Shown here in pieces: positions 1-64,000 of a stretch of DNA of 64,000 bases; position 1 is the stretch's first letter, and each line of letters starts with the position of its first letter. Position numbers and translations under genes: made by a program. This DNA comes from Verrucomicrobiota bacterium (GTDB lineage: Bacteria > Verrucomicrobiota > Kiritimatiellia > SS1-B-03-39 > UBA6053), in contig JAFIGD010000022.1 of the NCBI GenBank assembly GCA_020831625.1, forward strand, positions 1 through 64,000. The letters run 5' to 3'. A model generated the notes under the pieces. The model saw only the letters and a program-made list of their open reading frames with translations. It ran no database searches and was not told the DNA's origin.

Positions 1-52
1 TTTCGCTCCATGATCTTGCACGCCTTCTTTGCAAATATCTCACGGATTCAGG

Positions 53-364
53 TTAAAATGTAGACAACCATTCGTCATGATCCTTGTCTATCATGGCTTG
101 GATCTCCCCAACATCTTTGAATTCTTTGTAATAGATCATTTTTTTGCCTTTGCGCCGCATCGTCCTGGTAAAATCAAGAACCCCTTCTTTTCCGGTGGTC
201 TCGTTATCGATTAGGAAAACAGATTTTTTGGACTGTTTTGCGGTTGGGTAAAAATCACAATCCGCCAGCGGATGGTTTTCAGGAAGCTGACACCGAATTT
301 CCTCAATGAATTCATCGGCGTACTCCGGATACATCAGGGTCCATGGATCTTTAATTTCTGTCAT
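53..364 (-). CDS. Hypothetical protein, 103 aa, last visible gene of the defence island
   Basis: I do not recognise this 103-residue protein. It is soluble, rich in charged residues, with no signal peptide or membrane segment; the middle has a run of Lys/Arg (RRKGKK). The ATG at 364 lies 20 bases after the stop of the GIY-YIG gene on the same strand, so it is probably the end of the same transcript. The 52 bases beyond its stop show no start codon for a further gene before the window edge. Function unknown; its position at the end of a defence island is the only clue. Confidence 0.6.
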   Translation of the reverse strand: MTEIKDPWTLMYPEYADEFIEEIRCQLPENHPLADCDFYPTAKQSKKSVFLIDNETTGKEGVLDFTRTMRRKGKKMIYYKEFKDVGEIQAMIDKDHDEWLSTF

Positions 365-384
365 CTTTTTAAAGGGATAAGGGA

Positions 385-864
385 TTAAATAAAGGGCCTA
401 CCTTCACGCCTAACTGCTCCACCAGATTTTTCCGAATCTCGGAAGCCGGTTTTTTCTTCGTTCCGAACGTCGGAAACCGTTGGTTTCGGGCAATCTCGGA
501 CGTTTCTCAGCGATACCGACTGTAAAATGACTTCCGAACTTTTGGGTGTCTGGGGATTCACGATATACGGCAATCGATCCGGGGGAAGTTTGGCGAAAAA
601 CTGAATCCAGGCAATTTCCCGGCTATCCGCCAGGGACGCATTCGTCACTTTTTCGATCACAAAGATTTGCGGAATGCGACCCTCCGCCAGAATTTCACGG
701 ACGGCGGCATGGACCGGCAGTTTCGACCCCGCCACCGCGTCCTCAATATGCTCCAGCAAGCGAAACTCCCGCCGTTTCCGCGTCTGCCCCACGTAAAACA
801 GCTCCGCTTTCAGCGGGTTCAGCAGACCATAGATGAGGATGCGGGAGGGTTGGGGCATTTTCAT
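385..864 (-). CDS. GIY-YIG nuclease-like protein with repeat-derived C-terminus
   Basis: The N-terminal ~100 residues look like a GIY-YIG endonuclease fold: an IYGLL strand, then FYVGQT (the YIG-like motif), a following Arg and His in RLLEHIEDA, and a later Glu in SREIAWI that could be the metal ligand. GIY-YIG enzymes cut DNA through a single metal site. The last ~45 residues do not belong to the domain: they are read through a 46-bp bipartite palindromic repeat (430-475), giving a SDVRNEEKTGF-type tail. It is the second last visible gene of the minus-strand defence island. Start ATG at 864; a second Met two codons on is equally possible. The role in defence is inferred from context. Confidence 0.7.
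   Translation of the reverse strand: MKMPQPSRILIYGLLNPLKAELFYVGQTRKRREFRLLEHIEDAVAGSKLPVHAAVREILAEGRIPQIFVIEKVTNASLADSREIAWIQFFAKLPPDRLPYIVNPQTPKSSEVILQSVSLRNVRDCPKPTVSDVRNEEKTGFRDSEKSGGAVRREGRPFI
430..475. repeat. Bipartite TTCCGAA palindrome repeat, copy 1
   Basis: Two 15-bp palindromes, TTCCGAATCTCGGAA (430-444) and TTCCGAACGTCGGAA (461-475), separated by a 16-bp T-rich spacer. Start-to-start distance is 31 bp, as in the three other copies in this window. It lies inside the 3' end of the GIY-YIG gene. The spacer is almost the same as that of the copy at 3169-3214. Confidence 0.85.
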
Positions 865-953
865 TATCTCCGCCAGATGTCGTCCGACCGCGCCAGCATG
901 TTTTCGCGGGTGCGTTCAAGGCTGGTTTTGATATCGCGGATAATGGTGGTCAC
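864..953 (-). CDS. Possible 29-aa leader peptide or small gene
   Basis: An open frame ends at 864 and could start at a GTG at 951-953, filling the 105-bp gap between the DUF4276-like gene and the GIY-YIG gene. Its TAA overlaps the GIY-YIG ATG (TAATG), an arrangement typical of translational coupling. The peptide is basic and Arg-rich. No ribosome binding site is visible, and the frame also extends upstream into the previous gene as far as an ATG at 1058. This is weak evidence; the gap may simply be untranslated. Confidence 0.25.
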   Translation of the reverse strand: MTTIIRDIKTSLERTRENMLARSDDIWRR

Positions 954-969
954 GATTCGATTCTGATGC

Positions 970-1599
970 TCATGGGTATTTTTTCGCCAAGTCTTGTATT
1001 TTTTCGAAAAGTGTTCGTGCCGATGGAAGTTCCAGCAACGGCGACCAATCATCAACATAATCCGGGATGATTGCCCGGTGTGGGGAGAAGTTGAATTTCT
1101 TCAACCGACGGCCTGTTAATTCCGAAGATTTTTCCAGCAACGTTTTTAATTCCTCTTTTGGATCCGGCAAAGACTCCAGTCGTGAGATTGTTGGGAGATG
1201 CAGCGGCACCTTCCCATTTGGATTTCCGGCCGCTCTTCGAATTGCTGACTCGGAGATCAAGAGCCATGCCTCCGTCATTCGCACGGGAATGACGGGGACA
1301 AAAACAATATGCTCCTGTTTCGCCTCGAGCATGGCATTCCGGATTTCCTTGACTCTCTTTTCAGGAGGCTCCCGTTCTGCGTCACGGTGAATGAAGAGCA
1401 CCTCACACGGATAGAGATCCAATGCGGCAGCAACACGGTCCGGAAGCCGGACGGGCTTTTTGGGGGCGAACTGAAAATCGGCGGTTTGACCGGTCCAGGC
1501 GGTATCTGTAAAACACTGGTCCAGCATCCATTGAAGAATGGGGTGGAGCACCCGGTCGGACGTCCCGTCCATCAAAAGGGTGTATTTACGGGGAATCAT
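970..1599 (-). CDS. DUF4276-like TOPRIM protein (partner of the adjacent ATPase)
   Basis: A 209-residue soluble protein. The N-terminal strand runs into MDGTSDRVLHPIL, the position where TOPRIM proteins of the DUF4276/OLD group carry EGxTE, so the usual first Glu appears to be Asp. A second acidic cluster, LFIHRDAE, matches the DxD-type strand, and PVRMTEAWLL is typical of DUF4276. Known relatives are metal-dependent nucleases or nickases partnered with AAA15/AAA21 ATPases in phage defence. Its ATG overlaps the 3' end of the ATPase gene by four bases (ATGA), so the two are co-translated. Nuclease activity is inferred from the family. Confidence 0.75.
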   Translation of the reverse strand: MIPRKYTLLMDGTSDRVLHPILQWMLDQCFTDTAWTGQTADFQFAPKKPVRLPDRVAAALDLYPCEVLFIHRDAEREPPEKRVKEIRNAMLEAKQEHIVFVPVIPVRMTEAWLLISESAIRRAAGNPNGKVPLHLPTISRLESLPDPKEELKTLLEKSSELTGRRLKKFNFSPHRAIIPDYVDDWSPLLELPSARTLFEKIQDLAKKYP

Positions 1600-3053
1600 T
1601 CTCCCATTTCCCGATAAAAAGGAAACAATCCCTGCATATCCGCTCGTTCCGCGACTCTCTGTCGGTTATTGGACTCCAGCGGAAGAAGACGTTCCGGTGT
1701 TGGATTCAGATAAGCCAGCATTTCACCTTTTGGAATCAACGGCCGACCCTCCTCCTCCCTCCAGGTTCCTGACAATCCGGCAAAACCCGGCACGACATAT
1801 ATCCCCCGGGCACCGGGCATCCGCCATCCGACCGCCATGACCAGGCAATCCTCCGGAACTTCCGAAACGACGAGAGGCGAGTGGGTGTTTATAATGACCT
1901 GTCGCAATGGATTGTCCTCACCAATCGGCTCTTCCGTGTCCACCGCAATATCCCGCAACAGCTCGATCATCGCGGAGATTCGTTTGGGATGAATACCGTT
2001 TTCGGGTTCCTCCAGGCAGATAACCCCCGTAAGATCGGGATCTTCTTCCAAGATCGCCAGCGCGAGAAACCGCAGGGTTCCGTCGGACAAACCCATCGCC
2101 GGAACCCGGTCCTCAACCTGATTAGACACATAAATTGAGAAGGCCTGCCGGACAGGATCTTTATCCAAAGCCACCTGATGGACGTCTTCGACCAATTCGG
2201 TTAGTCGATTGGCGATGCGGGAGGTCAACCTTTCGGGATCAGCTTGTTTTTGGAGAAGGCGGTTCAGGGTGGCGGGCATGTGCCGCCCGTGGCTGTCCAT
2301 GCGGGAAGGGGCATTGAACGAATCAGGCAGACGAAGGCTGGACGCCTCCAGCGCAAGCATTCGCCAGGATTCCATTTCGCGCTTGGCACACAACGCGGTC
2401 GGCGATTCAGAAGCGTTGGCGGTGGAAAGAACCGTTCGGGGAAGCTGGGATGCCAACACCGGATTGGGTTTTCCGCGGCTGCCGCCATCCTGATGACGTT
2501 TAATGAGGATTTTCCCGTTTTCCTCCTCTGTGGAGATGAAATATTCACGTCGACCGCCGGGATTCGACTGAATCACACTGTCCCTCCAAGCCGGTTTGTG
2601 GGCAAAGAGGAGGTTCTTTTTTGCTTTGCCGACGGGGATGTAGGACAAAACCTCCTTCAAAATCACGATGGGAAGTTGTTCAGAGGTGTTCGAACCTTCA
2701 CCGAGTTCGAGTTCGTAGGTCAGGAAATTATAGGTCGCCTTGGCAATCTGGTTCAGATCGTCACGGGCCTCATTCGGCACCAGCATCTCCACCCGGAATG
2801 ATATTTTACGCTTCCCCGTATCCTCTCCATGCCAAAACAGCGATGATGCGTCGGCATGGGGATTCCCTTCACCGCGAATCGCCGCTGCGGCCTCATGCAC
2901 GGTTTTAGACGCACAGAGACTCAGAAATTGGATAGCATCAAACAGGTTCGACTTTCCTGAACCGTTCGGACCCGCAATGCAGGTGAACTCCCCGAAACGG
3001 ATGTCGACATCAATCAGGTTCTTGAATCCGGTGACTTGTAGCCTTGTAATCAT
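1596..3053 (-). CDS. AAA15/AAA21-family ATPase (OLD/SMC-like), defence
   Basis: A 485-residue ATPase of the SMC/RecF-like AAA15/AAA21 group. It has an N-terminal strand RLQVTGFKNL, Walker A GPNGSGKSN (residues 28-36), a coiled middle, a Walker B/signature region CLEEPENGIHP near residue 346, and NTHSP (H-loop) near residue 375. Such proteins pair with TOPRIM nucleases (Gabija, OLD, PARIS), where the ATPase senses phage activity and gates the nuclease. The nuclease candidate is the overlapping downstream gene (970-1599). I chose the ATG at 3053 because the family starts directly with the xxLxxxGFKNL strand; a TTG at 3122 would add 23 unlikely residues. Confidence 0.85.
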   Translation of the reverse strand: MITRLQVTGFKNLIDVDIRFGEFTCIAGPNGSGKSNLFDAIQFLSLCASKTVHEAAAAIRGEGNPHADASSLFWHGEDTGKRKISFRVEMLVPNEARDDLNQIAKATYNFLTYELELGEGSNTSEQLPIVILKEVLSYIPVGKAKKNLLFAHKPAWRDSVIQSNPGGRREYFISTEEENGKILIKRHQDGGSRGKPNPVLASQLPRTVLSTANASESPTALCAKREMESWRMLALEASSLRLPDSFNAPSRMDSHGRHMPATLNRLLQKQADPERLTSRIANRLTELVEDVHQVALDKDPVRQAFSIYVSNQVEDRVPAMGLSDGTLRFLALAILEEDPDLTGVICLEEPENGIHPKRISAMIELLRDIAVDTEEPIGEDNPLRQVIINTHSPLVVSEVPEDCLVMAVGWRMPGARGIYVVPGFAGLSGTWREEEGRPLIPKGEMLAYLNPTPERLLPLESNNRQRVAERADMQGLFPFYREMGE

Positions 3054-3158
3054 GGATTTGCCTTGTTGTTGTATGGACGGCCATGAAGATGCGGCTCCAG
3101 GAACTCGAACGAATTGGTGCAATGCTGTATGGTAGCTTCTGGATTCATTTGTAGTCTC

Positions 3159-3333
3159 TTTATGCCTTTTCCGAAGTTCGGAAGCCAGTTTTTTCTACGT
3201 TCCGAACTTCGGAAATGGCCGATTTTGGGTCGTTTTGGGGTTTTCCTTCATACAGGGCGGCGACCAGGCGGTCGTTTTCGGCCTCCAGATCGGCGATGTC
3301 GGCGTTGGGATCGGCTTTTTTGCGGGACAGGAT
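3159..3333 (-). pseudogene. Relic of a DNA-methylase 3' end, without start codon
   Basis: Between two defence genes an open frame runs from a stop at about 3334 to a TAA at 3159 without a start codon. It begins SRKKADPNADIADLEAENDR and continues with a short amphipathic helix ending ALYEG. This strongly resembles the C-terminal helix of type I (HsdM-like) and related N6-adenine methylases, where it is followed by YGL. It then reads through the palindromic repeat at 3169-3214. I interpret it as the leftover tail of a deleted restriction-modification gene, so the island has turned over its modules here. Confidence 0.5.
3169..3214. repeat. Bipartite TTCCGAA palindrome repeat, copy 2
   Basis: Perfect 15-bp palindromes TTCCGAAGTTCGGAA (3169-3183) and TTCCGAACTTCGGAA (3200-3214) with a 16-bp spacer, again 31 bp start to start. 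It sits in the 306-bp stretch without an intact gene between 3054 and 3359, next to the methylase relic. The spacer differs from copy 1 at only two positions, so the two copies share recent ancestry. Confidence 0.9.
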
Positions 3334-3359
3334 TTACGTAATAGAATGTAAAGGAGCTG

Positions 3360-3992
3360 TCATTCAATATGAATCCTTCCTTTGTCTTGTTTTTGGGCTG
3401 TTAAATACTCCTTCAGCGCCTCAGGGGCAATGGCACATGCACGGATGAACGAAGCCCCAAAGAGGGTGATTTTAGTGCCATATGGCGAGAAAAAACCCAG
3501 TCGATGTAGGTTACTTAACGAAAGGTTGACCTGTGCAAGTGAAAGTCCAGTCTCCTCAGAAATGGCTATGTTCCGTTCCGTTCTCTTGTATCCGATCCGA
3601 ATCATCGCCTCCAGAACATGGGCGTCTGTGTAATTGAGATTTCGCAACACATGCACGAAGGCCACATGTTCCGTATCCGGTTTCTCCACGGCTGATGCAA
3701 GAAGCGAGGCCCAAAGATCCTGAAGTTTCGCCTCCTCCGCATCGGCGCAATCCTCCACAAAGGGCAGGATAAACCCGAGTTGTAGATATCTTGGAGAAAT
3801 CCCCCGCGATTGAAGCTTGTGTTGGGCTTTTTCGAGAATATTGACTCTATTGTTCCATTGCCAGAATCGCACCTGATCCGCCAGAACATCACCCGCGACC
3901 TTGAAGGGTTCACCCAAGAGATTTTCGATCAGGGTGCAGGCGGTATCCACGGGACGCGACAGGCTGGACAAGGCTTCGGGGAGGGTGGTCAC
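3360..3992 (-). CDS. Abi-alpha (DUF4393) family protein
   Basis: A 210-residue protein resembling the Abi-alpha/DUF4393 family: an N-terminal helix, an NR..IL.KA.HKL segment, ISPRYLQLGFILPFVEDCADAEEAKLQDLWASLLA, which is the characteristic 'ED..L..LWA.LLA' core, and then a winged-helix-like C-terminus. Abi-alpha proteins were named from lactococcal abortive infection; their biochemical action is not settled. The start overlaps the stop of the preceding 66-aa gene by four bases (ATGA). It lies between the two ATPase/TOPRIM pairs, so it may act with the upstream RloAB-like genes. Confidence 0.75.
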   Translation of the reverse strand: MTTLPEALSSLSRPVDTACTLIENLLGEPFKVAGDVLADQVRFWQWNNRVNILEKAQHKLQSRGISPRYLQLGFILPFVEDCADAEEAKLQDLWASLLASAVEKPDTEHVAFVHVLRNLNYTDAHVLEAMIRIGYKRTERNIAISEETGLSLAQVNLSLSNLHRLGFFSPYGTKITLFGASFIRACAIAPEALKEYLTAQKQDKGRIHIE

Positions 3993-4189
3993 TTACATGC
4001 CTCCCGCATGTTTAGTATATCCTGTGCGCTTAACTTGACGTGATCTTCCACCCACTGATGGATCTCGGGATACATGTGGTGTGCTGGCCGGGCCCATTTT
4101 TTGAAATTTGGCCGACGAATGGTGGTTCTTTTGCGGTTGGCAAAATAAAAAATCATCCAGATTAACTGCTTGCTGAGGGTTTCATGCAT
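3989..4189 (-). CDS. Small hypothetical protein, 66 aa
   Basis: A 66-residue basic protein with several Trp and Tyr residues. I do not recognise it. It begins 16 bases after the RloB-like gene stops and overlaps the Abi-alpha start by four bases, so it is almost certainly co-translated with both. An aromatic, mildly hydrophobic segment (LIWMIFYFANR) near residue 9 is too short and too charged at its end to be a clear membrane helix. It could be an antitoxin-like or regulatory partner of the Abi-alpha protein, but nothing in the sequence proves this. Confidence 0.55.
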   Translation of the reverse strand: MHETLSKQLIWMIFYFANRKRTTIRRPNFKKWARPAHHMYPEIHQWVEDHVKLSAQDILNMREACK

Positions 4190-4205
4190 TTTATCAGGTT
4201 AGATC

Positions 4206-4847
4206 TTATACATATTTTTTTCCGAAATCATCTATTGCATCTAGAAGTAAATGTACATCCGAGTATGGATTCCACTGGTGGGGGTTGCTCCAAGAGGAAT
4301 CGGCTCCAGCACAAGTTTGCTGGTTCATAATGGCGGCATTCGCCCGGGCGGACTTAATCTGCTCATTACTAAACGTATAAACAGACCCCTTCTCATAGTT
4401 ACTAATGTGCAATCTCAGATCACTTCGATTCCAAAGATCAGTATAACTGGAATACGGAGCGACTGTGTTTTGAAAATGCAACAGGATCCAGACTTCGAAA
4501 CAAACATTGGAAATAGCAATGTGAATCCCCTCTTCATCGGCCTTGCGTCGGGCTTTGGCATGCAGGGTATCCGAGTATTTGTTTTTAGCTTCTCTGTCGA
4601 AAACCACCCAAAACTTATCACCTTTCGGATTACCTTTCTCTTTTTTTGCGGCTATTGCCTCTTCAACCAACTGAACCGGGGTGTTTTTATCTGTTTTACG
4701 CACTGGAGAAAGACGAGTCCCAGGAAAACGGGTTTCAATGTACTTTGTAAGGTAGTTCGGCTCTGTTTTTTCTCCCTCACAAAAAATATGAAGCCTCGGT
4801 TTTAACTTGTATTGCTGCTTCGCCCGTGTCTTAGGCATCTTTCTCAC
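4206..4847 (-). CDS. RloB-family TOPRIM-like nuclease
   Basis: A 213-residue protein matching the RloB family. Residues ~20-32 read IFCEGEKTEPNYL, the EGxxTE motif of TOPRIM-like nucleases; VVFDREAKNKY near residue 90 is the acidic second motif; and CFEVWILLHF near residue 120 is the conserved RloB FE.W.LLHF motif. RloB genes travel with the ATPase RloA in restriction loci and resemble the ATPase/TOPRIM pairs of PARIS and OLD. Here it overlaps the 3' end of the RloA-like gene by 17 bases. All catalytic-type acidic residues appear intact. The nuclease role is family knowledge, not shown by the sequence alone. Confidence 0.85.
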   Translation of the reverse strand: MRKMPKTRAKQQYKLKPRLHIFCEGEKTEPNYLTKYIETRFPGTRLSPVRKTDKNTPVQLVEEAIAAKKEKGNPKGDKFWVVFDREAKNKYSDTLHAKARRKADEEGIHIAISNVCFEVWILLHFQNTVAPYSSYTDLWNRSDLRLHISNYEKGSVYTFSNEQIKSARANAAIMNQQTCAGADSSWSNPHQWNPYSDVHLLLDAIDDFGKKYV

Positions 4848-6120
4848 CCTGGGTACTCAGGAGTTTTACAATGCCACGGTAATCTACTTTCGGTACTGCA
4901 CCAAATCTACCTTCTGCATACCATTGGTTGAAGGGGCTTTGAGGTTTAACTTTTTTCTTGTCAAAGGCATCCAGTGAAAAAAGGCGGGTAACCCCTTTCA
5001 CTTTTTCTGTCATCCAAATTTGATCTCGGCGAAAATGCTCTGGAGACATAAGGCTAATATTATGCGTTGAAAAGATCAACTGTGCATGTCCGCAGTTTAC
5101 CTCAGGATCATTAAATAAACGAGTAATCAGTTCTGCGATAAACGGATGCATACTGTGATCCAGTTCATCTACAATAAGTACCCCTCCGTTTTCCAAAGCA
5201 TCCACCAATAACGGAGCCAGTCGAAACAAACGCTGCGTACCTGCAGATTCCATTCGAAGATCGAAAAGTTCTGCCTCCGACTCTTCGCCAATATGGGAAA
5301 AATGAAAAGCTCGTTTCAAATCTCGTAAAATTGAATCACGAATTGATTCAGGCATGCCATCAGGAATATTGACTGTTTGCGGGTCCACATCCCTTTCTTT
5401 AATTTGAATGCCACTTACTCCTGTATCGATAAATCCCAATAATGCAGACACTTTATCCACCATCCCTTCTTTTTCCACCCAATTGTCGATATGTACAGCT
5501 TCGTTCAAACCAAGACGGAGAACATCGTTTCGAAAATAATTGTATACGTTTCGAACTAATTCTGGGGCATCCGCACTATCACCGGCCTTTGAAAGGTATG
5601 CATTGTTGTTAAAAAAAGGAATACGTTTTTTCCCGCCAGTGTACAATGTGCCGAAATCAATGGTTTCCCAAGTATCCTCTTCTGTCCGCTCAAAGAGTTT
5701 TGCCTCCTTGACTGAGGGGTAGAAATAAAGTTTCTCCTCAAGAATACGATTTCGATTGAAGGTTATTTTGTAAGAATACCGTATTCCATCAGGAGTGAAG
5801 AACTCCACTGCGAAAGCAACCGGAGCGGTCTTTGTATTCTCAGATAAGCGATACGGTTCATAGCACTTAATCGAGTCGCCATCCTGGAACCGACCCGAGG
5901 CCCGAATCAGGTACTGCAACGCCTCAAAAGCCAGTAACACATTGGATTTACCCGAGGCATTCGCGCCATAAATCCCAGCGCTCTTCAATACGCCAATTTT
6001 CTTGTTTCCAGGGTAAGTGATATTGCCCGTCAGATAGCTTCCTGGATTTTCAGCATACAAGCTGAAGGTTTGCTCGTTTTTGATCGAACGGAAATTTGAT
6101 ACTGTAAAATCTACAATCAT
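4831..6120 (-). CDS. RloA-like AAA15 ATPase
   Basis: A 429-residue ATPase. It starts MIVDFTVSNFRSIKNEQTF, typical of RloA/AAA15 proteins. Walker A is GANASGKSN near residue 50, Walker B LIVDELDHSMHP near residue 318, and FSTHN follows at ~345. It is partnered with the RloB-like nuclease that overlaps its 3' end, giving the first of two ATPase/TOPRIM pairs in the island. The base composition here is visibly more AT-rich than in the helicase gene upstream, suggesting a separate origin for this pair. A 145-bp gap (6121-6265) precedes it, so it may have its own promoter. Confidence 0.85.
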   Translation of the reverse strand: MIVDFTVSNFRSIKNEQTFSLYAENPGSYLTGNITYPGNKKIGVLKSAGIYGANASGKSNVLLAFEALQYLIRASGRFQDGDSIKCYEPYRLSENTKTAPVAFAVEFFTPDGIRYSYKITFNRNRILEEKLYFYPSVKEAKLFERTEEDTWETIDFGTLYTGGKKRIPFFNNNAYLSKAGDSADAPELVRNVYNYFRNDVLRLGLNEAVHIDNWVEKEGMVDKVSALLGFIDTGVSGIQIKERDVDPQTVNIPDGMPESIRDSILRDLKRAFHFSHIGEESEAELFDLRMESAGTQRLFRLAPLLVDALENGGVLIVDELDHSMHPFIAELITRLFNDPEVNCGHAQLIFSTHNISLMSPEHFRRDQIWMTEKVKGVTRLFSLDAFDKKKVKPQSPFNQWYAEGRFGAVPKVDYRGIVKLLSTQGEKDA

Positions 6121-6265
6121 GGCTTTGTCTTGCGTTATAAAGTCAGTTTTTGCCCTATATCTGTTAAAAATACAGGTGTAGACCTATTCGTCAAGCTTTT
6201 AAGATGATCTACTAGGCGAAATGATGGCCGAGCAAACATAGGATATTCCAATGGAAAACCTGCTA

Positions 6266-7231
6266 TTAGAGCAATTCTCCACTGATCATCTCGATGCTCA
6301 AAATCTCTGAAAACACAATCTCGGGTTTCTTTGCTCTAAAGCCGCCGTGTTTATCCGAACGGTTCACCACGCCAACCAAGTGGACTCTAGGGAAAATATG
6401 ATCATCTTGTCGAGAAATGATACGCTGTTTAAATGATGCGATTTTCTGACCTCTCTCTGGGCGACAAAACAGGGTGTGGCCCTGATAGTGAAATCCTATC
6501 GTATTAGTACTTTCAGTTGCACGGGTGATTTCACCTTCCAATGACACAAATTTTCCATGTTCAAGTTCGGGTAGAATAATTTCAGAATCTTCTTTTTCAG
6601 AATAAAAGACAGTTCGTTCCTCGGGAAATATTCTCATAGAGTCGATCACCGCACCGTTTTCAAACCTCCCTATTTCGAGCTCACAATTCTCATCGATGAT
6701 TCGAGCACACTGCCCCAGTAACGCTTTCGGGCATTGACAATAGAGATCAAATTGTCGCTTTGTGACCACAATCTCCTCATTTTGGTCATTTAACACCACC
6801 ACATGATCCGAATCCCGAATTTTCGCATTAGAGGCCCTACTTTTATCACCCACAGCTCCCAGGTGTTTGGAAATTTTTACAAGCCAAACCAACGCTGACA
6901 AGGATGCTTTGAGTATTCGATTCAGGTCCTTGGCGGCGGATGTCTCAAACAATCCATCCTCGGCAGCAATTTTTGCAGTGGACTTTAAGTATTGCCCGGC
7001 GAACACAGCCAACCCTGCCGGAATCAGGATCTGCCAACAACCTTTTTCAATTCGAACAGGCAGATTCAGGTCTTCCCGGTTCCAGGTGGGCTTTTCTTGC
7101 TCAACACAGTATCGGAATGCCTCATCGAACCCCAGAAGGGCGCTTGCAGCATCGCGTGCGTCCATTATCCCTTCCTCAACGGTATCTCCCTCATACTTTA
7201 AATACCCCAAATATCCCGGCTCGATAATCAT
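6266..7231 (-). CDS. Unknown protein coupled to the DNA methylase gene, 321 aa
   Basis: I do not recognise this family with certainty. The protein is 321 residues long, with a short hydrophobic stretch near residues 70-83 (LIPAGLAVFAGQYL) that could be a buried helix or a weak membrane segment, and a beta-rich C-terminal half. It has no Walker, TOPRIM or nuclease motif that I can see. The ATG overlaps the methylase stop by four bases (ATGA), so it was translated in step with the methylase and probably belongs to the same defence system. It could be a sensor, inhibitor or effector; the sequence does not decide. Confidence 0.65.
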   Translation of the reverse strand: MIIEPGYLGYLKYEGDTVEEGIMDARDAASALLGFDEAFRYCVEQEKPTWNREDLNLPVRIEKGCWQILIPAGLAVFAGQYLKSTAKIAAEDGLFETSAAKDLNRILKASLSALVWLVKISKHLGAVGDKSRASNAKIRDSDHVVVLNDQNEEIVVTKRQFDLYCQCPKALLGQCARIIDENCELEIGRFENGAVIDSMRIFPEERTVFYSEKEDSEIILPELEHGKFVSLEGEITRATESTNTIGFHYQGHTLFCRPERGQKIASFKQRIISRQDDHIFPRVHLVGVVNRSDKHGGFRAKKPEIVFSEILSIEMISGELL

Positions 7232-9525
7232 ACCTCACCCTCCTTCTTGATAACCCCAAACAACTCCGGACTTTCCTGGGCGAGTCTGATGAGCTGGTCT
7301 CGGATGGGATGGGTTGGGGCGTTAATGGTTTGGATGAATTCTTGGATGTCTTTGGACTCGCCGGAAAGCAGGGAGAGGGTTTGGTCGATAAAACGTAATT
7401 TCTTGGCGCTGGCCTCTTCGGGGAAATAAGATTCCAGCACGCAGGCGTCGATAAGGTCTTCGATAAAAGCGGCTTCGACTCGCAGGTTCTGTTTTTTGGC
7501 TTTTTGAATCATATGAACCAGGATTTCGAAAAGTTGCTTCTCGGAGTCACTGGGCTTTTTGATGGGGATTTTATCGAAGAATATTTTGCTAAGTTCATAG
7601 GTGTTTCCAAGTAACTCCGGGAAATTATCTTTAAAGCAATATTTGAAGAGTGAGGAGTTAAGAACTGCAATCAGGTACTCCAGACTTTCTTCTTCACTTG
7701 TGATGATGAAGCATTTCTGATTCCCAATAAATCCATCCTCAGCTTCATCAAAATAGAACGGCAAATATTTTGTCATGTTGGGATACATAATTTTTGGTTT
7801 TTTGAACTCATCGACGTAAACACAATTTCGAAGATTAGTCCAATGATCACCTTTGTCCTGACGCTTTCGAAGGGCCTTCTCCCATTTCTTCAAGTGTTCA
7901 TAAAGAACCGGATAATCTCCTGGAATGTCGATTCTGGGAGTCCCCTTCTGCTTTACGCTATTGTGCGAGTTGATCATCCATGTACCGTCCCAGTTGGTCT
8001 CGTAACGTCCCACGAACCGACCGCGCAGCAATGGCACGATGATTTCTTCAGCATGAGGCTCTTTGGCAATGAGTTCATCTCGCTGTTCTTGGGTGAGATA
8101 GAAGGCATCATTGAAACCGGTTTTGATCCCATAATTGATTTTCAGATCCCATTTTTCCAGGGGTATTCCTTGATCTTCAACCGCTTTTTTGATGGCATAG
8201 CGTTCTTTGGTTACCACCACCCATGGTTTGCTGTCCAGTTCCTTCATTTCCACCGCATTGGCTTCGAAGTAGGGTTTGGGATCGGTCATGGCGGCTTTAT
8301 CATCCGTCACATAACAGCATCGCGCAGCTTGTTCAGGTGGGGTGTTCTCGAAAGCGACGATGCAGGTGTAGGTGGTGGCGGCACTGAAGTTCTGGGCCAT
8401 ACCGAAATCGTACACCACCTCGGTGTCGACGCGGTGGGTCAGGAACTCACGCAGCTTGTCGCCGTAACCCGCCCGCATCCATTTGTTGGAGGTGATGTAA
8501 TACAGGTATCCGCGATTTGACAGCAACTGGGCTCCCCGCTCGTAAAACAGGCAGTAAATATCCGCAGTGGCGGCATAGGTCTCAAAGCCTTGTTCCACCC
8601 ATAGGTCTTTCTGTTTTTTTGGAAACTTTTGAATTTGGATGTAGGGCGGATTCCCGATCACGATATCAAATCCGTCTTTAAGTTTGCGCCCATACATCCA
8701 GTGGGGATCGAAGAAGTCGGCGACGGATTGCGGGTCGAACGGGTTCCATTCTGCCACATGCTTCGCCTTGGCGGTGCTCATGAACCCGAGGCTGTTGGCA
8801 AGGATTTCCGCAAGTTCTTCTCTAAGGTCTTTGATTTTCTTCTGGGTGGCCAGTTTTTGGTCCCTGCGGTGTAGGCCGAAGTGGCTGTGGTAAAGGGTTT
8901 CGATTTCTTTCTCAATCTGTTCCACGCGCGGATTGACGAAGAGGTCCTGTTGTTCCGCCTCCGGCAGTCGGATCAGGGTATCCGCCGCCACGAATTTAGT
9001 CTCCAGGTTCGGCAGGGGGCGGATGCCGTGGTTGTCTTTTTTGTTGCGGTTGGTTTTCTGGTCGCAGACGAGGGAGATGAAGAAGCGGAGTTTGGAGATT
9101 TGGATGGCGATGGGCTGGATGTCCACGCCGTAGAGGCAGTTTTCGATGAGGTAGAGCTTGCGGCCGTAATCGTCGTCGTTTTCGGCGAAGGCGGCTTCGA
9201 GTTCCTCGCGCATGGGGGCGGAGTCGAGTTTGGCGAGCTGGGTTTCTTTCCAGCGTTGGTTTCCGCGGTCGAGTTTGCCGAGGATGAAGACGAGCTTGTG
9301 CAGGATGCCCATGGGGAAGGCCCCGGAGCCGCAGGCGGGGTCGAGGATCTTGCAGGCGTCGATGGCCTGGATGAGGGCGAGGCGTTCGGCTTCGCTGAAG
9401 GCGTGCTCGCGTTCGGTGTAGGCGAAGAGGATTTCGAGGCCTTCTTTCGCGTCCTCTTCGGTCACGCCGGGACAGCGGGCACAGAGTTCCTTGCGCAGGT
9501 AGGCCTTGAGGCTTTCGTCGACCAT
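7228..9525 (-). CDS. Eco57I-like N6-adenine DNA methylase, 3' part of a frameshifted gene
   Basis: The downstream frame of a methylase gene broken at 9543-9547. It carries SAM motif I DPACGSGAF near residue 62, catalytic motif IV NPPY near residue 290, and a C-terminal region of ~400 residues that should recognise the target sequence. The whole gene (11030-7228) would encode ~1267 residues, normal for type IIG/ISP or PglX-like enzymes that methylate adenine. The first Met of this frame lies inside the intact domain, so this half is unlikely to be a natural independent protein. The target-recognition end (about 7230-8990) looks less GC-rich than the rest, which suggests exchange of that part. 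Confidence 0.8.
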   Translation of the reverse strand: MVDESLKAYLRKELCARCPGVTEEDAKEGLEILFAYTEREHAFSEAERLALIQAIDACKILDPACGSGAFPMGILHKLVFILGKLDRGNQRWKETQLAKLDSAPMREELEAAFAENDDDYGRKLYLIENCLYGVDIQPIAIQISKLRFFISLVCDQKTNRNKKDNHGIRPLPNLETKFVAADTLIRLPEAEQQDLFVNPRVEQIEKEIETLYHSHFGLHRRDQKLATQKKIKDLREELAEILANSLGFMSTAKAKHVAEWNPFDPQSVADFFDPHWMYGRKLKDGFDIVIGNPPYIQIQKFPKKQKDLWVEQGFETYAATADIYCLFYERGAQLLSNRGYLYYITSNKWMRAGYGDKLREFLTHRVDTEVVYDFGMAQNFSAATTYTCIVAFENTPPEQAARCCYVTDDKAAMTDPKPYFEANAVEMKELDSKPWVVVTKERYAIKKAVEDQGIPLEKWDLKINYGIKTGFNDAFYLTQEQRDELIAKEPHAEEIIVPLLRGRFVGRYETNWDGTWMINSHNSVKQKGTPRIDIPGDYPVLYEHLKKWEKALRKRQDKGDHWTNLRNCVYVDEFKKPKIMYPNMTKYLPFYFDEAEDGFIGNQKCFIITSEEESLEYLIAVLNSSLFKYCFKDNFPELLGNTYELSKIFFDKIPIKKPSDSEKQLFEILVHMIQKAKKQNLRVEAAFIEDLIDACVLESYFPEEASAKKLRFIDQTLSLLSGESKDIQEFIQTINAPTHPIRDQLIRLAQESPELFGVIKKEGEV

Positions 9526-11030
9526 GTAGTCGACGATGGGGCGGGGGTGTAGAAGGAGCCGGTCTGTTTGCGGGCGGTGGTTTTGGTTTCCTCGTTGTAG
9601 GAGGCGAGGAGGTTTTCGAAGACTTTGCCGAGCAGTTCGGGGTCGAGGGCGATTTCCTGGTCGATGGGGGTGTTTTCAACGATGGTGAATTTGTAGTCGT
9701 TGAGGATGGAGAGGAGGCCGCGCACTTTTTCGTGGTTGCGTTTTTTCTCGCCGTAGGCGGCGGAGAGGTCGATCTCGTGTTCGCTGTCGAAAAAGAGGAA
9801 GTTGGGGACGACGGGGCGTTTTTTGGGGTTGCGGGAAAAGCCGTCGATGTAGATTTTTTTGCCCTGGTCGTCGGTGCGGTCGAGGCATTCGAAGAGTCCG
9901 CCGTTGAGGAAAGGGACGTCGGCGAAGGCGGCGAGGGCGGTGTCGGGGTCGTGGAATTCGGTTTCGTAGCGGTAGAGGTTGTCGATGCCGTAGGTGTCGC
10001 GGTTGGCGGGGAAGCCCTGGTCGAGGGCGAAGGCGCGATAGGGTTTGCCTTCGCGGTTTTTGCCCATGCGCTGGTTGAGGGTGGCGAAGAAGAGGTTCTG
10101 GAGGACGGCCTGATAGTAGGAGGAGCTTTGGGGGTCGAGATCCTTGAGGAGTCCCTTGAGGTCGGTTGGATGGAAGAGGGCTTCGGGGACGAGGCCTTTT
10201 TCTTTGAGGAACCAGCAGAAGATGAGGCGGGTGAGCAGGCGGATGAGGCTGGTGGCGTTGCGCTTTTCCTCGTCGGATTCGACATCGTCGGGAAAGCGGA
10301 CCTCGCGCAGGGCCCAGAAGTACCAGTTGGAAAGTTCTTTGTAGAAGCGTTTGTTGAGGAGTTCGACGTTGAAGACCTCCTCCCAGGCGGCGTGGAGGGC
10401 ATCGAAGCTGTTGACGCTCTCCTTTTTGGGGTGGACGAGGTTGGACAGGGCAAAGGAGCCGAGGATGTCCAGGTGTCCGCGGTGGGGGGCGGCGAGGCGG
10501 ATGTTGCGGATGATGGTGACTTTGCCGAGCACGTCTTTTTCCGCTTCGCGTTTGTTGGGGCGGCGGTTGATGACGGCGATGGAGAGGACCTCTTCTTTTT
10601 GCTCCCGGTGCTGGATGAGCACCATGACGGGCATGGGGAAGATGCGGTTGATCTGCCGGGCGATGGCGGTGAGTTTGCCGCGGGCGTAGTCGGCTCCGCT
10701 GAGTTCCAGCGCGAAGAAGAGGTAGGAGTGGAGGTTGCCCTGTTTGACCTGGTTTTCGTCGAAGAGGTCGGATTCTCCGGCCAGATCCCCGCCGGTGAGC
10801 TGGAAAAGGAGTTCGATGCGTTTCCAATCGGCCACCAGGGCTTTGTCGCGGTTCAGTTTGGCGCCGTCGGGATCGAAATGGGCGAGGAAGCTGTCCGGCT
10901 GACCGTCCAGAGCCAGGGTGCGGTCGCTGCGGTACCCGAGGGTGCCGAGCAGATTGGTGGCCGCCTCGCGGAGGGGGCGGGTTTGGAAGGCCTGGAGGGC
11001 GGTTTGGATGGAGGCGCGGTGGTCGGGCAT
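9462..11030 (-). CDS. Eco57I-like DNA methylase, 5' part before the frameshift
   Basis: The upstream frame of the same methylase gene, 522 residues as read. The N-terminal ~450 residues are typical of large Eco57I-type methylases with an N-terminal extension. The end reads QTGSFYTP and then changes to a nonsense tail, exactly where the family continues FYTPRPIVDYMV. The downstream frame supplies PIVDYMV if one C is restored in the coding strand, in a run of five C (five G on the plus strand, 9543-9547). ATG at 11030 is chosen because it lies 11 bases after the ORF6N stop with an AAGG upstream. Translation of an active enzyme requires a frame change or an error in the assembly. Confidence 0.75.
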   Translation of the reverse strand: MPDHRASIQTALQAFQTRPLREAATNLLGTLGYRSDRTLALDGQPDSFLAHFDPDGAKLNRDKALVADWKRIELLFQLTGGDLAGESDLFDENQVKQGNLHSYLFFALELSGADYARGKLTAIARQINRIFPMPVMVLIQHREQKEEVLSIAVINRRPNKREAEKDVLGKVTIIRNIRLAAPHRGHLDILGSFALSNLVHPKKESVNSFDALHAAWEEVFNVELLNKRFYKELSNWYFWALREVRFPDDVESDEEKRNATSLIRLLTRLIFCWFLKEKGLVPEALFHPTDLKGLLKDLDPQSSSYYQAVLQNLFFATLNQRMGKNREGKPYRAFALDQGFPANRDTYGIDNLYRYETEFHDPDTALAAFADVPFLNGGLFECLDRTDDQGKKIYIDGFSRNPKKRPVVPNFLFFDSEHEIDLSAAYGEKKRNHEKVRGLLSILNDYKFTIVENTPIDQEIALDPELLGKVFENLLASYNEETKTTARKQTGSFYTPAPSSTTWSTKASRPTCARNSVPAVPA

Positions 11031-11041
11031 GGGGCCTTTTA

Positions 11042-11566
11042 TCAGGTGTCGGCGTGAAAACCGATCCGGGGTTTGGTTTTTTGTTTGGTATCCGTATCTT
11101 CTGCAATCAATTGCTTGATGGCCTTGAACACCATGGCGAACTGTTCGTCGTAGCGTTTTTCCATCGCGTTGATTTTCGCGGCCAGCTCGCGATTGGAATC
11201 CATGAGGCGGCGAAGTTGAACGAAGGTGCGCATGATGGCGATATTCACCGCCACCGCCTGCGGACTCCGCAGCACACTTGACAGCATGGCCACCCCCTGC
11301 TCTGTGAAGGCCATGGGAAGGTGTCGCAGGCCCTGACGGTCCGCTTTGGACATCACATTTTGTGATCTCCAAGTTTCAAACTCATCTTTTGTGAGTTCGA
11401 ACATGAAGTCCGCAGGGAACCGTTCCGAGTTTCTGCGCACGGCCTGTTTCAATGCGCGGGTTTCCACCCCATAGAGTTCCGCAAGGTCACGATCCAGCAT
11501 TACTTTTTCATGGCGTATCCAATGGATGAGCGGGGCAATGTTTTCTGTGGGAATCAGTTTTGTCAT
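11042..11566 (-). CDS. ORF6N-domain DNA-binding protein
   Basis: A 174-residue protein with an N-terminal ORF6N/KilA-N-like domain: IRHEKVMLDRDLAELYGVE, then KQAVRRN..RFP.DFMFELT and FTEQGVAMLSSVL, followed by a C-terminal coiled coil with NRELAAKINAMEKRYD. ORF6N domains occur in phage antirepressors and in stand-alone regulators or defence accessory proteins. Its start overlaps the end of the helicase gene by four bases and its stop lies 11 bases before the methylase start. It is therefore embedded in the helicase-methylase operon and may regulate it or target the complex to DNA. Confidence 0.9.
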   Translation of the reverse strand: MTKLIPTENIAPLIHWIRHEKVMLDRDLAELYGVETRALKQAVRRNSERFPADFMFELTKDEFETWRSQNVMSKADRQGLRHLPMAFTEQGVAMLSSVLRSPQAVAVNIAIMRTFVQLRRLMDSNRELAAKINAMEKRYDEQFAMVFKAIKQLIAEDTDTKQKTKPRIGFHADT

Positions 11567-14500
11567 GCATGGTCTCCCATCATTACCAGCCAGGTGACGA
11601 GTTCGAGGTCGGCGCTGGAGGCGGGGGTGTCGGTTTGGGTGGGGAGGAGTCCGTCGCGACCGGAGAAGAGGGCGGCGGCGGCGCGTTTGCCGAAGGTGGT
11701 TTTGATGGACTCGACGGCGCGGGCGAGGAGCTGGTTTTCGCGGGCCATGTCGGTGCCGTTGCGGGTGCGGTCGTCAAAGGCGTCGCAGAGGGCGTTGAGG
11801 GGGGCGGGATGTCCGGCGGCGAGGGTGCGGAAGAGTTCGAGGGCCTGCTTGGGCTGGGCAAAGGTGAGGCGCACGTTGCCGTCGTCGAGGACGTAGACGA
11901 GGTAGTGGGGTGCGAGGGGGTTGACCTGGGTGGGGCGGCGCTCGTCGCGCTGTCGGAAGCAGAAGAGGATGCCGGGCTGGGAGGCGGGGAGCTGCGGATC
12001 GGGGGGCACGACGGCGTAGAGGCCGAGGGGGGCGGCTTCGAGGGCGGCGCGGTTGGATTCCAGAAAGCGGAGGAGGTCGAGGCGGAAGTCGGCGAGGGAG
12101 AAGTCGGCGAGGGAGAGGGTTTCCCCGTCGAGGTCCTCGAGGTCGAGGATTTCGTTTTGCAGGCGTTTGAGCTGCTGGTTGCGGTAGTGGAGATCGGAGG
12201 CGATGAGGTCTTCGAACTGTTCGGAGTTGAGGAGGTTGTCCTCGCCGGAGGCGGTGAGATCGACCAGGGCCATGCGGGCTTCGACGCGGTGTTTGACGTT
12301 GAGGTAGGCGTCGAGGTCCTGGGTGGGCCAGAAATTGACGAGGGAGACGCGGGGATTTCGGGAGCCGATGCGGTCGATGCGCCCGAATCGCTGGATGATG
12401 CGCACGGGGTTCCAGTGGATGTCGTAGTTGATGAGCAGATCGCAGTCCTGGAGGTTTTGGCCTTCGGAAATACAGTCGGTGGCGATAAGGAGATCGATTT
12501 CCGCGTGCTGCGGCAGTTCCGGCTGGCGGTCGCGCGATTTGGAGCGGGGGGAAAAGTGGGTGAGGATGTGTTCGAAATCGGCTTTGCCGAGGGTGGTGCG
12601 ATAGGTGCCGCCGCCGGAGATGAGGGCGGTGTGGGTGCCGCGGGCCTGGTGCAGGGGCTGGGCGAGGTTGCGCCAGAGGTAGTCGGCGGTGTCGGCGAAG
12701 GCGGTGAAGATGAGCACCTTGCGGACGGGTTCGTCCCCGCGGTTGGTGGAGGGGTGGTCGAGTTTGTGCTCAACGAGCTTGCGGAGGCGGGTCAGTTTCG
12801 CGTCCCGGGCGGGAGCGATGGGGTTGGCGCAGTCGAGGAGATACTGCAGCTGGATGCGGTCCTGGCTGACGGCCAGTTTCCATTTGGGGAGATCGAGGTG
12901 GTCGAGGCTGATCTTGTGTTTTCCGCCGATTTTGAGTTCCTCGGGGTCGAGATCCAGGTCGTCGAAATCGTCCTCGCTGAGGTTGGCGAAGTCGAGGTCG
13001 GGATTTTGGTTTTGAAGCTGCTGAAAGGCGTCGATGCGTTTTGTGAGATCGTCGATTTTTTGGATGGTGCGGGCAAGGGTGAGGCGGAAGGAGTCGATGG
13101 AACTTTCCAGACGCTTGAGGAAGTTGACCTTCATCATGGAAATGAGGATGCGTTCGCGGCCTTCCTGCGTGAAGTTTCCGATGCGGAGGGCGTATTGTTC
13201 GCGGATGGCGGCGGGCAAGTCGCCGCGCAGGTAGGAGCTGGGGTGGTAAAGGCTCAGGGTGAGGTTGCTGATTTCCTGATCGAGCTGCTGAAAGCTGATG
13301 AATTTGTTCTGGGCGTCGATTTCGGGGTATTCGGCGCGGGGTTTGTCGCGGTCGGGAAATCCGCCGAGGGTTGCGAGCTCTTTGGCGTAGTAGCGCTTGA
13401 TCTGGGCACGGGAGCGAGCGATGGAGAGGCCGTCGAGGAGCTTGAAGAAATCGCTGCCGAGCTGGTTGATCAGTTCGCGGGTTTTGCGTTCGGCGACGGG
13501 TTTTTTGGTCCAGGTGGTGAATTTGCTTTGGGCCTGCCGGGCGGTTTCGCGGACGCTGGCCACGCCCAGGCTTTCGCGGAAGGCGCCGTCGTGGGCGGGA
13601 TGTTCGGAGCGGGCGACATCGCCGCCGGCGATAAAGGAAATCTGGTTGCGAATGTCCGCGATCTGGTTGTTCACCGGGGTGGCGGAGAGCAACAACACCT
13701 TGGTTTTGACGCCGGACTGGATGACATCCTCGAGGAGGCGCTCGTAGCGGCTGCGGCGGCGGGTGCCGTCGTCTTTTTCCTTGCCCAGGGCGTTGTTGCG
13801 GAAGTTGTGGGATTCATCGATGACGATGAGACCATAATTGCCCCAGTTCAGGTTCGCGAGATCCAGGCCGCCGCTGCTGCCTTCGGTGCGGGACAGGTCG
13901 GTGTGGGAGAGCACATCGTAGGCGAAGCGGTCTTCGAGCAGGGGGTTGAGGCGGCTGTTGGTGCGGTAGGTTGTCCAGTTTTGGCGGAGTTTTTTGGGGC
14001 AGAGCACCAGCACGCGCTCGTTGCGGAGTTCGAAATATTTAATGACCGCCAGGGCTTCGAAGGTTTTACCGAGACCGACGCTGTCGGCGAGAATGCAGCC
14101 GTTGTAGGCGAGTATCTTGTTAATGGCGCCTTTGACGCCGTCCTTTTGGAAGGTGAAGAGCATCTTCCAGACGCTGGATTCCAGCAGGGTGGTTTGTTTG
14201 AGTGAGTCATCGACTTCGCCCGCGCCTTCGAGTTCATCGCGGAAAATGTGAAACAGGGTGAGGTAGTAGATGAATTCCGGCGCGTGGTTGGCGTAGAGGC
14301 GCTCCAGGTGGCGCAGGACCTCCTCTTTCACATCTTTGGTCAGGGTGTCGTCCTTCCAGACCTCCTCGAACCAGGCGAGAAGGTCCTGGCGGTCGCGGTC
14401 GGAATCGACGATGAGGTTCAGCTCGATGTTGTTGCCGCTGGAGCGGAACCCCAGTCCGGGCACGGTGAAATTGGAGCTGCCGAGAATGGCGCTGGAGGCG

Positions 14501-14886
14501 TTGCCGTTTTGGATGTGATAGGCTTTTCCGTGCAGGAAGCCGGATTGGCGAATGGAACGGATCTCGACTTGATCCCTGATCCAGTCGGCGCAGGCCTTGG
14601 CGGCGGGCCGCTGGGTGAGGGCGTGGGCCAGTTCCAGCCCGTCCTCGGTGAGCCGGAAATTCTTTTTGGCGTCCTTGTCGGCATCGATTTCGGAGACAAA
14701 AGAGGGTTCGCCGAAGAGAAAGCGTAGTTTTTGAGCGGCTTCGAGTTCGGGGCGGAGGGCCTCGAAGGCGCTGACGGTGAAGTAGGCGGAGGTGAAGGAG
14801 AGCTTGCTGTCCGGCTGGATTTGGGCGCGGAGGAAGTCTCCCACCGTTCCCCGGGAGGGGCGGTTGTCTTTCAGGCTGCTGGACAT
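11563..14886 (-). CDS. PLD-domain SNF2-type helicase, defence
   Basis: A 1107-residue fusion. Residues ~20-200 form a phospholipase-D-like domain with HGKAY near 118 and GSSNFT near 137, the HxK and SxxN parts of the HKD nuclease motif. It is followed by an SNF2/superfamily-2 helicase: GLGKT (Walker A, ~270), DESH (~356), SATPVNN (~398) and RFGRIDRIGS (motif VI, ~838). Such PLD-SNF2 proteins act on DNA in DISARM-like and other anti-phage systems. It is the first gene of the island and is followed by ORF6N and methylase genes. A classic DISARM DUF1998 gene is not present in the window. The protein appears intact. Confidence 0.9.
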   Translation of the reverse strand: MSSSLKDNRPSRGTVGDFLRAQIQPDSKLSFTSAYFTVSAFEALRPELEAAQKLRFLFGEPSFVSEIDADKDAKKNFRLTEDGLELAHALTQRPAAKACADWIRDQVEIRSIRQSGFLHGKAYHIQNGNASSAILGSSNFTVPGLGFRSSGNNIELNLIVDSDRDRQDLLAWFEEVWKDDTLTKDVKEEVLRHLERLYANHAPEFIYYLTLFHIFRDELEGAGEVDDSLKQTTLLESSVWKMLFTFQKDGVKGAINKILAYNGCILADSVGLGKTFEALAVIKYFELRNERVLVLCPKKLRQNWTTYRTNSRLNPLLEDRFAYDVLSHTDLSRTEGSSGGLDLANLNWGNYGLIVIDESHNFRNNALGKEKDDGTRRRSRYERLLEDVIQSGVKTKVLLLSATPVNNQIADIRNQISFIAGGDVARSEHPAHDGAFRESLGVASVRETARQAQSKFTTWTKKPVAERKTRELINQLGSDFFKLLDGLSIARSRAQIKRYYAKELATLGGFPDRDKPRAEYPEIDAQNKFISFQQLDQEISNLTLSLYHPSSYLRGDLPAAIREQYALRIGNFTQEGRERILISMMKVNFLKRLESSIDSFRLTLARTIQKIDDLTKRIDAFQQLQNQNPDLDFANLSEDDFDDLDLDPEELKIGGKHKISLDHLDLPKWKLAVSQDRIQLQYLLDCANPIAPARDAKLTRLRKLVEHKLDHPSTNRGDEPVRKVLIFTAFADTADYLWRNLAQPLHQARGTHTALISGGGTYRTTLGKADFEHILTHFSPRSKSRDRQPELPQHAEIDLLIATDCISEGQNLQDCDLLINYDIHWNPVRIIQRFGRIDRIGSRNPRVSLVNFWPTQDLDAYLNVKHRVEARMALVDLTASGEDNLLNSEQFEDLIASDLHYRNQQLKRLQNEILDLEDLDGETLSLADFSLADFRLDLLRFLESNRAALEAAPLGLYAVVPPDPQLPASQPGILFCFRQRDERRPTQVNPLAPHYLVYVLDDGNVRLTFAQPKQALELFRTLAAGHPAPLNALCDAFDDRTRNGTDMARENQLLARAVESIKTTFGKRAAAALFSGRDGLLPTQTDTPASSADLELVTWLVMMGDHA

Positions 14887-14925
14887 AATGTGTTTCCCGG
14901 TTGCTTGGTCATTCTGCCTTAAATG

Positions 14926-14952
14926 GCTATACGGGAATACGGCTATGTCAAT
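14926..14952 (-). promoter_or_regulatory. Possible promoter of the defence island
   Basis: On the minus strand TTGACA (plus-strand 14947-14952) is followed after 15 bases by TATAGC (14926-14931), about 40 bases before the helicase ATG at 14886. The -35 is perfect, but the spacer is short for a sigma-70 promoter. It is the only promoter-like sequence I see in front of the first island gene. Confidence 0.35.
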
Positions 14953-14984
14953 GCTGGATGCGGCGCGGGGATGCTCTCATTTTT

Positions 14985-15030
14985 TCCGATGTTCGGAAAA
15001 GATCTTCTCCGATTTTCCGATGTTCGGAAA
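14985..15030. repeat. Bipartite TTCCGAA palindrome repeat, copy 3
   Basis: Two identical palindrome-like units TTCCGATGTTCGGAA (14985-14999 and 15016-15030) separated by 16 bp, 31 bp start to start. It lies between the defence island and the 3' end of the DUF2723 gene, so it marks the right border of the island. The spacer sequence is unrelated to copies 1 and 2. Confidence 0.85.
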
Positions 15031-15055
15031 CAGGCTTCGGCGGCTGGGGGTCTGT

Positions 15056-16486
15056 TTATTCAGGAGCCAAATCAAGAATCCAGACGGCTCCGCGGGGTTT
15101 CCAGCCCTGGGGGGGATCCTGTAGGGTGGAGGCGGGGATCCAGATGACGGGGCGGTCGCTGAGGGTGGCTTCGAGGAAGGCTTCGAAGTCGGCGGGGCGG
15201 AGGAGGGTGATGCCGGGGAGATTGTTGATGTGCTGTTTCCATTGGACGGCGTAGAGGGCCATGCTGTCTTCGACGACGATGGTGCCGTCGGGGGCGGCGG
15301 CGGCGACGGCTTCGGCGGCGAGGCGGGCGGCGGAGGTTTCGGTGACGGTCCAGGGGTGGAAGAGGTAGTCGGCGTCGTCGCGGTGGGGTTTGTGGCGTTC
15401 GAAGGGGCGGAGGAGTCCGGTATTGCGGATGAGGGCGGGCGCGGCGGCGTAGAGAAGGGGCTGCAGGAGGAGGAGGGTGACGGCGGCGCGGCGGACCAGG
15501 GGGCGGGCGAGACGGTCGTATCCGAGTCCGGCGAAGAAGGCGATGAGGGCCATGGCGGGGATATAGAAGGTGTATTGGTCGATGACGTTGTAGCGGAGGA
15601 CGAAGAGGCTGTGGATGAGGAAGAGGGCGAGGATCGGCGCGGTTTGCCGGGCACGGCTACGAATGCCCAGTACCGCAAAGATCAGGGGGAGGAGGGGAAA
15701 GCTGAGGAGGACGAAGGCGAGGGTGGTGGCGGTGTAGATCCAGACGGGGGTGGTCGCGAGAACGGCGTCACTGAAGCTGTGGCCGAAGAGGGCGGAGTAG
15801 ATGACGGGGAGGACGCGTTGTTCCCGCAGCATGGTGCGGAGAATGAGGGCGGTGTAGGGAAGGGACCCGGAGAGCCAGAGGCCGGCTGCGCGGATGCCGA
15901 GGGCGGGGGTGACCTGTTTTCTTTGCAGTTGAAGAAGGAAGAAGGTTCCGAGGACGGCGAGTTCGAGGAGTGCGAGGTTGTGGTTGGCCCAGGAGAGGCC
16001 GTTGGCGAGGCCGATGAGGAGCCAGGCGTCGGGGTCGGTCCGCAGCTTGAGGAGTCCGTAGACTTGAAGCATGAGGAGGGCCGCGCTGAGGGTGTAGACT
16101 TCCGGGAGGCCGGAAAAGCGCCAGAAGGTGTGGGCGAGCATGAGGCTGAAGGCGGCGTAGAGGGCGGCGCGACGGTTGTCGGTCGCGAGGCGGACACAGG
16201 CGTACACGAGGCCGACGGTGACGGCGCCTGCGAGGGCGCTGACCCCGGTAACGGCCCAGGGAATGTTGCCGGGAAAGATGCGGACGGCGAGCTGGCCGAG
16301 GAGAAAATGAAGGGGGTGGACGAGGGCGAGGCCCCAGTCGTTTTCGAGGAGTCCGAGGCCGATGCGGAGGGTGAACTGGCCGGAGTCCTGCCATTGAATG
16401 GTCCGGGAGCCGGTGAAAAAATAAAGGATGAACGCGGTGACGCCCACTCCGGCTGCGGGAGGCAATCGGCTGAAGATTTTTTTCAT
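15056..16486 (-). CDS. DUF2723-family membrane protein, glycosyltransferase-like
   Basis: A 476-residue polytopic membrane protein with about ten hydrophobic segments and a C-terminal soluble tail. The start, ILYFFTGSRTIQWQDSGQFTLR, matches the DUF2723 family, which shares its fold with GT-C protein O-mannosyltransferases (TMEM260-like); the Asp in QDSGQF corresponds to the catalytic loop acid. Next comes VHPLHFLLGQ. The substrate is likely a polyprenyl-linked sugar, by analogy. The ATG at 16486 overlaps the stop of the upstream hybrid histidine kinase (ATGA). It is shorter than many DUF2723 proteins, which often carry long periplasmic tails. Confidence 0.8.
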   Translation of the reverse strand: MKKIFSRLPPAAGVGVTAFILYFFTGSRTIQWQDSGQFTLRIGLGLLENDWGLALVHPLHFLLGQLAVRIFPGNIPWAVTGVSALAGAVTVGLVYACVRLATDNRRAALYAAFSLMLAHTFWRFSGLPEVYTLSAALLMLQVYGLLKLRTDPDAWLLIGLANGLSWANHNLALLELAVLGTFFLLQLQRKQVTPALGIRAAGLWLSGSLPYTALILRTMLREQRVLPVIYSALFGHSFSDAVLATTPVWIYTATTLAFVLLSFPLLPLIFAVLGIRSRARQTAPILALFLIHSLFVLRYNVIDQYTFYIPAMALIAFFAGLGYDRLARPLVRRAAVTLLLLQPLLYAAAPALIRNTGLLRPFERHKPHRDDADYLFHPWTVTETSAARLAAEAVAAAAPDGTIVVEDSMALYAVQWKQHINNLPGITLLRPADFEAFLEATLSDRPVIWIPASTLQDPPQGWKPRGAVWILDLAPE

Positions 16487-19350
16487 GAGTTGTGGTTGTC
16501 GAGCGCGGCCCGGAGCTTGTGCGAAATTTCAGCCACAGAAAAGGGTTTTTGAATAAATGAAATGTCCGTGCAGATAATTCCGTATTTGGTCATGGTTTCA
16601 TTGGTGTAGCCGGACATATACAGTGTTTTCAGGCCTGGGCGCAGGGCGGTGAGTTGCCGGGAGAGTTCTTTGCCGTCCATATCGGGCATCACCACATCGG
16701 TGAGAAGGAGATCAATGTCGTACTGGGAGTCCTGTGCAAAGGCCAGGGCTTCGAGTGGAGAGGCGGCGGTGTTGGTTTTATAGCCGAGTTTGTTGAGGGT
16801 GAGTTCGGTCATCTGGAGAATCATCGGTTCATCTTCAACGATTAAAATGGTTTCATCGCCCTTGAGAATGGGCTGCGAACCCGCTTTTTCTTTCCGCGGT
16901 TCGGAGGTGGAATGGTGCCGGGGCAAATGAATTTTGAAGCAACTTCCGATTCCGGGCTCGGACTCGAGGGTGATGAAGCCTTTGTTTTGGAGGACGATTC
17001 CGTGCACAGTGGCCAGACCGAGGCCGGTTCCTTTGCCTTCGGCTTTGGTGGTGAGGAAGGGCTCAAAGATTTTCTCCCGAAGCTCCGGCGGAATCCCGGT
17101 GCCGTTGTCACGGACAGAGAGTTTTACATAATCACCGGGCTTGGCTCCCGGAATCGATAAGGCCGCTGCGGATCTGATGGACACATTTTCTGTCTGAATG
17201 AGGATTTCGCCCTCGTTCTCAATGGCGTCGCCAGCGTTGACACAGAGGTTGGCGAGGAGTTGGTCCACCTGGCCGGGATCAATGAAAACCGGCCAGAGGT
17301 CTTCCGCAAGACTCCACTCCAGTTTAATCCGTTCACCGATGAGGCGGCGGAGCATTTTCATCATGCCCTGGAGCGTTTCGTTCAGGTGGACTTCCCGGGG
17401 CTCAATGTTTTGCTTTCGGGCGAAGGCGAGGAGTTGGCGGGTAAGGGTGGAGGACCGTCTGGCGGCATCCCGGATTTCGAGCAGGGTGTTTTTCAGGGTC
17501 GGGGAGGGGTTTTGAAAATTGAGCGCCATTTCGGAGTTGCCCAGAATGACTTGAAGGGTGTTGTTGAAGTCGTGGGCGACTCCGCCGGCGAGCCTGCCGA
17601 TGGATTCCATTTTCAGGGCCTGATTGAGTTGCTGCTGCAATGTGTTGTGTTCCTCTTCCGCGAGTTTGCGGGAGGTGATGTCCCGGGCGGATGCGTAGAG
17701 GAGGTCCCCGATGGCGCGGGCGCGGAGTTCAAGCCAGCGGAGGTTGCCGTCGGCGTGTTTCATTTGCACGGTGAGGTCGAGGCTGTGCTCGCTGTTCGCG
17801 GCGGAGGAGAGAAACGCGAGCACGCCGGCGTGGTCCGCCTCGGGGATGAAACTCAGAATCGGGGTCCCTGCAAGGTCTTCCGGCTTATGCCCGGTTATGC
17901 TGCTCCATTCGGGATTGGTTTCGATGAGGATGCCATCCTTTGAGAGAATGCACAGCATATCGAGACTGGACTGAAAATAGCTCTCCAGTTCTTCGGTCTT
18001 GGTTTGCAGAGCGCGCATGGCCTGCTCCCGTTCGGTGTTGTCGGCGATGACGAGTCCGAAGCGGAGTCCGTGCAGGGGGTATGCTGTCAGGTTGAGGTGT
18101 TGGTTGGTGCCGGTGGTGGTGATTTGCAGTGTTTGCCCCTCACCGGTTCGAATAAGCTTGGAAAACTGTTTCAGGACGGAAGGTTTGGCTAAATCGGGAA
18201 ACATTTCGGATGCGAGGTTGCCGGCCAGATGATGCCGGGTTTGATGAAGAATTTCCGCTCCTGCAGGGTTTGCGCTGAGAATTCGAAGATCCAGCGGTGT
18301 GCCGTCGACATCGCAAATCAGTTCCAGAGAATACACACCGTTCAGTGAATTGTCGACAAGCTGACGATATTGACTTTCGCGGTGCAAGAGGCTTTCTCTG
18401 TTTTTTTTTCGTAATACGGTCCCGGTAAGAAGGGTGGTGAAGACCTTCAGCATTGAAATATGGTCATTCTGCCAGATCCGGGGGCATTGTACGGCATCGA
18501 AACCGATGCAGCCGATGCACTGCCGCGCCTCATCCCGCATCGGGAAATACAGGATGGATTTAATTTCCTGCCGAATTAATTCCTGTTTTTCCAGACCCGC
18601 CTCCGGCGGCAACGCCATGATGTCCGGGAAATGAATGGGTTCCAGTGTCTTCAGTTGTTTAAACCACCAGGGCAGCGCGGACTCGGGAACATCCTGAAGG
18701 AACTCTATCTGGGCACTGATGCCGGGGGCGCACCATTCGTGGGTATTGGTCAGTAGGTTTTTTTCAGGATCAAAGTCAAAAAGACAGCATCGGTCCACAG
18801 CGAAAAACTCTCCGAGTTGTCGGAGCGTGCTGTGGATTTGATTGTTCCATTCCTCGTCGGGGATGTTGACAACCTCGGCGGAAACGCGGTTGATCAGTTC
18901 CAAAAACCGCATGTAGTTCGTCCGGATTTCCTCTTGCGTCTCCTGTTCTGTGATATCGTCGGCGATTTCGAGGAATCCGTGAAAGGCCCCTTCCGTGTCC
19001 TTCAGGGGGACGCTTTTGAGTCTGAGTGTCCGGAACCCTTTGCTGGTGCGGACATGACGAAAAAATTCGCTGTTTTTCTCCCCTTTAAGGTCTCTGTGTT
19101 TTCGGCACTCGGGGCAGGGTTTTGTCCGGGGGGGATCATTAAAGACCTGGTAGCATTTCTGCTGTTTGCCGGAATTCAGTCCGGGGAACCATTCCTGCAT
19201 CCGCACATTGCTCCGAATCACATTCAGATCGGGATCCAGAAGACTCACGCCGTAGGGCAGGGAGTTGCTGAGCAGTTCATAGGCGTCCACGTCGGTCAGA
19301 GTTTTCGGCTCTGATGCGGATTTTTTGAAAAGTGCGCGGAGACGTTTCAT
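16483..19350 (-). CDS. PAS/GAF hybrid histidine kinase with C-terminal receiver
   Basis: A 955-residue cytoplasmic sensor kinase with no membrane segment. In order: PAS (residues ~25-125), GAF with Cys-rich FDVDRCCLFDF-like strand (~145-305), two more PAS domains (~330-430 and ~450-570), HisKA with the phospho-acceptor His in GGVAHDFNN (~588), HATPase with GKGTGLGLA (~775), and a receiver with phospho-acceptor Asp in LLTDVVMPDMDG (~885). The Cys motif CPECRKHRD after the first PAS is common in such PAS proteins. No output domain or partner regulator is adjacent. I use the ATG at 19350; a TTG at 19440 would translate a terminator hairpin. Confidence 0.9.
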   Translation of the reverse strand: MKRLRALFKKSASEPKTLTDVDAYELLSNSLPYGVSLLDPDLNVIRSNVRMQEWFPGLNSGKQQKCYQVFNDPPRTKPCPECRKHRDLKGEKNSEFFRHVRTSKGFRTLRLKSVPLKDTEGAFHGFLEIADDITEQETQEEIRTNYMRFLELINRVSAEVVNIPDEEWNNQIHSTLRQLGEFFAVDRCCLFDFDPEKNLLTNTHEWCAPGISAQIEFLQDVPESALPWWFKQLKTLEPIHFPDIMALPPEAGLEKQELIRQEIKSILYFPMRDEARQCIGCIGFDAVQCPRIWQNDHISMLKVFTTLLTGTVLRKKNRESLLHRESQYRQLVDNSLNGVYSLELICDVDGTPLDLRILSANPAGAEILHQTRHHLAGNLASEMFPDLAKPSVLKQFSKLIRTGEGQTLQITTTGTNQHLNLTAYPLHGLRFGLVIADNTEREQAMRALQTKTEELESYFQSSLDMLCILSKDGILIETNPEWSSITGHKPEDLAGTPILSFIPEADHAGVLAFLSSAANSEHSLDLTVQMKHADGNLRWLELRARAIGDLLYASARDITSRKLAEEEHNTLQQQLNQALKMESIGRLAGGVAHDFNNTLQVILGNSEMALNFQNPSPTLKNTLLEIRDAARRSSTLTRQLLAFARKQNIEPREVHLNETLQGMMKMLRRLIGERIKLEWSLAEDLWPVFIDPGQVDQLLANLCVNAGDAIENEGEILIQTENVSIRSAAALSIPGAKPGDYVKLSVRDNGTGIPPELREKIFEPFLTTKAEGKGTGLGLATVHGIVLQNKGFITLESEPGIGSCFKIHLPRHHSTSEPRKEKAGSQPILKGDETILIVEDEPMILQMTELTLNKLGYKTNTAASPLEALAFAQDSQYDIDLLLTDVVMPDMDGKELSRQLTALRPGLKTLYMSGYTNETMTKYGIICTDISFIQKPFSVAEISHKLRAALDNHNS

Positions 19351-19383
19351 AAAAAAGGCAGGAATGCTAAGCGCATCCTGCCT
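19351..19383 (-). terminator. Intrinsic terminator after the NYN-LOTUS gene
   Basis: On the minus strand an 8-bp stem (AGGCAGGA/TCCTGCCT, plus a partly paired ATGC/GCGCA extension) is followed by six T. It lies about 55 bases after the NYN-LOTUS stop. The T-run directly abuts the ATG of the histidine kinase at 19350, so hairpin and start codon are linked and the site could attenuate kinase expression. Confidence 0.7.
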
Positions 19384-19436
19384 GTTTCTTTGTGGCTTGA
19401 AAAGCGAAAAGCTTTTCTTTCGGAGTGGAATTCGGC

Positions 19437-20708
19437 TCAAAGGTAGTCAATGATATCCCGCCAGTCATCGACGAGACTGTATTTCAGGGGTTTCTCATCA
19501 CCGGGATTTTCCAGAAGCTCATTGTTAAACGCGGCCTGCAGATGGTCACGAAGCGCCCGTTTTTTGATTTGTATCGCTCCCTCCTGTTGTTTTTTGACCA
19601 GAGCGGCCACGAGGTCTTCGAGGGTCAGCGGGGTTTTCAGCACGTTTTCGAGCAGCTCAAGAAACGCGACCGGCGGCGGGTTGGCCTCTTCGTCGATTTC
19701 CAGCGGGTCGATGTCATCGACCGACAGGGGTTCTTCGGGGGCCGCAGGCTCATCAGCGCTGTTTTCTTCGGTGTCGGAGGCTTCACCGGCATCGTCCTCG
19801 GCGGAGTCGGATTCTTCTCCGATCATGTCCACCGCGTCCAGAAGCGGATCAATTTCCACATCGTCATTCTCATCGGTTTCTTTCGGGTTCCGCCGTTCGG
19901 AGCGGGCGGGGGTTTCCTCTTCGTCGTCATCCTCGGTGTTGATATCCTCGCCGGGGAGGAGGACGTGGCTGGAATTGCCGCGTTCGATCAGTTGGATGAG
20001 TCCTCGGTTGGCGGCGTCGACCACGAAATCTTTGAATTTGCGCATGGGCCGGCCGTCTTTGTCTTTCAGACGGGTCTCGTCGAAGCGGCGGATGCGTTTG
20101 CGCATGCGTTGCTTGAGGGAGGTGAGCAGAACCCGGTTGCCGCGGCTGCGGCTTTTGGTGACTTCCTCGACGAGCACGTCGAAGGGGTCGGGGGATTCCG
20201 AGGTCTCTTCCCGGTTCTGCTGTTGCGCGCGGGCCGGGCGGCGGGCGGGAGAGCCGCTGGTTTTGCCCCAGACAAAGGTGTCGTCCGCGAGGGAGCCCAG
20301 ACGGTCGAGGGCCGCCTGATCAGGACCGGCCACGAGCACCTGAAATCCGGCGCGGCGCAGATAGGCGGCGGCGAGCGCGAGGCGATTGACCTCAATGCCG
20401 GCGAGCAGGAACTGGTTGACGTTCGGGAAGGAGCAGATGAATTCGTGCAGACGGGCGGTGAGTCCGGTGGTCAGCGCGGCGGAGCCGTCCGAGGTGGCGG
20501 GAAGGACGGTCACCAGGGCGCCGTTTTGGCTGAGGGTGTTGACGAAGCGCTCGGGCATGGCCGCATCGGCGATCATTTCGGTGTGAACCACCCGTTCGCT
20601 GTCGCTGATTTGGTTTTGCAGAATGCCGATATCTCCGGGGAGACCGTTGTTGGATTTTAAGTCATCCGCGGTTGCGGCAATAAAAATAGCTGTATCACTC
20701 ATGTTCAT
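19437..20708 (-). CDS. NYN-domain protein with LOTUS (OST-HTH) domain
   Basis: A 423-residue protein. Residues ~1-145 resemble a NYN/PIN-like RNase domain, with acidic residues in the first strands and LRRAGFQVLVAGPDQAALDRL at its end. Residues ~180-260 form a LOTUS/OST-HTH domain: NRVLLTSLKQRMRKRIRRFD followed by FKDFVVDAANRGLIQL. Then comes a very acidic low-complexity linker (~262-350) and a last helical domain that may be a second degenerate LOTUS unit. NYN-LOTUS proteins are thought to act in RNA metabolism, with LOTUS binding RNA. It is followed by a terminator. Alternative start at 20702 is possible. RNase activity is not proven by clear active-site spacing. Confidence 0.7.
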   Translation of the reverse strand: MNMSDTAIFIAATADDLKSNNGLPGDIGILQNQISDSERVVHTEMIADAAMPERFVNTLSQNGALVTVLPATSDGSAALTTGLTARLHEFICSFPNVNQFLLAGIEVNRLALAAAYLRRAGFQVLVAGPDQAALDRLGSLADDTFVWGKTSGSPARRPARAQQQNREETSESPDPFDVLVEEVTKSRSRGNRVLLTSLKQRMRKRIRRFDETRLKDKDGRPMRKFKDFVVDAANRGLIQLIERGNSSHVLLPGEDINTEDDDEEETPARSERRNPKETDENDDVEIDPLLDAVDMIGEESDSAEDDAGEASDTEENSADEPAAPEEPLSVDDIDPLEIDEEANPPPVAFLELLENVLKTPLTLEDLVAALVKKQQEGAIQIKKRALRDHLQAAFNNELLENPGDEKPLKYSLVDDWRDIIDYL

Positions 20709-20805
20709 ATCATGGGTTCGGGGTAAAGTGCGGGGGTGATCGGTTCAAACGGAATCCGATCCCTTTTTCTCGCGGGACATTGTTATCTCTATGCGGTCTT
20801 TTCGG

Positions 20806-21567
20806 TTAACGCAATTTCAAATTGCGGAGTTCTTTCCATCGTTTTTGATCGGATGCGGCGGGAAATTGCGCCCAAAGGGCCTGTAAATCGCGGGGGGCGC
20901 GCAGTCCTTCGGGGGCGCGGGTTCCGACGAGAATCTCGTTATGACTCAGGGGCGGCTGGATGGCGCGGACGTGATCGAAGCACTCGCTGAAGGCTTTTCT
21001 GCCGGCCTGATGCACCTTGCGGTGTCCTCCGCCCAGCACGAAATTCATGATCAGACATCCGTCGGGTTTCAGGTGTTCCTGAAGGGCGCGGATGCCCGCA
21101 GTGGTGACGGGGGCGGGGCGTTCGACATCCGTGTCGCCGCAGCGGTAGAGGTCGTCGATGACCCGGTCAAAGCGGCGGGTGTCGCGTTGTAGAAAGGCGT
21201 AGGCGTCGTCCTGGATGATTTCGAGGTCCAGCTCGTCGATGGCCATGTGCGTCCGGGCGAGGCGGATCATGCCGGGGTCGATTTCCACGGCGGTCATCCG
21301 GGTGTCCGGCAGAAAAAAGCGAAGTTGACGGAGGACGGTTCCGCCGCCGAGGCCGAGCAACAGGAGGGATTCCGGAGGTGTGCGCCCCATGAGGGTCGCG
21401 GCGGTGATCGCGTCCCAGGCATGTCCGGTGAGGAGCAGGCGGGGGTGCCAGGTGGCGTGGGTGGCGCCGATGACATCAAAATCGATGGCTCCGTCGGCGC
21501 TTTCGATCACGTGAACGGTGTTGTAATCGGTGTGCAGAATTTCGATTTCGCGCGAGAATTCGTTCAT
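20806..21567 (-). CDS. Spermidine-synthase-like methyltransferase-fold protein
   Basis: A 253-residue Rossmann-fold protein of the spermidine synthase-like group: LLLGLGGGTVLRQL (SAM-binding loop, ~70), VEIDPGMIRLAR (~95), DDAYAFLQ (~115) and DRVIDDLY (~130). Family members transfer aminopropyl groups or are uncharacterised methyltransferases; the substrate-binding residues cannot be assigned here, so polyamine synthesis is not certain. Its ATG overlaps the stop of the upstream kinase gene (TGATG), which implies co-translation with a signalling protein rather than with polyamine genes. Confidence 0.7.
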   Translation of the reverse strand: MNEFSREIEILHTDYNTVHVIESADGAIDFDVIGATHATWHPRLLLTGHAWDAITAATLMGRTPPESLLLLGLGGGTVLRQLRFFLPDTRMTAVEIDPGMIRLARTHMAIDELDLEIIQDDAYAFLQRDTRRFDRVIDDLYRCGDTDVERPAPVTTAGIRALQEHLKPDGCLIMNFVLGGGHRKVHQAGRKAFSECFDHVRAIQPPLSHNEILVGTRAPEGLRAPRDLQALWAQFPAASDQKRWKELRNLKLR

Positions 21568-23498
21568 CAGGGGACCACGCCATAGTCTTGTTCGAGTTGG
21601 TCAAAGAGCAGGTCGAGTTGAGCGTCGTTCAGGGCGCGGCGATAAAGGTGGAGTTCGGCGATGTAACCGTGAAAAGGCAGGTCCCGGTCCATGAGGCCGC
21701 CGAGTTGCAGGCTTTGAATCGCGGGGGAGGGGAGGGAGCCGGGTTCGGTGGGCTGACCGGAGAGGCGGAGGCGGTGCGGCCCGGCGCGGACCTGATCGCC
21801 CCGGGCGTCGCGACGAAAAGCGACGACAAAGGGGCGGTCGCGCTCCTGCCGGGAGAGGGTCAGCCGGGCAATGCCCCGGGGGGATTCGAAGACGAGGCTG
21901 CCGGGGAGCTGGGAGAGATGCCGAATCAGAAACCACTGATCTCCGGGACTGAGTGGATCGATTCCGGCGAGAATCTGGGGCGGGTGCTCTGGATCCGCGG
22001 GCAGGAACTTCGCAACGAGAATCAGGGTGAATTCAGGATGCCGGCCCGGGTTGATCATTGAAAAATACGGGGACCGGTCGAAGCGGATGGCGGGACGGTT
22101 GTTGAGCGCTTCGGGTTCAAGCACGGCGGGGCGTTCCGCCTGGACGGGCGTGAAAAATTGCTCGCCGTCCACCCAGCGCGGGAGCGGGCCGGGGGAGGAG
22201 ATGTTGGCCACATGGAAAAAGTGGGTGCGGTCCCAAAGCGGGAGGGTGACCGCGGGTGTCTCGGACCCCGGTGTGGGCGCGGGGGTGGGCGTCGGGGCGG
22301 GGGTGGGTCTGGGCGTTGGCGCGGGTGTGGGCTCGGGCGGGGCCGGGGCCGGATCGGCGGCGGCCAGCGCGGATGCGGGGGTGGGTGTTGGCGCGGGAGC
22401 GGTTGGCGCGGCGCTTTTCTGCCGGGTCAGAATCATAATGAGAAACAGGGCCACCACCAGCAATGCGCCGGGCACGATGAAACGGCTCTGTCCGGAGACG
22501 TGTTTCGGGGGCGGTTCCTGCGGGCGGGACGCCTCAGGCGGACTGGAACGTTTTTTCTCCGCGAGTTCCACCGCGTCACGCACCTGGTCCAGAAGGTCGA
22601 ACAGTTCGGGATAATCCGCGGGGCGCTTTTGGATGTTGCGGTGGAGCATCATCAAAATCAGCTCGGCGAATTCCGGAGTAAGATCCGGACGATATTGACG
22701 GGGATCGGGCGGGGGTTCGGTCTTCTTCCGGGTGAGGACGACCTCGTCATCGAGATCAAAGAAGGGCAGCTGATCGGTGAGCAGGTAAAAGAGGGTGGTG
22801 CCAAGACTGTAAAAATCGCTCCGGTGGTCCTCGGAATGCCCGAGAATGCGTTCCGGGGGCATATAATAAGGGGACGACCAGGTGTCGATGAGGTCGCTTT
22901 TTTCATGCTGGAAATGGGCGAGGCCGAAGTCGCAAAGTTTGGGCGTGCCCTCTTGATCGATGAGAATATTGCGGGGGGTGATGTCACCGTGCACGATTCC
23001 GCAGTGGTGTGTGTCGGCCAGACCCTGAATAATGCCCTCGGCGATTTCCAGGACACGCGGTTCGGAGAGACTGCCCCGCTGGGCGATCACATGCAGAAAT
23101 TCCCCCTGCATGTGTTCCATGACCATGTACGGCTGTCCGTTGTGAATGCCGTATTCATACACGCGGAGCACATTGGCGGAGTTCAGGGCGGCGGCGGCCA
23201 GCGCCTCCCGTTTAAACGCTTCGACAAGCTCCTGATTTTTGCTGAGGACATAGGTGAGGATTTTGAGGGTGACATTCCGGCCCAGCAGGGGATCGTTCGC
23301 CAGATACAGCGCGCTGGTGACACTGTCACCCATGTGCCGTTTGAGCGTGTAATTTCCAAACGTCCCAGGGATTAGAACTTTATGCCGGCACTGCGGACAG
23401 GAGATCGACGTGAACGCTGTTGCATCGGCAATCGGAATCACCTCCCCGCAATGCGGGCAGTCCATTTCGTCATGAGGATCGAGCAAAATATTCTGCAT
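21567..23498 (-). CDS. Membrane Ser/Thr kinase with zinc ribbon and LamG-like domain
   Basis: A 643-residue eukaryote-like kinase. Residues 14-37 form a zinc ribbon with two CPxC pairs. The kinase domain spans ~48-315, with VHGDITPRN as catalytic loop (~172; HGD in place of HRD) and CDFG (~190). The glycine loop is weak (HMGDS). A proline-rich juxtamembrane part is followed by one membrane helix (~339-357), a Pro/Ala/Thr-rich spacer and a C-terminal domain resembling a concanavalin/LamG lectin fold (~420-640). The lectin-like part should be outside the membrane, so the protein could sense surface carbohydrate. The coupled gene is the spermidine-synthase-like protein. Confidence 0.85.
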   Translation of the reverse strand: MQNILLDPHDEMDCPHCGEVIPIADATAFTSISCPQCRHKVLIPGTFGNYTLKRHMGDSVTSALYLANDPLLGRNVTLKILTYVLSKNQELVEAFKREALAAAALNSANVLRVYEYGIHNGQPYMVMEHMQGEFLHVIAQRGSLSEPRVLEIAEGIIQGLADTHHCGIVHGDITPRNILIDQEGTPKLCDFGLAHFQHEKSDLIDTWSSPYYMPPERILGHSEDHRSDFYSLGTTLFYLLTDQLPFFDLDDEVVLTRKKTEPPPDPRQYRPDLTPEFAELILMMLHRNIQKRPADYPELFDLLDQVRDAVELAEKKRSSPPEASRPQEPPPKHVSGQSRFIVPGALLVVALFLIMILTRQKSAAPTAPAPTPTPASALAAADPAPAPPEPTPAPTPRPTPAPTPTPAPTPGSETPAVTLPLWDRTHFFHVANISSPGPLPRWVDGEQFFTPVQAERPAVLEPEALNNRPAIRFDRSPYFSMINPGRHPEFTLILVAKFLPADPEHPPQILAGIDPLSPGDQWFLIRHLSQLPGSLVFESPRGIARLTLSRQERDRPFVVAFRRDARGDQVRAGPHRLRLSGQPTEPGSLPSPAIQSLQLGGLMDRDLPFHGYIAELHLYRRALNDAQLDLLFDQLEQDYGVVP

Positions 23499-23508
23499 GC
23501 CTGAAAAA

Positions 23509-23585
23509 TGGTACCCCGGGCGGGACTCGAACCCACCGCCTCAGGATTAGGAATCCTGCGCTCTGTCCTGATGAGCTACCGGGGC
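23509..23585 (-). tRNA. tRNA-Arg (anticodon CCU)
   Basis: On the minus strand a full cloverleaf can be read: 5' GCCCCGG acceptor, D-arm with GCTCATCAGGACAGAGC, anticodon stem CAGGA/TCCTG enclosing TTCCTAA (anticodon CCT), a T-arm containing GGTTCGAGTCC, acceptor 3' strand CCGGGGT, and an encoded ACCA end. Anticodon CCU reads AGG arginine codons. It lies 10 bases before the end of the kinase gene's start region, a common kind of integration site, but no att-like duplication is visible. Confidence 0.97.
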
Positions 23586-23708
23586 ACTGTGTTTTTTCTC
23601 CTTAGATGGTGTCCTTTGATTAGGCAAGACAGGATAGTTCCCTTTTTTGCTTTTGGCTGACCCGGATTTCGGATAGATTTTCCCGGATCACCCACTTGGA
23701 GGTCTTTC

Positions 23709-24095
23709 ATGACATGCCGACTTCTTATCTTTATGACGCTTTTGAGCACATTTCTTGCCGCCGAAACCCCGGTTGAATTCACGGTATCGATCCAAACGCC
23801 CCATCCCGGCTACCGCCTGGAAATTCTGCGAATTGACCAGGTGGAGGACCGGACACTGGTGCTGGCCCGGATTCACGGGCCGGAAGATGAGGGGATGATG
23901 TTTCCCATGGTGATTTCGGTGATTTCGGATACGGTCTGGGTTGAGGAGGCCCTGCCTGAGCCGGAGGTGATGGTGGTCGGAAAAACCTGGGGCTGGGGCG
24001 ATGAGCCGGATATCGGTTCTGAAGAACGCTATGCGGACCGCTTTCCAGACGCGGAATCGGTTCCGTTTGTGCGCACCCCTCCGGACCGGGAATGA
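23709..24095 (+). CDS. Small secreted protein of unknown function
   Basis: A 128-residue protein with a clear signal peptide (MTCRLLIFMTLLSTFLAAET, cleavage likely after AAA or AET). The mature part is short, acidic and beta-rich, with a GKTWGWGDEPD loop near residue 95. I do not recognise the family; the single-domain beta layout resembles small periplasmic proteins of unknown role. It precedes the KDPG aldolase gene by 33 bases on the same strand and may be co-transcribed. Confidence 0.65.
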   Translation: MTCRLLIFMTLLSTFLAAETPVEFTVSIQTPHPGYRLEILRIDQVEDRTLVLARIHGPEDEGMMFPMVISVISDTVWVEEALPEPEVMVVGKTWGWGDEPDIGSEERYADRFPDAESVPFVRTPPDRE

Positions 24096-24128
24096 TTTTT
24101 TTTTAGAACCCTTACTGTTTGGAAACAT

Positions 24129-24779
24129 ATGATCATGATGGATTTTCTATATAAATTGGGTGTGGTTCCGGTTGTGGCCATTGAAGACGCCGCGCACGCG
24201 CTTCCGCTGGCGGACGCGCTGATCGCCGGTGGTCTGCCGGTCGCGGAGATCACCTTCCGCACTGCGGCCGGGGCGGAGGTGATCGCCGCGATTGCCAAAG
24301 ATCGGCCGGAGATGCTGATCGGCGCGGGAACGGTGCTCAGTCCCGAACAGGCGATGCGGGCCAAGGCCTGCGGCGCTCAGTTTGCGGTCGCGCCCGGATT
24401 GAATGCCGATGTGGTCCGGGCCGCTTTTGATGAGGAACTGCCGTTCTTTCCCGGGGTGATGACTCCCACAAACGTGGAGACGGCCCTGAGTCTGGGCTGC
24501 CGCCAATTGAAATTTTTCCCGGCCGGCCCCGCGGGCGGCGTGCCGATGCTGAAGGCTTTGACCGCCCCTTACAAGCACATGGGGGTCAAGTTCATGCCCA
24601 CCGGCGGAGTGACGATCGACAACCTGGCCGAGTATCTGGCGGTGGAGTCCGTCACGGCGGTCGGCGGCACCTGGATTGCCGCGACCGACGCGATCCGCGC
24701 CGGAGACTGGGCTGGAATCACCGAGCGCGCCCGCGCGGCGGCCGATGTGGTCAAGCGGGTGCGGGGGGCGGGCAACTGA
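24129..24779 (+). CDS. eda: KDPG/KHG aldolase
   Basis: 2-dehydro-3-deoxy-phosphogluconate (and 4-hydroxy-2-oxoglutarate) aldolase, 216 residues. It cleaves KDPG to pyruvate and glyceraldehyde 3-phosphate at the end of the Entner-Doudoroff and uronate routes. The TIM-barrel motifs are present: GLPVAEITFRT (general base Glu40), GAGTVL, and LKFFPA with the Schiff-base Lys128. ATG at 24129 has GGAAAC 6 bases upstream; two further ATGs follow within ten bases. KDPG is also the end product of pectin and alginate catabolism, which fits the carbohydrate genes further right, although the distance is 20 kb. Confidence 0.93.
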   Translation: MIMMDFLYKLGVVPVVAIEDAAHALPLADALIAGGLPVAEITFRTAAGAEVIAAIAKDRPEMLIGAGTVLSPEQAMRAKACGAQFAVAPGLNADVVRAAFDEELPFFPGVMTPTNVETALSLGCRQLKFFPAGPAGGVPMLKALTAPYKHMGVKFMPTGGVTIDNLAEYLAVESVTAVGGTWIAATDAIRAGDWAGITERARAAADVVKRVRGAGN

Positions 24780-24787
24780 CCTGCGGG

Positions 24788-26035
24788 TCAGTCGAAATGC
24801 AGGGTGCCGATGTCGGTGCGGAATTTCGCGCCGTCAAAATGAAGCTTCGCTAATTCGCTGTAAGCGGAGTCGCGGGCGGATTCGCGGGTGTCGCCGGTGG
24901 CGGCCACGGCCAGGACCCGACCGCCGTTGGTTTCGAAACCACCGTCAGCCCGTTTGCGGGTTCCCGCGTGATAGACCCGGCCGGCTCCGAGGGTGCCCAG
25001 ACCGGAAATCACATCCCCGGAACCGGATGCGCGGGGGTAGTCGCGGGTGGCCATGACCAGGCAGACGCTCCAGCCTTCATGGAACTGAATCAAGTCCGGC
25101 TTGATGGAGCCTTTGGCGGCGCGGAGGAGGAATTCCGCAAAATCCCCCTCGATCAGCGGCAGGACGGCCTGGGCCTCGGGGTCGCCGAAGCGGCAGTTGA
25201 ATTCCAGCACTTTGGGGCCCTGTTCGGTTAGAATAATGCCGAAGTAAAGAAATCCGCGGTAGTGCAAATCGTCTTTCACCAAACCGGCCAGCGTGGGATC
25301 GATCACCTCGCGCTGGATTTGTTCGATGGTTTCGGGGGGCAGAAGGCGGCGGGAGGCCACCGCGCCCATGCCGCCGGTGTTGGGGCCCTCATCGTTGTTT
25401 TTGAGACGCTTGTGGTCGCGGGCGGGGGTGAAATAGAGCGCTTTGCCGTCACTGACCGCGCAGATCACCGAGACCTCCCTGCCTTCGAGAAATTCCTCCA
25501 CAAAGACCTGATCCTCGCCAAAGAGCTTTTGGGTGAAGACCATGTCGATGAATTCTTCGGCCATGTCGGCGTCGGTGCAGACCGCAACGCCTTTGCCCGC
25601 CGCGAGACCGTTATATTTGAGGACGGTGGGATAGCCGGTGATGGCGGCGCGGCAGGCCCCGGCGGAATCCACCACGGTGAACGCGCCGGTGGGCACGTTG
25701 TGGCGGGTCATGAATTCTTTGGCGAAGATTTTGCTGCTTTCCAGTTGTGCGGCCTGTTTTGGCGGTCCGAAGCAGGGAATTCCGGCGAGATGGCAGGCGT
25801 CTGCCAGCCCTTGAGCGAGCCAGGCTTCTTCGCCGGCCACGCAAAGATCGATGTCGTTTTTTCGCATCCAGGCGACCAGCGCCGGAATGTCCGGGATGTT
25901 CGAAAGCCGGGTCGCGACATCGGCCATGCCCTCGCTGCCGGGGCATGCGAACACCTGCGGCCGGGACGGGGATTCGGTCAGGGCGCGCGCGAGGGCGTGT
26001 TCACGCCCTCCTTTTCCCACCAAAACGATCTTCAT
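24788..26035 (-). CDS. purD: Phosphoribosylamine-glycine ligase
   Basis: GAR synthetase, 415 residues, which joins glycine to phosphoribosylamine with ATP in purine synthesis. It has the N-terminal GKGGREHAL nucleotide-binding start, an ATP-grasp domain with YPTVLKYNGLAAGKGV, the FVEEFLEGREVSV strand, the metal-binding FNCRFGDPEAQ and the C-terminal hybrid domain. Length matches the family. The gene follows the TIM-barrel isomerase gene on the same strand by 31 bases and is convergent with eda, with only eight bases between stops. Confidence 0.97.
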   Translation of the reverse strand: MKIVLVGKGGREHALARALTESPSRPQVFACPGSEGMADVATRLSNIPDIPALVAWMRKNDIDLCVAGEEAWLAQGLADACHLAGIPCFGPPKQAAQLESSKIFAKEFMTRHNVPTGAFTVVDSAGACRAAITGYPTVLKYNGLAAGKGVAVCTDADMAEEFIDMVFTQKLFGEDQVFVEEFLEGREVSVICAVSDGKALYFTPARDHKRLKNNDEGPNTGGMGAVASRRLLPPETIEQIQREVIDPTLAGLVKDDLHYRGFLYFGIILTEQGPKVLEFNCRFGDPEAQAVLPLIEGDFAEFLLRAAKGSIKPDLIQFHEGWSVCLVMATRDYPRASGSGDVISGLGTLGAGRVYHAGTRKRADGGFETNGGRVLAVAATGDTRESARDSAYSELAKLHFDGAKFRTDIGTLHFD

Positions 26036-26066
26036 ATACGGTCTCCAATCAATGTGTGCCCGCGGG

Positions 26067-26858
26067 TTAAAGCCCTTTGGATCTCAGAAAGTCGTAGCTG
26101 GATTTAAGGCAGTCGAACGGATCCCGATAGCACTTGTCCTGTTCAACGGCGTACCAACGCACACCGGCCGCCGCGCCGGCGGAAATGATGCCGTCCCAGT
26201 CCAGATTCCCCTCGCCGATCGGTGCCATGCGGGTGTCATTTTTCCCCTCGATGACTTCCTTGTCTTTAATATGAACGACGGGGACACGTCCATGGCACCG
26301 TTCGAGGATACGGGCGCAGTTAAAGCCCGCGTGTTCGATCCAATAGAGGTCCAGTTCCAAAAACAGATCATCCCCGCCCTCGTCGATCAGGATGTCCTCA
26401 GGGCAGGGGCCGCCGCGCTCTGTGCGGAAAAATTCGTGACTGTGATTGTGATGGGCAAAGCGGATCCCCGCGGCTTTGAGGGTGGCAATGACCGACCGTG
26501 CTTCCTGGAGAAAATCGCGGTAGCGCTGGACATTTTCGGGAATTTGAGTGCCGATCCCTCCAATGGCGGCAAAATCGCAGCCCAGGGTCTGATGAAACTC
26601 GATTTCAGCCTCCGTGTGATCGCGAAGGTTATCCCAGGGACGGTGGGTGGCGATGCAGGTGAGGCCGTGATCATCCAGCATCCGGCGGGCGAGCGCGGCA
26701 TCCACTTCAGGAGCGTCTCCATTCATTGCGCCCACTGCGGAAACCTGAACGGCGGTGTACCCGATTTCGCGGATGCGTCGCAGGGTTTCGGCGAATTCTT
26801 TCGCGGTTCGAGTGAACTCCCGCACGGTGAAAAGTTGAACTGCAAGTTTGTCCGTCAT
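26067..26858 (-). CDS. Sugar phosphate isomerase/epimerase-like TIM-barrel protein
   Basis: A 263-residue protein of the AP-endonuclease-2/xylose-isomerase-like TIM-barrel superfamily. It begins KLAVQLFTVREF and has GYTAVQVSAVG, IRFAHHNHSHEF (metal-type His cluster), FLELDLYWIEHAG and VVHIKDK, with acidic and His residues where the family binds its divalent metal. Substrate is unknown; relatives isomerise ketoses, inosose or hydroxypyruvate. An AGGAGA lies eight bases before the ATG. It probably forms an operon with purD, although that link may be only positional. Confidence 0.85.
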   Translation of the reverse strand: MTDKLAVQLFTVREFTRTAKEFAETLRRIREIGYTAVQVSAVGAMNGDAPEVDAALARRMLDDHGLTCIATHRPWDNLRDHTEAEIEFHQTLGCDFAAIGGIGTQIPENVQRYRDFLQEARSVIATLKAAGIRFAHHNHSHEFFRTERGGPCPEDILIDEGGDDLFLELDLYWIEHAGFNCARILERCHGRVPVVHIKDKEVIEGKNDTRMAPIGEGNLDWDGIISAGAAAGVRWYAVEQDKCYRDPFDCLKSSYDFLRSKGL

Positions 26859-26932
26859 TATTATATGTCTCCTGTTTATTGAAATTCACATCTCTCTGAG
26901 AGAAAACCCCTTAAATTTTCAAACCATGAATG

Positions 26933-28363
26933 TCAAAGGCCTTTTGGCGGGGACTGACCCGGATTTTTGAGGGAATTCCCGAGGGAGTGTGTGGCCGCGA
27001 GTTCTTTTTTCAGATGCCGCCAGGTCCAAAAGAGGTAGGCGAGAGTGAGCAGGGCACCGGACCAGACGGAGGCGAGGGAGCCGAACCAGATGCCGAGGTG
27101 GGAGGGAGTGAGACGGCCCATGAGGAAGGGGACAAGGAGCAGGGGCATGAGGAGCTGCCGGAAGAGTCCCATCCAAATGGCGAAGTGGGGTCGCTGGAGT
27201 CCCTGCAGTGTCGAGGTGGCGGTGAAGAGGATCACAAAGGCGTAAAAGGTGATCATTGAGATGCGCAGAATGGTGGTGCCGATGGCGATAACCTCCGGAT
27301 CGCTGGAAAAGAGCCCCATCCAGAAAGGGGCGAAACCGGCCACAACCGGGGCTCCGACGAGATAGATCACGCCGCCGAATTTGAAGCAGGTGAACAGGGT
27401 TTCGCGCAGGCGGTCCAGGCGGCCGGCACCGTAGCTGTGTCCGGCCAGGGTCATGGCGGCGGAATTGAGGCCGATGGTGGGGAGCAGCGCCATTTGCTCG
27501 ATGCGCATGGCGGTGCCGAAGGCGGCGAGCACCTGGGTGCCGAGGGTGCCGGCGAAGTAGGTGAAGACAAAGATGCCCACGGTGATGGTGAGCATATTGA
27601 GTCCGGCGGGAAATCCCTGACCGATGAGGCGTTTCTGCGCGCGCCGGCGGGGATGGAGATGGGCGAACCCGCTGGGCGGAATCAGCCCGGCGCGGACGGT
27701 GGTGATCCACAGATAGAGCGTGGTGAGCCCCTGGAGCAGCACGGTGGCGCGGGCGATGCCCGGAAAGCCCATGGTGGGCAGGCCGAAGCCGCCGAAGACG
27801 AACCAGAGATCGAGAACAATGTTGGCGAAAAAGCCGAGGATCAGCGAGTCGCGGAACGGCCGGGTGTTTCCCCGGGCCATGAGCATGCCGTTGAAGGTTG
27901 AATTGAGCACAAAAAACGGGGTGGCCCAAAAGAGGGTGCGGATGTAGCTCAGCGCGAGTTCGGCAGTGATGCCGCTGATGCCCAGGATCCGGAACAGGGT
28001 CGGGGCGCTGAACCAGCCAACAACGCCCGCGGACAGGCTGGCCCAGGTGCCGAAAAAGAGACTTTGACCGGCCAGCTCACGGGCGGTGGCCTCGTCCTCG
28101 CGGCCGAGCGCGTGACTGATCAGCGCGTTGGTGGCCGACTGGGAGCCGTGGGCGACGGCGATAATCAGGAAAAACACCGGAAACGAGGCCGTGAGCGCGG
28201 CCAGGGCCTCGGTGGAGATCCGGCCCGCCGCCCAGGTGTCCACCACATTGTACATGGTCTGAAAAAACATGCCGACACTCACCGGCACCGCGATTTGGCG
28301 GACCAGTTTGGGAATCGGCTCACGGATCAGCGGATTGGTGGTTTCAGGAAGCGGCAGGGACAT
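26933..28363 (-). CDS. MATE-family exporter
   Basis: A 476-residue multidrug-and-toxin-extrusion type transporter with twelve predicted helices in two similar halves. IAVPVSVGMFFQTMYNVVDTW is the typical MATE helix 1, and the second half contains the equivalent GFPAGLNMLTITVG. Such proteins export cationic drugs or metabolites with Na+ or H+. I use the ATG at 28363 because an AGGAGG lies eight bases upstream; the frame is open to a TTG at 28384 but without a better site. The divergent neighbour creD starts 136 bases away. Confidence 0.93.
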   Translation of the reverse strand: MSLPLPETTNPLIREPIPKLVRQIAVPVSVGMFFQTMYNVVDTWAAGRISTEALAALTASFPVFFLIIAVAHGSQSATNALISHALGREDEATARELAGQSLFFGTWASLSAGVVGWFSAPTLFRILGISGITAELALSYIRTLFWATPFFVLNSTFNGMLMARGNTRPFRDSLILGFFANIVLDLWFVFGGFGLPTMGFPGIARATVLLQGLTTLYLWITTVRAGLIPPSGFAHLHPRRRAQKRLIGQGFPAGLNMLTITVGIFVFTYFAGTLGTQVLAAFGTAMRIEQMALLPTIGLNSAAMTLAGHSYGAGRLDRLRETLFTCFKFGGVIYLVGAPVVAGFAPFWMGLFSSDPEVIAIGTTILRISMITFYAFVILFTATSTLQGLQRPHFAIWMGLFRQLLMPLLLVPFLMGRLTPSHLGIWFGSLASVWSGALLTLAYLFWTWRHLKKELAATHSLGNSLKNPGQSPPKGL

Positions 28364-28499
28364 CCCCGCCCTCCTATCCCGCAACGGCGGGATGTCAAAC
28401 TTCAGGTGAACCCGCGAAATATTTTAAAAAGAGCTTGATTTCCTGAAATCTATTTTTACTTTGTGCTGTAAAGTTTAATCAATCCTTCAGGAGTGTCCT

Positions 28500-29840
28500 A
28501 TGTCTGTTCGTGTGCTGTTCAAATTGTTGGTGTTGGGTGGCTTGAGTCTGGGGTTGCTGATTGCTTTGGCGGCGATCGGAGGTGTGGTGCACGAGCGAAA
28601 GATGCTTCAGATCGGGGTGGAGCGTGAGATCAGTGAAAGCTTCGCGGGCGAGCAGCAGGTGCTTGGGCCGCTGCTGGTGCTGCAGGTGGAGGACCGGTGG
28701 ACGGTGTCCGAGCGGCATTCGGGTTCGCAGGAGATGCGGGAGGTGGCGCGGTCGGAAACGCGATCGGTGACGGTATTTCCGGAGTCGCTGGAGGTGGACA
28801 CGGCGGCGGAGGTTGAGGAATTGTCGCGGGGAATTTTCAAGGCCAGGGTGTTTCAGTCTGTTTCGGAGATCCGCGGGGAATTCCGGTTGCCCGTGCTGTC
28901 GGAACTGCAATCGGTGGAGGGGCGTGAGACGCGGTTTCTCAATGCCCGGGTTGTTTTGGGGATTGAGGATATCCGGGGGCTTTCTTCGGTTCCGCGGTTT
29001 GTTTTGGGGGAGCGCGAGGCGGTCTGGGCCTCGGGGACGGGGATGACGCTTTCGGGGATTCAGGCTCCGCTGGAATGGGAGCCGGGAGAAAAGGCGGTGA
29101 AAACGCCGTTTGAACTGGATTTGGAGATTCACGGGATGGGGGCGCTGTTTGTGACACCGGCGGGCGCGGAAAACCGGATCCGCATGCAAAGCGCCTGGCC
29201 GCATCCAAGCTTCACGGGCAATTTTCTGCCAGCGTCGCGCCGGGTGAGTGCCGAGGGGTTCGAGGCGGAGTGGCGGGTGAACGGTCTGGCGAGCAATGTG
29301 CGTCAGCAGGTGCAGGGGGGAACGGCACTGTCCCGTCTGCAGCGTTTGGGGGTTCGTTTTATTGATCCGATCACTCCATATCCGCTGACGAACCGCGCGG
29401 TGAAATACGGGTTTCTGTTTATCGGGATCACCTTCATCTCGTTTTTTCTCTATGAAATCATCGCGGCGCTGCGGATTCATCCGATTCAATACAGCTTTGT
29501 GGGCTTTGCCCAGGCGTTGTTCTTTCTGCTGTTGCTGGGATTGTCGGAGCATATCCGTTTTGGGTTGGCCTACGGGGTGGCCACGGCGGCCACCTGCGGA
29601 TTGTTGGGGGTGTATGTGGCCGCAATTCTGAAGAGCCGGGCCCGGGGTGTCACCTTTGCGGGATTAATGCTGTTTCTGTACGGGTCGATGTGGGGGCTGC
29701 TTCAGTCGGAGGATCACGCGCTGGTGGCGGGGTCGGTGCTGCTGTTTGTCCTGCTGGGGTCGCTGATGTGGCTGACCCGGAAGGTGGATTGGTATGCGCT
29801 GACTTCGGCGGCTCCGGGAGAGGTGAAAGGAGAGAGGTGA
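28500..29840 (+). CDS. creD: CreD-like inner membrane protein
   Basis: A 446-residue membrane protein of the CreD family: an N-terminal helix, a periplasmic domain of ~270 residues with the family phrase FIDPITPYPLTNRAVKYGFLFIGITF at its end, and about six helices thereafter (IQYSFVGFAQALFFLLLL is typical). CreD affects envelope integrity and colicin/beta-lactam tolerance in proteobacteria; its biochemical role is unknown. AGGAG lies seven bases before the ATG. No creBC two-component genes are adjacent. A strong terminator follows at 29924. Confidence 0.92.
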   Translation: MSVRVLFKLLVLGGLSLGLLIALAAIGGVVHERKMLQIGVEREISESFAGEQQVLGPLLVLQVEDRWTVSERHSGSQEMREVARSETRSVTVFPESLEVDTAAEVEELSRGIFKARVFQSVSEIRGEFRLPVLSELQSVEGRETRFLNARVVLGIEDIRGLSSVPRFVLGEREAVWASGTGMTLSGIQAPLEWEPGEKAVKTPFELDLEIHGMGALFVTPAGAENRIRMQSAWPHPSFTGNFLPASRRVSAEGFEAEWRVNGLASNVRQQVQGGTALSRLQRLGVRFIDPITPYPLTNRAVKYGFLFIGITFISFFLYEIIAALRIHPIQYSFVGFAQALFFLLLLGLSEHIRFGLAYGVATAATCGLLGVYVAAILKSRARGVTFAGLMLFLYGSMWGLLQSEDHALVAGSVLLFVLLGSLMWLTRKVDWYALTSAAPGEVKGER

Positions 29841-29923
29841 CGAGTGACGAATGGGGGGGCCGCCGCATCGGCAGGGGCGCAGGGGGTCTTCCCCGTGTCC
29901 CCAACCCCCAACCCAAATCCCTC

Positions 29924-29960
29924 GACCGACCCGTCACCTCCGACGGGTCGGTCTTCTTTT
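29924..29960 (+). terminator. Strong intrinsic terminator downstream of creD
   Basis: A perfect 12-bp stem GACCGACCCGTC/GACGGGTCGGTC (29924-29935 and 29942-29953) with a six-base loop, followed by TTCTTTT. It lies 84 bases after the creD stop and isolates creD from the relics and transporter operon further right. Confidence 0.92.
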
Positions 29961-29984
29961 AGCAACCCCGCGAAAGGAAATCTT

Positions 29985-30164
29985 ATGAACCGATGCAACC
30001 TCCTCCTTCACTGCGGAGCCCACAAAGTGGACCGCGAAGAACTGCCGCAGGTGACGATGTCCCGGCACACCGCCACCTGACAACCGATCCCCCACTACAA
30101 CCTGCTCAACCTGGTCGAAAACACTCTCCCCAGGTACGGAATGCGGGTGATTGATAAGATTTAA
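29985..30164 (+). pseudogene. DUF932-family remnant
   Basis: An ATG at 29985 with GAAAGGAAA upstream starts MNRCNLLLHCGAHKVDREEL, which matches the N-terminus of DUF932 phage/plasmid-type proteins. The frame hits a TGA at codon 32, exactly where the family has Trp before QPIPH, and the same frame then continues QPIPHYNLLNLVENTLPRYG before a second stop at 30162-30164. So one TGG-to-TGA change plus loss of the remaining ~300 codons can explain it. It is the only content of 29961-30160 that I can identify. Confidence 0.65.
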
Positions 30165-30173
30165 CTAGTAAAA
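30161..30173 (+). promoter_or_regulatory. Shared 13-base dyad operator, upstream of the transporter operon
   Basis: TTAACTAGTAAAA, an imperfect dyad (TTWACTAGTWAA core). Eleven bases after its end lies TTGCCC (30185-30190), then a 17-base spacer and TATGAA (30208-30213), a plausible promoter for the seven-gene operon starting at 30349. The same element and spacing recur at the secreted-protein genes. A position around -55 suggests an activator site rather than a simple repressor site. Confidence 0.7.
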
Positions 30174-30184
30174 TTACTTTTTCG

Positions 30185-30213
30185 TTGCCCGGGGGGAGTG
30201 TATGCGATATGAA
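30185..30213 (+). promoter_or_regulatory. Putative promoter of the seven-gene transporter operon
   Basis: TTGCCC and TATGAA separated by 17 bases, directly downstream of the dyad operator. It would give a leader of about 130 bases that includes a 28-codon upstream reading frame. The hexamers are weak, as expected for an activator-dependent promoter. Confidence 0.45.
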
Positions 30214-30265
30214 AGGATTGCCGTGTGTATTCTTTTTAAATGATTCCGCCAACGTTCCGATTAGA

Positions 30266-30352
30266 ATGAAGAAAAAAACACTTAAAATTCAGATGGATTG
30301 TTCCGGTCCCGCCTTCGACAACGCAACGTTCACCCTTTGTGAATCAATATGA
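30266..30352 (+). CDS. 28-aa upstream ORF overlapping the operon start
   Basis: ATG at 30266 opens a 28-codon frame whose TGA overlaps the ATG of the DUF6785 gene (ATGA). The peptide begins MKKKTLKIQMDCSGPAFD, which resembles the start of a small protein often found with DUF932-type mobile-element genes, so it may be a truncated relic. Its position nevertheless allows translational coupling to the transporter operon, which itself lacks a good ribosome binding site. Either reading is uncertain. Confidence 0.4.
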   Translation: MKKKTLKIQMDCSGPAFDNATFTLCESI

Positions 30353-32757
30353 GCTTTCGTTCTATACTTCTGGGCTTTCTTTTGGGGCTGTTCATGGCCA
30401 CCTTCACCTATTTCAACGATCAGGTGGTTGAGAACACGTTTCTGATTGGTAATTTTCTGCCGGTCGGTGTGTTCGGGGCGGTGTTGCTGTTGCTGATGCT
30501 GGTGAACCCGCTGCTGGCATCGGTTCGCGCAAGCTGGGCGCTGAAAGGCGGGGAGATCGCGATCATCACCGCCATGGGGCTGGCCGCATGCGCCTGGCCG
30601 GGGTCCAACTTTTTCCGGGTGTCCACCGGGGTCACCGCCATGCCCCGTCATCTCATTCATTTCAACAGCAGTTGGCAGTCGAACCATCTGATGTCCTATG
30701 TGCCGGGCGCCTCCGATGAGCTGGCGCAGGGGCATGTCACCGACTGGAGACATTTTGCCGGGGTGATCCGGGACGCGGACGCGGGTTCAGCAACGCCCGC
30801 CGGCACGCTGAAGTCCTGGATGCTTCCGGAGGAAAGAGGGGAGTTCAGCCGCGCGGCGGAGATGGAACTGGTGTCGGCCAACGCCGCCCGTCAAATGACG
30901 ATGACGCTCAACCGCCTTCTGGGTCTGGGGGCGCGGTGGGACAGCACGGTTCTGGCCGGGGAGAGTGGGGACTCCTCCGAGGGACTCAGCGAAACCGCGC
31001 GGCTTTCATTAAACCGGCGGCGGCTGGTTCAGGCGTTTCCGGATCTGGTTCTGCCGCCTCCCCGGGGCTTGCCTATTCTGCTGGACGTGCGGGAACACCG
31101 CGAGACGGCCTTAACCCCCTTGCTGGAGGGACGTCCGCCGGATGCGCGTCTTTCCGTTTTCCAACTGCCCTGGCGTGTCTGGGCTCCCACCATCCGCGTC
31201 TGGGGCACCGTGGTGCTGGCGCTGGGTCTGGCCACAGTCTGTATGGCGCTGATTGTGCACCGTCAATGGGCCAACAACGAGTTGCTGCCTTATCCCGTGG
31301 CCCGGTTTCTGGAGGAAACCCTCGACCGTCCCGACGGTCAGCGCTGGCCGCGCATCCTCCACAATAAATTTTTCTGGATCGGCTTCGGCCTCATTTTTCT
31401 TTTCCATTTGCAAAACGGCATTGCCACCTGGTTTGAAGTGATTCCCAGTTTCCCGAACCGCATTGATTTCAGTCCGCTGGCGACCTTGTTTCCGAACGCG
31501 CGCCGCGTCCCCCGGGCCATGCAGGGTCTTTTCTCTTTCGGGGTGATTCCCTCCGTGATCGCCTTCGCCTTTTTTCTGGATTCCCGCACCTCGCTGTCCC
31601 TCGGTCTGACCAATTTATTCTGGACGATGTTCGGTTCGGTTCTCATCGCCAACGGGGTGATGGTGGGTTCCAGTTACATGGGCGGTGAAAACGGACCGCT
31701 GCTTCGCTTCGGGGCCTTTCTGGGATTCGGGCTGATGATCCTGTACACCGGCCGCCGCTACTACAGGGAAGCTCTTTTAGAAACGGTGGGATGCAAAGGA
31801 TCCCGCCCGCTGCCCGGCTACGTGGCCTGGGCCGGCCGCGGCATGGCGCTGGGCGTGGGCCTGTCGATCTACGGACTCCACGCGGCCGGCCTGAATTTTT
31901 TCTGGTCCCTGATTCTGACAGCGGTCTGTCTGAATGTTTTCCTGGTGATGGGACGGATTGTGGCGGAAACCGGCGCCTTTTTTCTTCAGCCGCAATGGCT
32001 GCCGATCGGCGTGTTCACCACCCTGTTCGGCATGGAGGCCATCGGCCCGACGCCCTACATTGTCATGGCCCTGTCCAGCGCCCTGCTGGTGGGGGATCCC
32101 CGGACCACCCTGATGCCTTTCCTGCTCAACGGCCTGAAGCTGGGGGATGTGGCCGCCAACAAGGACAAGCCCGCCACCGGCCGCCTGGGAATCCTGCTGC
32201 TTCTGGTGGTGGCGGGATCTTTTGTTGCGGCGGGAGCCACGACCCTGTGGTTTCAGTACAACCGCGGCGTGAGCGGCGACATCTGGGCGAATCAGTCCCT
32301 GCCGGCCATGTCCTTTTTCAATCTCGACCGGGTGGTCGGAGAATTAACCGCCGGCGGGGAACTTTCCGCGGTGACACAGAACACCGCCAACCGGGCGGTT
32401 CCCGTGCCGTCGCCCGACAAAGGGGCGGTGATGTGGCTGTTGCTGGGCGGCGCGTTGGTGCTGATCTTCGCGATCGCCCGTCTGCGCCTGACCTGGTGGC
32501 CGTTTCATCCGGTGATTTTTCTGATTTGGGGCACGTATCCCATGGGGCTTTTCGGCGGCAGCTTTTTTCTGGGCTGGCTCATCAAGGAAGGAGTGGTGAA
32601 AACCTTCGGGACCCGCGGGTTTCATCTGCTCAAGCCTCTGATGGTCGGCATTATCTCCGCGGAGGTGCTTTCCGCGATCCTTTGGGGCGTTGTCTCCTGG
32701 ATCTATTATCTGAACACGGGCCGCCCGCCCATCACCTACCGTATTTTTCCCGCATGA
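30349..32757 (+). CDS. DUF6785/DUF6784-family large membrane protein, OPT-like
   Basis: An 802-residue polytopic membrane protein with about fourteen hydrophobic helices and one large soluble loop (residues ~110-290). The N-terminus LLGFLLGLFMATFTYFNDQVV and the C-terminal half (GRIVAETGAFFLQPQWLPIG) match DUF6785/DUF6784 proteins common in Planctomycetota and Verrucomicrobiota; these show distant likeness to oligopeptide (OPT) transporters. Transport is inferred, not proven. It is the first gene of a coupled operon: its TGA overlaps the next ATG, and a second OPT-like protein is the sixth gene. A dyad operator and promoter lie 150-190 bases upstream. Confidence 0.8.
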   Translation: MSFRSILLGFLLGLFMATFTYFNDQVVENTFLIGNFLPVGVFGAVLLLLMLVNPLLASVRASWALKGGEIAIITAMGLAACAWPGSNFFRVSTGVTAMPRHLIHFNSSWQSNHLMSYVPGASDELAQGHVTDWRHFAGVIRDADAGSATPAGTLKSWMLPEERGEFSRAAEMELVSANAARQMTMTLNRLLGLGARWDSTVLAGESGDSSEGLSETARLSLNRRRLVQAFPDLVLPPPRGLPILLDVREHRETALTPLLEGRPPDARLSVFQLPWRVWAPTIRVWGTVVLALGLATVCMALIVHRQWANNELLPYPVARFLEETLDRPDGQRWPRILHNKFFWIGFGLIFLFHLQNGIATWFEVIPSFPNRIDFSPLATLFPNARRVPRAMQGLFSFGVIPSVIAFAFFLDSRTSLSLGLTNLFWTMFGSVLIANGVMVGSSYMGGENGPLLRFGAFLGFGLMILYTGRRYYREALLETVGCKGSRPLPGYVAWAGRGMALGVGLSIYGLHAAGLNFFWSLILTAVCLNVFLVMGRIVAETGAFFLQPQWLPIGVFTTLFGMEAIGPTPYIVMALSSALLVGDPRTTLMPFLLNGLKLGDVAANKDKPATGRLGILLLLVVAGSFVAAGATTLWFQYNRGVSGDIWANQSLPAMSFFNLDRVVGELTAGGELSAVTQNTANRAVPVPSPDKGAVMWLLLGGALVLIFAIARLRLTWWPFHPVIFLIWGTYPMGLFGGSFFLGWLIKEGVVKTFGTRGFHLLKPLMVGIISAEVLSAILWGVVSWIYYLNTGRPPITYRIFPA

Positions 32758-34040
32758 ACGAACCCTGCACACTCCTGGAAACCTATGCCTGGATGGGCCT
32801 GCGCATCGCGGTGCCGGCCCATTGGGAACTGCGTCGTCACGGAATGAGCCCCGAAGCCGGAGCCCTGGTCTGGGTGGACCGGCACGCCCAGCGGCTCGAA
32901 CTCCGCTGGCTGCGTCCGGAGAAAGAGCCGGACCCGGCGCGAATGGTCGAACACACCCGTGATGCGCTCAAAAAGGATCAGCCGGATCTCCATTTGTCCA
33001 ATCTGCCCTCCGGTCTGCGCCCCTGGCAGGGGGTTCTCCACGGGCAGGAGCCGCGCATCTGTCAGACGGCCGCATATTTTCCCGATCACCGGGTCTTGCT
33101 GCAGCTGACCTTCAGTCTGGAGGGGGAGCGGGAGGCGCTGAACCGGCTTCTGCGTGAAATTCTGTCCTCGGTGGCGGTGGCGGAGGATCCGGCCCGGGCG
33201 ACGCGCTGGCGGGCGTTCGGAATCGACTGCACGGTGCCGGAAACGTGGACGCTGCGGCGCGCGGAAATTCTTCCCATGGACGCGAGGCTTCAGTTTTCCT
33301 GTCCGAAACGCGGACGGCTTCAGCGTCAGAACACCCTGTTTGAAGTCCGCCGCCTCGGCATGGTCCGGGAATGGTTTGACGGCAATCTGGTGCGGTTCGC
33401 GGAAAGCCGCGCACTGGGGCCGGCACCGGAGATCCGGGCGGATATCAATGACGGCAAATCCATTTGGGTTGATTCCTCGCTGGGCCGGTTCCCGCTTCTG
33501 GGCGGATTCGGTCCCAAAGACCGGGAACAGTTGAAACTGTGGCACGAACCCTCCCAGAACGCCATGTTCATTCTCCGGCTTTTCAATCCCGGTTCCGGTG
33601 TTCACCGGATCGACGATGTGCAGGTTGCCGGTGTGCCCTGCGCGTCCCCGCTTCCGGCGGAGCAGCAGCCCTCGAGAATCACGAATATGCCGATTCTGGA
33701 AGCCCTGCCGGTTCGGAATCAGGCGGTGAGCTTTGTGCGGGAAGGGCAGGGTGGCATCCTCCGCGCCCCCGTCCGGCCGCGGTGGTGGACCCGCGCGCCT
33801 TTCACCTGGTTTTTCCCTTTCCGCGACCGCCGCGGTTTCGGCCTCGACGGCTTCGGTCTCGAAGTGTGGAAGGCCTGCGACGGAGAGCGCACCGTGGAAA
33901 ATATTTGTGAACAATTCGCCCGCCGACACGGCATCACCTTCCAGGAGGCCCGGGTGGCGGTCTGTCAGTTCCTGGAAGTGCTCACCCGCCGTGAGCTGCT
34001 CGTGATCCATGTGCCAAAGGAGTGTCTGGAAGCCTCATGA
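32754..34040 (+). CDS. Protein with PqqD-like C-terminal domain, 428 aa
   Basis: The 428-residue protein has no signal peptide. Two repeated alpha/beta halves (residues ~10-140 and ~150-310; each starts with a motif like MGLRIAVPAHWELRR / FGIDCTVPETWTLRR) are followed by a PqqD-like winged-helix domain (~345-425): FGLDGFGLEVWKACDGERTV then ICEQFARRHGI. PqqD domains bind leader peptides of RiPP precursors or act as recognition elements. No radical-SAM or precursor gene is visible here, so it may recognise a partner protein or the transporter. ATGA overlaps at both ends couple it to its neighbours. Confidence 0.7.
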   Translation: MNEPCTLLETYAWMGLRIAVPAHWELRRHGMSPEAGALVWVDRHAQRLELRWLRPEKEPDPARMVEHTRDALKKDQPDLHLSNLPSGLRPWQGVLHGQEPRICQTAAYFPDHRVLLQLTFSLEGEREALNRLLREILSSVAVAEDPARATRWRAFGIDCTVPETWTLRRAEILPMDARLQFSCPKRGRLQRQNTLFEVRRLGMVREWFDGNLVRFAESRALGPAPEIRADINDGKSIWVDSSLGRFPLLGGFGPKDREQLKLWHEPSQNAMFILRLFNPGSGVHRIDDVQVAGVPCASPLPAEQQPSRITNMPILEALPVRNQAVSFVREGQGGILRAPVRPRWWTRAPFTWFFPFRDRRGFGLDGFGLEVWKACDGERTVENICEQFARRHGITFQEARVAVCQFLEVLTRRELLVIHVPKECLEAS

Positions 34041-35512
34041 AAGAAATCGTCGCCAAAGACCAGGTCGATCTGGGATCCGCCCGCTGCGTGCAACTGGCCT
34101 TCGCGGGCATGGTGTTCCGGCTGTTCCGGTCCCTGATCACCGTGGCCATTCTCGGCATGGCAGTGGCCTTTCTCGCCCACATGCTGGCCTACAGCGTCAT
34201 GTCCGGCGAAAGCGTCCGCCGCATTTGGCTCGAACTGGAGGCGGACCGCACCCTGGGTGTGCAGTTGCGCCGTCTGGAAAGTCCCGACCCCGCGGCTACG
34301 ATTCTGACACATTGGCAGCGGCGCGACGACTCCCGCATGGCCGAACACCGCGCCTGGGCCGGCCTCAATGAGGCCGACGCCGCCGAGATTCAGCGGATTG
34401 CGGACGCGGTGCGGGTGTTTGAGCGGACCATTCACTCGTTCAGTCCCCGCCAACGCGCCATTCTCGCGGGGGACCGCGGCACCCTGGAATTGCTTAACGC
34501 CCTGGCGGATGCGTCCACCCGCGAGGCGTTTCTGGAGCGAAACCGGCAGTTGGAGCGAACGGTTCCCCTCGGAAGCGCGGAGGCGCTCACCCGGCTGGCG
34601 GAGGAGGACTGGCCGGCCCTGCAGAAGTCCCTGGCCCGTGTTCGCGCCGGGCATCTCCGCGCCACCGGGACCCTGGAGGCCTCCCTGTCGCCCCAAACCC
34701 TCGGCGAAACCCTCATCGCCACCCCCGGCCGGGTGGAGGAACTCGCCGCCGCGGCCGGCTTTGACCTTCAGGGAATGGATTTTCCCCGTCTCGCCGCGTT
34801 CGCCGGCGACGCCCGGCTGCAGCGGCGGATCGAGGAGACCCTGGGCTCCATGGTGATCCGCCGCGCTCTTTCCCGAAGCCTGAATGTCCCGGTCGCTGAC
34901 GTGCACAACCTCCGTCTGCTCACCTGGCTGGCGGACAGTCCCGGCCACGCCGAGGAATTTGACGCGTTACTGGCGGAGGCGGAGGCGTTTGAGCCTCTGG
35001 GCGCGGCGGATGTACACCGGGTGGCCGCCCGGGCGCTGCATGTGCGCCGCCTGCAGCGTCTGGTGCCCGAAGCGCCCGATCTCGATGCGGCGGACAGCCT
35101 GTTCGGACTGGACACAAGCGCCCGCTGGCTCATCCTGCTGGCCTTTCTCGTCTGCGTCATCGGCGTGGCCAACGCCATGCTCATGTCGGTCACCGAACGC
35201 TTCACCGAAATCGCCACCATGAAGTGTCTGGGGGCGATGGATAAATTTATTATGCTGATGTTTGTCTTTGAAGCCGCGATTCAGGGACTGCTCGGCGGCA
35301 TCTTCGGGGCGGTGCTGGGTCTGGTGCTGGCCTGGATTCGGGGCGCGTCCGAGTTCGGCAACACCCTGGCGGTGGCCCCGGTCCTCGGAGCCGTGCTTAT
35401 CGCCGCCCTCTCCGCCCTCGGGATCGGCATCCTGCTCGCGGTGCTGGCCGCCGTGGGTCCCTCTCTGGTCGCGGCCCGTCTCGCCCCCATGGAGGCCATG
35501 CGTGTTGAATAA
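34037..35512 (+). CDS. MacB/LolCE-type FtsX-domain ABC permease
   Basis: A 491-residue permease: one N-terminal helix (residues ~20-45), a periplasmic region of ~300 residues, mostly helical, and three C-terminal helices (~355-480) with the FtsX signature NAMLMSVTERFTEIATMKCLGA. The last residues (LAPMEAMRVE) are the usual end of MacB-type permeases. Such proteins with an ATPase work as mechanotransmission complexes on lipoproteins, peptides or cell-wall enzymes. The ATG at 34037 overlaps the previous stop (ATGA); a GTG 15 bases earlier is less likely. The ATPase partner follows 18 bases after the stop. Confidence 0.88.
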   Translation: MKEIVAKDQVDLGSARCVQLAFAGMVFRLFRSLITVAILGMAVAFLAHMLAYSVMSGESVRRIWLELEADRTLGVQLRRLESPDPAATILTHWQRRDDSRMAEHRAWAGLNEADAAEIQRIADAVRVFERTIHSFSPRQRAILAGDRGTLELLNALADASTREAFLERNRQLERTVPLGSAEALTRLAEEDWPALQKSLARVRAGHLRATGTLEASLSPQTLGETLIATPGRVEELAAAAGFDLQGMDFPRLAAFAGDARLQRRIEETLGSMVIRRALSRSLNVPVADVHNLRLLTWLADSPGHAEEFDALLAEAEAFEPLGAADVHRVAARALHVRRLQRLVPEAPDLDAADSLFGLDTSARWLILLAFLVCVIGVANAMLMSVTERFTEIATMKCLGAMDKFIMLMFVFEAAIQGLLGGIFGAVLGLVLAWIRGASEFGNTLAVAPVLGAVLIAALSALGIGILLAVLAAVGPSLVAARLAPMEAMRVE

Positions 35513-35530
35513 TTTTCGGAATGTAACCCT

Positions 35531-36304
35531 ATGACCGTCCCCCAGCCCTCTCCACAAACCGACCCCGCCGAACGCCGCGCGGTGATTGTCCGCACGCTGA
35601 ACCTTGAAAAGGTCTACGGCAGCGGGGACGCCGCGACCTACGCCCTCAACGGCGTGGACAGCGCCATCTACCGCGGCGAACTCATTGCCATCATGGGGCC
35701 CTCCGGTTCCGGAAAAAGCACCTACTTCAACATGATCGGGGCCCTCGACGCGCCCACCAAAGGCCGCATTCTCATCGACGAGGTGGACGTCGCCCAGCTT
35801 TCCGCCGCCGAACTCGCCTTTCTCCGCTGCCGCAAAATCGGCTACATCTTTCAGTCCTACAACCTTATCCGCTATATGACCGCGCTCGAAAATGTGACCG
35901 TGCCCATGACCTTCTCCGGCACTTCCCCCGAAGAGGCCCACCGCCGCGGCATGGAGCTGCTCGATCTCGTCGGCCTCGGCGAGCGCTGGCAGCACCGGCC
36001 CATCGAAATGTCCGGCGGTCAGCAACAGCGCGTGGCCATCGCCCGCTCTCTGGCGAACCAGCCGCAGATTCTCCTCGCCGACGAGCCCACCGCCAACCTT
36101 GATTTAAAAACCGGCGAGGAAATCCTCGGAATTCTCCGCCGCATCAACGAGGAGCGGGGCGTCACGGTCATTTGCTCCACCCATGACCACCGGCTGCTGC
36201 ATCTCTGTCACCGCATCATGTGGATCCGGGACGGCAAGGTCGAGCGCGTGGAGCGCCGCGAGGATCTCCGCATCAAAACCGGCAAAATCGGGGGGGAATC
36301 CTGA
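35531..36304 (+). CDS. LolD/MacB-type ABC ATPase, first copy
   Basis: A 257-residue ATPase with Walker [11 protein letters not shown]-loop FQSYNL, signature [15 protein letters not shown], Walker [13 protein letters not shown] and a switch His in STHDH. FtsX-type systems use this LolD/MacB clade. The N-terminus has a longer Pro-rich lead before LEKVYGSGD. The TGA overlaps the ATG of the large M28-like/FtsX protein (TGATG), so the gene order permease-ATPase-permease is translationally coupled. A second, distinct copy ends the operon. Confidence 0.94.
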   Translation: MTVPQPSPQTDPAERRAVIVRTLNLEKVYGSGDAATYALNGVDSAIYRGELIAIMGPSGSGKSTYFNMIGALDAPTKGRILIDEVDVAQLSAAELAFLRCRKIGYIFQSYNLIRYMTALENVTVPMTFSGTSPEEAHRRGMELLDLVGLGERWQHRPIEMSGGQQQRVAIARSLANQPQILLADEPTANLDLKTGEEILGILRRINEERGVTVICSTHDHRLLHLCHRIMWIRDGKVERVERREDLRIKTGKIGGES

Positions 36305-39300
36305 TGCGCATCCTTCATCTGCTGCCGGCGCTGCTGTTCCTCCCGCTCACCGCCGGGATTCAGGACGCGGCCTTCCACGGGGATCTCGCCCGGCTGACCG
36401 CCACCGCGCACCGCCTGCCCGGCAGTCCGGAGCAACAGGCCGCCGCCGCGCATATCGAAAGCAGGCTCAACGCCATGGGCCTCGACGAGGTGCACAGCCT
36501 TGAATTCGACACCTGGACACCCGAGATTCTCCGCTCCGAACTGTTGCTGGACGGAGAGACGCTGCCCATCCTGCCCATGCGACCGAACGTGTTGATCTGG
36601 CCCAACACCCCGGACGAAGGCCTGCGCGCCCGGGTGCTCTATGTCGGAGCCGGGGAGATCACCGACTATGGCGACCGCAATCCGGACGGAGCCATTGTGC
36701 TGATGGACTACGCCAAGGGCGGCAATTGGCGGCTCGCCTTCTCCCTCGGCGCCCGCGCGGTGATTTTCCACGGCGCGCCTGAAGACACGCCCTCCGCGCC
36801 CGTGCACGTGACCGCCCCCGCCAACCTGCTCCGTTTTTATCTGGACCGCGACACCCTTTCCGACCCCGCGGCGCTGGAAGGGCGGGAGGTCACCCTTCAC
36901 AGTCAAACCCGATGGACGCCCCGCACCGACCGCGTGCTGTACGCCCGCGTCCGCGGCACCGATCCCGATCCGCGCGGACCGGTGCTGCTGGCGGCCGACA
37001 CGGATTCTTTCGGCAACGTGCCGCACCGGAGTCCCGGCGCCCGCGCCGCCGCCAACAGCGCGCTGCTGCTGCAGTTCGTCGAACATTTCGCCGACAACCG
37101 TCCCCGTCACGATGTGGCCTTTCTGTTCACAAGTTCACGCGCCTACAATCACCAGGGCACCCGCTATTTTTACGAGGCCTTCACGCTTCCGGAGCGCCGG
37201 ATCACCGAAATCCGGGACGGTCTCGCGCAGGAGGCCGCCGATTTGGACGCCGCTCTGGCGCTGTTGCGGGAAGAGGGGCTCTCCGCGGAAACCGCCTCGC
37301 CGGCCGGGCTGCTGCTGCAGCGGCAGTTCTCTCAGGAGGCCTCCTATCTCAATGACGACCTCACCGCAGAGATCCAGCGCGCCCGTCTGGCGCTTCCCCG
37401 CGACCGCCGCACGCTCGACACGCCCGAAACCCGGATCATCACCCGGCAGATTGAACGCCGCTCGGTGGTGGACGATTACCGCCGGGCCCTGTTTCGCGGC
37501 GGCGTCCCGGCCCTGCTGGCGTCCCTGGAGGACGAAACCCCGCCGGATCTTCCGTCCTTCGGTGAGGATGAGGCGGCAAACCACCGCATCCGGCGGGAGG
37601 TTTTCCCCTCCGTTGCGGATGAAATCCTGCAGAACACCCGCCGGCGACTCCGCCGCCGTCTGGAGGAGCTGGCGGCGGAAGAACAGTTCTGGGAAAACGC
37701 CCGCACCCTCCGCGCCGAGCGCGAAACCCTTCCGGGGGTTCTCCTGCACATCAGTCTGAATCTGGGCGACGCCTGCTCACGCTGGGGCGTGGTGTTGGGC
37801 GATCCGCTGGATCAGATGATGAATTTATCACCAATGACCGCCGGCGATCTGCCCGGGAACTATGTGCGGCTGCTCACCCAGCTCAACGAACTCGCCGACG
37901 ACCCCGAAGTCATGCCCAATCTCGTGCGCCGCACCCTCCGTGACACCCGCCACGGCCCCGGATTCGTCGGTGAGCCCTTCACCTCCAGCGGCAGAATTGC
38001 CGGCATGTATTCGGTCTACAATTTCGCCCTCATGACCGAGAACGACGCCCGGTTGCGGGACGGACATCCCGGAGACACCGCCGCGGCGCTGGATGCGGAC
38101 GCGCTGCTGACGCAGGGCCGCGAAGCCCTGACCCTGGTCGAGGGGCTGCTCGGCATTCCCAATCCCGGGGTGAGCCGGTCCATCAGCCGCGTGGCCCAAA
38201 CCAAGCGGCCCGAGTGGCGCAACGGACGTCCCTGGGGGGACTTCGCCTCGCGCACGGTGGTGGGGGGGCTGGCGGAAAGCCGTCCGGCCGATGACGCCCT
38301 GCTGGCCCACTGGCCCGTTCCCCGCTTCGGTTTCGGCACCGGCACGCACTGGAGCAGCCTGAAGGAAACCGCCGCCTACCGGGACTTCATGCCCTACGGA
38401 TTCCAGCGCGCCAACGCCTTCGGGCGCTTCTCGATTCTCGGCCACCGCAGTCACGACACCCAGCTCGCGGTGATGGGCGCCCACTTCGGAGACGACGGCA
38501 AACTGTCGGCCATCTCCGATCAGAGCAGTCAGCTCTTCTCCCGCTTCGGCGCCAGCCTGCGGATGACCCTCTTCCGCGCCGAGGGCCATGTGCTTCAGGC
38601 CAACCCCGGACATCCGACCTTTCCCACCAGTCTGCAGATTCTCAAAGGAGCCACCAATTTCGCATTCCAGCCCGAACGCGTGCTCTGGGGCACGGTGGAC
38701 GACTTCAGTTTCGCCTATCTCGCCGAGCGGGAGCTGGACAGCGGCATCAAGATTTTTCAGCGCCTCGGACCCGTGATCATGGCCGAGCCCGGAGAGGATC
38801 CCGTCCTCGGGACCGGCCTCCCCACCGCCGATTTGCGCAACCCCGTGCGGGTCAGCCGCTACACCGCCGCCAATCTCTGGGATCTCAATGAGTCCCGGCT
38901 GACCACGCTGCGGTCCCGGGGCATCAGCCGCACCGACCTGGAGCGCCACCACAGCCGAGCCCTCTCCGCCCGCGAACAGGTCGGTGAAAGCCGCAGTCTG
39001 GCCGAGGAGGAGTCGCTCCTGCTCTCCAGCGCCTCCATTTCCCACCGCCTCTATGAGCCGCTGCGCAGTTCGATGGACGACCTGGTCACCGCCATTGTCA
39101 TGCTTCTGCTGCTCAGTCTGCCCTTCGCCTTCGCCATGGAGCGTCTGCTCATCGGCTCCACCACCATTTACGGACGGGTCGGCGGCTTCTGCGGCTTTTT
39201 CATCGCCACCTTCGGGCTGCTCTACTTCCTGCATCCCGGCTTTGCCATTTCCTCGGCACCGATGATTATTTTCCTGGCCTTCACGGTGCTGGGGCTGTCC

Positions 39301-41157
39301 GCGATTGTCATCCAGATGCTGATCCGCCGGTTCCGTCAGGAACTGAAACTGCTGCAGGGGCAGGGGAGTCTGGCGCACGACGCCGAAGTCTCCCGCGCCG
39401 GCACCATGCTCGCCGCCGTGGGCATGGGCATGTCCACCATGCGCCGCCGGCCCACCCGCACCTTCCTCACCGCCATCACCGTGGTGGCCCTCACCTTCAC
39501 TATTCTCTGCTTCGCCTCCTTCACCCGCGAAATGGGAGTCCGCGCGACCTACCTCAGCCCCAGTCCCGAAGACCAACCCGACGGCGTGCTGATCCGCAAC
39601 CTCAACTACGGACCGCTCCCCAACGGCATCCGCGAACTGCTGCTCCGCTATGAACAGGATGAAACCCGCATCACCAGCCAGTGGTGGCTGCGCCGTCAGG
39701 GGGGCGACAGCCCCGCGATCCTGATCAGCAACCCCGCCACCGGCCGCGCCGTGGAAATCGAGGCGCTGGTGGGGCTGGATCCCCGCGAGGTGGAGCGCTG
39801 GCCCGCGATGGGCGCGCTCGACCCGGAACCCGGCCGCTTCCGCGATCAGCTTCGCGAAGACGCGGTTTTTCTGCCGGCCTTTCTGATGGAATTGCTCGAG
39901 GTCTCGCCCGGAGACGAGGTGCTGCTCCGCGGCCGCCGCGTCACCGTGGGCAACGGCATTGAACTCAACCGCCTGCAGAACCTGCGGGGTATCGACCAGG
40001 AATCCCTGCTGCCGCTCGACGCGCGCCAGGAGGATCCCACCGGCGCCCAGGCTCCGGATTCGGAGGCGGATGTGCTGGATCTGGACGGCGAAGTGGAGCA
40101 GCATTTTGTCCGCCTCGGGGTCGGGGAGGTGGCCCTCACCTCCGTGAACCGCGTCCGCGAACTCGGAGGAAAGCCCCACATCCTGACCCTCTATCCCTCG
40201 GAAACCCTGCGCGCCCGCGATCTGGCGCAGACCCTGGCGGTGCTGGTGTCCTCGCCCGTGTGGGTGGTGAGCGAGACCGGTGTGGAGCGCATGATCCTTA
40301 CCCATCTCACTCAGATTTCCGGAATCTTCGCCATCGCCATTCCCATGCTGCTCGGCGGACTGATCATTTTCGGCACCCTGCTGGGATCGATCACCGACCG
40401 CGAAAAAGAGATTTACACCTTCAGCGCCCTCGGCCTCGGACCCTCCCATGTGGGCATGCTCTTCTTCGCGGAGGCGGGGGTCTACGCGGTGGTCGGCGGC
40501 ATGGGCGGCCAGCTCATCGCCCAGATCGTGGCCCGGGTGGCCTCGCTGCTGGCCCGTCACGGCGTCATCGACCCCATTTCCATGAACTTCTCCTCCACCA
40601 ACTCGCTCTTCGCTATTGGTGTGGTGATGGCCCTGGTGCTGATCTCCTCGCTCTATCCCGCCTACCGGGCCTCCAAAAGCGCCAACCCCGGACTCGCCCG
40701 CGAATGGTCCATGCCTGAACCGGCAAACGGCGTGATCCAACTCACCTTCCCTTTCACCGTCTCCGCGTATGACATCACCGGTGTGGTCAGCTTCCTCGCC
40801 GAACACTTCCGCAGCTTCGACGATGCCGGGTTCGGCAAATTCGCCACCACCCGCGCCGCCATCCTGCGCAATGAGGAGGGGCAGCTCCAGCTCAAAGCCA
40901 GCCTGGCCCTGGCACCCTTCGACCTCGGAGTGACCGAGGAACTCACCCTGGAGGCCAGTCCCTCGGAAATCGAAGGCATCGACGAAGTCCGCGTCACCAT
41001 CCGCCGCCTCAGCGGGGCCGAGGGCGACTGGATTCGCGGCACCCGCGTGTTTCTCAAGGAACTCCGCACCCAATTCCTCGTCTGGAGAACCCTCTCCTCC
41101 GAAAAAATCGAGGCCTACCGCGCCAAAACCTTCTCTGAACTCGGGGAGGAGAACTGA
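36304..41157 (+). CDS. 1617-aa fusion of degenerate M28-like domain and FtsX permease
   Basis: Signal peptide (MRILHLLPALLFLPLTAG), then an M28 aminopeptidase-like region (~20-320) with an inserted PA-like domain (~115-165), an alpha-helical part (~320-600), further extracytoplasmic sequence to ~925, a membrane block (~929-1013, three helices), another helix at ~1047 (TFLTAITVVALTFTILCFA), an extracytoplasmic domain (~1080-1325) and an FtsX-type C-terminal block (~1330-1470), ending in a ~150-residue soluble tail. The M28 metal ligands are missing: the GAHxD strand reads LAADTD, the DNASG loop reads ARAAANSA, and EExGL reads SSRAYN (residues ~225-280). It is probably a binding module, not an active peptidase. 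Fifth gene of the operon. Confidence 0.8.
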   Translation: MRILHLLPALLFLPLTAGIQDAAFHGDLARLTATAHRLPGSPEQQAAAAHIESRLNAMGLDEVHSLEFDTWTPEILRSELLLDGETLPILPMRPNVLIWPNTPDEGLRARVLYVGAGEITDYGDRNPDGAIVLMDYAKGGNWRLAFSLGARAVIFHGAPEDTPSAPVHVTAPANLLRFYLDRDTLSDPAALEGREVTLHSQTRWTPRTDRVLYARVRGTDPDPRGPVLLAADTDSFGNVPHRSPGARAAANSALLLQFVEHFADNRPRHDVAFLFTSSRAYNHQGTRYFYEAFTLPERRITEIRDGLAQEAADLDAALALLREEGLSAETASPAGLLLQRQFSQEASYLNDDLTAEIQRARLALPRDRRTLDTPETRIITRQIERRSVVDDYRRALFRGGVPALLASLEDETPPDLPSFGEDEAANHRIRREVFPSVADEILQNTRRRLRRRLEELAAEEQFWENARTLRAERETLPGVLLHISLNLGDACSRWGVVLGDPLDQMMNLSPMTAGDLPGNYVRLLTQLNELADDPEVMPNLVRRTLRDTRHGPGFVGEPFTSSGRIAGMYSVYNFALMTENDARLRDGHPGDTAAALDADALLTQGREALTLVEGLLGIPNPGVSRSISRVAQTKRPEWRNGRPWGDFASRTVVGGLAESRPADDALLAHWPVPRFGFGTGTHWSSLKETAAYRDFMPYGFQRANAFGRFSILGHRSHDTQLAVMGAHFGDDGKLSAISDQSSQLFSRFGASLRMTLFRAEGHVLQANPGHPTFPTSLQILKGATNFAFQPERVLWGTVDDFSFAYLAERELDSGIKIFQRLGPVIMAEPGEDPVLGTGLPTADLRNPVRVSRYTAANLWDLNESRLTTLRSRGISRTDLERHHSRALSAREQVGESRSLAEEESLLLSSASISHRLYEPLRSSMDDLVTAIVMLLLLSLPFAFAMERLLIGSTTIYGRVGGFCGFFIATFGLLYFLHPGFAISSAPMIIFLAFTVLGLSAIVIQMLIRRFRQELKLLQGQGSLAHDAEVSRAGTMLAAVGMGMSTMRRRPTRTFLTAITVVALTFTILCFASFTREMGVRATYLSPSPEDQPDGVLIRNLNYGPLPNGIRELLLRYEQDETRITSQWWLRRQGGDSPAILISNPATGRAVEIEALVGLDPREVERWPAMGALDPEPGRFRDQLREDAVFLPAFLMELLEVSPGDEVLLRGRRVTVGNGIELNRLQNLRGIDQESLLPLDARQEDPTGAQAPDSEADVLDLDGEVEQHFVRLGVGEVALTSVNRVRELGGKPHILTLYPSETLRARDLAQTLAVLVSSPVWVVSETGVERMILTHLTQISGIFAIAIPMLLGGLIIFGTLLGSITDREKEIYTFSALGLGPSHVGMLFFAEAGVYAVVGGMGGQLIAQIVARVASLLARHGVIDPISMNFSSTNSLFAIGVVMALVLISSLYPAYRASKSANPGLAREWSMPEPANGVIQLTFPFTVSAYDITGVVSFLAEHFRSFDDAGFGKFATTRAAILRNEEGQLQLKASLALAPFDLGVTEELTLEASPSEIEGIDEVRVTIRRLSGAEGDWIRGTRVFLKELRTQFLVWRTLSSEKIEAYRAKTFSELGEEN

Positions 41158-41159
41158 TC

Positions 41160-43235
41160 ATGTCTGACAAAACCGCCAAACCCAAACGCCGTCCCAAAGA
41201 GCGGGGCGTGGACAAAGAATTCGAAATATTCCGCGACCAGATGCGGCCCCCCGGGAAATTCGAGGAGGGCTTCTCCTGGGAATCCTTCATCGGAGCTCTT
41301 TTCATCGGCATGGTCATGGTCCCCGGCGCCATCTACATGACCCTGCTCGCGGGCGAGTCCATCGGACCCGCCGCGCAATGGGTGACGCTGATTCTGTTCC
41401 TCGAAGTGGCCCGCCGCGCCAACCGCGACATTCCCAACGCCCAGATCTTCACGCTGTTCTACATCTCCGGGGCGCTCATGGCCACCGCCAGCGGCTCCGC
41501 CGGCAACTTCCACGGCGGACTGCAGGCGATTTACAATCAGTTCTTTGTGCAGTCCGACGCCGCCCGCGCCGCCGGGATCGCCGAACTCATGCCCTCCTGG
41601 GTGGCCCCCAATGATCCCGCCGTGCTCGAAAGCCGGTCGTTTCTCCGCATCGAATGGCTCGCGCCCATCGGGCTCATGATCTTCACCATGATTCTCGGAC
41701 GCATCGACAGCATGATTGTGGGGTACGGACTCTTCCGCCTCACCAGCGACATCGAAAAACTTCCTTTCCCCATGGCCCCCGTGGGGGCCCAGGGCATCCT
41801 CGCCCTTTCCGAAGAACAGAAAGGCCACGAGATCTCCTCTGAAAGCGGCAGGGAAGGGGTCTCCAAGTGGCGCATGTTCTCCATCGGATCCGTCATCGGA
41901 CTGATCTTCGGCTTTGTGTATCTGGGCATTCCCACCATCACCGGCGCGCTGCTCAACGAACCCATCATTCTCATTCCGCTGCCGTTCGTCGACTTCACCC
42001 GCGACACCGCCGGCATTCTGCCCGCCGCCGCCGTGGGGCTGGCCTTCGACCTCGGCTTTGTCATCGTCGGCATGGTGCTGCCGTACTGGGCCATGGTCGG
42101 CTCTTTCATCGGCCTGCTCGTCACCCTCATCGTCAATCCCATCCTTTACCGCGGCGGGGTGCTGACCTCCTGGAATCCGGGCGACAATCTGCAGGAGACC
42201 TTTTACAAAGGCAACATCGACTTTTATTTCAGCTTCTCCATCGGGATCGCGCTCGCCATCGCCATCGCCGGCATTGTCAGCGTCACCCTCAAAACCCGCC
42301 GCGACCGCGCCCGGCGTGAGCGCGAGCAGAACCCGCTCGCGCTCACATCCTCGACGATTCCCGAAGGGCGGGGCGACATCCGCGCGCTCTGGGTGTTCGC
42401 CACCTACCTCATCGCCTGCGCGCTCTACATCGGCGTGTCCATGTATCTGCTCTACATCACCGACGGCAGCATTCACTGGCCGGTGGTGTGGATCATGCTC
42501 TTTTACGCCTTTGTGTTCACCCCCTTCATCAGTTACATGACCGCCCGCATGGAGGGCATCGCCGGACAGGTGGTGACCATTCCTTTTGTGCGCGAGGCCT
42601 GTTTCATTCTCTCCGGCTATTCCGGGGTCGCGGTGTGGTTCCTGCCCATTCCCCTGCACAACTACGGTCAAATGACCGTCTTCTACCGGCAGTGCGAACT
42701 CACCGGCACCAAGTTCACCTCCATCTGGAAATCCGAAGTGCTGCTCATGCCCATCATCCTCGGTTTCAGCCTGCTCTTCGCGCACATGATCTGGCAGATG
42801 GGCGACATCCCCGGCCCCAACTTCCCCTTCGCGCAGCAGTGGTGGGAAGTGACCGCCGCGCAGAAATCCCTGATTTTCTCCTCGACCCTCGGCGGCTTCA
42901 CCGAATTTGAGCAGGCCATCAACCCCGGCTACATCGGCTGGGGCGTGGGGCTCGGCTGTCTCGCCTTCGCGCTCATGGGCTGGTTCGCGTTGCCGGTCTT
43001 CCTGATTTACGGTGTGGTGCGCGGACTTAATCAGACCCTGCCCTTCATGGTCATTCCCCAGTTCTTCGGCGCGCTGCTTGGACGCTTCTATTTCCAGCGC
43101 AAATTCGGCGCGAAGAAATGGCGGCAGATGATACCGGTCATCTTCGCCGGGTTCAGTTGCGGCATGGGCCTCATCGCCGTGTTCGCCCTCGGATTCGTTT
43201 TCCTCAAAGGCAGCGTCATCAGTCTTCCCTTCTAA
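41160..43235 (+). CDS. OPT-like (peptide transporter-type) membrane protein
   Basis: A 691-residue polytopic membrane protein with a cytoplasmic N-terminal extension (residues 1-45, Lys/Arg-rich) and about fourteen helices. ESFIGALFIGMVMVPGAIYMTLLAGESIGPAAQWV and FPMAPVGAQGILAL near residue 200 resemble OPT/YSL-family oligopeptide or metal-chelate transporters; annotated relatives in the PVC phyla are called 'peptide transporter'. The substrate is unknown. It follows the M28-like/FtsX gene after two bases and precedes the second ATPase by ten bases. Confidence 0.82.
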   Translation: MSDKTAKPKRRPKERGVDKEFEIFRDQMRPPGKFEEGFSWESFIGALFIGMVMVPGAIYMTLLAGESIGPAAQWVTLILFLEVARRANRDIPNAQIFTLFYISGALMATASGSAGNFHGGLQAIYNQFFVQSDAARAAGIAELMPSWVAPNDPAVLESRSFLRIEWLAPIGLMIFTMILGRIDSMIVGYGLFRLTSDIEKLPFPMAPVGAQGILALSEEQKGHEISSESGREGVSKWRMFSIGSVIGLIFGFVYLGIPTITGALLNEPIILIPLPFVDFTRDTAGILPAAAVGLAFDLGFVIVGMVLPYWAMVGSFIGLLVTLIVNPILYRGGVLTSWNPGDNLQETFYKGNIDFYFSFSIGIALAIAIAGIVSVTLKTRRDRARREREQNPLALTSSTIPEGRGDIRALWVFATYLIACALYIGVSMYLLYITDGSIHWPVVWIMLFYAFVFTPFISYMTARMEGIAGQVVTIPFVREACFILSGYSGVAVWFLPIPLHNYGQMTVFYRQCELTGTKFTSIWKSEVLLMPIILGFSLLFAHMIWQMGDIPGPNFPFAQQWWEVTAAQKSLIFSSTLGGFTEFEQAINPGYIGWGVGLGCLAFALMGWFALPVFLIYGVVRGLNQTLPFMVIPQFFGALLGRFYFQRKFGAKKWRQMIPVIFAGFSCGMGLIAVFALGFVFLKGSVISLPF

Positions 43236-43245
43236 GGATATCATC

Positions 43246-44019
43246 ATGACCGAAGCCCCCTCCAAAGAAATCATCCCCTCCGGCGCCACAACCAAACCCA
43301 TCGTGCAGGTCCACGACGTCTCCAAGATCTACCGCCTTCGCGAAGAGACCGTCTACGCCCTCAACAAGGTCAGCCTGACCATCTATCAGGGAGAATACCT
43401 CTCCATCATGGGGCCGTCCGGCTCCGGGAAATCCACCCTCTTCAACATCGTCGGCGCCCTCGACAACGCCAGCGAGGGCTACGCCCAGATTGGAGACATC
43501 CGCCTCACCCATCTGACTCCCCGCCAGCTCTCCCACGTGCGCTGCAACTACATCGGATATATTTTCCAGGCCTTCAACCTGATCCCCTCGCTCACCGCCC
43601 TCCGCAACGTCGCCCTCCCGTGTATCTTCATGGGGGTTCCCCCCGAAGAGGCCGACAAGCGCGCCGCCGAAGTGCTCACCCAGGTCGGCCTCGGCCACCG
43701 CCTCGACCACACCCCCGGCGAACTGTCCGGCGGACAGCAGCAGCGAGTCGCCATCGCCCGCGCCCTCATCAACGACCCCTGCATCATTCTCGCCGACGAA
43801 CCCACCGCCAACCTCGACCTGCAGACCGGATCGGATGTGATTCAGATCCTCAAGAACCTCTCCGTCGAGCGCGGGGTCACCATCATCACCGCCACCCACG
43901 ACCACAAGATGCTCAGCCAGTCCGACCGCGTCGTCCGCATCCGCGAAGGGCAGATCGAGGCCATCCAAAACCGCGACGAACTCGAGATCGAAGAAGGCAC
44001 CATCGAATTCGCGCACTGA
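43246..44019 (+). CDS. LolD/MacB-type ABC ATPase, second copy
   Basis: A 257-residue ATPase with Walker [11 protein letters not shown]-loop [10 protein letters not shown], signature [15 protein letters not shown], Walker [13 protein letters not shown] and switch His ATHDH. It is similar in length and layout to the first ATPase of the operon but clearly different in sequence, so the two may drive different permeases (the 491-aa FtsX protein and the M28-like/FtsX fusion). It is the last gene; a palindromic repeat pair follows 37 bases after its stop. Confidence 0.94.
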
Positions 44020-44055
44020 GCGAACCCCGGGCCCGAATCTCTGTTCCCTCAGGTT

Positions 44056-44101
44056 TTCCGAAGTTCGGAAAACACCCCGCGCCTTTTTCCGAACCTCGGA
44101 A
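44056..44101. repeat. Bipartite TTCCGAA palindrome repeat, copy 4
   Basis: TTCCGAAGTTCGGAA (44056-44070) and TTCCGAACCTCGGAA (44087-44101), 31 bp start to start. The first unit extends to a 21-bp palindrome with flanking TTT/AAA. It lies in the 255-bp convergent gap after the transporter operon and could terminate transcription from either side. Confidence 0.85.
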
Positions 44102-44121
44102 AACGGGCGGATAGAGGAGGG

Positions 44122-44258
44122 TGAACAGGAGGTTCGGAGAAAAAAGAGTCCTCCGCCGCCTTCTTCCTCTGCGCTCTCTGTTCTCTCCTGTTCAAAAAAA
44201 TCGGCGGATTGGAACGCCGCACAGGAAGAGGGGTTTGAACAGGAGATTCAGAGAGAAC
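44122..44258. repeat. GAACAGGAG-type repeat, three copies
   Basis: Three imperfect copies of a ~25-base unit with consensus GAACAGGAGATTCAGAGAGA: one at ~44122-44147, one in reverse at ~44172-44195 (CTCTCTGTTCTCTCCTGTTC) and one at ~44234-44258. The last two can pair into a long hairpin. A fourth reverse copy is at 59689-59717. No gene is encoded in this gap. Confidence 0.7.
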
Positions 44259-44274
44259 CTCGAAAATCCAGCGC

Positions 44275-45579
44275 TTAGTTAGGCAGGGGATTCAAAAACC
44301 GGCCGTCCAGTTCGTGGGGCGGGCAGCCGGCGGAGACGCAGCGGGCCGCGGCTTTGCCGGCGGCCTCGCCCATGGCGACCGCGTTTCCGGTGACGCGGTA
44401 GCTGGCGTGGGCAAAAAAATCCCCGCTGATGCAGCGGCCCGCCAGCAACAGTCCGTCCACGTCTTTGGCAACCAGAGCCCGGTACGGGATGTCATAGGGT
44501 TGAGAGGTGAAATCCGCGCCGCCGTAACCGCCGCCGTCCGATTTCCGCAGCGAATGGATGTCCACACAAAAGGTGACCCGGCACACGGCGTCGTCGAAAC
44601 GCGCGCCATGTTTTAAATCCTCAGCGCTGACGGTATAGCGTCCGTGGATGCGCCGTCCCTCGCGGATGCCGATGTGGGCGGCGGTGGCGACGAGGGTGAG
44701 GTTTTTCCACACGCCACCCAGGTTTCTGAGTCCGGTGACCATTTGATGGATTTCCTGACGGGCCTCCAGGGTGTGGGCGCTTAAACTGTCGGCGTCGGTG
44801 GCGTTGCCTCCGTACTGGTGATTGGCCATGAACGCGTAGAGCCCGTCCGGCAGTCCGAAGAGGGTGGGCCGGGAATAGCTGGGGGAAATCCCGGCTTTTT
44901 CCAGATCGGCTTTGATGCGCATTTTCGGTTCGGGATCCTTGAGTCCGTTGCCGGAAAGATAGGGTTGCATGTCCGTCCCGTCCAGGCCGCAGAGCAGGGC
45001 CATCAGGCTCATGGGCTGGGTCAGCCCGCTTTCAGGATGGCCGAGGTCGAAGCCGCAGCCGGACCGCGCGGCGAGATCCCCGTTGCCGGTGGCGTCAATG
45101 AACACTTTGGCCTCAACCGCCTCCCGTCCCGAGGGGGATTCGAGGAGCACATGGGTCAGCGTCCGGTCGTTTTCGGCGAAAAAGCCTCCGACGACCCGGC
45201 TGTGAAGCCGCACCTCCACGCCCGCGTCAAGGCAGAGCCGCTCCAAGACAAGTTTCATGAGTTCGGTGCTGTAGCCGCTGGTGGGGGTGCCGTCCGGCCG
45301 GCGGGCTCTTCCTTCCTCGTTTTCCAGAGTTTCGAGTATTTCGGTCATGATGCCGGTTTTGTTCTCATGATCAATGATCCAGCTCAGCATCCCCGAAGTC
45401 CAGACCCCTCCCAGACAGCCCTGCAACTCGATCAGCAGAGTTTTTGCCCCGTTCCGGGCGGCGGCCAGTGCGGCGGCAACTCCAGCGGGCCCGCCTCCGC
45501 ATACCACGACATCGCAGGCCCTGGCCACGGGTGTTCTCTTTTCCGGTTCGTTGATTTGAGGGGTGCGCTTTCTTTTCAT
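44275..45579 (-). CDS. FAD-dependent oxidoreductase, secreted-polymer locus
   Basis: A 434-residue flavoprotein of the FAD_oxidored (PF12831-like) family: VVVCGGGPAGVAAALAAARNGA near residue 25 is the FAD dinucleotide fold, GCLGGVWTSGML follows, VFIDATGNGDLA near residue 190 is the second FAD motif, and LLLAGRCISGD near residue 380 is typical of the family's end. Members lie in PVC/Bacteroidota sugar-degradation loci, and their substrates are mostly unknown. No signal peptide is seen. It is divergent from the beta-helix gene at 45791; the intervening 211 bases contain the dyad operator. Confidence 0.88.
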   Translation of the reverse strand: MKRKRTPQINEPEKRTPVARACDVVVCGGGPAGVAAALAAARNGAKTLLIELQGCLGGVWTSGMLSWIIDHENKTGIMTEILETLENEEGRARRPDGTPTSGYSTELMKLVLERLCLDAGVEVRLHSRVVGGFFAENDRTLTHVLLESPSGREAVEAKVFIDATGNGDLAARSGCGFDLGHPESGLTQPMSLMALLCGLDGTDMQPYLSGNGLKDPEPKMRIKADLEKAGISPSYSRPTLFGLPDGLYAFMANHQYGGNATDADSLSAHTLEARQEIHQMVTGLRNLGGVWKNLTLVATAAHIGIREGRRIHGRYTVSAEDLKHGARFDDAVCRVTFCVDIHSLRKSDGGGYGGADFTSQPYDIPYRALVAKDVDGLLLAGRCISGDFFAHASYRVTGNAVAMGEAAGKAAARCVSAGCPPHELDGRFLNPLPN

Positions 45580-45619
45580 TTGATGTCATATTAACGTGTA
45601 AAATAAAATATACAAGTCT

Positions 45620-45648
45620 TTTATACCCGAGCAGCCCGGCAGACGCAA
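45620..45648 (-). promoter_or_regulatory. Putative promoter of the FAD oxidoreductase gene
   Basis: On the minus strand TTGCGT (plus 45643-45648) and TATAAA (45620-45625) are 17 bases apart, 41 bases before the ATG. The dyad operator at 45670-45682 lies 21 bases upstream of this -35, one helical turn further than at the other sites. Confidence 0.5.
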
Positions 45649-45669
45649 AAGATCGTGTTTTTCGTTAAG

Positions 45670-45682
45670 TTAACTAGTAAAA
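45670..45682 (+). promoter_or_regulatory. Shared 13-base dyad operator, FAD/beta-helix divergent region
   Basis: TTAACTAGTAAAA between the divergent FAD oxidoreductase and beta-helix genes. On the plus strand TTATAC (45693-45698) follows at 10 bases and TATCTT (45717-45722) after an 18-base spacer, a weak promoter for the beta-helix gene. The adjoining GTTAAG on its left makes the site resemble half of the double site at 53181-53207. Confidence 0.65.
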
Positions 45683-45790
45683 CCATAAAAAATTATACAG
45701 GATTGAACAATATCTCTATCTTTTTACACATAGTCCCGCCCAGTGTAAGGTATGGACGTTTTGAGTCTCAACACCCAGCCCCCAAATTCA

Positions 45791-48616
45791 ATGAAGAAAA
45801 TACTCCTCCAGAAAACAGTACGATTCGCGGCGTTTCTCATAGCCGTTCAGGCCCTGGCCCTTGCCCAAAACACGGTCTATGTTTCAATTAACGGCTATGA
45901 TTCGAATCCGGGCACCGCCGCGCAACCGTTCCGCACCTTGAAGCGGGCTATCCAGGTTGTGCAGTCGGGTGACACCATTCAGCTCGGCTCCGGAACGTTT
46001 GTGGAGCCCGCCACGCTGAACCTCTCCAATCTTGACGGGATCTCCCTTCTCGGCTCGGGACGCGGATTGGGGGCGGGGGCCACTATTCTGACCGGAAGCT
46101 GGAGCAACACGACCACGGATGTGGAGCAGAGCAATTCCCAGCCCAGGCTGATGGTAATCTCCGACATCGAGGGGCTGACGATCCGGAATTTGACCTTCAG
46201 CGGAAATGACCGTGCCATTGCCCGTGGAGTGGATCTTCGGCGAATTGACGGCTTAACCGTGGAAAATGTGGATTTCATACGTTTTCTTTCGACGGCCCTC
46301 TCTCTGGAGGATGTCTCCAATGGAGAGCTGGTCCATATGAATATTCATGAGTCCGGTTATGGCTGGACGGGATGGTCGCTCGGAATGGTGAGTCTCAACA
46401 GTCTGACCGATGTTCTGTTTGATTTCATCAGCTTCTACAGCCCGGACAATCCGCCGGATCGAAGTTATGGATATGCGGTGAAAGCGGTGGGACGGGCCAA
46501 TGATCCGCAATGGAACGTGTTGCGCAGAGTGGTTTTCTCAAACCTTGACATCGATCTGCACCCTGGCCAGGCGTGGAACAACGGCACCGCGCCGAATTTC
46601 TCCTTCGAATTCATTCGGGCCTCGCTGGTCGACGTGGAGATTCGGAACAGTTACATCCGCAATTCCATCTCCTTGCCGGACGCGCGGACCGTCGCCGGAG
46701 GAACCCACCCCTATGGATTATTCATCCACCGGAACACGTTTGATTTGCACGGCTGGGCCTATTGGGTGGAAATGGCGGGATCCTCGATTGAAATCGCCTA
46801 CAACCATGTGAAACACGCTTACCCCGTGAGTGGTCATGCAATGTTGATTGATTTTTCGAGAGGTACCAAAACTTTCTCGGACATTTCCATACACCACAAT
46901 GTGATAGAGAATGCCGTTCGGTTTATGCGTTTGCAGAGCACCTATAACAACCTTAAAGTTTATAATAACACGGTGTATTTACTGCTTGGCAGCAACCCGC
47001 AACACAACGCGGCATTTCTTGCCAAAACTTCTTCCGGTACCGGGAGTAATTGGGAGATTAACAACAATGCCGTGGTCTCCATCACGGGAGCGTCCATACC
47101 ACTGATTCAAAAGACGGAAGTCGCACCGCACCCCACAAATCTGACGATCCGCAACAATCGGCTCGACGAAGTGACGCTCGGGGACATCCCCTCCGGGGCA
47201 ACCGTATACGGAAACAGTTATGGCGATCCGGGCTTTCATGAGTCCGGCGAGGCGCCCTATCCATATTTTGCGGCCATTTCCGAGTTCAGTCCCGTGGTGG
47301 ATGCGGGAGTTCATATGGAGTCCCCGTACGTGGGACTCGCCCCGGATATCGGAGCCTTCGAATGGGGAGGCCCGACCGTTCTCGGAGAGATTGAAGATCC
47401 CGGCGCCGGCGACGGCATACTTACACCGGACTCGGTATTCGCCAGTGGTTACCAATCTCCCAATTATCCGGAAAACGCGTTTGATCAGGATCCCCATACC
47501 CGCTGGGCCTCAGGAATCGGATCGTGGTTGGCTGCGGATCTTGGCACGGCCCAAACCATGAACGGAGTCGAACTGACCTTTTTCAGCGGCGACAGCCGAT
47601 CCTACGAGTTTCAGATCGAATTTTCCAATGACGGAAACAACTGGACACCGGTTTGGGGCACCCACCGCTTCAGCAGCGGTCAGACCGCCGGGCCGGAGAC
47701 TTTTAACTTTTCCGATCCGATCACCGCCCGGTATATCCGGTATGTTGGTTTCGGCAACACCAGTAACGGATGGAATTCACTCCATATGTTCAACATCATC
47801 GGACCCTCCGGCGAGATGCTGATTTTCGCCCCGTCCTCCGTATCGGCAAGCAGTTATCAATCCCCCCATGATCCAGAAAACGCTTTTGACCACGACCTCA
47901 ACACCCGCTGGGCCGCGGGCAACGGATCGTGGCTTGAGGCGGATCTCGGGACCTCCCGGACCCTGACAGGAGTTGAACTGGTGTTCTACCAGGGCGGCAG
48001 CCGTTCCTACGAGTTCCGGATCGAAACCTCGACCGACGGAAACCACTGGTCTTCGGTTTGGAGCAGCCATCGTTTCAGCGGCCAAACGATCGGTGCGGAG
48101 ATCTTCACCTTTCCCTCCCCGGTCACCGCCCGGTATGTCCGCTATGTCGGCTTCGGCAGTACCAGCAACGGCTGGAATTCCCTCCATGTCTTCAACATCG
48201 CCGGAACCATCGGCGAGGCATATCTCTTCGCCCCGTCCTTCGTGTCGGCGAGCAGTTACCAATCCCCCAATGATCCTGAAAACGCTTTTGACCACGACCT
48301 AAACACCCGCTGGGCAGCGGGCAACGGATCGTGGCTTGAGGCGGATCTCGGAACCTCCCGGACTCTGACAGAAGTTGAACTGGTGTTCTATCTGGGCGGC
48401 AGCCGTTCCTACGAGTTCCGGATCGAAACCTCGACTGACGGAACCAATTGGTCTTCGGTGTGGAGCACCCATCGTTACAGCGGCCAATCCGCCGGTCCTG
48501 AAACCTTTACCTTTCCCGACCCGGTCATCGCCCGGTACATCCGCTATGTCGGCTTCGGCAGTACAAGCAACGGCTGGAATTCCCTCCATGTCTTTAACAT
48601 CGCCGGAACACCCTGA
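45791..48616 (+). CDS. Secreted beta-helix protein with three F5/8C (discoidin) domains
   Basis: A 941-residue secreted protein. A signal peptide (MKKILLQKTVRFAAFLIAVQALALAQN) is followed by a right-handed parallel beta-helix (~residues 25-530; starts VYVSINGYDSNPGTAAQPF and has repeated N-ladders such as EIAYNHV), and then three F5/8-type C domains (~544-675, ~680-810, ~816-941). The beta-helix is of the type in pectate-lyase-like and related polysaccharide-active proteins; I see no certain catalytic residues. The discoidin domains probably bind sugar. ATG at 45791 gives the signal peptide, while the frame is open to an ATG at 45752 with a poor N-terminus. Confidence 0.85.
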   Translation: MKKILLQKTVRFAAFLIAVQALALAQNTVYVSINGYDSNPGTAAQPFRTLKRAIQVVQSGDTIQLGSGTFVEPATLNLSNLDGISLLGSGRGLGAGATILTGSWSNTTTDVEQSNSQPRLMVISDIEGLTIRNLTFSGNDRAIARGVDLRRIDGLTVENVDFIRFLSTALSLEDVSNGELVHMNIHESGYGWTGWSLGMVSLNSLTDVLFDFISFYSPDNPPDRSYGYAVKAVGRANDPQWNVLRRVVFSNLDIDLHPGQAWNNGTAPNFSFEFIRASLVDVEIRNSYIRNSISLPDARTVAGGTHPYGLFIHRNTFDLHGWAYWVEMAGSSIEIAYNHVKHAYPVSGHAMLIDFSRGTKTFSDISIHHNVIENAVRFMRLQSTYNNLKVYNNTVYLLLGSNPQHNAAFLAKTSSGTGSNWEINNNAVVSITGASIPLIQKTEVAPHPTNLTIRNNRLDEVTLGDIPSGATVYGNSYGDPGFHESGEAPYPYFAAISEFSPVVDAGVHMESPYVGLAPDIGAFEWGGPTVLGEIEDPGAGDGILTPDSVFASGYQSPNYPENAFDQDPHTRWASGIGSWLAADLGTAQTMNGVELTFFSGDSRSYEFQIEFSNDGNNWTPVWGTHRFSSGQTAGPETFNFSDPITARYIRYVGFGNTSNGWNSLHMFNIIGPSGEMLIFAPSSVSASSYQSPHDPENAFDHDLNTRWAAGNGSWLEADLGTSRTLTGVELVFYQGGSRSYEFRIETSTDGNHWSSVWSSHRFSGQTIGAEIFTFPSPVTARYVRYVGFGSTSNGWNSLHVFNIAGTIGEAYLFAPSFVSASSYQSPNDPENAFDHDLNTRWAAGNGSWLEADLGTSRTLTEVELVFYLGGSRSYEFRIETSTDGTNWSSVWSTHRYSGQSAGPETFTFPDPVIARYIRYVGFGSTSNGWNSLHVFNIAGTP

Positions 48617-48627
48617 TCGTCCCCAAC

Positions 48628-51102
48628 ATGAAATTCAAGTCCACTATGAAAACTAAACTTCTTTTCTCTTTTTTTTCGATTTTCGGAATAACCGCATGTA
48701 CGCATGCCGCCACATATTTTGTCAGTCCCCAGGGTAACGACAGCAATTCAGGCACCTCTGTTTCCTCCCCATGGCAAACCGTTGGGCGTGTAAATCAGCA
48801 AGCTCTGGAGCCCGGGGACGTGGTGCGGTTCCAGGGAGGGGCGGTGTTTACGGATGCCGGCATCTATATCGACCACTGGGATGCCGGAAACGCCGGTAAT
48901 CCGGTGATTGTCGAAAGCTACGGAACGGGCCGAGCGCACATCAAACCGCCATCCGGGCAACACGGACTGTTCATCTACAATACCGCCGGTGTTCTGGTCA
49001 GGAACCTGATCTTTGATGGCGGAAGCCTGCTGACCAACACCCAAGTCGGTATCTTTGCGTATACCGATCTGCCATCGGACACCATGCTGGAGGGGATCAC
49101 CGTGGTAAACTGTGAAGTCTCGGATTTTTATTACGGTATCGTTGTGGGAGCCTGGGCCAGTGATTCCTCTTTCAGCGGATTTAAAGATGTCCTCATTGAC
49201 TCCTGCCTGGTGCACACCTGCCGACGCGACGGAATAATGACCTATGGATTTTATCCTGGATCCCAGACCCAACAATCCCACGAAAATATTATAATCCGGG
49301 ATTGCGAGGTTTATGGCGTGACCGGTGATCCGACCCTCACCGACAACCACAGTGGCAGCGGCATCATCATAAGCGGTGTCATCGGCGGGTTGATCGAAAG
49401 ATGCTATGCTCATCACAATGGGGGCAACGCCGGAAATCCCTCCGGGGGCGGACCGGTCGGGATTTGGACTTGGAACTCCGACTCTGTTACCATCCAGTAC
49501 TGCCTCGTGCATGATCAGAAAACCACGCCCGGAGTCAAAGACGGCGGTGGCTTTGACATCGATGGCGGATCCACCAACGCGCTAATTCAGTACTGTTATT
49601 CGTACAATAATGAAGGCCCCGGATATTTGGTCGCGGGATTTAACAATGCGCCTCCGATCAACAACGGCACTTTCCGCTATAATATCAGCTGGCGGGATGG
49701 ACGCCGAACCGGCAACAATATGGCATCCGGTTTTCATTTCTGGAGAGGAAGCGGAACGACGCTTCAAAATATTCTGGTCCACAATAATCTGGTCTATACC
49801 GAAAGCTCCACAGGCGGTGCCGCAGTGCGGCATCAATCCGGAGCGATGTCCAATATTCGCCTTCATAACAACCTTTTCGTGGTCAAGGGTGGAGAACGGT
49901 TTATCCATATCCCAGGCACTTCCGCATATACGTTCCAAGGAAATGCCTACTGGGCCATTGACAACAATTGGAATGGCGGGTGGCGCTGGGGCTCGATCAC
50001 CTACAACAGTCTGGACAGCTGGAGGCTGGCATCCGGTAACCCTGAAACCCTCTCGGCCACGAACGTCGGGCTTCAAGTCGATCCCATGATCTCAGGCTTG
50101 GAGCAGGGGGCACAGCCCACCTCCATTGCCGAGATGCTGGCCATGGACACTTTTCAGCTTCTGGAGGGTTCCCCCATGAAAGCCGCCGGTATCAATCTTT
50201 ATGAGGAATTTGGCGTCGATCCGGGTCACGAAGACTTTTTCGGCAATATCCTTTCGGCAGTCGGCGCGCCCAACATCGGGGTGCACGAAACCGCCGTTCA
50301 TGGTGTGCTAACACCGGACTCGGTATTCGCCAGCGGTTACCAATCCCCCAATTACCCGGAAAACGCGTTTGATCAGGATCCCGACACCCGCTGGGCCTCA
50401 GGGTACGGATCGTGGCTGGCCGCGGATTTCGGCAGCGCCCAGACCATGGCTGGAGTCGAACTGGCTTTCTTCAACGGGGCCAGCCGCTCCTACGAGTTTC
50501 AGATCGAATTTTCAAATGACGGAAACAACTGGACACCGGTTTGGGGTACCCACCGCTTCAGCAGCGGTCAAACCGCCGGGCCGGAGATATTCGACTTTTC
50601 CGATCCGATCACCGCCCGGTACATCCGCTATGTCGGCTTCGGCAATTCAAGCAATGGATGGAATTCACTCCATATCTTCAACACTCTTTCGACTCTTGGA
50701 GAGACTGTGATCTTCGCCCCGTTCTCCGTGTCGGCCAGCAGTTTCCAATCGCCAAACGATCCGGAAAACGCTTTTGACCACGACCTCAACACCCGCTGGG
50801 CAGCGGGCAACGGATCGTGGCTTGAGGCGGATCTCGGGACCTCCCGCACCCTGACAGAAGTTGAACTGGTGTTCTACCTGGGCGGCAGCCGTTCCTATGA
50901 GTTCCGGATCGAAACCTCCACCGACAGAACCAACTGGTCGTCGGTATGGAGTTCCCACCGCTTCAGCGGCCAATCCGCCGGTCCTGAAACCTTTACCTTT
51001 CCCGACCCGGTCACCGCCCGGTATGTCCGCTATGTCGGCTTCGGCAATTCAATCAATGGATGGAATTCCCTCCATGTGTTCCATATCCTGGGAACACCTT
51101 GA
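48628..51102 (+). CDS. Secreted beta-helix protein with two F5/8C domains
   Basis: An 824-residue protein with a signal peptide (MKTKLLFSFFSIFGITACTHAA; a second Met at codon 7 is equally likely as start). The TCTHA near the cleavage site resembles neither a clear lipobox nor a standard site. Next is a right-handed beta-helix (~25-550) with YFVSPQGNDSNSGTSVSSPW at its start, and two discoidin domains (~565-690, ~700-824) almost the same as those of the gene upstream. It starts 12 bases after the previous stop, so it is in the same transcript. No catalytic motif is certain. Confidence 0.83.
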   Translation: MKFKSTMKTKLLFSFFSIFGITACTHAATYFVSPQGNDSNSGTSVSSPWQTVGRVNQQALEPGDVVRFQGGAVFTDAGIYIDHWDAGNAGNPVIVESYGTGRAHIKPPSGQHGLFIYNTAGVLVRNLIFDGGSLLTNTQVGIFAYTDLPSDTMLEGITVVNCEVSDFYYGIVVGAWASDSSFSGFKDVLIDSCLVHTCRRDGIMTYGFYPGSQTQQSHENIIIRDCEVYGVTGDPTLTDNHSGSGIIISGVIGGLIERCYAHHNGGNAGNPSGGGPVGIWTWNSDSVTIQYCLVHDQKTTPGVKDGGGFDIDGGSTNALIQYCYSYNNEGPGYLVAGFNNAPPINNGTFRYNISWRDGRRTGNNMASGFHFWRGSGTTLQNILVHNNLVYTESSTGGAAVRHQSGAMSNIRLHNNLFVVKGGERFIHIPGTSAYTFQGNAYWAIDNNWNGGWRWGSITYNSLDSWRLASGNPETLSATNVGLQVDPMISGLEQGAQPTSIAEMLAMDTFQLLEGSPMKAAGINLYEEFGVDPGHEDFFGNILSAVGAPNIGVHETAVHGVLTPDSVFASGYQSPNYPENAFDQDPDTRWASGYGSWLAADFGSAQTMAGVELAFFNGASRSYEFQIEFSNDGNNWTPVWGTHRFSSGQTAGPEIFDFSDPITARYIRYVGFGNSSNGWNSLHIFNTLSTLGETVIFAPFSVSASSFQSPNDPENAFDHDLNTRWAAGNGSWLEADLGTSRTLTEVELVFYLGGSRSYEFRIETSTDRTNWSSVWSSHRFSGQSAGPETFTFPDPVTARYVRYVGFGNSINGWNSLHVFHILGTP

Positions 51103-51144
51103 TCATCCCGGCCCATATGAGCTGTTGATTATCTTGAATGATTT

Positions 51145-53055
51145 TTAGTCAGCAATGTAATAGAGTTCGGCCTTCATCCGGCTCCGGGCACTGGCACTGT
51201 ATTCAAAGATGAGGGTGGCGGTTTGACCGCTTCTTGGCCGCGCGTCGGTGGTTTGGCCGAAGGCGGAGCGGCTGGTGTGGGTGGCTCCGTATGAACGGCC
51301 CTCCTCGTTGGTGTTCACACCGGCGGCGGGATTCGGGTTAGCCATGTCCTCCCACGCCACGACCTGCCCGAAAGAGCGGCGACGTCCGTCTTCTCTGGGT
51401 CCGGGTTGGTTGAAGTCACCGTTTACTATCCAGTCTTTACCCTCGATTAGGAGTTTTACGTTGTCCACATAGCCCCAGCCGCTGCCGGAGTGGGTGAACC
51501 TGACCCCCAACCGGTGTCCTCCGGCTTCGTCCGGGATTTTCACTTTCAGCTCCGCGACCTGCCAAGCATCCGTCGGCTGAAAGGTCTCCTTCGCAAAGAT
51601 CACGGGCACACCGAGGGTGTATTCCCCCCCTGCGGATTTCACATTGTCCCGAACATCCGCCCGTCCAATTTGCCGGAACAAGGCATGGCCTTCCGCAGCG
51701 TTGCCTGTGCCGAGGGCGGAATTCCGCCATTGCCGGGCGGAGGCGATGTCCTCCATCAGGATTCCCCCTTTGTGGAAATCATTAAAGACCACGCCATCCA
51801 CAGTCACATCTTCCTGAAAGATCGAGACGATTTTTTTCGGAATGGAATCAAGTTGCTGCTCCAAGTACGCCAGCTCTTCTTCGGACAGGCTGTTGACCCA
51901 GTCGCGGTATCCTGCGTCTCCGGCCATGTGCCAATCCTTTGCGTCCGCATCCGTGAGCCGCAGATGAAGCCGGCCTTCCGGGGAGCCGCTGTAGCTGCGG
52001 AGGGTGGAGCCCGAGGCCATGATCAACGGCGCGATGCGGGTTTCCATGGAACTACCGCCAGGAGGAGTCAGTTTATCGAAAAATTGCACCTCGGTGGTGT
52101 TTTGGTAGGAAAGCCTCACATAAGCCGGTCCCTGAAGCGGCCGTTCGGGGAGTCCGCCCTGCAGGGTGCCGAAAACGGTGAAGTCCACCTGCCCGAGCTG
52201 ATTCAGCCATTTGCCAAGGGTCGCCCCGTCCCGCAGGGCCACGGTCGCACCCTCCCCAATCACCATGGTGGCGTTTCGCCCCGGCGAAAACCGGCTGCCC
52301 TGACCGATAATCAGGGTGCCGGAAGAGATGTTCACCCGGTCCAGCACGGAGGTGGTGCCGATGATTTCCATGGAAACGTCCGGCCCGCTTTTGTTCAGGG
52401 TCAGGTATTGACCGAATCTGCCGCCGCGCGGTTCGCCCGGATCGCTTTCGTCATGCCGCAAAAACGTGTGCGCGCCGCCGAGGTAATTGTTGCCGTGGGA
52501 CCCGAAAAGGCTGCCGCCTTTTTTCACCCAGATGTTTCCGTAAAAGCGGTTGCTCAGTCCCACCACGCGGGCGTTCCGTCCAACCGTCACATGCCGGTAA
52601 ATCGGCGACCAGCCCTCCACATTCAGGAAGACCACTGAATAGGGGGTGTCCGAATCCGGAAAGTAAAGATCGGTGTCCTCATCGGTTGACACTTCGGTCG
52701 CGGGTTCGCCGTTCACCAACCAATTGTCCGGGTCCCAAATATCCAAACCGCCGCGCACATTGGGGCCGCCGCTCTTGCCGGGATGAGCCCATTCCAACAC
52801 CCGGCCCTCCGGCCATTCCTGCTGCACAAAGCGCTCGTCGCCGTTCAGCATCGGCCACACGTCCCGGTTTCTGAAATCGGGATTTCCGGCGGTGGCCTGA
52901 TCGTAGGCTTCGGATGAGGCGTGAAGCGATCCGCCCGCAAAAACGCCCAGCAAAAGGCCGGCCAGCAGGAGGAGACCCGGCCGGATTCCTCCTCGTTGGC
53001 CGACGGAGAGGAGACCGGGGGAGATGGCGGGGCGTGAGGGAATGGATGTTTTCAT
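51145..53055 (-). CDS. Secreted protein of unknown function, beta-rich
   Basis: A 636-residue protein. After a basic N-terminus a strong hydrophobic segment (PGLLLLAGLLLGVFAGGSLHASS) forms the signal peptide. The mature protein contains DNWLVNGEPATEVSTDEDTD and a beta-helix-like middle with repeated short GS.LIIG.G/TMVIGEGATV turns (~residues 230-310), followed by a second beta-sandwich-like half. I do not recognise a catalytic motif. It is convergent with the beta-helix genes on its left and divergent from the VCBS gene on its right, with a copy of the dyad operator pointing toward it at the correct spacing. Confidence 0.7.
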   Translation of the reverse strand: MKTSIPSRPAISPGLLSVGQRGGIRPGLLLLAGLLLGVFAGGSLHASSEAYDQATAGNPDFRNRDVWPMLNGDERFVQQEWPEGRVLEWAHPGKSGGPNVRGGLDIWDPDNWLVNGEPATEVSTDEDTDLYFPDSDTPYSVVFLNVEGWSPIYRHVTVGRNARVVGLSNRFYGNIWVKKGGSLFGSHGNNYLGGAHTFLRHDESDPGEPRGGRFGQYLTLNKSGPDVSMEIIGTTSVLDRVNISSGTLIIGQGSRFSPGRNATMVIGEGATVALRDGATLGKWLNQLGQVDFTVFGTLQGGLPERPLQGPAYVRLSYQNTTEVQFFDKLTPPGGSSMETRIAPLIMASGSTLRSYSGSPEGRLHLRLTDADAKDWHMAGDAGYRDWVNSLSEEELAYLEQQLDSIPKKIVSIFQEDVTVDGVVFNDFHKGGILMEDIASARQWRNSALGTGNAAEGHALFRQIGRADVRDNVKSAGGEYTLGVPVIFAKETFQPTDAWQVAELKVKIPDEAGGHRLGVRFTHSGSGWGYVDNVKLLIEGKDWIVNGDFNQPGPREDGRRRSFGQVVAWEDMANPNPAAGVNTNEEGRSYGATHTSRSAFGQTTDARPRSGQTATLIFEYSASARSRMKAELYYIAD

Positions 53056-53180
53056 GACAGACTCCTTATCGTTTCAATAAATGTGATCGTTTATATCGGG
53101 TCGGGGCTATTAAATTGTTCCGCGAACTGAAGCGTATTTAAAGCTAACAGACGGGATGCCTCAAGGCAATCCTGAATTCA

Positions 53181-53193
53181 TTTTACTAGTTAA
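53181..53193 (-). promoter_or_regulatory. Shared dyad operator facing the unknown secreted protein
   Basis: Read on the minus strand the site is TTAACTAGTAAAA. Exactly 11 bases later comes TTGCCT (plus 53164-53169), the same spacing and nearly the same hexamer as at 30161 and 53195. A -10 (TAGCTT, 53141-53146) is weak. With the adjoining site on the other strand this makes a symmetric double site in a 311-bp divergent gap. Confidence 0.65.
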
Positions 53194-53194
53194 G

Positions 53195-53207
53195 TTAACA
53201 AGTAAAA
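53195..53207 (+). promoter_or_regulatory. Shared dyad operator facing the VCBS gene (one mismatch)
   Basis: TTAACAAGTAAAA, one base different from the other copies. TTGCCA (53219-53224) follows after exactly 11 bases; a weak TAACCT (53243-53248) lies 18 bases further. The VCBS gene starts at 53367. Confidence 0.6.
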
Positions 53208-53366
53208 AAAGTTTTATGTTGCCACGGAGCGGGGGGGGGAGGTAACCTTTAGAGGTTTCCTGTTCTACAATACACTTTTCAAATGACATCATTGTCGATG
53301 CACGGTTCACATGTTTTCCTTTCTGATTGATTCACTGATTCTGAACTCCCAACCCTCATCAATATT

Positions 53367-55316
53367 ATGCAAAACCTGAAATTCACCCGACTCGCCGTCT
53401 TGCTTCTTAGTCTGCTTTTTCTCTGCGGGCCGACCCGACTCATGGCTCTGGTCAACCCCTCCCTCCAGCCTTTTTTGTTGGTGGAGCGGTACCGGGCGGT
53501 GCTTGATCTGAAGGTGAAAAGCTTTGATATGGCCACGGAAACGTATTCTCTGGAGGTGTCGCAGGTGCTGGCCGGGGAATTCGAGCCCCGGACGATCGGG
53601 ATTCTGGCTCCGGAAGGAGAAGATTTTGACATGGAGCAGGCGACCCTGATGATGTCCGACGGTGACCGTGTGGTCGCGTTTGTAAGCCGCGTGGGGCGGC
53701 GCGGTCAGGATGAGGTGTTGCTCTACATCGGCCGAAGAGAGTGGCATGAAGCCTCCATGCAAGAGGGGCGTTCCGATCACTGGGCCTGGTCCAAGCAGTC
53801 GCCGGAAGCCATGTCCGGGACGTTCAACGGGGATTCGGGCCGTTTGGCGGAGATGATTGCCGAGATCGCGGATGGAAGTTTTTTCTATCCGGCGGAGTCG
53901 TTCACCCGCTTCAGGGAAGACCGGGTGATCGCGGAGTTTGAAGGGCCGCTGGCCGGCGCCGCCCTCTATGATTTGTCGGGGAACGGAATGCTGGATATTC
54001 TGGTCGGCACCCCCGACGGCGTGCGCCTTTTCCGGCAAACCGAAGCGATGGTTTTCACCGATGTCACTGCGGAGGCGGGTCTGGAAGGTGTCCATGCGAA
54101 AAGTGTGGCGGTGGCCGATGTGAACGGCGACGGCCGTCCGGACCTATTATTGGATGCCACGATGTATTTGGCCGAAGACGCGCGTTACACACGGAAGGAC
54201 TGGTTGCCGTCTCTCGACGGAAAAGAAATCAAAGCTGCGACCTTCGCGGATCTGGACGGCAACGGGTTTCCCGATGTGCTGGTTTCCGTGGTTGGCGGCG
54301 GGCTGCGCGCGTTCCGGCATCCGGGGGAGGGCGGGGGTGTGTTCGAGGACATTTCGGAGTCCCTGGGGTTGAGAGACGAGGCCGCCCAACCGGAGGCGAA
54401 CGCCTATTTCGCCGTCGGGGACTGGACCGGGAACGGCCGGCCGGACATACTCCTGGGCTCCGGGCGGGCGGTGCTCCTGCTTCAGGATGACGAGGGACGG
54501 TATTCCCCCTACACCGGACGCATGAATTTGGATTTGCGTGATGGACAGACCTTTGAAGAGGGCATGACCGGGGCCGGGGTTTTCGCGCCCCTGTGGCGGG
54601 AAAACCGTTTTGATGTGGCGGTTCCTTCGGACACCCGCATGTTTCTGCTCACCAAACGCGACGGCTCCCCAGTAGACGTGACCGGTCAGGGGAACGAAGT
54701 CGGGGTGGTGCACGCCGCCCCCTGGGCGACGCTGGCGGAGGATTTGGCGATGAACGGCCATATCGACCTATACACCAGCACCGCCGAAGTGACCGGTTCC
54801 AGCAACATGTTCCATCTGAACCGCGGATATGGCTCCTACATGTATCCGGAACGGTACGAAACCGTGTTTCCCGGCGGAGCCCACACCAGAGGGGCCGGGG
54901 GCATGGCGGCCGGGGATGTCACCGGTGACGGCGCCAACGATCTGCTGCTGGCGGGTCTGGACGGACGGCTGGTGCTGGTGGTCAACGACACCCTGTCGTT
55001 ACGGCAGCCGGAGGATCACCCCACCCACCATCAGCGCATGTTGCATAACACATCGATTCTCCGGGTTACCCCGGCAGGAACCAAAGGGCTGATCGGCGCC
55101 ATCCTCGAGGTGCGGAACGCCGACGGCGAAATCGTGGCTTTGCGGCAGCTCGGCTCCGGCTCTCCCGTCGGCAGCCAAAGCCCCACCGCCCGAAACATCG
55201 CCGTCCGTCATCCCGGCGACTATGAAGTGACGCTGCGGTTCACGGACGGGCATGAAGTGAAAAAATCCGTGAGTCTGGAACCTTCACAGGTCTTGGAATT
55301 GCGTATGGAGCGGTGA
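53367..55316 (+). CDS. Secreted VCBS/FG-GAP repeat protein
   Basis: A 649-residue secreted protein with signal peptide (LAVLLLSLLFLCGPTRLMA). The first ~190 residues are unassigned; from ~200 a beta-propeller of FG-GAP/VCBS repeats follows, visible as VAVADVNGDGRPDLLL, ATFADLDGNGFPDVLV, YFAVGDWTGNGRPDILLG and MAAGDVTGDGANDLLLAG. The DxNxDGxxD motifs bind calcium. The C-terminal ~90 residues resemble the ASPIC/UnbV-type tail. Members of this family in PVC organisms are surface or secreted proteins of unknown substrate. Transcribed after the double operator at 53181-53207. Confidence 0.85.
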   Translation: MQNLKFTRLAVLLLSLLFLCGPTRLMALVNPSLQPFLLVERYRAVLDLKVKSFDMATETYSLEVSQVLAGEFEPRTIGILAPEGEDFDMEQATLMMSDGDRVVAFVSRVGRRGQDEVLLYIGRREWHEASMQEGRSDHWAWSKQSPEAMSGTFNGDSGRLAEMIAEIADGSFFYPAESFTRFREDRVIAEFEGPLAGAALYDLSGNGMLDILVGTPDGVRLFRQTEAMVFTDVTAEAGLEGVHAKSVAVADVNGDGRPDLLLDATMYLAEDARYTRKDWLPSLDGKEIKAATFADLDGNGFPDVLVSVVGGGLRAFRHPGEGGGVFEDISESLGLRDEAAQPEANAYFAVGDWTGNGRPDILLGSGRAVLLLQDDEGRYSPYTGRMNLDLRDGQTFEEGMTGAGVFAPLWRENRFDVAVPSDTRMFLLTKRDGSPVDVTGQGNEVGVVHAAPWATLAEDLAMNGHIDLYTSTAEVTGSSNMFHLNRGYGSYMYPERYETVFPGGAHTRGAGGMAAGDVTGDGANDLLLAGLDGRLVLVVNDTLSLRQPEDHPTHHQRMLHNTSILRVTPAGTKGLIGAILEVRNADGEIVALRQLGSGSPVGSQSPTARNIAVRHPGDYEVTLRFTDGHEVKKSVSLEPSQVLELRMER

Positions 55317-55319
55317 GGC

Positions 55320-55452
55320 TGCGGCGAAGCCGCCCTGGAGTGCTGAAGCGGCGGGAGGAACGATCCGCCATAGCCCCGCAAGCGGGGCTATGGCGTGACA
55401 TGCCCAAGCTTCAGCCTTGGGGCCAAGGGGGCTGTGCCGCCTGCGGGGCGAA
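55320..55452 (+). repeat. REP-like element with nested hairpin
   Basis: The stretch begins GCGGCGAAGCCGCC, then TGGAGTGCTGAAGCG, and ends AGCTTCAGCCTTGGGG...AAGGGGGCTG. A reverse copy is at 60908-60995. This copy carries a ~43-bp insertion with a perfect 14-bp hairpin (CGCCATAGCCCCGC, two-base loop, GCGGGGCTATGGCG). It lies directly after the VCBS gene in a 335-bp gap; the rest of the gap is a further GC-rich repeat-like stretch (to ~55535), the operator and the promoter. Confidence 0.75.
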
Positions 55453-55543
55453 GGCGCAAGGTCCTTTCGTTCCTCACTCCCCTTGCGCACTCCAGGGACG
55501 CTTCGCGTCAATACCAAGGCCGCTTGTTGTCACCTTACGAAGT

Positions 55544-55556
55544 TTAACTAGTAAAA
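55544..55556 (+). promoter_or_regulatory. Shared dyad operator upstream of the LamG beta-helix gene
   Basis: TTAACTAGTAAAA, 11 bases before TTGTTT. It stands immediately after the repeat block and ~95 bases before the gene. Confidence 0.7.
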
Positions 55557-55567
55557 CGATTCTAAGG

Positions 55568-55597
55568 TTGTTTTTCCCGCGGATTCTGCGGTATGAT
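55568..55597 (+). promoter_or_regulatory. Putative promoter of the LamG beta-helix gene
   Basis: TTGTTT (55568-55573), 18-base spacer, TATGAT (55592-55597). This is the best -10 among the operator-linked promoters; the ATG is 55 bases downstream. Confidence 0.55.
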
Positions 55598-55651
55598 GAA
55601 TTTACTTTCTTGTTCGCGTTTCAACATACAGAATACATCCGAGTTCCGATT

Positions 55652-58600
55652 ATGAAAAACAGTCCTCATTTCCGTCCGCTTTCTTTGCCTTTTATCTTTA
55701 CCGCCGTCTTTCTGTGGATGACTTCTGCATCGGGTTCCGGGGCGGAAGCCGGATGGGATCCTCAACGGTTCCAAATGCCGCCTTCGCCGGTGAATCCCGC
55801 CGCCATTACTGTGGAGGGGAATACCGAAATCAAATGGATGCCCGAGGCCTTTGAATTCACGCCCGGATCCTCGTTGCGGTATATTGATTTTGAAGGCGGC
55901 GATGACACCAACGACGGCCGTTCGCCGGACCGTCCGTGGAAACATCATCCCTGGGATCCTCAGGCCCGCGGTCAAGCCGCCGCCGAATCCGGGGCGCACA
56001 CCTATGTGTTCAAGGGCGGGGTCATCTACCGGGGGCAACTTGTGGCCGGGGAATCCGGCACCGACGAAGAGCCGATTCAGCTCACCCGCGATCCCGAATG
56101 GGGAGAGGGCATTGCCACCCTCGCCGGTTCTGTGGTCCCCTCCGGATGGAGACGGGCCTCCGATGAGGAGGCCAAAGCCGCCGGCATTCCCGACGCGTCT
56201 CTGGGCAAGGTCTGGGTCACCACCCTGGAGGGGGATTTCGTTCCCCGCGCCGGCTGGGTGCTCAACGGGGATGGTTCCCGGGAACGGGTGCCGCTGGCCC
56301 GCTGGCCCAACTGGGAGATCGAACATCCCTACAATCATTTTACCCAGTGGTTCCGGGTCGAGGAAATTGTTCCCCGCTTTCCGGTCATGCCGATTTTCGC
56401 GCCCAAGGTTCTGAACGATCCCGATCCCCACGCCTACGACGGTGCCACGGTGTGGATGGAGCATCCCAATTCCCATGGCTCCTTCTCGATCACGGGCATC
56501 TTTCCCTCCGCCGTGCAGGGCTATGATCCCAATCGCGGAATCATTCGGATTCCCCTGGAGCATCCCCGTCGTCATCCGCAAGTCAACAGCCCGTTTTTTC
56601 TGGAGAATCTCCCCCGGTTCCTGGACACCGACGGCGAGTGGACCTTCGTGCCCGAGGGGCGCAAGCTTTACCTGAGATTGCCGGGTGACGCCGATCCCAA
56701 CCAGGTCACCTTTGAGGTGGCGGAGCATCCGGTGATTCTGGATATCATTCGCCAGCGCAACATCGAGGTGTCCGGACTCCGCTTCACCGGCGGCAACGCC
56801 TTCGATTATAATGAGGCCGCGCGCGCCGGGGACTGGACCCGTCCCGCCAATTTCACCCAGATGGGCGCGATCCGCCTTTTGAGCGGGGCTCAAGGCATGG
56901 TCTTTCGAAATCTGGACATCCGCGACACCGCCGGAATCGGGATCACCAATTGGGTGACCGAGGACGATGATCTCTACGAAGACATCCTCATTGCCGACAG
57001 CGCGTTTGTGAATATCGACAACGACGGCATTTATTTCAGCATCGTGATGGCGGATTCGCAGAGTCCCCGCGGCGAGGTCACCGACATCCGGGTCTATCGC
57101 AACCGGCTGGAGAACATCGGCCTCCGCTGCAGTGTCAGCCAGGGCGGGCGCGCCATTAACTTTTTCGGTCTCAAAGTGGGGGAGATCGCGGGCAACGTCG
57201 TTCAGACCGTGGGCGGACACGGGATCAACGTGTTCTCCGGACAAAGCCCTTTCACACCCCTGGTCCGGGTGCAGGTGCACGGCAACCAGGTCAGCGAGGC
57301 CCTGATCCAAAAAACGGATTTTGGCAACTTTGAGTTTTGGGGACACGGCACCACGTACGTCTACAACAACATCGCTGTCGATCCGGTGGGCTATGTGGCC
57401 AGCCGGGATGTGTACCACAAAGGCGAGGCCTTTTATTTCGACCACGGGGTGAAAGGGTTCCTGTTCAACAATATCGGCTGGTGCCGCGATTTTCCCGAGG
57501 CGGCCCTGAACGCCATGGGGCAGACCTTTTTCAAAGAAGTGCGCAACCGCTGGAACCAGGCGTTTCACAACACCGCCTATCATTTCCGCCAGATGCAGAA
57601 CATGGAGGGGCGTCACGGAGACCAGCAGCATTATCTGTCGAATCTGTTTATTCAAAACCACGAGCGTTCCAGTTTTCTGGCGCACTGGGGGTTGGATGAC
57701 GTGGCGGAGATCGGCTATGCCCGCAATATCCTGGCGGGCACGCACGGCGCGATTTACGCCCGCTGGCAGGGTGCGCGGTACGAAACGATTGAAGAGTTCC
57801 AAGCCCATATCCGGACTCTGGACAATCAAGTCACCACCGACGAACCGGCCTGGTTCACCGACGAAATGCCGGTGATCGATCCGGACCAGCGTGATTTCCG
57901 ACTCACCGACACCTCGGCGGCCATCGACCGCGGGGTGCGGGTCTTTGTTCCCTGGTCCCTCTACGGCAACGTGGGAGAGTGGTTTTTCCGGCATCATCCG
58001 CGCGATCCGAATACAGTGCTTGGTTACGACCTCTACCCGCAGGAAATGTACGGCACCGGCACCGCGCCGCTTCAGATCGGTTCGCATGTCCCCGGAAATG
58101 AATTGGTCGGGGAGGGGTTCACCTCGGAAGACTACCGCGAAGGAGTGTTGGAGGACTGGAACAAGGGGGCGCTTCATTTCGACGGCTCCCGCTCCATGCG
58201 CATTCCGCAGGAACGCCTGGTGCGGGATATCAAACGCACCGTCCGCAATGAGGAGGTGGTCTTCGACGGCAGAGAACGCTTCACCGTCCGCATGACCGAT
58301 AACAATTTTCTGATCGAAACCGTGTTGCGGACCGAGCCCGGTCAGGGCGGGGGTGTCGTGGCGGGGAAACTGGACCCCGCCGACGGATACGCCCTCGGCC
58401 TCACCCCGCAGGGGCATCCGGTGCTCCTGCTCCGGTCGGAGGGCGACAACTATTCGGTCACCGGGAACACCGCCGTGAACGACGGCGTTTGGCATCATGT
58501 GTTGGCGGAGGTCGACCGCGCCGCCGGCACCGTGACGCTCTATGTCAACGGGGTTGACGCCAGCGGAGAGGCCGCGGGCCGCCGTCCGGCGCCGGGCGCC

Positions 58601-59659
58601 TCCCTGGACAATGAATCGGATTTTGTTGTGGGGCACGGTTTTGTCGGGGCCCTGGATTACTTGCGGATCACCCGGGGGACGCTTGCGGACGCCCGGACAA
58701 ACATTGATGAATTGATGGCCTGGCAGTTTAACGGACCGCACTTCCGCGACTTTGTCGGACGCGAACCGACCGGCGGTGTGCGGGACGCCGGAGCCCTGGA
58801 GCATCCGACCGTCAGCGGTGTTCAGGAAATCGTGTACACTCCGCGGCGGTCCGCCGCGGAGGCCGCGGCCGCCGCTGAGTTCGATCCCGGTGAATTTCAG
58901 ACCGACGGAGACCGGCAGTCACAGGATTTCAACTGGGGCTCCGTCTCCTTTCCCAAAGAGGCCGCTCTCGGCGAAAGGGCCGCGATGCAAGTGGTGTTCG
59001 GCGTGGAAACGATCGAACGTTCGGGCATGAGGCTTCGGATAGACCTTCACGGCTGGGAGGGCGGAAACCGGATCGGGCCGGTCGCCCAGGGACAGCCGGT
59101 CAACATCGTGCCCGGTGCCACCGATCCTTATACCGTCATGCTGAACGTTCCGAACCGGGCCGGACTGACCCGGGTCACCGCGGTGATTTATGTCTCCCCC
59201 GACGGCACCTACGGCAATCGGACCCTCAGCACCGAGGTGAGTATTCCGGTGGCGGAAAACGCCGCGCCGCCGGCGGCTCCCGCCGGTCCGGCCTGGCTGG
59301 AGGGCGAGGGGCGGATCACCGGTGAATATGAGTGGGGGCGGATCTCACTGCCCGCCCGGACGAAAGCCGGGGAGGAGATGGAAATTCTGGTGGACCTGAA
59401 GCCCGGTGCGGTGCCGAACGCCCAGGTGCTGCAGGTGGATATCCACTGGTGGGAGGGGCAGGAGCGCCGGGGGCCGCTCACCCGCGCCCGCCGCATTCAG
59501 GTGAACCGAAACACCCGGGGGGTGCAGGTGGCCCGCGTCCGGATTCCCGACCGTGAGGGCCTCACCCGAATTGCCGCCATTGTGTACGTCGCGCCGAACG
59601 CGGAATGGAGCCGGAAAATCTTCAATGCCGAACTGGGCGGCGTGGAGGTGACACGCTGA
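55652..59659 (+). CDS. 1335-aa secreted beta-helix protein with LamG and tandem C-terminal modules
   Basis: A signal peptide (LSLPFIFTAVFLWMTSASGSGAEA) precedes a right-handed beta-helix (~residues 50-800: LRYIDFEGGDDTNDGRSPDR at its start, INVFSGQSPFTPLVRVQVHG in the middle). A LamG/concanavalin-like domain follows (~880-1045; DGVWHHVLAEVDRAAGTVTLYVNG). Then two similar modules of ~110 residues (~1093-1200 and ~1223-1335), each with WG..S.P near its start and a WEG...GP motif. The beta-helix likely acts on or binds a polysaccharide. No PEP-CTERM or other sorting signal is visible, so it is released or held by protein contacts. Confidence 0.83.
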   Translation: MKNSPHFRPLSLPFIFTAVFLWMTSASGSGAEAGWDPQRFQMPPSPVNPAAITVEGNTEIKWMPEAFEFTPGSSLRYIDFEGGDDTNDGRSPDRPWKHHPWDPQARGQAAAESGAHTYVFKGGVIYRGQLVAGESGTDEEPIQLTRDPEWGEGIATLAGSVVPSGWRRASDEEAKAAGIPDASLGKVWVTTLEGDFVPRAGWVLNGDGSRERVPLARWPNWEIEHPYNHFTQWFRVEEIVPRFPVMPIFAPKVLNDPDPHAYDGATVWMEHPNSHGSFSITGIFPSAVQGYDPNRGIIRIPLEHPRRHPQVNSPFFLENLPRFLDTDGEWTFVPEGRKLYLRLPGDADPNQVTFEVAEHPVILDIIRQRNIEVSGLRFTGGNAFDYNEAARAGDWTRPANFTQMGAIRLLSGAQGMVFRNLDIRDTAGIGITNWVTEDDDLYEDILIADSAFVNIDNDGIYFSIVMADSQSPRGEVTDIRVYRNRLENIGLRCSVSQGGRAINFFGLKVGEIAGNVVQTVGGHGINVFSGQSPFTPLVRVQVHGNQVSEALIQKTDFGNFEFWGHGTTYVYNNIAVDPVGYVASRDVYHKGEAFYFDHGVKGFLFNNIGWCRDFPEAALNAMGQTFFKEVRNRWNQAFHNTAYHFRQMQNMEGRHGDQQHYLSNLFIQNHERSSFLAHWGLDDVAEIGYARNILAGTHGAIYARWQGARYETIEEFQAHIRTLDNQVTTDEPAWFTDEMPVIDPDQRDFRLTDTSAAIDRGVRVFVPWSLYGNVGEWFFRHHPRDPNTVLGYDLYPQEMYGTGTAPLQIGSHVPGNELVGEGFTSEDYREGVLEDWNKGALHFDGSRSMRIPQERLVRDIKRTVRNEEVVFDGRERFTVRMTDNNFLIETVLRTEPGQGGGVVAGKLDPADGYALGLTPQGHPVLLLRSEGDNYSVTGNTAVNDGVWHHVLAEVDRAAGTVTLYVNGVDASGEAAGRRPAPGASLDNESDFVVGHGFVGALDYLRITRGTLADARTNIDELMAWQFNGPHFRDFVGREPTGGVRDAGALEHPTVSGVQEIVYTPRRSAAEAAAAAEFDPGEFQTDGDRQSQDFNWGSVSFPKEAALGERAAMQVVFGVETIERSGMRLRIDLHGWEGGNRIGPVAQGQPVNIVPGATDPYTVMLNVPNRAGLTRVTAVIYVSPDGTYGNRTLSTEVSIPVAENAAPPAAPAGPAWLEGEGRITGEYEWGRISLPARTKAGEEMEILVDLKPGAVPNAQVLQVDIHWWEGQERRGPLTRARRIQVNRNTRGVQVARVRIPDREGLTRIAAIVYVAPNAEWSRKIFNAELGGVEVTR

Positions 59660-59688
59660 GAGCGCGGAGGGGAAAAGCGGCGGATTTG

Positions 59689-59717
59689 CTCTGTTCTCTC
59701 TGAAACGCCTGTTCAAC
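59689..59717 (-). repeat. GAACAGGAG-type repeat, isolated copy
   Basis: CTCTGTTCTCTCTGAAACGCCTGTTCAAC, read on the minus strand, matches the repeat unit at 44122-44258. It lies in the 64-bp convergent gap between the LamG protein gene and the LacI-type regulator gene. Confidence 0.6.
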
Positions 59718-59723
59718 CTGGCC

Positions 59724-60815
59724 TTAGGCGATGCGGGATGTGGAGAGCTGAACGGAGTTCAGCGCGGGCCCCGTGGTCTCCCCGTCTTTCCAGCGCCCCG
59801 GAACCAGAATTAAGCGGGGAACCTCCTGTTGGCCGATCTCATTGCGCAGGAGCTGACCTCCCAGCACATTGATGGCCACACCGCCGACAACCTCGTGACG
59901 GTTGTCCACCCCGGAGGCTTCAGGGAATTCGTCCACATTGGTCAAGGCCACGGCTACATCCTCCGGCACCCGGAATCCCTCCTCCTTCAGCCAGGAGATT
60001 ATTCCGGATTGATGGGTGATGATCCCGTCCGGTTTGTGTTTTTTCATCCATTTGATAAAAGCGGGTTTTGTTTTTTCGGCTTCAAGCATAGGCAGAAACG
60101 GTATCGGTTTCTGATCCTGATGAAGGTGGCACCATACCAAGTAGGCGGAACTGAGAGCGTAATTCAGACCCGCATCGAGATTATGACCCAGAGGGAGACC
60201 GATCCGCCGACAGCCGCAGGCCCTCAGATGATCCAGAGCCATGGAGGTGTTTTGCTGATAGTCCAATAGAACACGGTTAACCCTTAGTTCGGGGTGGAAG
60301 CGGGAAAAGGTGATGACCGCCAAAGAGTCCCATTCCAGTTCGGGAAGATCCGTGGTTTGTTTCGTGAAAAAATCGAAATATATCAGGCCCCGAATACCCC
60401 GATAGCGGAGAATGCGTTGAAGTCTGTTCATGGGCGTGTCCTCGTCCTGCGTGAAAAAAATCTCAATTCTGAACCCTTGGGTTTCCGCCTGTTTTTTTAT
60501 GCCCTCGAGCACGGAGTTATAGGTGCGAAGATGCAGGCGTTTGTCATTCGGAGCGCCTGCGACCAGCACCGCCATGGTGGTTCCACTGTCCTCGGAAATC
60601 CGCTGGGTGCGTATCTCCTGCATCAGCGCGTTTACCAGAGGACTGGGACGGTACTGCATCTCCTCTGCTTTGGCCGCGACGGTGGCCCGCATGGCCTTGG
60701 AAATCCGGGGGTCGTTCTTTAAAGCCAGCGACACCGTCGCTTTGGTCACCCCCACCACATCCGCGATATCCTGCATGGTGACCCGGCGCTGATCCTGCTT
60801 GCTTTTTGAACTCAT
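59724..60815 (-). CDS. LacI-family transcriptional regulator
   Basis: A 363-residue regulator. The N-terminal HTH reads TMQDIADVVGVTKATVSLAL, followed by the hinge region EEMQYRPSPLVNALM, and a periplasmic-binding-protein-like sensor domain to the end. The family normally binds a sugar effector and palindromic operators. It sits in the carbohydrate locus between the secreted-protein genes and the hydrolase operon, so it is the nearest candidate for binding the 13-base dyad, though the distal position of that dyad suits an activator. LacI-type proteins usually prefer a central CG, which the dyad lacks, so the link is only a proposal. Confidence 0.92.
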   Translation of the reverse strand: MSSKSKQDQRRVTMQDIADVVGVTKATVSLALKNDPRISKAMRATVAAKAEEMQYRPSPLVNALMQEIRTQRISEDSGTTMAVLVAGAPNDKRLHLRTYNSVLEGIKKQAETQGFRIEIFFTQDEDTPMNRLQRILRYRGIRGLIYFDFFTKQTTDLPELEWDSLAVITFSRFHPELRVNRVLLDYQQNTSMALDHLRACGCRRIGLPLGHNLDAGLNYALSSAYLVWCHLHQDQKPIPFLPMLEAEKTKPAFIKWMKKHKPDGIITHQSGIISWLKEEGFRVPEDVAVALTNVDEFPEASGVDNRHEVVGGVAINVLGGQLLRNEIGQQEVPRLILVPGRWKDGETTGPALNSVQLSTSRIA

Positions 60816-60904
60816 GCGGACTGACTACGTCAGGAATGTTAACGGGTCAAACCAATTTTCGTCCTTTTTGGGTTGCCATATTTTTTTATTCCGGATTCGT
60901 CTCG

Positions 60905-60995
60905 CCGGTACAGCAGCCCCCTTCGCCCCAAGGCTGAAGCTCTGGTCGTTCCTCCCGGCGCTTCAGCACTCCAAGGCGGCTTCGCCGCAAAGATG
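60905..60995 (-). repeat. REP-like element, reverse copy without the nested hairpin
   Basis: Reverse complement of the element at 55320: GCGGCGAAGCCGCC, TGGAGTGCTGAAGCG and AGCTTCAGCCTTGGGG are all present, but the ~43-bp hairpin insertion is missing, so the shorter form is probably ancestral. It lies between the LacI-type gene and the propeller gene. Confidence 0.8.
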
Positions 60996-61027
60996 CACAT
61001 GGGGGAAATCGAACACAACACGCTTTC

Positions 61028-62239
61028 TCATAATTGGCTCCTTCGCAATAAGGTTTCCACATCCAGCTCCGCCAGTTGGGCGTGATGTCCCGGGAGGGTG
61101 TTGACCAGGATGCGTTTGCCGTCGGGAGAGAAGACCGGATGGTGGCAGATCCGCAGCGGATTTCCGCCTTTCACCTCTTTGTCGCCGATGAATTTGGGCA
61201 GGGGAACCTTTTGCAGGATGTCTCCGGTGCGTTTTGAAATGAACACCACGTTTCCGCCGGTTGGACTTCCCTCGTCGGTTACCACCAGATCGGGGTTCGC
61301 GGGGCTGACCGAGGGATGTCCCCCGCTGTTGTGCGGGCTGATCCAGCGCGCTCTGGTTCCATCGTACCGGACCTCGATCAGCCCCTGGCGTTCCGGATTC
61401 TCCGGGTCGGGTCCGTAGCCGATCAGGCGTTCATTGTCCGGCTGCCAGCCCCAGTGCACCCCCCGCCGCTCAAAACTGAGATCGATGGCCATGTGAATCT
61501 CCTTCATTTCACGGTCGGAGGTGAAGACGGTGGCGATCCGGGGTTCGCCGCGTTCGGGAACCACGCAATGATTGCCGAAATAAAAGAGAAAACGTTTTCC
61601 GTCCGGGCTCCAGCGCACGCAATAGGTCATCAGGGTCAACCCTTCCTCCGGCCCCAATCGATCCTTCAATTCCTGTTCGGCCTCGAGAATTTTTTCGCGG
61701 AGGGGATGTCGGTCCAGAAGGTCTTGGGTGGAGAGCGCCAGGGTCTCTTGGGGCGGATCAAACGTGAGCAGGGAGATGCCGTGCCGCTTCCGTTCCAAAA
61801 AGGGAACGGGGGCTTCCTCCGGTTTCCATTTCCCATCCCCGTATCCCGCCGCATACAGCAGGCCGTGAGGGCTGGACACGCCGGGTTCGCCCAGTGGGGG
61901 ACAGCCCTCCAAATCGCCTTTTACTTTGACTTCGACTCCCGCAGCCAGTTCTCTCCGCACCGTGACCGGATTTTGCAGGGTGCCCGCCTGGTAATACACG
62001 TGTCGCGCATCCGGTGACCAGCTTTGCCAGAGGCCCGTGTGCCAGAAGCTGGGGGTCACCGCCACCTTCCCGAATTGGTCCAGCACCTTGCCTTCGGCGG
62101 ACAGCACAAACACTTCCGTCCGATTCGTCTCCAGGTCCGCTCCCGCCGCCAGGAAACGGCCAGACCCGTCGGGCGCATACGGACAAAGGGTGTAATAGCC
62201 GTGAACGCACCATCGCTCGGGGATCGGAAAGGTTTTCAC
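61028..62239 (-). CDS. Oligogalacturonate-lyase-like beta-propeller protein
   Basis: A 403-residue protein without a signal peptide. Repeated SPDGKR/SPDARH-type blades (LWQSWSPDARHVYYQAG, VRWSPDGKRFLFYFGNH, HHPVFSPDGKRILVNT) form a TolB/oligogalacturonate-lyase-like propeller. Oligogalacturonate lyase needs four metal-binding His/Gln residues; here candidates include HTGLW, GNHC, HNSGGHPS and HHPVFS, but I cannot confirm the active site. Cytoplasmic location suits degradation of imported unsaturated uronides. It overlaps the acyltransferase stop by four bases. Confidence 0.72.
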   Translation of the reverse strand: MKTFPIPERWCVHGYYTLCPYAPDGSGRFLAAGADLETNRTEVFVLSAEGKVLDQFGKVAVTPSFWHTGLWQSWSPDARHVYYQAGTLQNPVTVRRELAAGVEVKVKGDLEGCPPLGEPGVSSPHGLLYAAGYGDGKWKPEEAPVPFLERKRHGISLLTFDPPQETLALSTQDLLDRHPLREKILEAEQELKDRLGPEEGLTLMTYCVRWSPDGKRFLFYFGNHCVVPERGEPRIATVFTSDREMKEIHMAIDLSFERRGVHWGWQPDNERLIGYGPDPENPERQGLIEVRYDGTRARWISPHNSGGHPSVSPANPDLVVTDEGSPTGGNVVFISKRTGDILQKVPLPKFIGDKEVKGGNPLRICHHPVFSPDGKRILVNTLPGHHAQLAELDVETLLRRSQL

Positions 62240-62844
62240 GCGTGCTCCTCCCGTTTCCGGGAACCCGTCACCTTGGCGGGAACCCCCACCGCGATGGCGT
62301 ATTCGGGGATGGACTTGGTCACCACCGCGCCCGATCCGATCACCGCGCCGCGGCCAAGGGTAACCCCGGCGGTGATGTTGACCCGTCCGCCGATCCAGAT
62401 GTCGTCCTCCAGAACGATGGGGGCATGTTCCATTCCCTGGCCGTGAATCGGCGCATCGGGATCCGAAAACCTGTGATTCGACGCAATCATCATGCCATGA
62501 GAGGCGATCCGCACCCCGTTGCCGATGGTGATGCGCCCGGAGGGATTTTCCACGGTGCCATAGCCCACCAGGATAGTGTAGGCCTGCACCGAGCAGTCGT
62601 TGCCCATGTGCACATTCCCCTGCACAAAGGCACCCTCGGCGACCACGCAGTTTTCGCCGAAACGGATTTCCCCGTCACGCGGGTGGATTTTGGCGCCGGG
62701 ATGAATGCGGCAGCTTTTCGGAATATGCACATGCGGGTGACGGAGCGCCATCCAGCGTCCAATCCGAAACATCAACCGTTCCCGAAAACGTTTGGGGGGC
62801 ATGGGCCAACTGAGCCCCCCGTCGAAAAAATTCCAAACACTCAT
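62236..62844 (-). CDS. Hexapeptide-repeat acyltransferase
   Basis: A 202-residue left-handed beta-helix protein of the NodL/LacA-type acetyltransferase superfamily: repeated hexapeptides (IGNGVRIASHG, LEDDIWIGGRVNITAGV, IGSGAVVTKSIPEYAIAVGVPAKV) and the VGVPAKV end. The catalytic-type His in IASNHRF is present. The substrate is likely a sugar hydroxyl. It overlaps the hydrolase gene upstream and the propeller gene downstream by four bases each, so all three are co-translated. Confidence 0.87.
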   Translation of the reverse strand: MSVWNFFDGGLSWPMPPKRFRERLMFRIGRWMALRHPHVHIPKSCRIHPGAKIHPRDGEIRFGENCVVAEGAFVQGNVHMGNDCSVQAYTILVGYGTVENPSGRITIGNGVRIASHGMMIASNHRFSDPDAPIHGQGMEHAPIVLEDDIWIGGRVNITAGVTLGRGAVIGSGAVVTKSIPEYAIAVGVPAKVTGSRKREEHA

Positions 62845-63128
62845 ATGTCGTCTTCTTCAATTGAGGGCATACAGCCCGCTTGGGATTTCAAGTCGGAAGG
62901 AAGCGCCCGCAGATCGTCCAGGGCGGCGGCGAGTTGACCGAACAGCCCCTGGCCCCAGGGGGCGGTGACCCGAAAGGGATGCCGTTGGATATCCATGGCA
63001 TGAGACTCCTTCTTGTTGCTTTGGGACGTGCCCGTCAGCCCGCCGTCGCCGGTCATGCGGTTCATCAACCCTGCATAGGCGCGAACGTCCGTGGAAAGCA
63101 GAGACGCTTCCACCATTCCCTCGCGCAC
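62841..63128 (-). CDS. GH88/GH105-like hydrolase, 3' part after a frameshift
   Basis: The downstream frame of the broken hydrolase gene. It begins within the domain (REGMVEASLLSTDVRAYAGL, continuing GDGGLTG) and ends 'EEDDI' with a TGA overlapping the acyltransferase ATG. It fits as the direct continuation of the upstream frame if one base is restored at about 63151-63170. Alone it is not a complete domain. Confidence 0.6.
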   Translation of the reverse strand: MREGMVEASLLSTDVRAYAGLMNRMTGDGGLTGTSQSNKKESHAMDIQRHPFRVTAPWGQGLFGQLAAALDDLRALPSDLKSQAGCMPSIEEDDI

Positions 63129-64000
63129 CCCGATGGCCAGCGAGGCCGCGATGCCGGCGCCACCAGGTCCGGTGGACGCTCCGCGTTCGGCAGCAGTGCC
63201 AGCGTCCGCACCAGGCCCAGAAAATACCAGGCCACGCCCCGGCTCCAGTTTTGGAAGGTTCTTTCGCCGGTGGTTAAGTGATAGCGCAGAAACACGTTCT
63301 CCCCGTCGGTCAGCAAATCCCGTATGGCCCTGAGTTGATTGAAGGCACGGACTTTCAAACCCGGATGCCCGCCCCGGACAGCCATCGCCATCATGGTGTA
63401 GGCGATATTGTAAGCGCTTTCGGTCACCAGTTTGTCTTCCGCCACCACATCCCGCTCCGAATCGCGGTACATCTCAAAGCCCTCCAGCGCATATTTCAGG
63501 GCCGGGTGGCGGGGGTGTTCCAGGGCCAAAACCGCGAAAGGCCCCGTTGACTCCGGTCCGCCAATCTGATCGTCGGCGGGTTCGCCATAGATATTTTCCC
63601 GCTGACCGTGCTCGGGGTCAAAACAGTGGGTCAATTGCCGCTGCAGTTCATGCCCGGCATCCTCCCGTCCTTTTGCCGCCCAATCCCGCAGGGCGTCCAG
63701 CACACACACCGCCATCCAGTCACAGGGCTGCATGGAGGCTTCCGAGCAGAGCATGGAGAGGCCGTGCTCCAACGGAGGACGTCCGGTCCCCGCGTAGAGA
63801 TGAGGCCGGAGCGCCTCCGAAAGCGAGGGGTCGTTTGCCACCATCCACAAGGGCGGACCGTCCTCCAGTTGCAGCGAAAGTCCGGTGTGCAACACCGCCG
63901 CGGCCTGTTCCGCGGTCAGCGCAAACGCGAAGACCTGTCCCGGACAGGAGAAAAAGACATCGAGAACGCCATAGATTTCGCCGGTCCCGGCTTTGCCCAC
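63065..64000 (-). CDS. GH88/GH105-like hydrolase, partial and frameshifted
   Basis: The gene enters from beyond the right edge, so the N-terminus is missing; the apparent start at the window edge (GTG) is probably not real. The helical fold with QPCDWMAVCVLDAL, YNIAYTMMAMAVRGG and FQNWSRGVAWYFLGLVRTL resembles unsaturated glucuronyl/rhamnogalacturonyl hydrolases (GH88/GH105, alpha/alpha barrel). After ERPPDLVAP the frame turns to nonsense; restoring one base near 63151-63170 yields LVAAGIAASLAIGVREGM and joins the frame ending at 62841. It is either inactive or an assembly error. First visible gene of the right-end operon. Confidence 0.7.
   Translation of the reverse strand: MGKAGTGEIYGVLDVFFSCPGQVFAFALTAEQAAAVLHTGLSLQLEDGPPLWMVANDPSLSEALRPHLYAGTGRPPLEHGLSMLCSEASMQPCDWMAVCVLDALRDWAAKGREDAGHELQRQLTHCFDPEHGQRENIYGEPADDQIGGPESTGPFAVLALEHPRHPALKYALEGFEMYRDSERDVVAEDKLVTESAYNIAYTMMAMAVRGGHPGLKVRAFNQLRAIRDLLTDGENVFLRYHLTTGERTFQNWSRGVAWYFLGLVRTLALLPNAERPPDLVAPASRPRWPSGCAREWWKRLCFPRTFAPMQG

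Follow-up and report, generated by a model that had tools for sequence, protein, structure and literature searches.

A conserved seven-gene module of FtsX/LolD-type and OPT-like proteins as a candidate ATP-driven envelope machine

Seven genes in a 64,000-nucleotide stretch of Verrucomicrobiota DNA (the window), here named A to G, form a set that is conserved and co-inherited as a unit, as shown by genome comparisons. We tentatively propose that A-G encode one conserved ATP-driven envelope machine, for which a glycan or glycoconjugate would be the most likely substrate; we infer a physical complex of the proteins, as well as the direction in which it would work and what it would handle.

All seven open reading frames were re-found on the plus strand at 30349-44019, and neighbors overlap or lie no more than 18 bp apart (Table 1), in agreement with the initial annotation. 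The A/B junction is an ATGA overlap, C has an alternative start at ATG 34037, and an 18-bp gap separates C from D. The open frame of E runs from 36220 to 41157; its true start is most likely ATG 36304, because the signal peptide MRILHLLPALL begins there. The overlaps and short gaps suggest that A-G are an operon, and across loci, of 500 pairs of neighboring module genes, 373 overlap or are no more than 50 bp apart. Terminator-like hairpins flank the genes (29924-29953 on the plus strand, 44219-44202 on the minus strand), which is weak evidence at 17 sites versus 12.6 in shuffles. A CreD gene is located upstream (plus strand, 28500-29840), and an FAD oxidoreductase and two beta-helix/F5-8C proteins are encoded downstream.

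Table 1. Genes of the module and domains of E, in window coordinates
Feature	Position	Strand	Description	Evidence
Gene A	30349..32757	+	802-aa multi-pass membrane protein, DUF6785 + DUF6784, OPT-like	PF20581 E 9e-66, PF20580; weak profile match to F
Gene B	32754..34040	+	Cytosolic B1 + b2 fusion, no TM segment; start ATG 32754	PqqD E 5.5e-10
Gene C	34022..35512	+	FtsX permease, 330-aa region between first helix and FtsX domain	PF02687, TM plot, conserved FtsX cytosolic loop
Gene D	35531..36304	+	LolD/MacB-type ATPase, C/E-linked group	Pfam ABC_tran, NCBIfam, ATPase tree
Gene E	36304..41157	+	1617 aa: signal peptide, pseudo-M28 ectodomain, TM block, FtsX permease, conserved tail	
E ectodomain	36358..39090	+	M28 core, PA insert, long helical insert, then beta-rich part (predicted)	AF2, fold search, Pfam in homologues
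E FtsX permease domain	40327..40677	+	FtsX permease domain	PF02687 E 2.4e-10
E tail	40711..41154	+	148-aa conserved domain past last FtsX helix, expected cytosolic	14 invariant columns in 30 sequences
Gene F	41160..43235	+	691-aa membrane protein, predicted OPT/YSL fold	AF2 model, fold match, PF03169 in homologues
Gene G	43246..44019	+	Second LolD/MacB-type ATPase, F-linked group; Desulfobacterota loci lack G	

We compared the locus with related and distant genomes. The window's genome has three copies of F, and each of the three loci also holds a DUF6785 gene. F is present in 28 of 58 relatives, all of which have A and E, and A occurs in 2 of the 30 relatives without F (Fisher p 1.5e-14). Independent occurrence of the genes in relatives, which the initial annotation had named as evidence against its reading, was thus largely absent: the exceptions are one genome with extra DUF6785 copies away from F (G054) and the two genomes with A but not F (G003 and G056), both less than 90% complete, G003 having A and the start of E on one contig. 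Chance assembly of A-G was rejected by these co-occurrence statistics. A scan of GTDB genomes gave at least 560 confirmed stretches, the best 80 of which come from Verrucomicrobiota, Kiritimatiellota, Lentisphaerota, Planctomycetota, Omnitrophota, Sumerlaeota, Chitinivibrionales and Thermodesulfobacteriota; a Puniceicoccaceae MAG, with 91% identity, is the nearest among the matches listed. Genes were also called at 118 F-bearing loci, many of them cut by contig ends; the families were clustered in most, with Fibrobacterota also among the phyla. The initial annotation had suggested checking whether the seven families recur together in a conserved order; the set is kept across phyla, but gene orders vary (AB1b2CDEFD, ACDEFDB1b2, DAEFCD, CDEAFB1b2 and others, where B1 and b2 are the two parts of B). 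Divergence is correlated among A, E and F (r 0.90-0.96, 54 loci) and less so for C (0.70-0.79 Pearson, about 0.3 by rank), because a large ectodomain is present in some C proteins and missing from others. No extra neighbor was found to recur with the module across phyla. A paralogous subtype in the window's family follows three pseudopilin genes.

The engine of the module resembles known ABC systems. The FtsX domain is matched in C at 5.9e-15 as well as in E, and in a hydropathy plot C and the C-terminal half of E are compatible with the type VII layout of four TM helices and an ectodomain between TM1 and TM2, E having extra TM segments. D and G match Pfam ABC_tran, have LolD/MacB as their best NCBIfam match and contain Walker A, signature, Walker B and H-loop; strict ATPase motif patterns are satisfied in 128 of 154 homologues. 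C, E and D resemble the parts of a LolCDE-type (type VII) ABC core, in keeping with the earlier view of FtsX/LolD pairs as mechanotransmission machines. By the NCBIfam equivalog cut-offs, LolCDE orthology is not reached by C, D or G: D scores 220.6 and G 217.4 bits versus 307.75 for LolD, and C 32.5 bits versus 362 for LolCE. A better, full-length LolC/E-like protein (C46, 297 bits) is encoded elsewhere in the genome, and the reading of A-G as the genome's own Lol system was rejected on this ground. In an ATPase tree of 156 sequences, the C/E-side (D) and F-side (G) proteins form two groups, with 3 changes each versus about 43 in shuffles. The lone ATPase of Desulfobacterota loci groups with D, and the minimal engine would therefore be C, E and D, as in LolCDE. 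The second ATPase is missing there, so the minimal core comprises A, B1, b2, C, D, E and F. Judged from these sequences, G is an old addition to the engine, and of the two ATPases first described, both of which the window has, one lies outside the minimal core.

An AF2 model of F, calculated from 30 sequences (pLDDT 81), has barley YS1, an OPT/YSL transporter (7wsr), as its sole strong fold match (Z 22.4 over 551 residues at ~12% identity). A profile search with F itself gave no Pfam match, and PF03169 (OPT) was found in 12 of 30 F homologues (best 7.2e-11). F is thus predicted to have the OPT/YSL fold. The comparison of A and F profiles gave 74% and 46% in two runs (controls at most 3%) and centers on a common E-x-LP-[FY]-P motif; PF03169 was absent from all 27 A family members in a Pfam search. 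An OPT-like character of A is therefore suggestive only, and the initial description of two OPT-like proteins holds for F and, by a weak profile match to F, possibly for A.

The ectodomain of E was modeled with high confidence (pLDDT 91), and the model matches BSAP aminopeptidase (Z 27) and transferrin receptor (Z ~26), including the PA domain of the latter. Profile matches to M28 aminopeptidases (3.4e-20) and nicastrin (1.9e-12) agree with this, as do Pfam matches in the E homologues (M28 in 20 of 39, nicastrin in 9 of 39), and the predicted fold is that of M28. The Asp of the HxD motif is invariant, the first His is kept in 4 of 39 homologues and the bridging Asp column reads Asp in 9 of 39; the Glu-Glu pair occurs in none, with a Glu at one column in 2, and the last His column is lost in the alignment of E to 2ek8. 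An active M28 peptidase was consequently rejected, and the peptidase first called degenerate in E has lost its zinc ligands and catalytic Glu-Glu pair family-wide. The tail of E gave no Pfam or PDB match.

Gene B carries its PqqD match at the C-terminal end (residues 366-421; PF05402), and a separate b2 protein from another locus matches the same family at 1e-9. The b2 part is thus a PqqD-like winged helix by profile, scoring below the NCBIfam PqqD cut-offs. B1 is W-rich and unclassified, with no match to Pfam or the PDB. Most other loci encode B1 and b2 as two genes, and the window's B is therefore a fusion; the PqqD tail originally noted in B is real and is usually a protein of its own. A leader-binding role had also been proposed for this domain. 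Radical SAM/SPASM genes adjoin two of the four Desulfobacterota modules, but no RiPP-type partner is consistent across loci (at an ORF limit of 70-80 aa, which would miss shorter precursors), so this proposal was not borne out and RiPP biosynthesis was rejected as the main reading.

A functional clue comes from Thermodesulfobacteriota. In four genomes (a Desulfobacula, a Desulfobacterales bin, a Desulfocapsa and a Desulfovibrio), the module adjoins a conserved glycan block, co-directional with it in three. This seven-gene cluster encodes GT28/MurG-like glycosyltransferases, two GT4-type glycosyltransferases, a histidine phosphatase and a DUF2334/polysaccharide-deacetylase-like protein. We analyzed co-inheritance in 100 Desulfovibrionia genomes surrounding that of the Desulfovibrio. 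Of these, 39 have F, always as a single copy, and the glycosyltransferase GTa (E below 1e-150) occurs in the same 39 and in G086 (p 4e-27). F and GTa lie within 25 kb in 16 of these 39 genomes, on the same contig at 52 kb to megabases in 12 and on different contigs in 11; at least 12 genomes have them unlinked. Three genomes were read in detail: all of the glycan genes are retained there, divided between two other sites, and in two of the three a DUF2334 gene still precedes C. A quick, single-gene RpoB tree shows 9 changes of state for F, of which supported branches force at least 7; every one except that at G086, about 8 gains and losses in all, is common to GTa. The unlinked cases and the shared gains and losses together mean that neither linkage nor a single common ancestor explains the pattern. 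In Desulfovibrionia, the module thus very probably works with glycan synthesis.

For the window's own lineage the picture differs. We found no glycan-cluster genes near modules of the PVC group. Clear orthologues of GTa and of the DUF2334 protein are missing from the Verrucomicrobiota relatives, matches to GTa being at MurG level only and the DUF2334 protein nearly absent; the Desulfobacterota glycan pathway was therefore rejected as the window's own partner. With the cluster absent from these relatives, the substrate in the window's lineage may differ from that in Desulfovibrionia. The oligosaccharide that the initial annotation considered possible is favored by co-inheritance with glycan synthesis in Desulfobacterota, and the relatives of the window lack those glycan genes. 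The glycan assignment is based on two observations from a single phylum, co-inheritance in one of its classes and linkage in others. The theme common to glycan-linked and pseudopilin-linked modules is the envelope.

How could such a machine work? In type VII ABC systems, ATP-driven movement crosses the membrane for work in the periplasm, with no pumping through the ABC core (PMC5985334). We picture C and E as a permease heterodimer, with D, and G where present, hydrolyzing ATP. The resulting movement would be passed to the periplasmic pseudo-peptidase domain of E, which, by analogy with nicastrin and the transferrin receptor, may act as a substrate receptor or gate. As a type VII engine does not itself carry substrate, the OPT-fold protein(s) would supply the path, F together with the OPT-like A forming a membrane route for a large polar envelope substrate, and B1/b2 could be a cytosolic adaptor that recruits the substrate or a synthesis enzyme. 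It is conceivable, and more speculative, that the module represents a new class of glycan or glycoconjugate translocation system in the PVC group, Fibrobacterota, Sumerlaeota, Omnitrophota and Thermodesulfobacteriota, in which an FtsX engine drives OPT-fold proteins via a pseudo-aminopeptidase receptor.

Against a glycan machine stand the PVC modules without glycan genes, the pseudopilin-linked subtype, the weak kinship of A and the nature of known OPT proteins, which are importers of peptides or metal chelates. The latter point would fit a peptide or metal-chelate importer, in which the pseudo-aminopeptidase captures peptides, FtsX movement loads the OPT proteins and the cytosolic b2 receives. 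The closest solved fold to F is indeed that of an Fe(III)-phytosiderophore transporter, M28 domains bind peptide N-termini and the PqqD family binds peptides. Such an importer would not be expected to be co-inherited with glycosyltransferases in Desulfovibrionia, and we regard it as rather unlikely, import not being driven by type VII ABC systems (PMC5985334). A Lol- or YbbAP-like extraction of a lipid-anchored lipoprotein or glycolipid from the inner membrane by C, D and E, with A/F and B as accessories, seems unlikely as well and somewhat harder to sustain: the better LolC/E-like C46 argues that A-G is not the genome's Lol system, and the conserved OPT-fold proteins are left unexplained, even if the parts list of C, E and D is that of LolCDE, a periplasmic hydrolase accompanies the type VII core of YbbAP-TesA (PMC12646458) and lipid-linked glycans would suit the glycan link.

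FtsX systems often regulate periplasmic enzymes (PMC7668044), and C, D and E could be an FtsEX-like regulator of an envelope enzyme or of a pilus-like structure, with A and F sensing or admitting a ligand. The position of one subtype behind three pseudopilin genes would fit this, but no conserved periplasmic enzyme partner adjoins the module across phyla, and we consider signalling or gating improbable. Least plausible of all, and in our judgment very improbable, is an operon of two systems that work independently, with A/F as an OPT-type importer and C/D/E/G as a MacB/Lol-like exporter: each half resembles a transporter class known to be self-sufficient, yet the halves occur together across several phyla, in varied gene orders and three times in one genome, and A, E and F show strongly correlated divergence.

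We found no literature on DUF6785, DUF6784 or the gene set in open-access papers, most subscription papers lying outside the search, and to this extent the module remains, as first stated, without a described counterpart. It is a seven-component membrane system present in hundreds of genomes (at least 560 stretches), often in multiple copies, and without a described function in the searched literature. It unites protein classes not known as partners and gives a context to DUF6785/DUF6784 and to an unclassified OPT branch. Should the OPT pair prove to be driven by ATP, the module would count as a new kind of system. A glycan role, if true, would make the module a new kind of exporter or assembly machine for the bacterial envelope, giving surface glycans a new route and putting the OPT fold to ATP-driven use. 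The matched gain and loss of F and GTa in sulfate reducers enables a direct genetic test.

We compared the module to known systems. Since all of the parts fall into known classes or resemble them, we class the module as a variant of type VII ABC systems. The Desulfobacterota core of C, E and D has, like LolCDE, one LolD-type ATPase and two different FtsX permeases with the conserved FtsX loop, but E additionally carries a pseudo-M28 ectodomain of 900 aa, a further TM block and a new tail, the partners are OPT-like proteins and B, and the genome encodes another, separate LolC/E-like protein. In YbbAP-TesA, too, a periplasmic partner with a hydrolase fold accompanies a type VII core (PMC12646458), but it lacks an OPT partner, and TesA is a separate active esterase, whereas in E the M28 domain and the permease form one protein and the catalytic residues are lost. 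The Desulfobacterota module adjoins glycosyltransferase genes, the position expected of a Wzx/Wzy or Wzm/Wzt exporter; no module protein matched those families in Pfam or NCBIfam, and its ABC proteins are FtsX/LolD-like. F is predicted to share the whole fold of OPT/YSL proteins such as barley YS1, but known members act alone and are ion-coupled, whereas F always occurs with an ABC engine in the loci analyzed here. E shares with nicastrin and the transferrin receptor a catalytically dead M28 fold on a membrane protein, yet it is bacterial, contains a different helical insert and is fused to FtsX.

One paralogous subtype of the module is immediately preceded on its 5' side by three co-directional pseudopilin genes with the N_methyl motif. 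The genome that the window belongs to shows this arrangement on contig C103, and so do its relatives G001 and G004. In Thermodesulfobacteriota, a conserved glycan cluster encodes GT28/MurG-like glycosyltransferases, two GT4 glycosyltransferases, a histidine phosphatase and a DUF2334 protein. Upstream of B1, the unclassified W-rich cytosolic protein, Desulfobacterota modules, and only these, contain a secreted-looking protein of ~210 aa, for which we found no match in Pfam. In several modules there are internal genes whose products belong to the 23S rRNA-intervening-sequence family (PF05635, an assignment checked in two of them), and these look like insertions.

The relative G054 has additional DUF6785 genes located away from the gene for the OPT/YSL-fold membrane protein F, and the DUF6785 family thus also has non-module members. 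In the window, the module is followed downstream by two large proteins in which beta-helix and F5/8 type C repeats occur. The window start is lower in GC (0.44 at 4-8 kb). It codes for AAA ATPases and also for a protein in which the sequence DPACGSGAF resembles a DNA-methylase motif; judged by these sequence features, it looks like a candidate defence or restriction island.

Features within, beside and apart from the modules (L, compared loci with internal coordinates; C, contigs)
Feature	Position	Remark
Pseudopilin gene trios	L185 8490-10728; L183 15709-18041; L051 2-1991	co-directional; N_methyl motif
Glycan cluster	L154 7981-15544; L155 265-10056; L156 1483-7626; L157 3488-9626	
~210-aa secreted-looking protein	L147 11987-12640; L149 12078-12695; L150 7777-8553; L151 15729-16364	
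23S rRNA-intervening-sequence family genes	L065 14042-14536 and 5641-6171; L041 13913-14401; L061 7442-7975	
Extra DUF6785 genes, G054	C42:28457-30865; C19:3693-6074	
954-aa and 824-aa beta-helix/F5/8 type C proteins	window 45752-51102	adjacent to each other
Candidate defence or restriction island	window 970-11372

Follow-up and report, generated by a model that had tools for sequence, protein, structure and literature searches.

A large FtsX-type permease gene of a Verrucomicrobiota bacterium with a predicted M28-type ectodomain that has lost its zinc ligands

Introduction

What might a peptidase fold do on an ABC permease subunit once its metal ligands are gone? The question is raised by a large FtsX-type gene in a 64,000-nucleotide stretch (hereafter the window) of contig JAFIGD010000022.1 from a Verrucomicrobiota bacterium (Kiritimatiellia; assembly GCA_020831625.1), for which a sequence-only reading had proposed an extracytoplasmic M28-like binding module, without metal ligands, fused to a permease. 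Here we combine a structure model, a family profile, a census of ligand positions and a comparison of gene neighbourhoods, and discuss which role these data suggest for the ectodomain.

Results

Gene organisation

The open reading frame of the large FtsX gene is intact, with an ATG at 36304 and a stop codon at 41155-41157, and its start overlaps the stop of ATPase 1 (TGATG). The gene is part of a compact seven-gene block that also comprises OPT-like and DUF6785 membrane proteins, a PqqD-tail protein, a small FtsX and two LolD-like ATPases (Table 1). C-terminal to the M28-like part, the protein has three additional hydrophobic segments, then a permease of the LolE/MacB/YbbP type and finally a cytosolic tail that is conserved. 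The PqqD match (PF05402) scores 39.9 bits against a cut-off of 23.4 and covers residues 357-412 of the stretch from 32766. A promoter scan returned four sites where 2.1 were expected, and 21 terminator-like sites were found against 14.3 expected.

Table 1. Coordinates in the window of the seven genes and of the parts of the large FtsX protein.
Feature	Position	Strand	Evidence
Membrane protein DUF6785/DUF6784 ("OPT1", label only)	30349..32757	+	Pfam E 8.9e-66 and 3.1e-14
PqqD-tail protein (domain C-terminal); overlaps preceding gene by ATGA	32754..34040	+	Pfam PqqD E 5.3e-10
Small FtsX-type permease; ATG 34037 overlaps preceding stop, ORF from GTG 34022	34037..35512	+	Pfam FtsX E 5.9e-15
LolD/MacB-type ATPase 1	35531..36304	+	Pfam ABC_tran 2.5e-32; NCBIfam LolD 1.7e-65, under that model's cut-off
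Large FtsX-type permease with M28-like ectodomain	36304..41157	+	ORF, 1617 aa; Pfam FtsX 1342-1458, E 2.4e-10
Putative signal-peptide-like hydrophobic N-terminus, residues 1-18	36304..36357	+	Hydropathy
M28-like domain, part one with PA insert, residues 19-296	36358..37191	+	Model pLDDT 93; Foldseek/VIA; profile match to 2ek8 and 6hc6; ligand census
Helical insert within M28 fold, ~297-480, ~180 residues	37192..37743	+	DSSP of model
M28-like domain, final part, ~481-615: former NLDM strand (N486), former HTPxDT motif (G587)	37744..38148	+	VIA rows cover model residues 1-613; M28 enzymes from related genomes as comparison
Beta-rich domain, residues 631-818	38194..38757	+	Model only
Three extra hydrophobic segments, 927-945, 959-982, 988-1006	39082..39321	+	Hydropathy
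Type VII permease core: TM1 1053-1071, MacB/LolE-like periplasmic domain ~1088-1328, last TMs 1338-1453	39460..40662	+	Model pLDDT 71; VIA; Pfam FtsX
Conserved cytosolic tail 1474-1603, helix-grip (Bet v 1/KA1)-like	40723..41112	+	Model and VIA, borderline
OPT-like membrane protein ("OPT2"), constant neighbour	41160..43235	+	Adjacency; Pfam OPT in relatives
LolD-type ATPase 2	43246..44019	+	Pfam ABC_tran 9.7e-34

Fold of the ectodomain

VIA alignments of the ectodomain model (residues 19-920, pLDDT 93) gave Z 27.4 with the B. subtilis aminopeptidase BSAP (375 aligned residues, rmsd 5.1), Z 26.9 with the M28 prototype 1amp (256 aligned, rmsd 2.6) and Z 26.4 with transferrin receptor 1 (TfR1), and Foldseek matched the model to the M28 aminopeptidase 2ek8 with 1.4e-17. 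The same enzyme is matched, well beyond chance level, by a profile built from 50 members of the family (E 3.4e-14); among the 25 profile matches listed, all except the last carry M28-superfamily names or belong to nicastrin-containing gamma-secretase, the last being an autotransporter-named chain with E 0.07. Moreover, Pfam Peptidase_M28 (PF04389) matches 27 of the 50 members (best 1.3e-10) and PA six of them. For the 1617-aa window protein alone, FtsX was the sole Pfam domain found, with no M28 match, and single-sequence phmmer against 2ek8 reached E 0.011 at best; the assignment needed the family profile together with the structure model, since single-sequence tests are too weak here and would mislead.

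As modelled and profiled, the ectodomain adopts a genuine M28-type peptidase fold that includes a PA domain. Fold prediction, the check proposed with the sequence-only reading, thereby bears out the M28 phrases that it had recognised at residues ~225-280. Its domain boundary, residues 20-320, proved too short: the fold spans the helical insert and ends at about residue 615. The extracytoplasmic place proposed for the domain fits the signal-peptide-like N-terminus, the three hydrophobic segments ahead of the FtsX core and the LysM domains found in the same region of relatives. For the beta-rich domain alone (631-818) no PDB sequence match was found.

Loss of the metal site

Three altered ligand motifs had been named from the sequence, and all three strings are present, A230-A-D-T-D234 in the place of GAHxD, A249-A-N-S-A253, and S277-S-R-A-Y-N282 in the place of EExGL. 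The register of the second, AANSA for DNASG, did not hold and was corrected to R247: the position of the bridging Asp is most likely R247 (or A248) rather than A249, since 11 of 25 paralogues have an acidic residue at 247. The EE pair aligns with R279-A280, the former NLDM strand corresponds to 481-486 and the former HTPxDT motif reads G587-H-P-G-D-T592. Specifically, the five residues that bind metal in M28 enzymes (H, D, E, D, H) are replaced by D232, R247/A248, A280, N486 and G587 in the window protein, and R279 stands at the position of the catalytic base Glu; the lost GAHxD, DNxSG and EE positions (232-234, 247-253 and 279-280) fall within residues 19-296. The M28 enzymes of related genomes used for comparison came from 21 of 30 loci, some of them in wrong frames.

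The ligand census covered 50 ectodomains: all five ligands are gone in 37, a single one survives in 13, and no ectodomain has two. His232 is kept in six members and D486 in five, while the bridging acid, the metal Glu280 and the last His (G587) are kept in none; the base Glu279 is present in two, both without the metal Glu. The metal Glu is likewise kept in 0/25 paralogues, for which positions 232, 234, 247-249, 279 and 280 were counted. Homologues have thus lost the ligands as well, and the changes are not a local artefact. As dN/dS is 0.15-0.33 in the M28 parts and the insert, compared with 0.20 in the FtsX part, the M28-like domain is retained and not decaying. The zinc ligands are lost in the entire family and the domain is under purifying selection.

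Among the matches listed for frames of at least 1300 aa with M28 matches in 39 genomes there were 11, ten of them from this family. The eleventh (L176), a candidate for an intact M28-FtsX fusion, was rejected: its translation, read by eye, is that of an M28-beta-lactamase-like protein without FtsX.

Permease core and cytosolic tail

The FtsX permease domain (PF02687, E 2.4e-10) and the MacB-like periplasmic domain place the protein among type VII (MacB/LolCE/FtsX) permeases, with LolD-type ATPases encoded beside it (Table 1). VIA alignments of the permease model (pLDDT 71) gave Z 11.6 with YbbP (9ge6), Z 11.5 with LolE (9xro) and Z 10.6 with the MacB periplasmic domain (3ftj, rmsd 4.3), in line with the proposed fusion to a permease. 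Two family models were rejected, the ADOP duplicated permease (TIGR03434; 19.2 bits against a curated cut-off of 622.3) and LolCE (TIGR02212; 13.9 bits against 362.45). The PADLOC model PDLC01991 ("CARF_m8--CARF_LolE_TM") matches residues 876-1504 with E 3.8e-47 and stops at position 597 of the 810 in the profile, the window protein leaving the remainder unmatched; the place of the CARF part within this profile is taken from its label only. Neither the M28-like part nor the cytosolic tail, each searched alone, matched PADLOC. The tail aligned with KA1 (3osm; Z 8.3, rmsd 2.9) and likewise with Bet v 1-type folds, which is borderline, a Z of about 8 being a common level for this tool.

Conserved neighbours

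OPT2 adjoins the large FtsX gene in all 74 orthologous (group A) loci and in 23 of 24 paralogous (group B) loci, i.e. in 97/98 together. Oligosphaera ethanolica DSM 24202 (L107) is among the strains with the block. Pfam OPT (PF03169) matches 11 of 21 aligned OPT2 members (best 1.6e-10) and not the OPT2 of the window. In group A, the small FtsX lies upstream in 57/58 loci, ATPase 2 lies 3' of OPT2 in 56/58, and PqqD and OPT1 were found in 44/55 and 27/44, respectively, their absences being based on tblastn, by which diverged genes may be missed. The upstream ATPase was counted in 54/59 loci by one rule and in 51/60 by another; since just one locus (L122) was missed by both rules, the two counts are taken to be low through start-site errors. 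The profiles of OPT1 and OPT2 are without similarity (hhalign probability 0.2), and the Pfam names of OPT1 are DUF6785/DUF6784; any relation of OPT1 to OPT proteins is at most putative.

Discussion

On balance we lean towards the explanation that the large gene encodes a type VII ABC permease subunit whose fused, dead M28 ectodomain gates or loads the OPT-like protein. The ectodomain is probably a non-catalytic device for binding a putative ligand or partner. PqqD is a peptide-binding domain in known systems and OPT proteins are oligopeptide transporters; together with an aminopeptidase-derived pocket they point to peptides as the candidate ligand class. A PA-containing M28 peptidase would have been fused long ago to the periplasmic end of a permease subunit, its zinc site being lost afterwards, and the dead peptidase may now act as a receptor or lid for a partner protein or for a peptide-like ligand, in the manner of nicastrin or the transferrin receptor. 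Acting on the large and small FtsX, the LolD-type ATPases would use ATP hydrolysis to move the ectodomain by mechanotransmission, of the kind that PMC12646458 describes for type VII ABC proteins, and this motion would in turn gate, load or release the OPT-like product of the adjoining gene. Some observations count against this explanation: PqqD and OPT1 were missed in one fifth to two fifths of the informative loci, a PqqD match alone is no proof of peptide handling, the LysM domains of some relatives suggest the cell wall instead, and the resemblance of the permease half to the CARF_m8 LolE model would suit signalling no less than transport.

A rather unlikely alternative, which deserves attention, is envelope signalling, in which no substrate would be moved and an FtsEX-like, ATP-driven motion of the ectodomain would activate or recruit a periplasmic enzyme or anchor the machine to the cell wall, with the OPT-like protein as partner or scaffold and not as conduit. 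LysM lies inside the M28-like region of two of five scanned relatives above the Pfam cut-off (L034 and L032; L046 is below it, E 0.0066), and L032 belongs to the genome of the window itself, although the window protein has no LysM in the Pfam scan. The CARF_m8 match also speaks for signalling, as does FtsEX, where the same ABC type serves hydrolase control (PMC7668044). However, the near-constant coupling to a transporter-like protein, together with the PqqD protein, favours substrate handling.

It is quite improbable that the ectodomain is an enzyme with a rebuilt site, in which conserved polar residues would make up a new centre for metal binding or acid-base chemistry. Such residues are strongly conserved (n = 50: D234 in 50, E310 in 50, H482 in 47, D489 in 44 and H283 in 43), but the window protein and 37 of the members have lost every one of the five M28 ligands, and the conservation of D234 needs no new chemistry because M28 enzymes use the Asp of HxD in a supporting role. 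Ordinary decay, whether as a pseudogene or as an artefact of sequencing or assembly in one genome, would explain the missing ligands and is refuted by the unbroken 1617-aa frame, the loss of at least four of the five ligands in all 50 members and the dN/dS values; we give it practically no weight.

Comparison with known systems

M28 aminopeptidases with a PA domain (BSAP/YwaD, 6hc6; Aneurinibacillus, 2ek8) share the fold, the PA insert and the layout of the motifs, with PxDT at the end, whereas 1amp is without PA. Unlike these enzymes, the window ectodomain has lost the zinc ligands and the base, carries a helical insert of ~180 residues and is fused to a permease. Nicastrin, TfR1 and nicalin, which likewise have an M28-type fold (family-profile matches 1.3e-6, 9e-4 and 0.013, respectively), are non-peptidases that have gamma-secretase, transferrin or translocon factors as partners; they are eukaryotic and their partners are other than an ABC permease, while the window protein is bacterial and permease-fused.

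YbbAP-TesA, LolCDE, MacAB-TolC and FtsEX-EnvC have in common with the window system the permease core, the MacB-like periplasmic domain and the LolD-type ATPases, but not the three extra hydrophobic segments, the cytosolic tail or the OPT-like neighbour. TesA, the hydrolase of the YbbAP system, sits atop the permease as a separate enzyme (PMC12646458), in contrast to the window permease with its hydrolase fold fused and devoid of catalytic residues. By its label, the PADLOC model PDLC01990 ("...Beta-galactosidase_LolE_TM") joins an enzyme-like part to a permease, as in the window protein. Both PDLC01990 and PDLC01991 presumably originate from a CARF survey.

In the open-licence literature we found nothing under the names DUF6785/DUF6784 and no paper on an M28 peptidase or aminopeptidase fused to an FtsX permease, on PqqD together with FtsX and an oligopeptide transporter, on a Lentisphaerae FtsX-like permease with OPT, on CARF with LolE and galactosidase, or on nicastrin/M28; this absence is not proven.

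Conclusions

Tentatively, the block may encode a composite envelope machine that is hitherto undescribed and widespread among PVC bacteria. It would consist of an OPT-like protein and a type VII ABC pair, the large subunit of which has a dead aminopeptidase as substrate receptor outside and a helix-grip sensor inside, and in which mechanotransmission would drive an OPT-type conduit for peptides (perhaps modified ones, given PqqD). The family adds a bacterial, ATP-driven case to the short list of M28-fold proteins without catalysis, ties the M28 fold to a permease type known for mechanotransmission, and its gene block gives a context to DUF6785/DUF6784. Finally, a physical pairing with the OPT-like protein, should it exist, would connect two classes of transporter that are treated as separate.

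Homologues and alignments

The loci orthologous to the large permease (group A) numbered 80, one of them without the permease C-terminus, and came mainly from records named Verrucomicrobia, Lentisphaerae/Lentisphaeria, Kiritimatiellae/Kiritimatiellota, Planctomycetota and Phycisphaerae, together with one record each named Myxococcales, Spirochaetes and Omnitrophota and two named Chitinivibrionales. We retained 52 homologues with a blastp match starting near the N-terminus; short-cut records and badly matching N-termini were dropped. The ectodomain alignment (residues 19-920) included the window protein and 49 of these 52, i.e. 50 sequences; L087, L094 and L095 were left out as seemingly close to L083, judging by the homologue table. 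A further 25 more distant sequences, the paralogues, were picked by hand; their identity to the 50 ectodomains never exceeded 45.5% and their alignment is less sure. The M28 ligand positions were placed by sequence alignment to M28 enzymes of related genomes and not in coordinates. For dN/dS the window protein was compared with its two closest relatives (identity 74% and 65% across the whole protein), and neighbours were counted only at loci with sufficient sequence on the relevant side.

The large permease and its gene block

The large permease gene is an intact open reading frame of 1617 residues whose start overlaps the ATPase 1 stop, and FtsX (residues 1342-1458) is its sole direct Pfam domain. 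A 1081-residue frame open on the opposite strand is probably a by-product of codon composition. The gene belongs to a block of seven plus-strand genes that overlap or are separated by gaps of at most 18 bases.

Features of the gene block and its surroundings, with the presence of block neighbours at group A loci
Feature	Coordinates	Strand	Group A
Terminator-like hairpin (12 pairs, ~400 bases ahead of the first gene)	29924-29953		
DUF6785/DUF6784 membrane protein (OPT1)	30349-32757	+	27/44
PqqD-tail protein	32754-34040	+	44/55
Small FtsX permease	34037-35512	+	57/58
ATPase 1 (LolD-type)	35531-36304	+	54/59 or 51/60 (two rules)
Large permease	36304-41157	+	
Open frame opposite the large permease	37828-41073	-	
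OPT-like membrane protein (OPT2)	41160-43235	+	74/74 (downstream)
ATPase 2 (LolD-type)	43246-44019	+	56/58
Large beta-helix protein, several F5/8 type C domains	45752-48616		
Large beta-helix protein, several F5/8 type C domains	48628-51102		

The two ATPase 1 counts share a single miss (L122) and are probably too low through start-site errors. At the 25 paralogous loci OPT2 adjoins the permease in 23 of the 24 able to show it, and tblastn recovered the other window genes less often than in group A (ATPase 10/22, small FtsX 1/11, PqqD 0/4, OPT1 1/2, ATPase 2 4/8); some of these loci show unscored frames of similar appearance. Of 288 genomes of the phylum searched with the OPT2 protein, 50 carry it, and the window's own genome has three copies, two directly after paralogous large permeases. 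At L073 the N-terminal part and the C-terminal PqqD part of the PqqD-tail protein are two separate frames. In a paralogous block of the window's own genome (L031, 15764-17091), two frames that by eye resemble the N-domain and the PqqD part lie downstream of OPT2, not upstream. No paper on an M28-like/FtsX fusion or on the gene block was found in the open-licence literature searched.

The ectodomain is related to M28 peptidases

In a single-sequence search residues 31-157 matched the M28 aminopeptidase 2ek8 only weakly (E 0.011), and the 50-member profile matched 2ek8 (3.4e-14), YwaD/BSAP (2.5e-11), a P. aeruginosa aminopeptidase (entry listed as keratinase KP1; 1.2e-6), nicastrin (1.3e-6) and TfR1 (near 1e-3). 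Scanned singly against Pfam, the 50 ectodomains gave M28 in 27 (best 1.3e-10), PA in six and Nicastrin in three. The sequence-only reading had left its M28 assignment to a structural test, and the predicted fold bears it out: the AlphaFold2 model from the 50-sequence alignment (mean pLDDT 93.0, pTM 0.92) has 2ek8 as top Foldseek match (1.4e-17; global superposition loose, rmsd 8.5), and VIA-align matched it to BSAP 6hc6 (Z 27.4, rmsd 5.1, 375 aligned), 1amp (Z 26.9, rmsd 2.6, 256 aligned) and TfR1 3kas (Z 26.4, rmsd 6.5, 384 aligned). The M28 fold covers model residues 1 to ~600, interrupted by a helical insert (model 279-462, approximately residues 297-480). The M28 relation is thus real.

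Loss of the active site

The three changed motifs reported earlier (GAHxD to AADTD, DNASG to AANSA and EExGL to SSRAYN) are present as given in the translated protein. Among the 50 ectodomains the metal His at position 232 is kept in six and the metal Asp at 486 in five; Arg occupies 247 in 47, with an acid at 247 or 248 in none, no ectodomain has an acid at 280 (metal Glu), and Gly replaces the last metal His (587) in all. The base position 279 is Gln in 33 and Glu in two. Remnants persist as Asp234 of HxD (50/50) and, from HTPxDT, Pro589 (50/50) and Asp591 (49/50). None of the five ligands is kept in 37 ectodomains and one in 13; at least two are kept in 0/50, so the loss noted in the window protein holds among its homologues. 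The active site is missing throughout the family, and its loss is long-standing. The paralogues have His232 in two, Asp/Glu247 in 11 and Glu280 in none; since 247 is still acidic in some of them, the alignment suggests a stepwise loss. Because the ligands and the base were looked for and not found, the large permease is, as judged by sequence, an M28 homologue but not an M28 peptidase. By eye, a 1471-residue frame of a related genome (L176) joins an apparently intact M28 peptidase to beta-lactamase-like domains.

Across the M28 parts and the helical insert dN/dS was 0.15-0.33, compared with 0.20 across the TM/FtsX part; as several dS values are above 1, the ratios are only approximate. The M28-like domain is maintained, not decaying.

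Permease half and cytosolic tail

Hydropathy indicates FtsX helices at 1053-1071, 1338-1356, 1383-1401 and 1435-1453, preceded by extra segments at 927-945, 959-982 and 988-1006; with these three placed between the periplasmic ectodomain and TM1 of FtsX, the core would keep its usual orientation. The model of residues 911-1617 (mean pLDDT 70.9) matched YbbP (Z 11.6), LolE (Z 11.5) and the MacB periplasmic domain 3ftj (Z 10.6, rmsd 4.3, 179 aligned); the large rmsd against full permeases (13-15) is expected from its moderate confidence. By domain content the protein is a type VII ABC permease. The PADLOC CARF_m8 LolE model matches residues 876-1504 (3.8e-47); the permease half therefore has relatives that were already catalogued. 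Neither the M28-like part nor the cytosolic tail had a PADLOC match. Conservation is strong in the tail (1474-1603), whose modelled fold comes close to the helix-grip type (KA1 3osm, Z 8.3, rmsd 2.9; Bet v 1 family, ~8), a similarity that the tool rates as borderline.

Discussion

The fold, the dead site, the selection, the permease core and the gene block are shown by this analysis. According to the account in PMC12646458, type VII ABC systems move their periplasmic domains via mechanotransmission, and in YbbAP the hydrolase TesA is a separate subunit atop these domains, whereas in the large permease the hydrolase fold is fused.

The main alternative to peptides as the ligand is the cell wall. 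Some paralogous large permeases carry LysM within their M28-like region, immediately ahead of the former GAHxD strand (L034 and, from the window's own genome, L032 over the Pfam cut-off; L046 below it), which supports an extracytoplasmic place and hints that this branch contacts the cell wall. Directly upstream of paralogous blocks that bear LysM (L032, L033) are several frames whose N-termini are prepilin-like (GFTLxE). Peptides are our best guess, because three features suggest them, namely the aminopeptidase pocket, OPT and PqqD. A hydrolase fold would have been fused to a permease and then reduced to binding, possibly of peptides, and the large permease may work together with its OPT-like neighbour.
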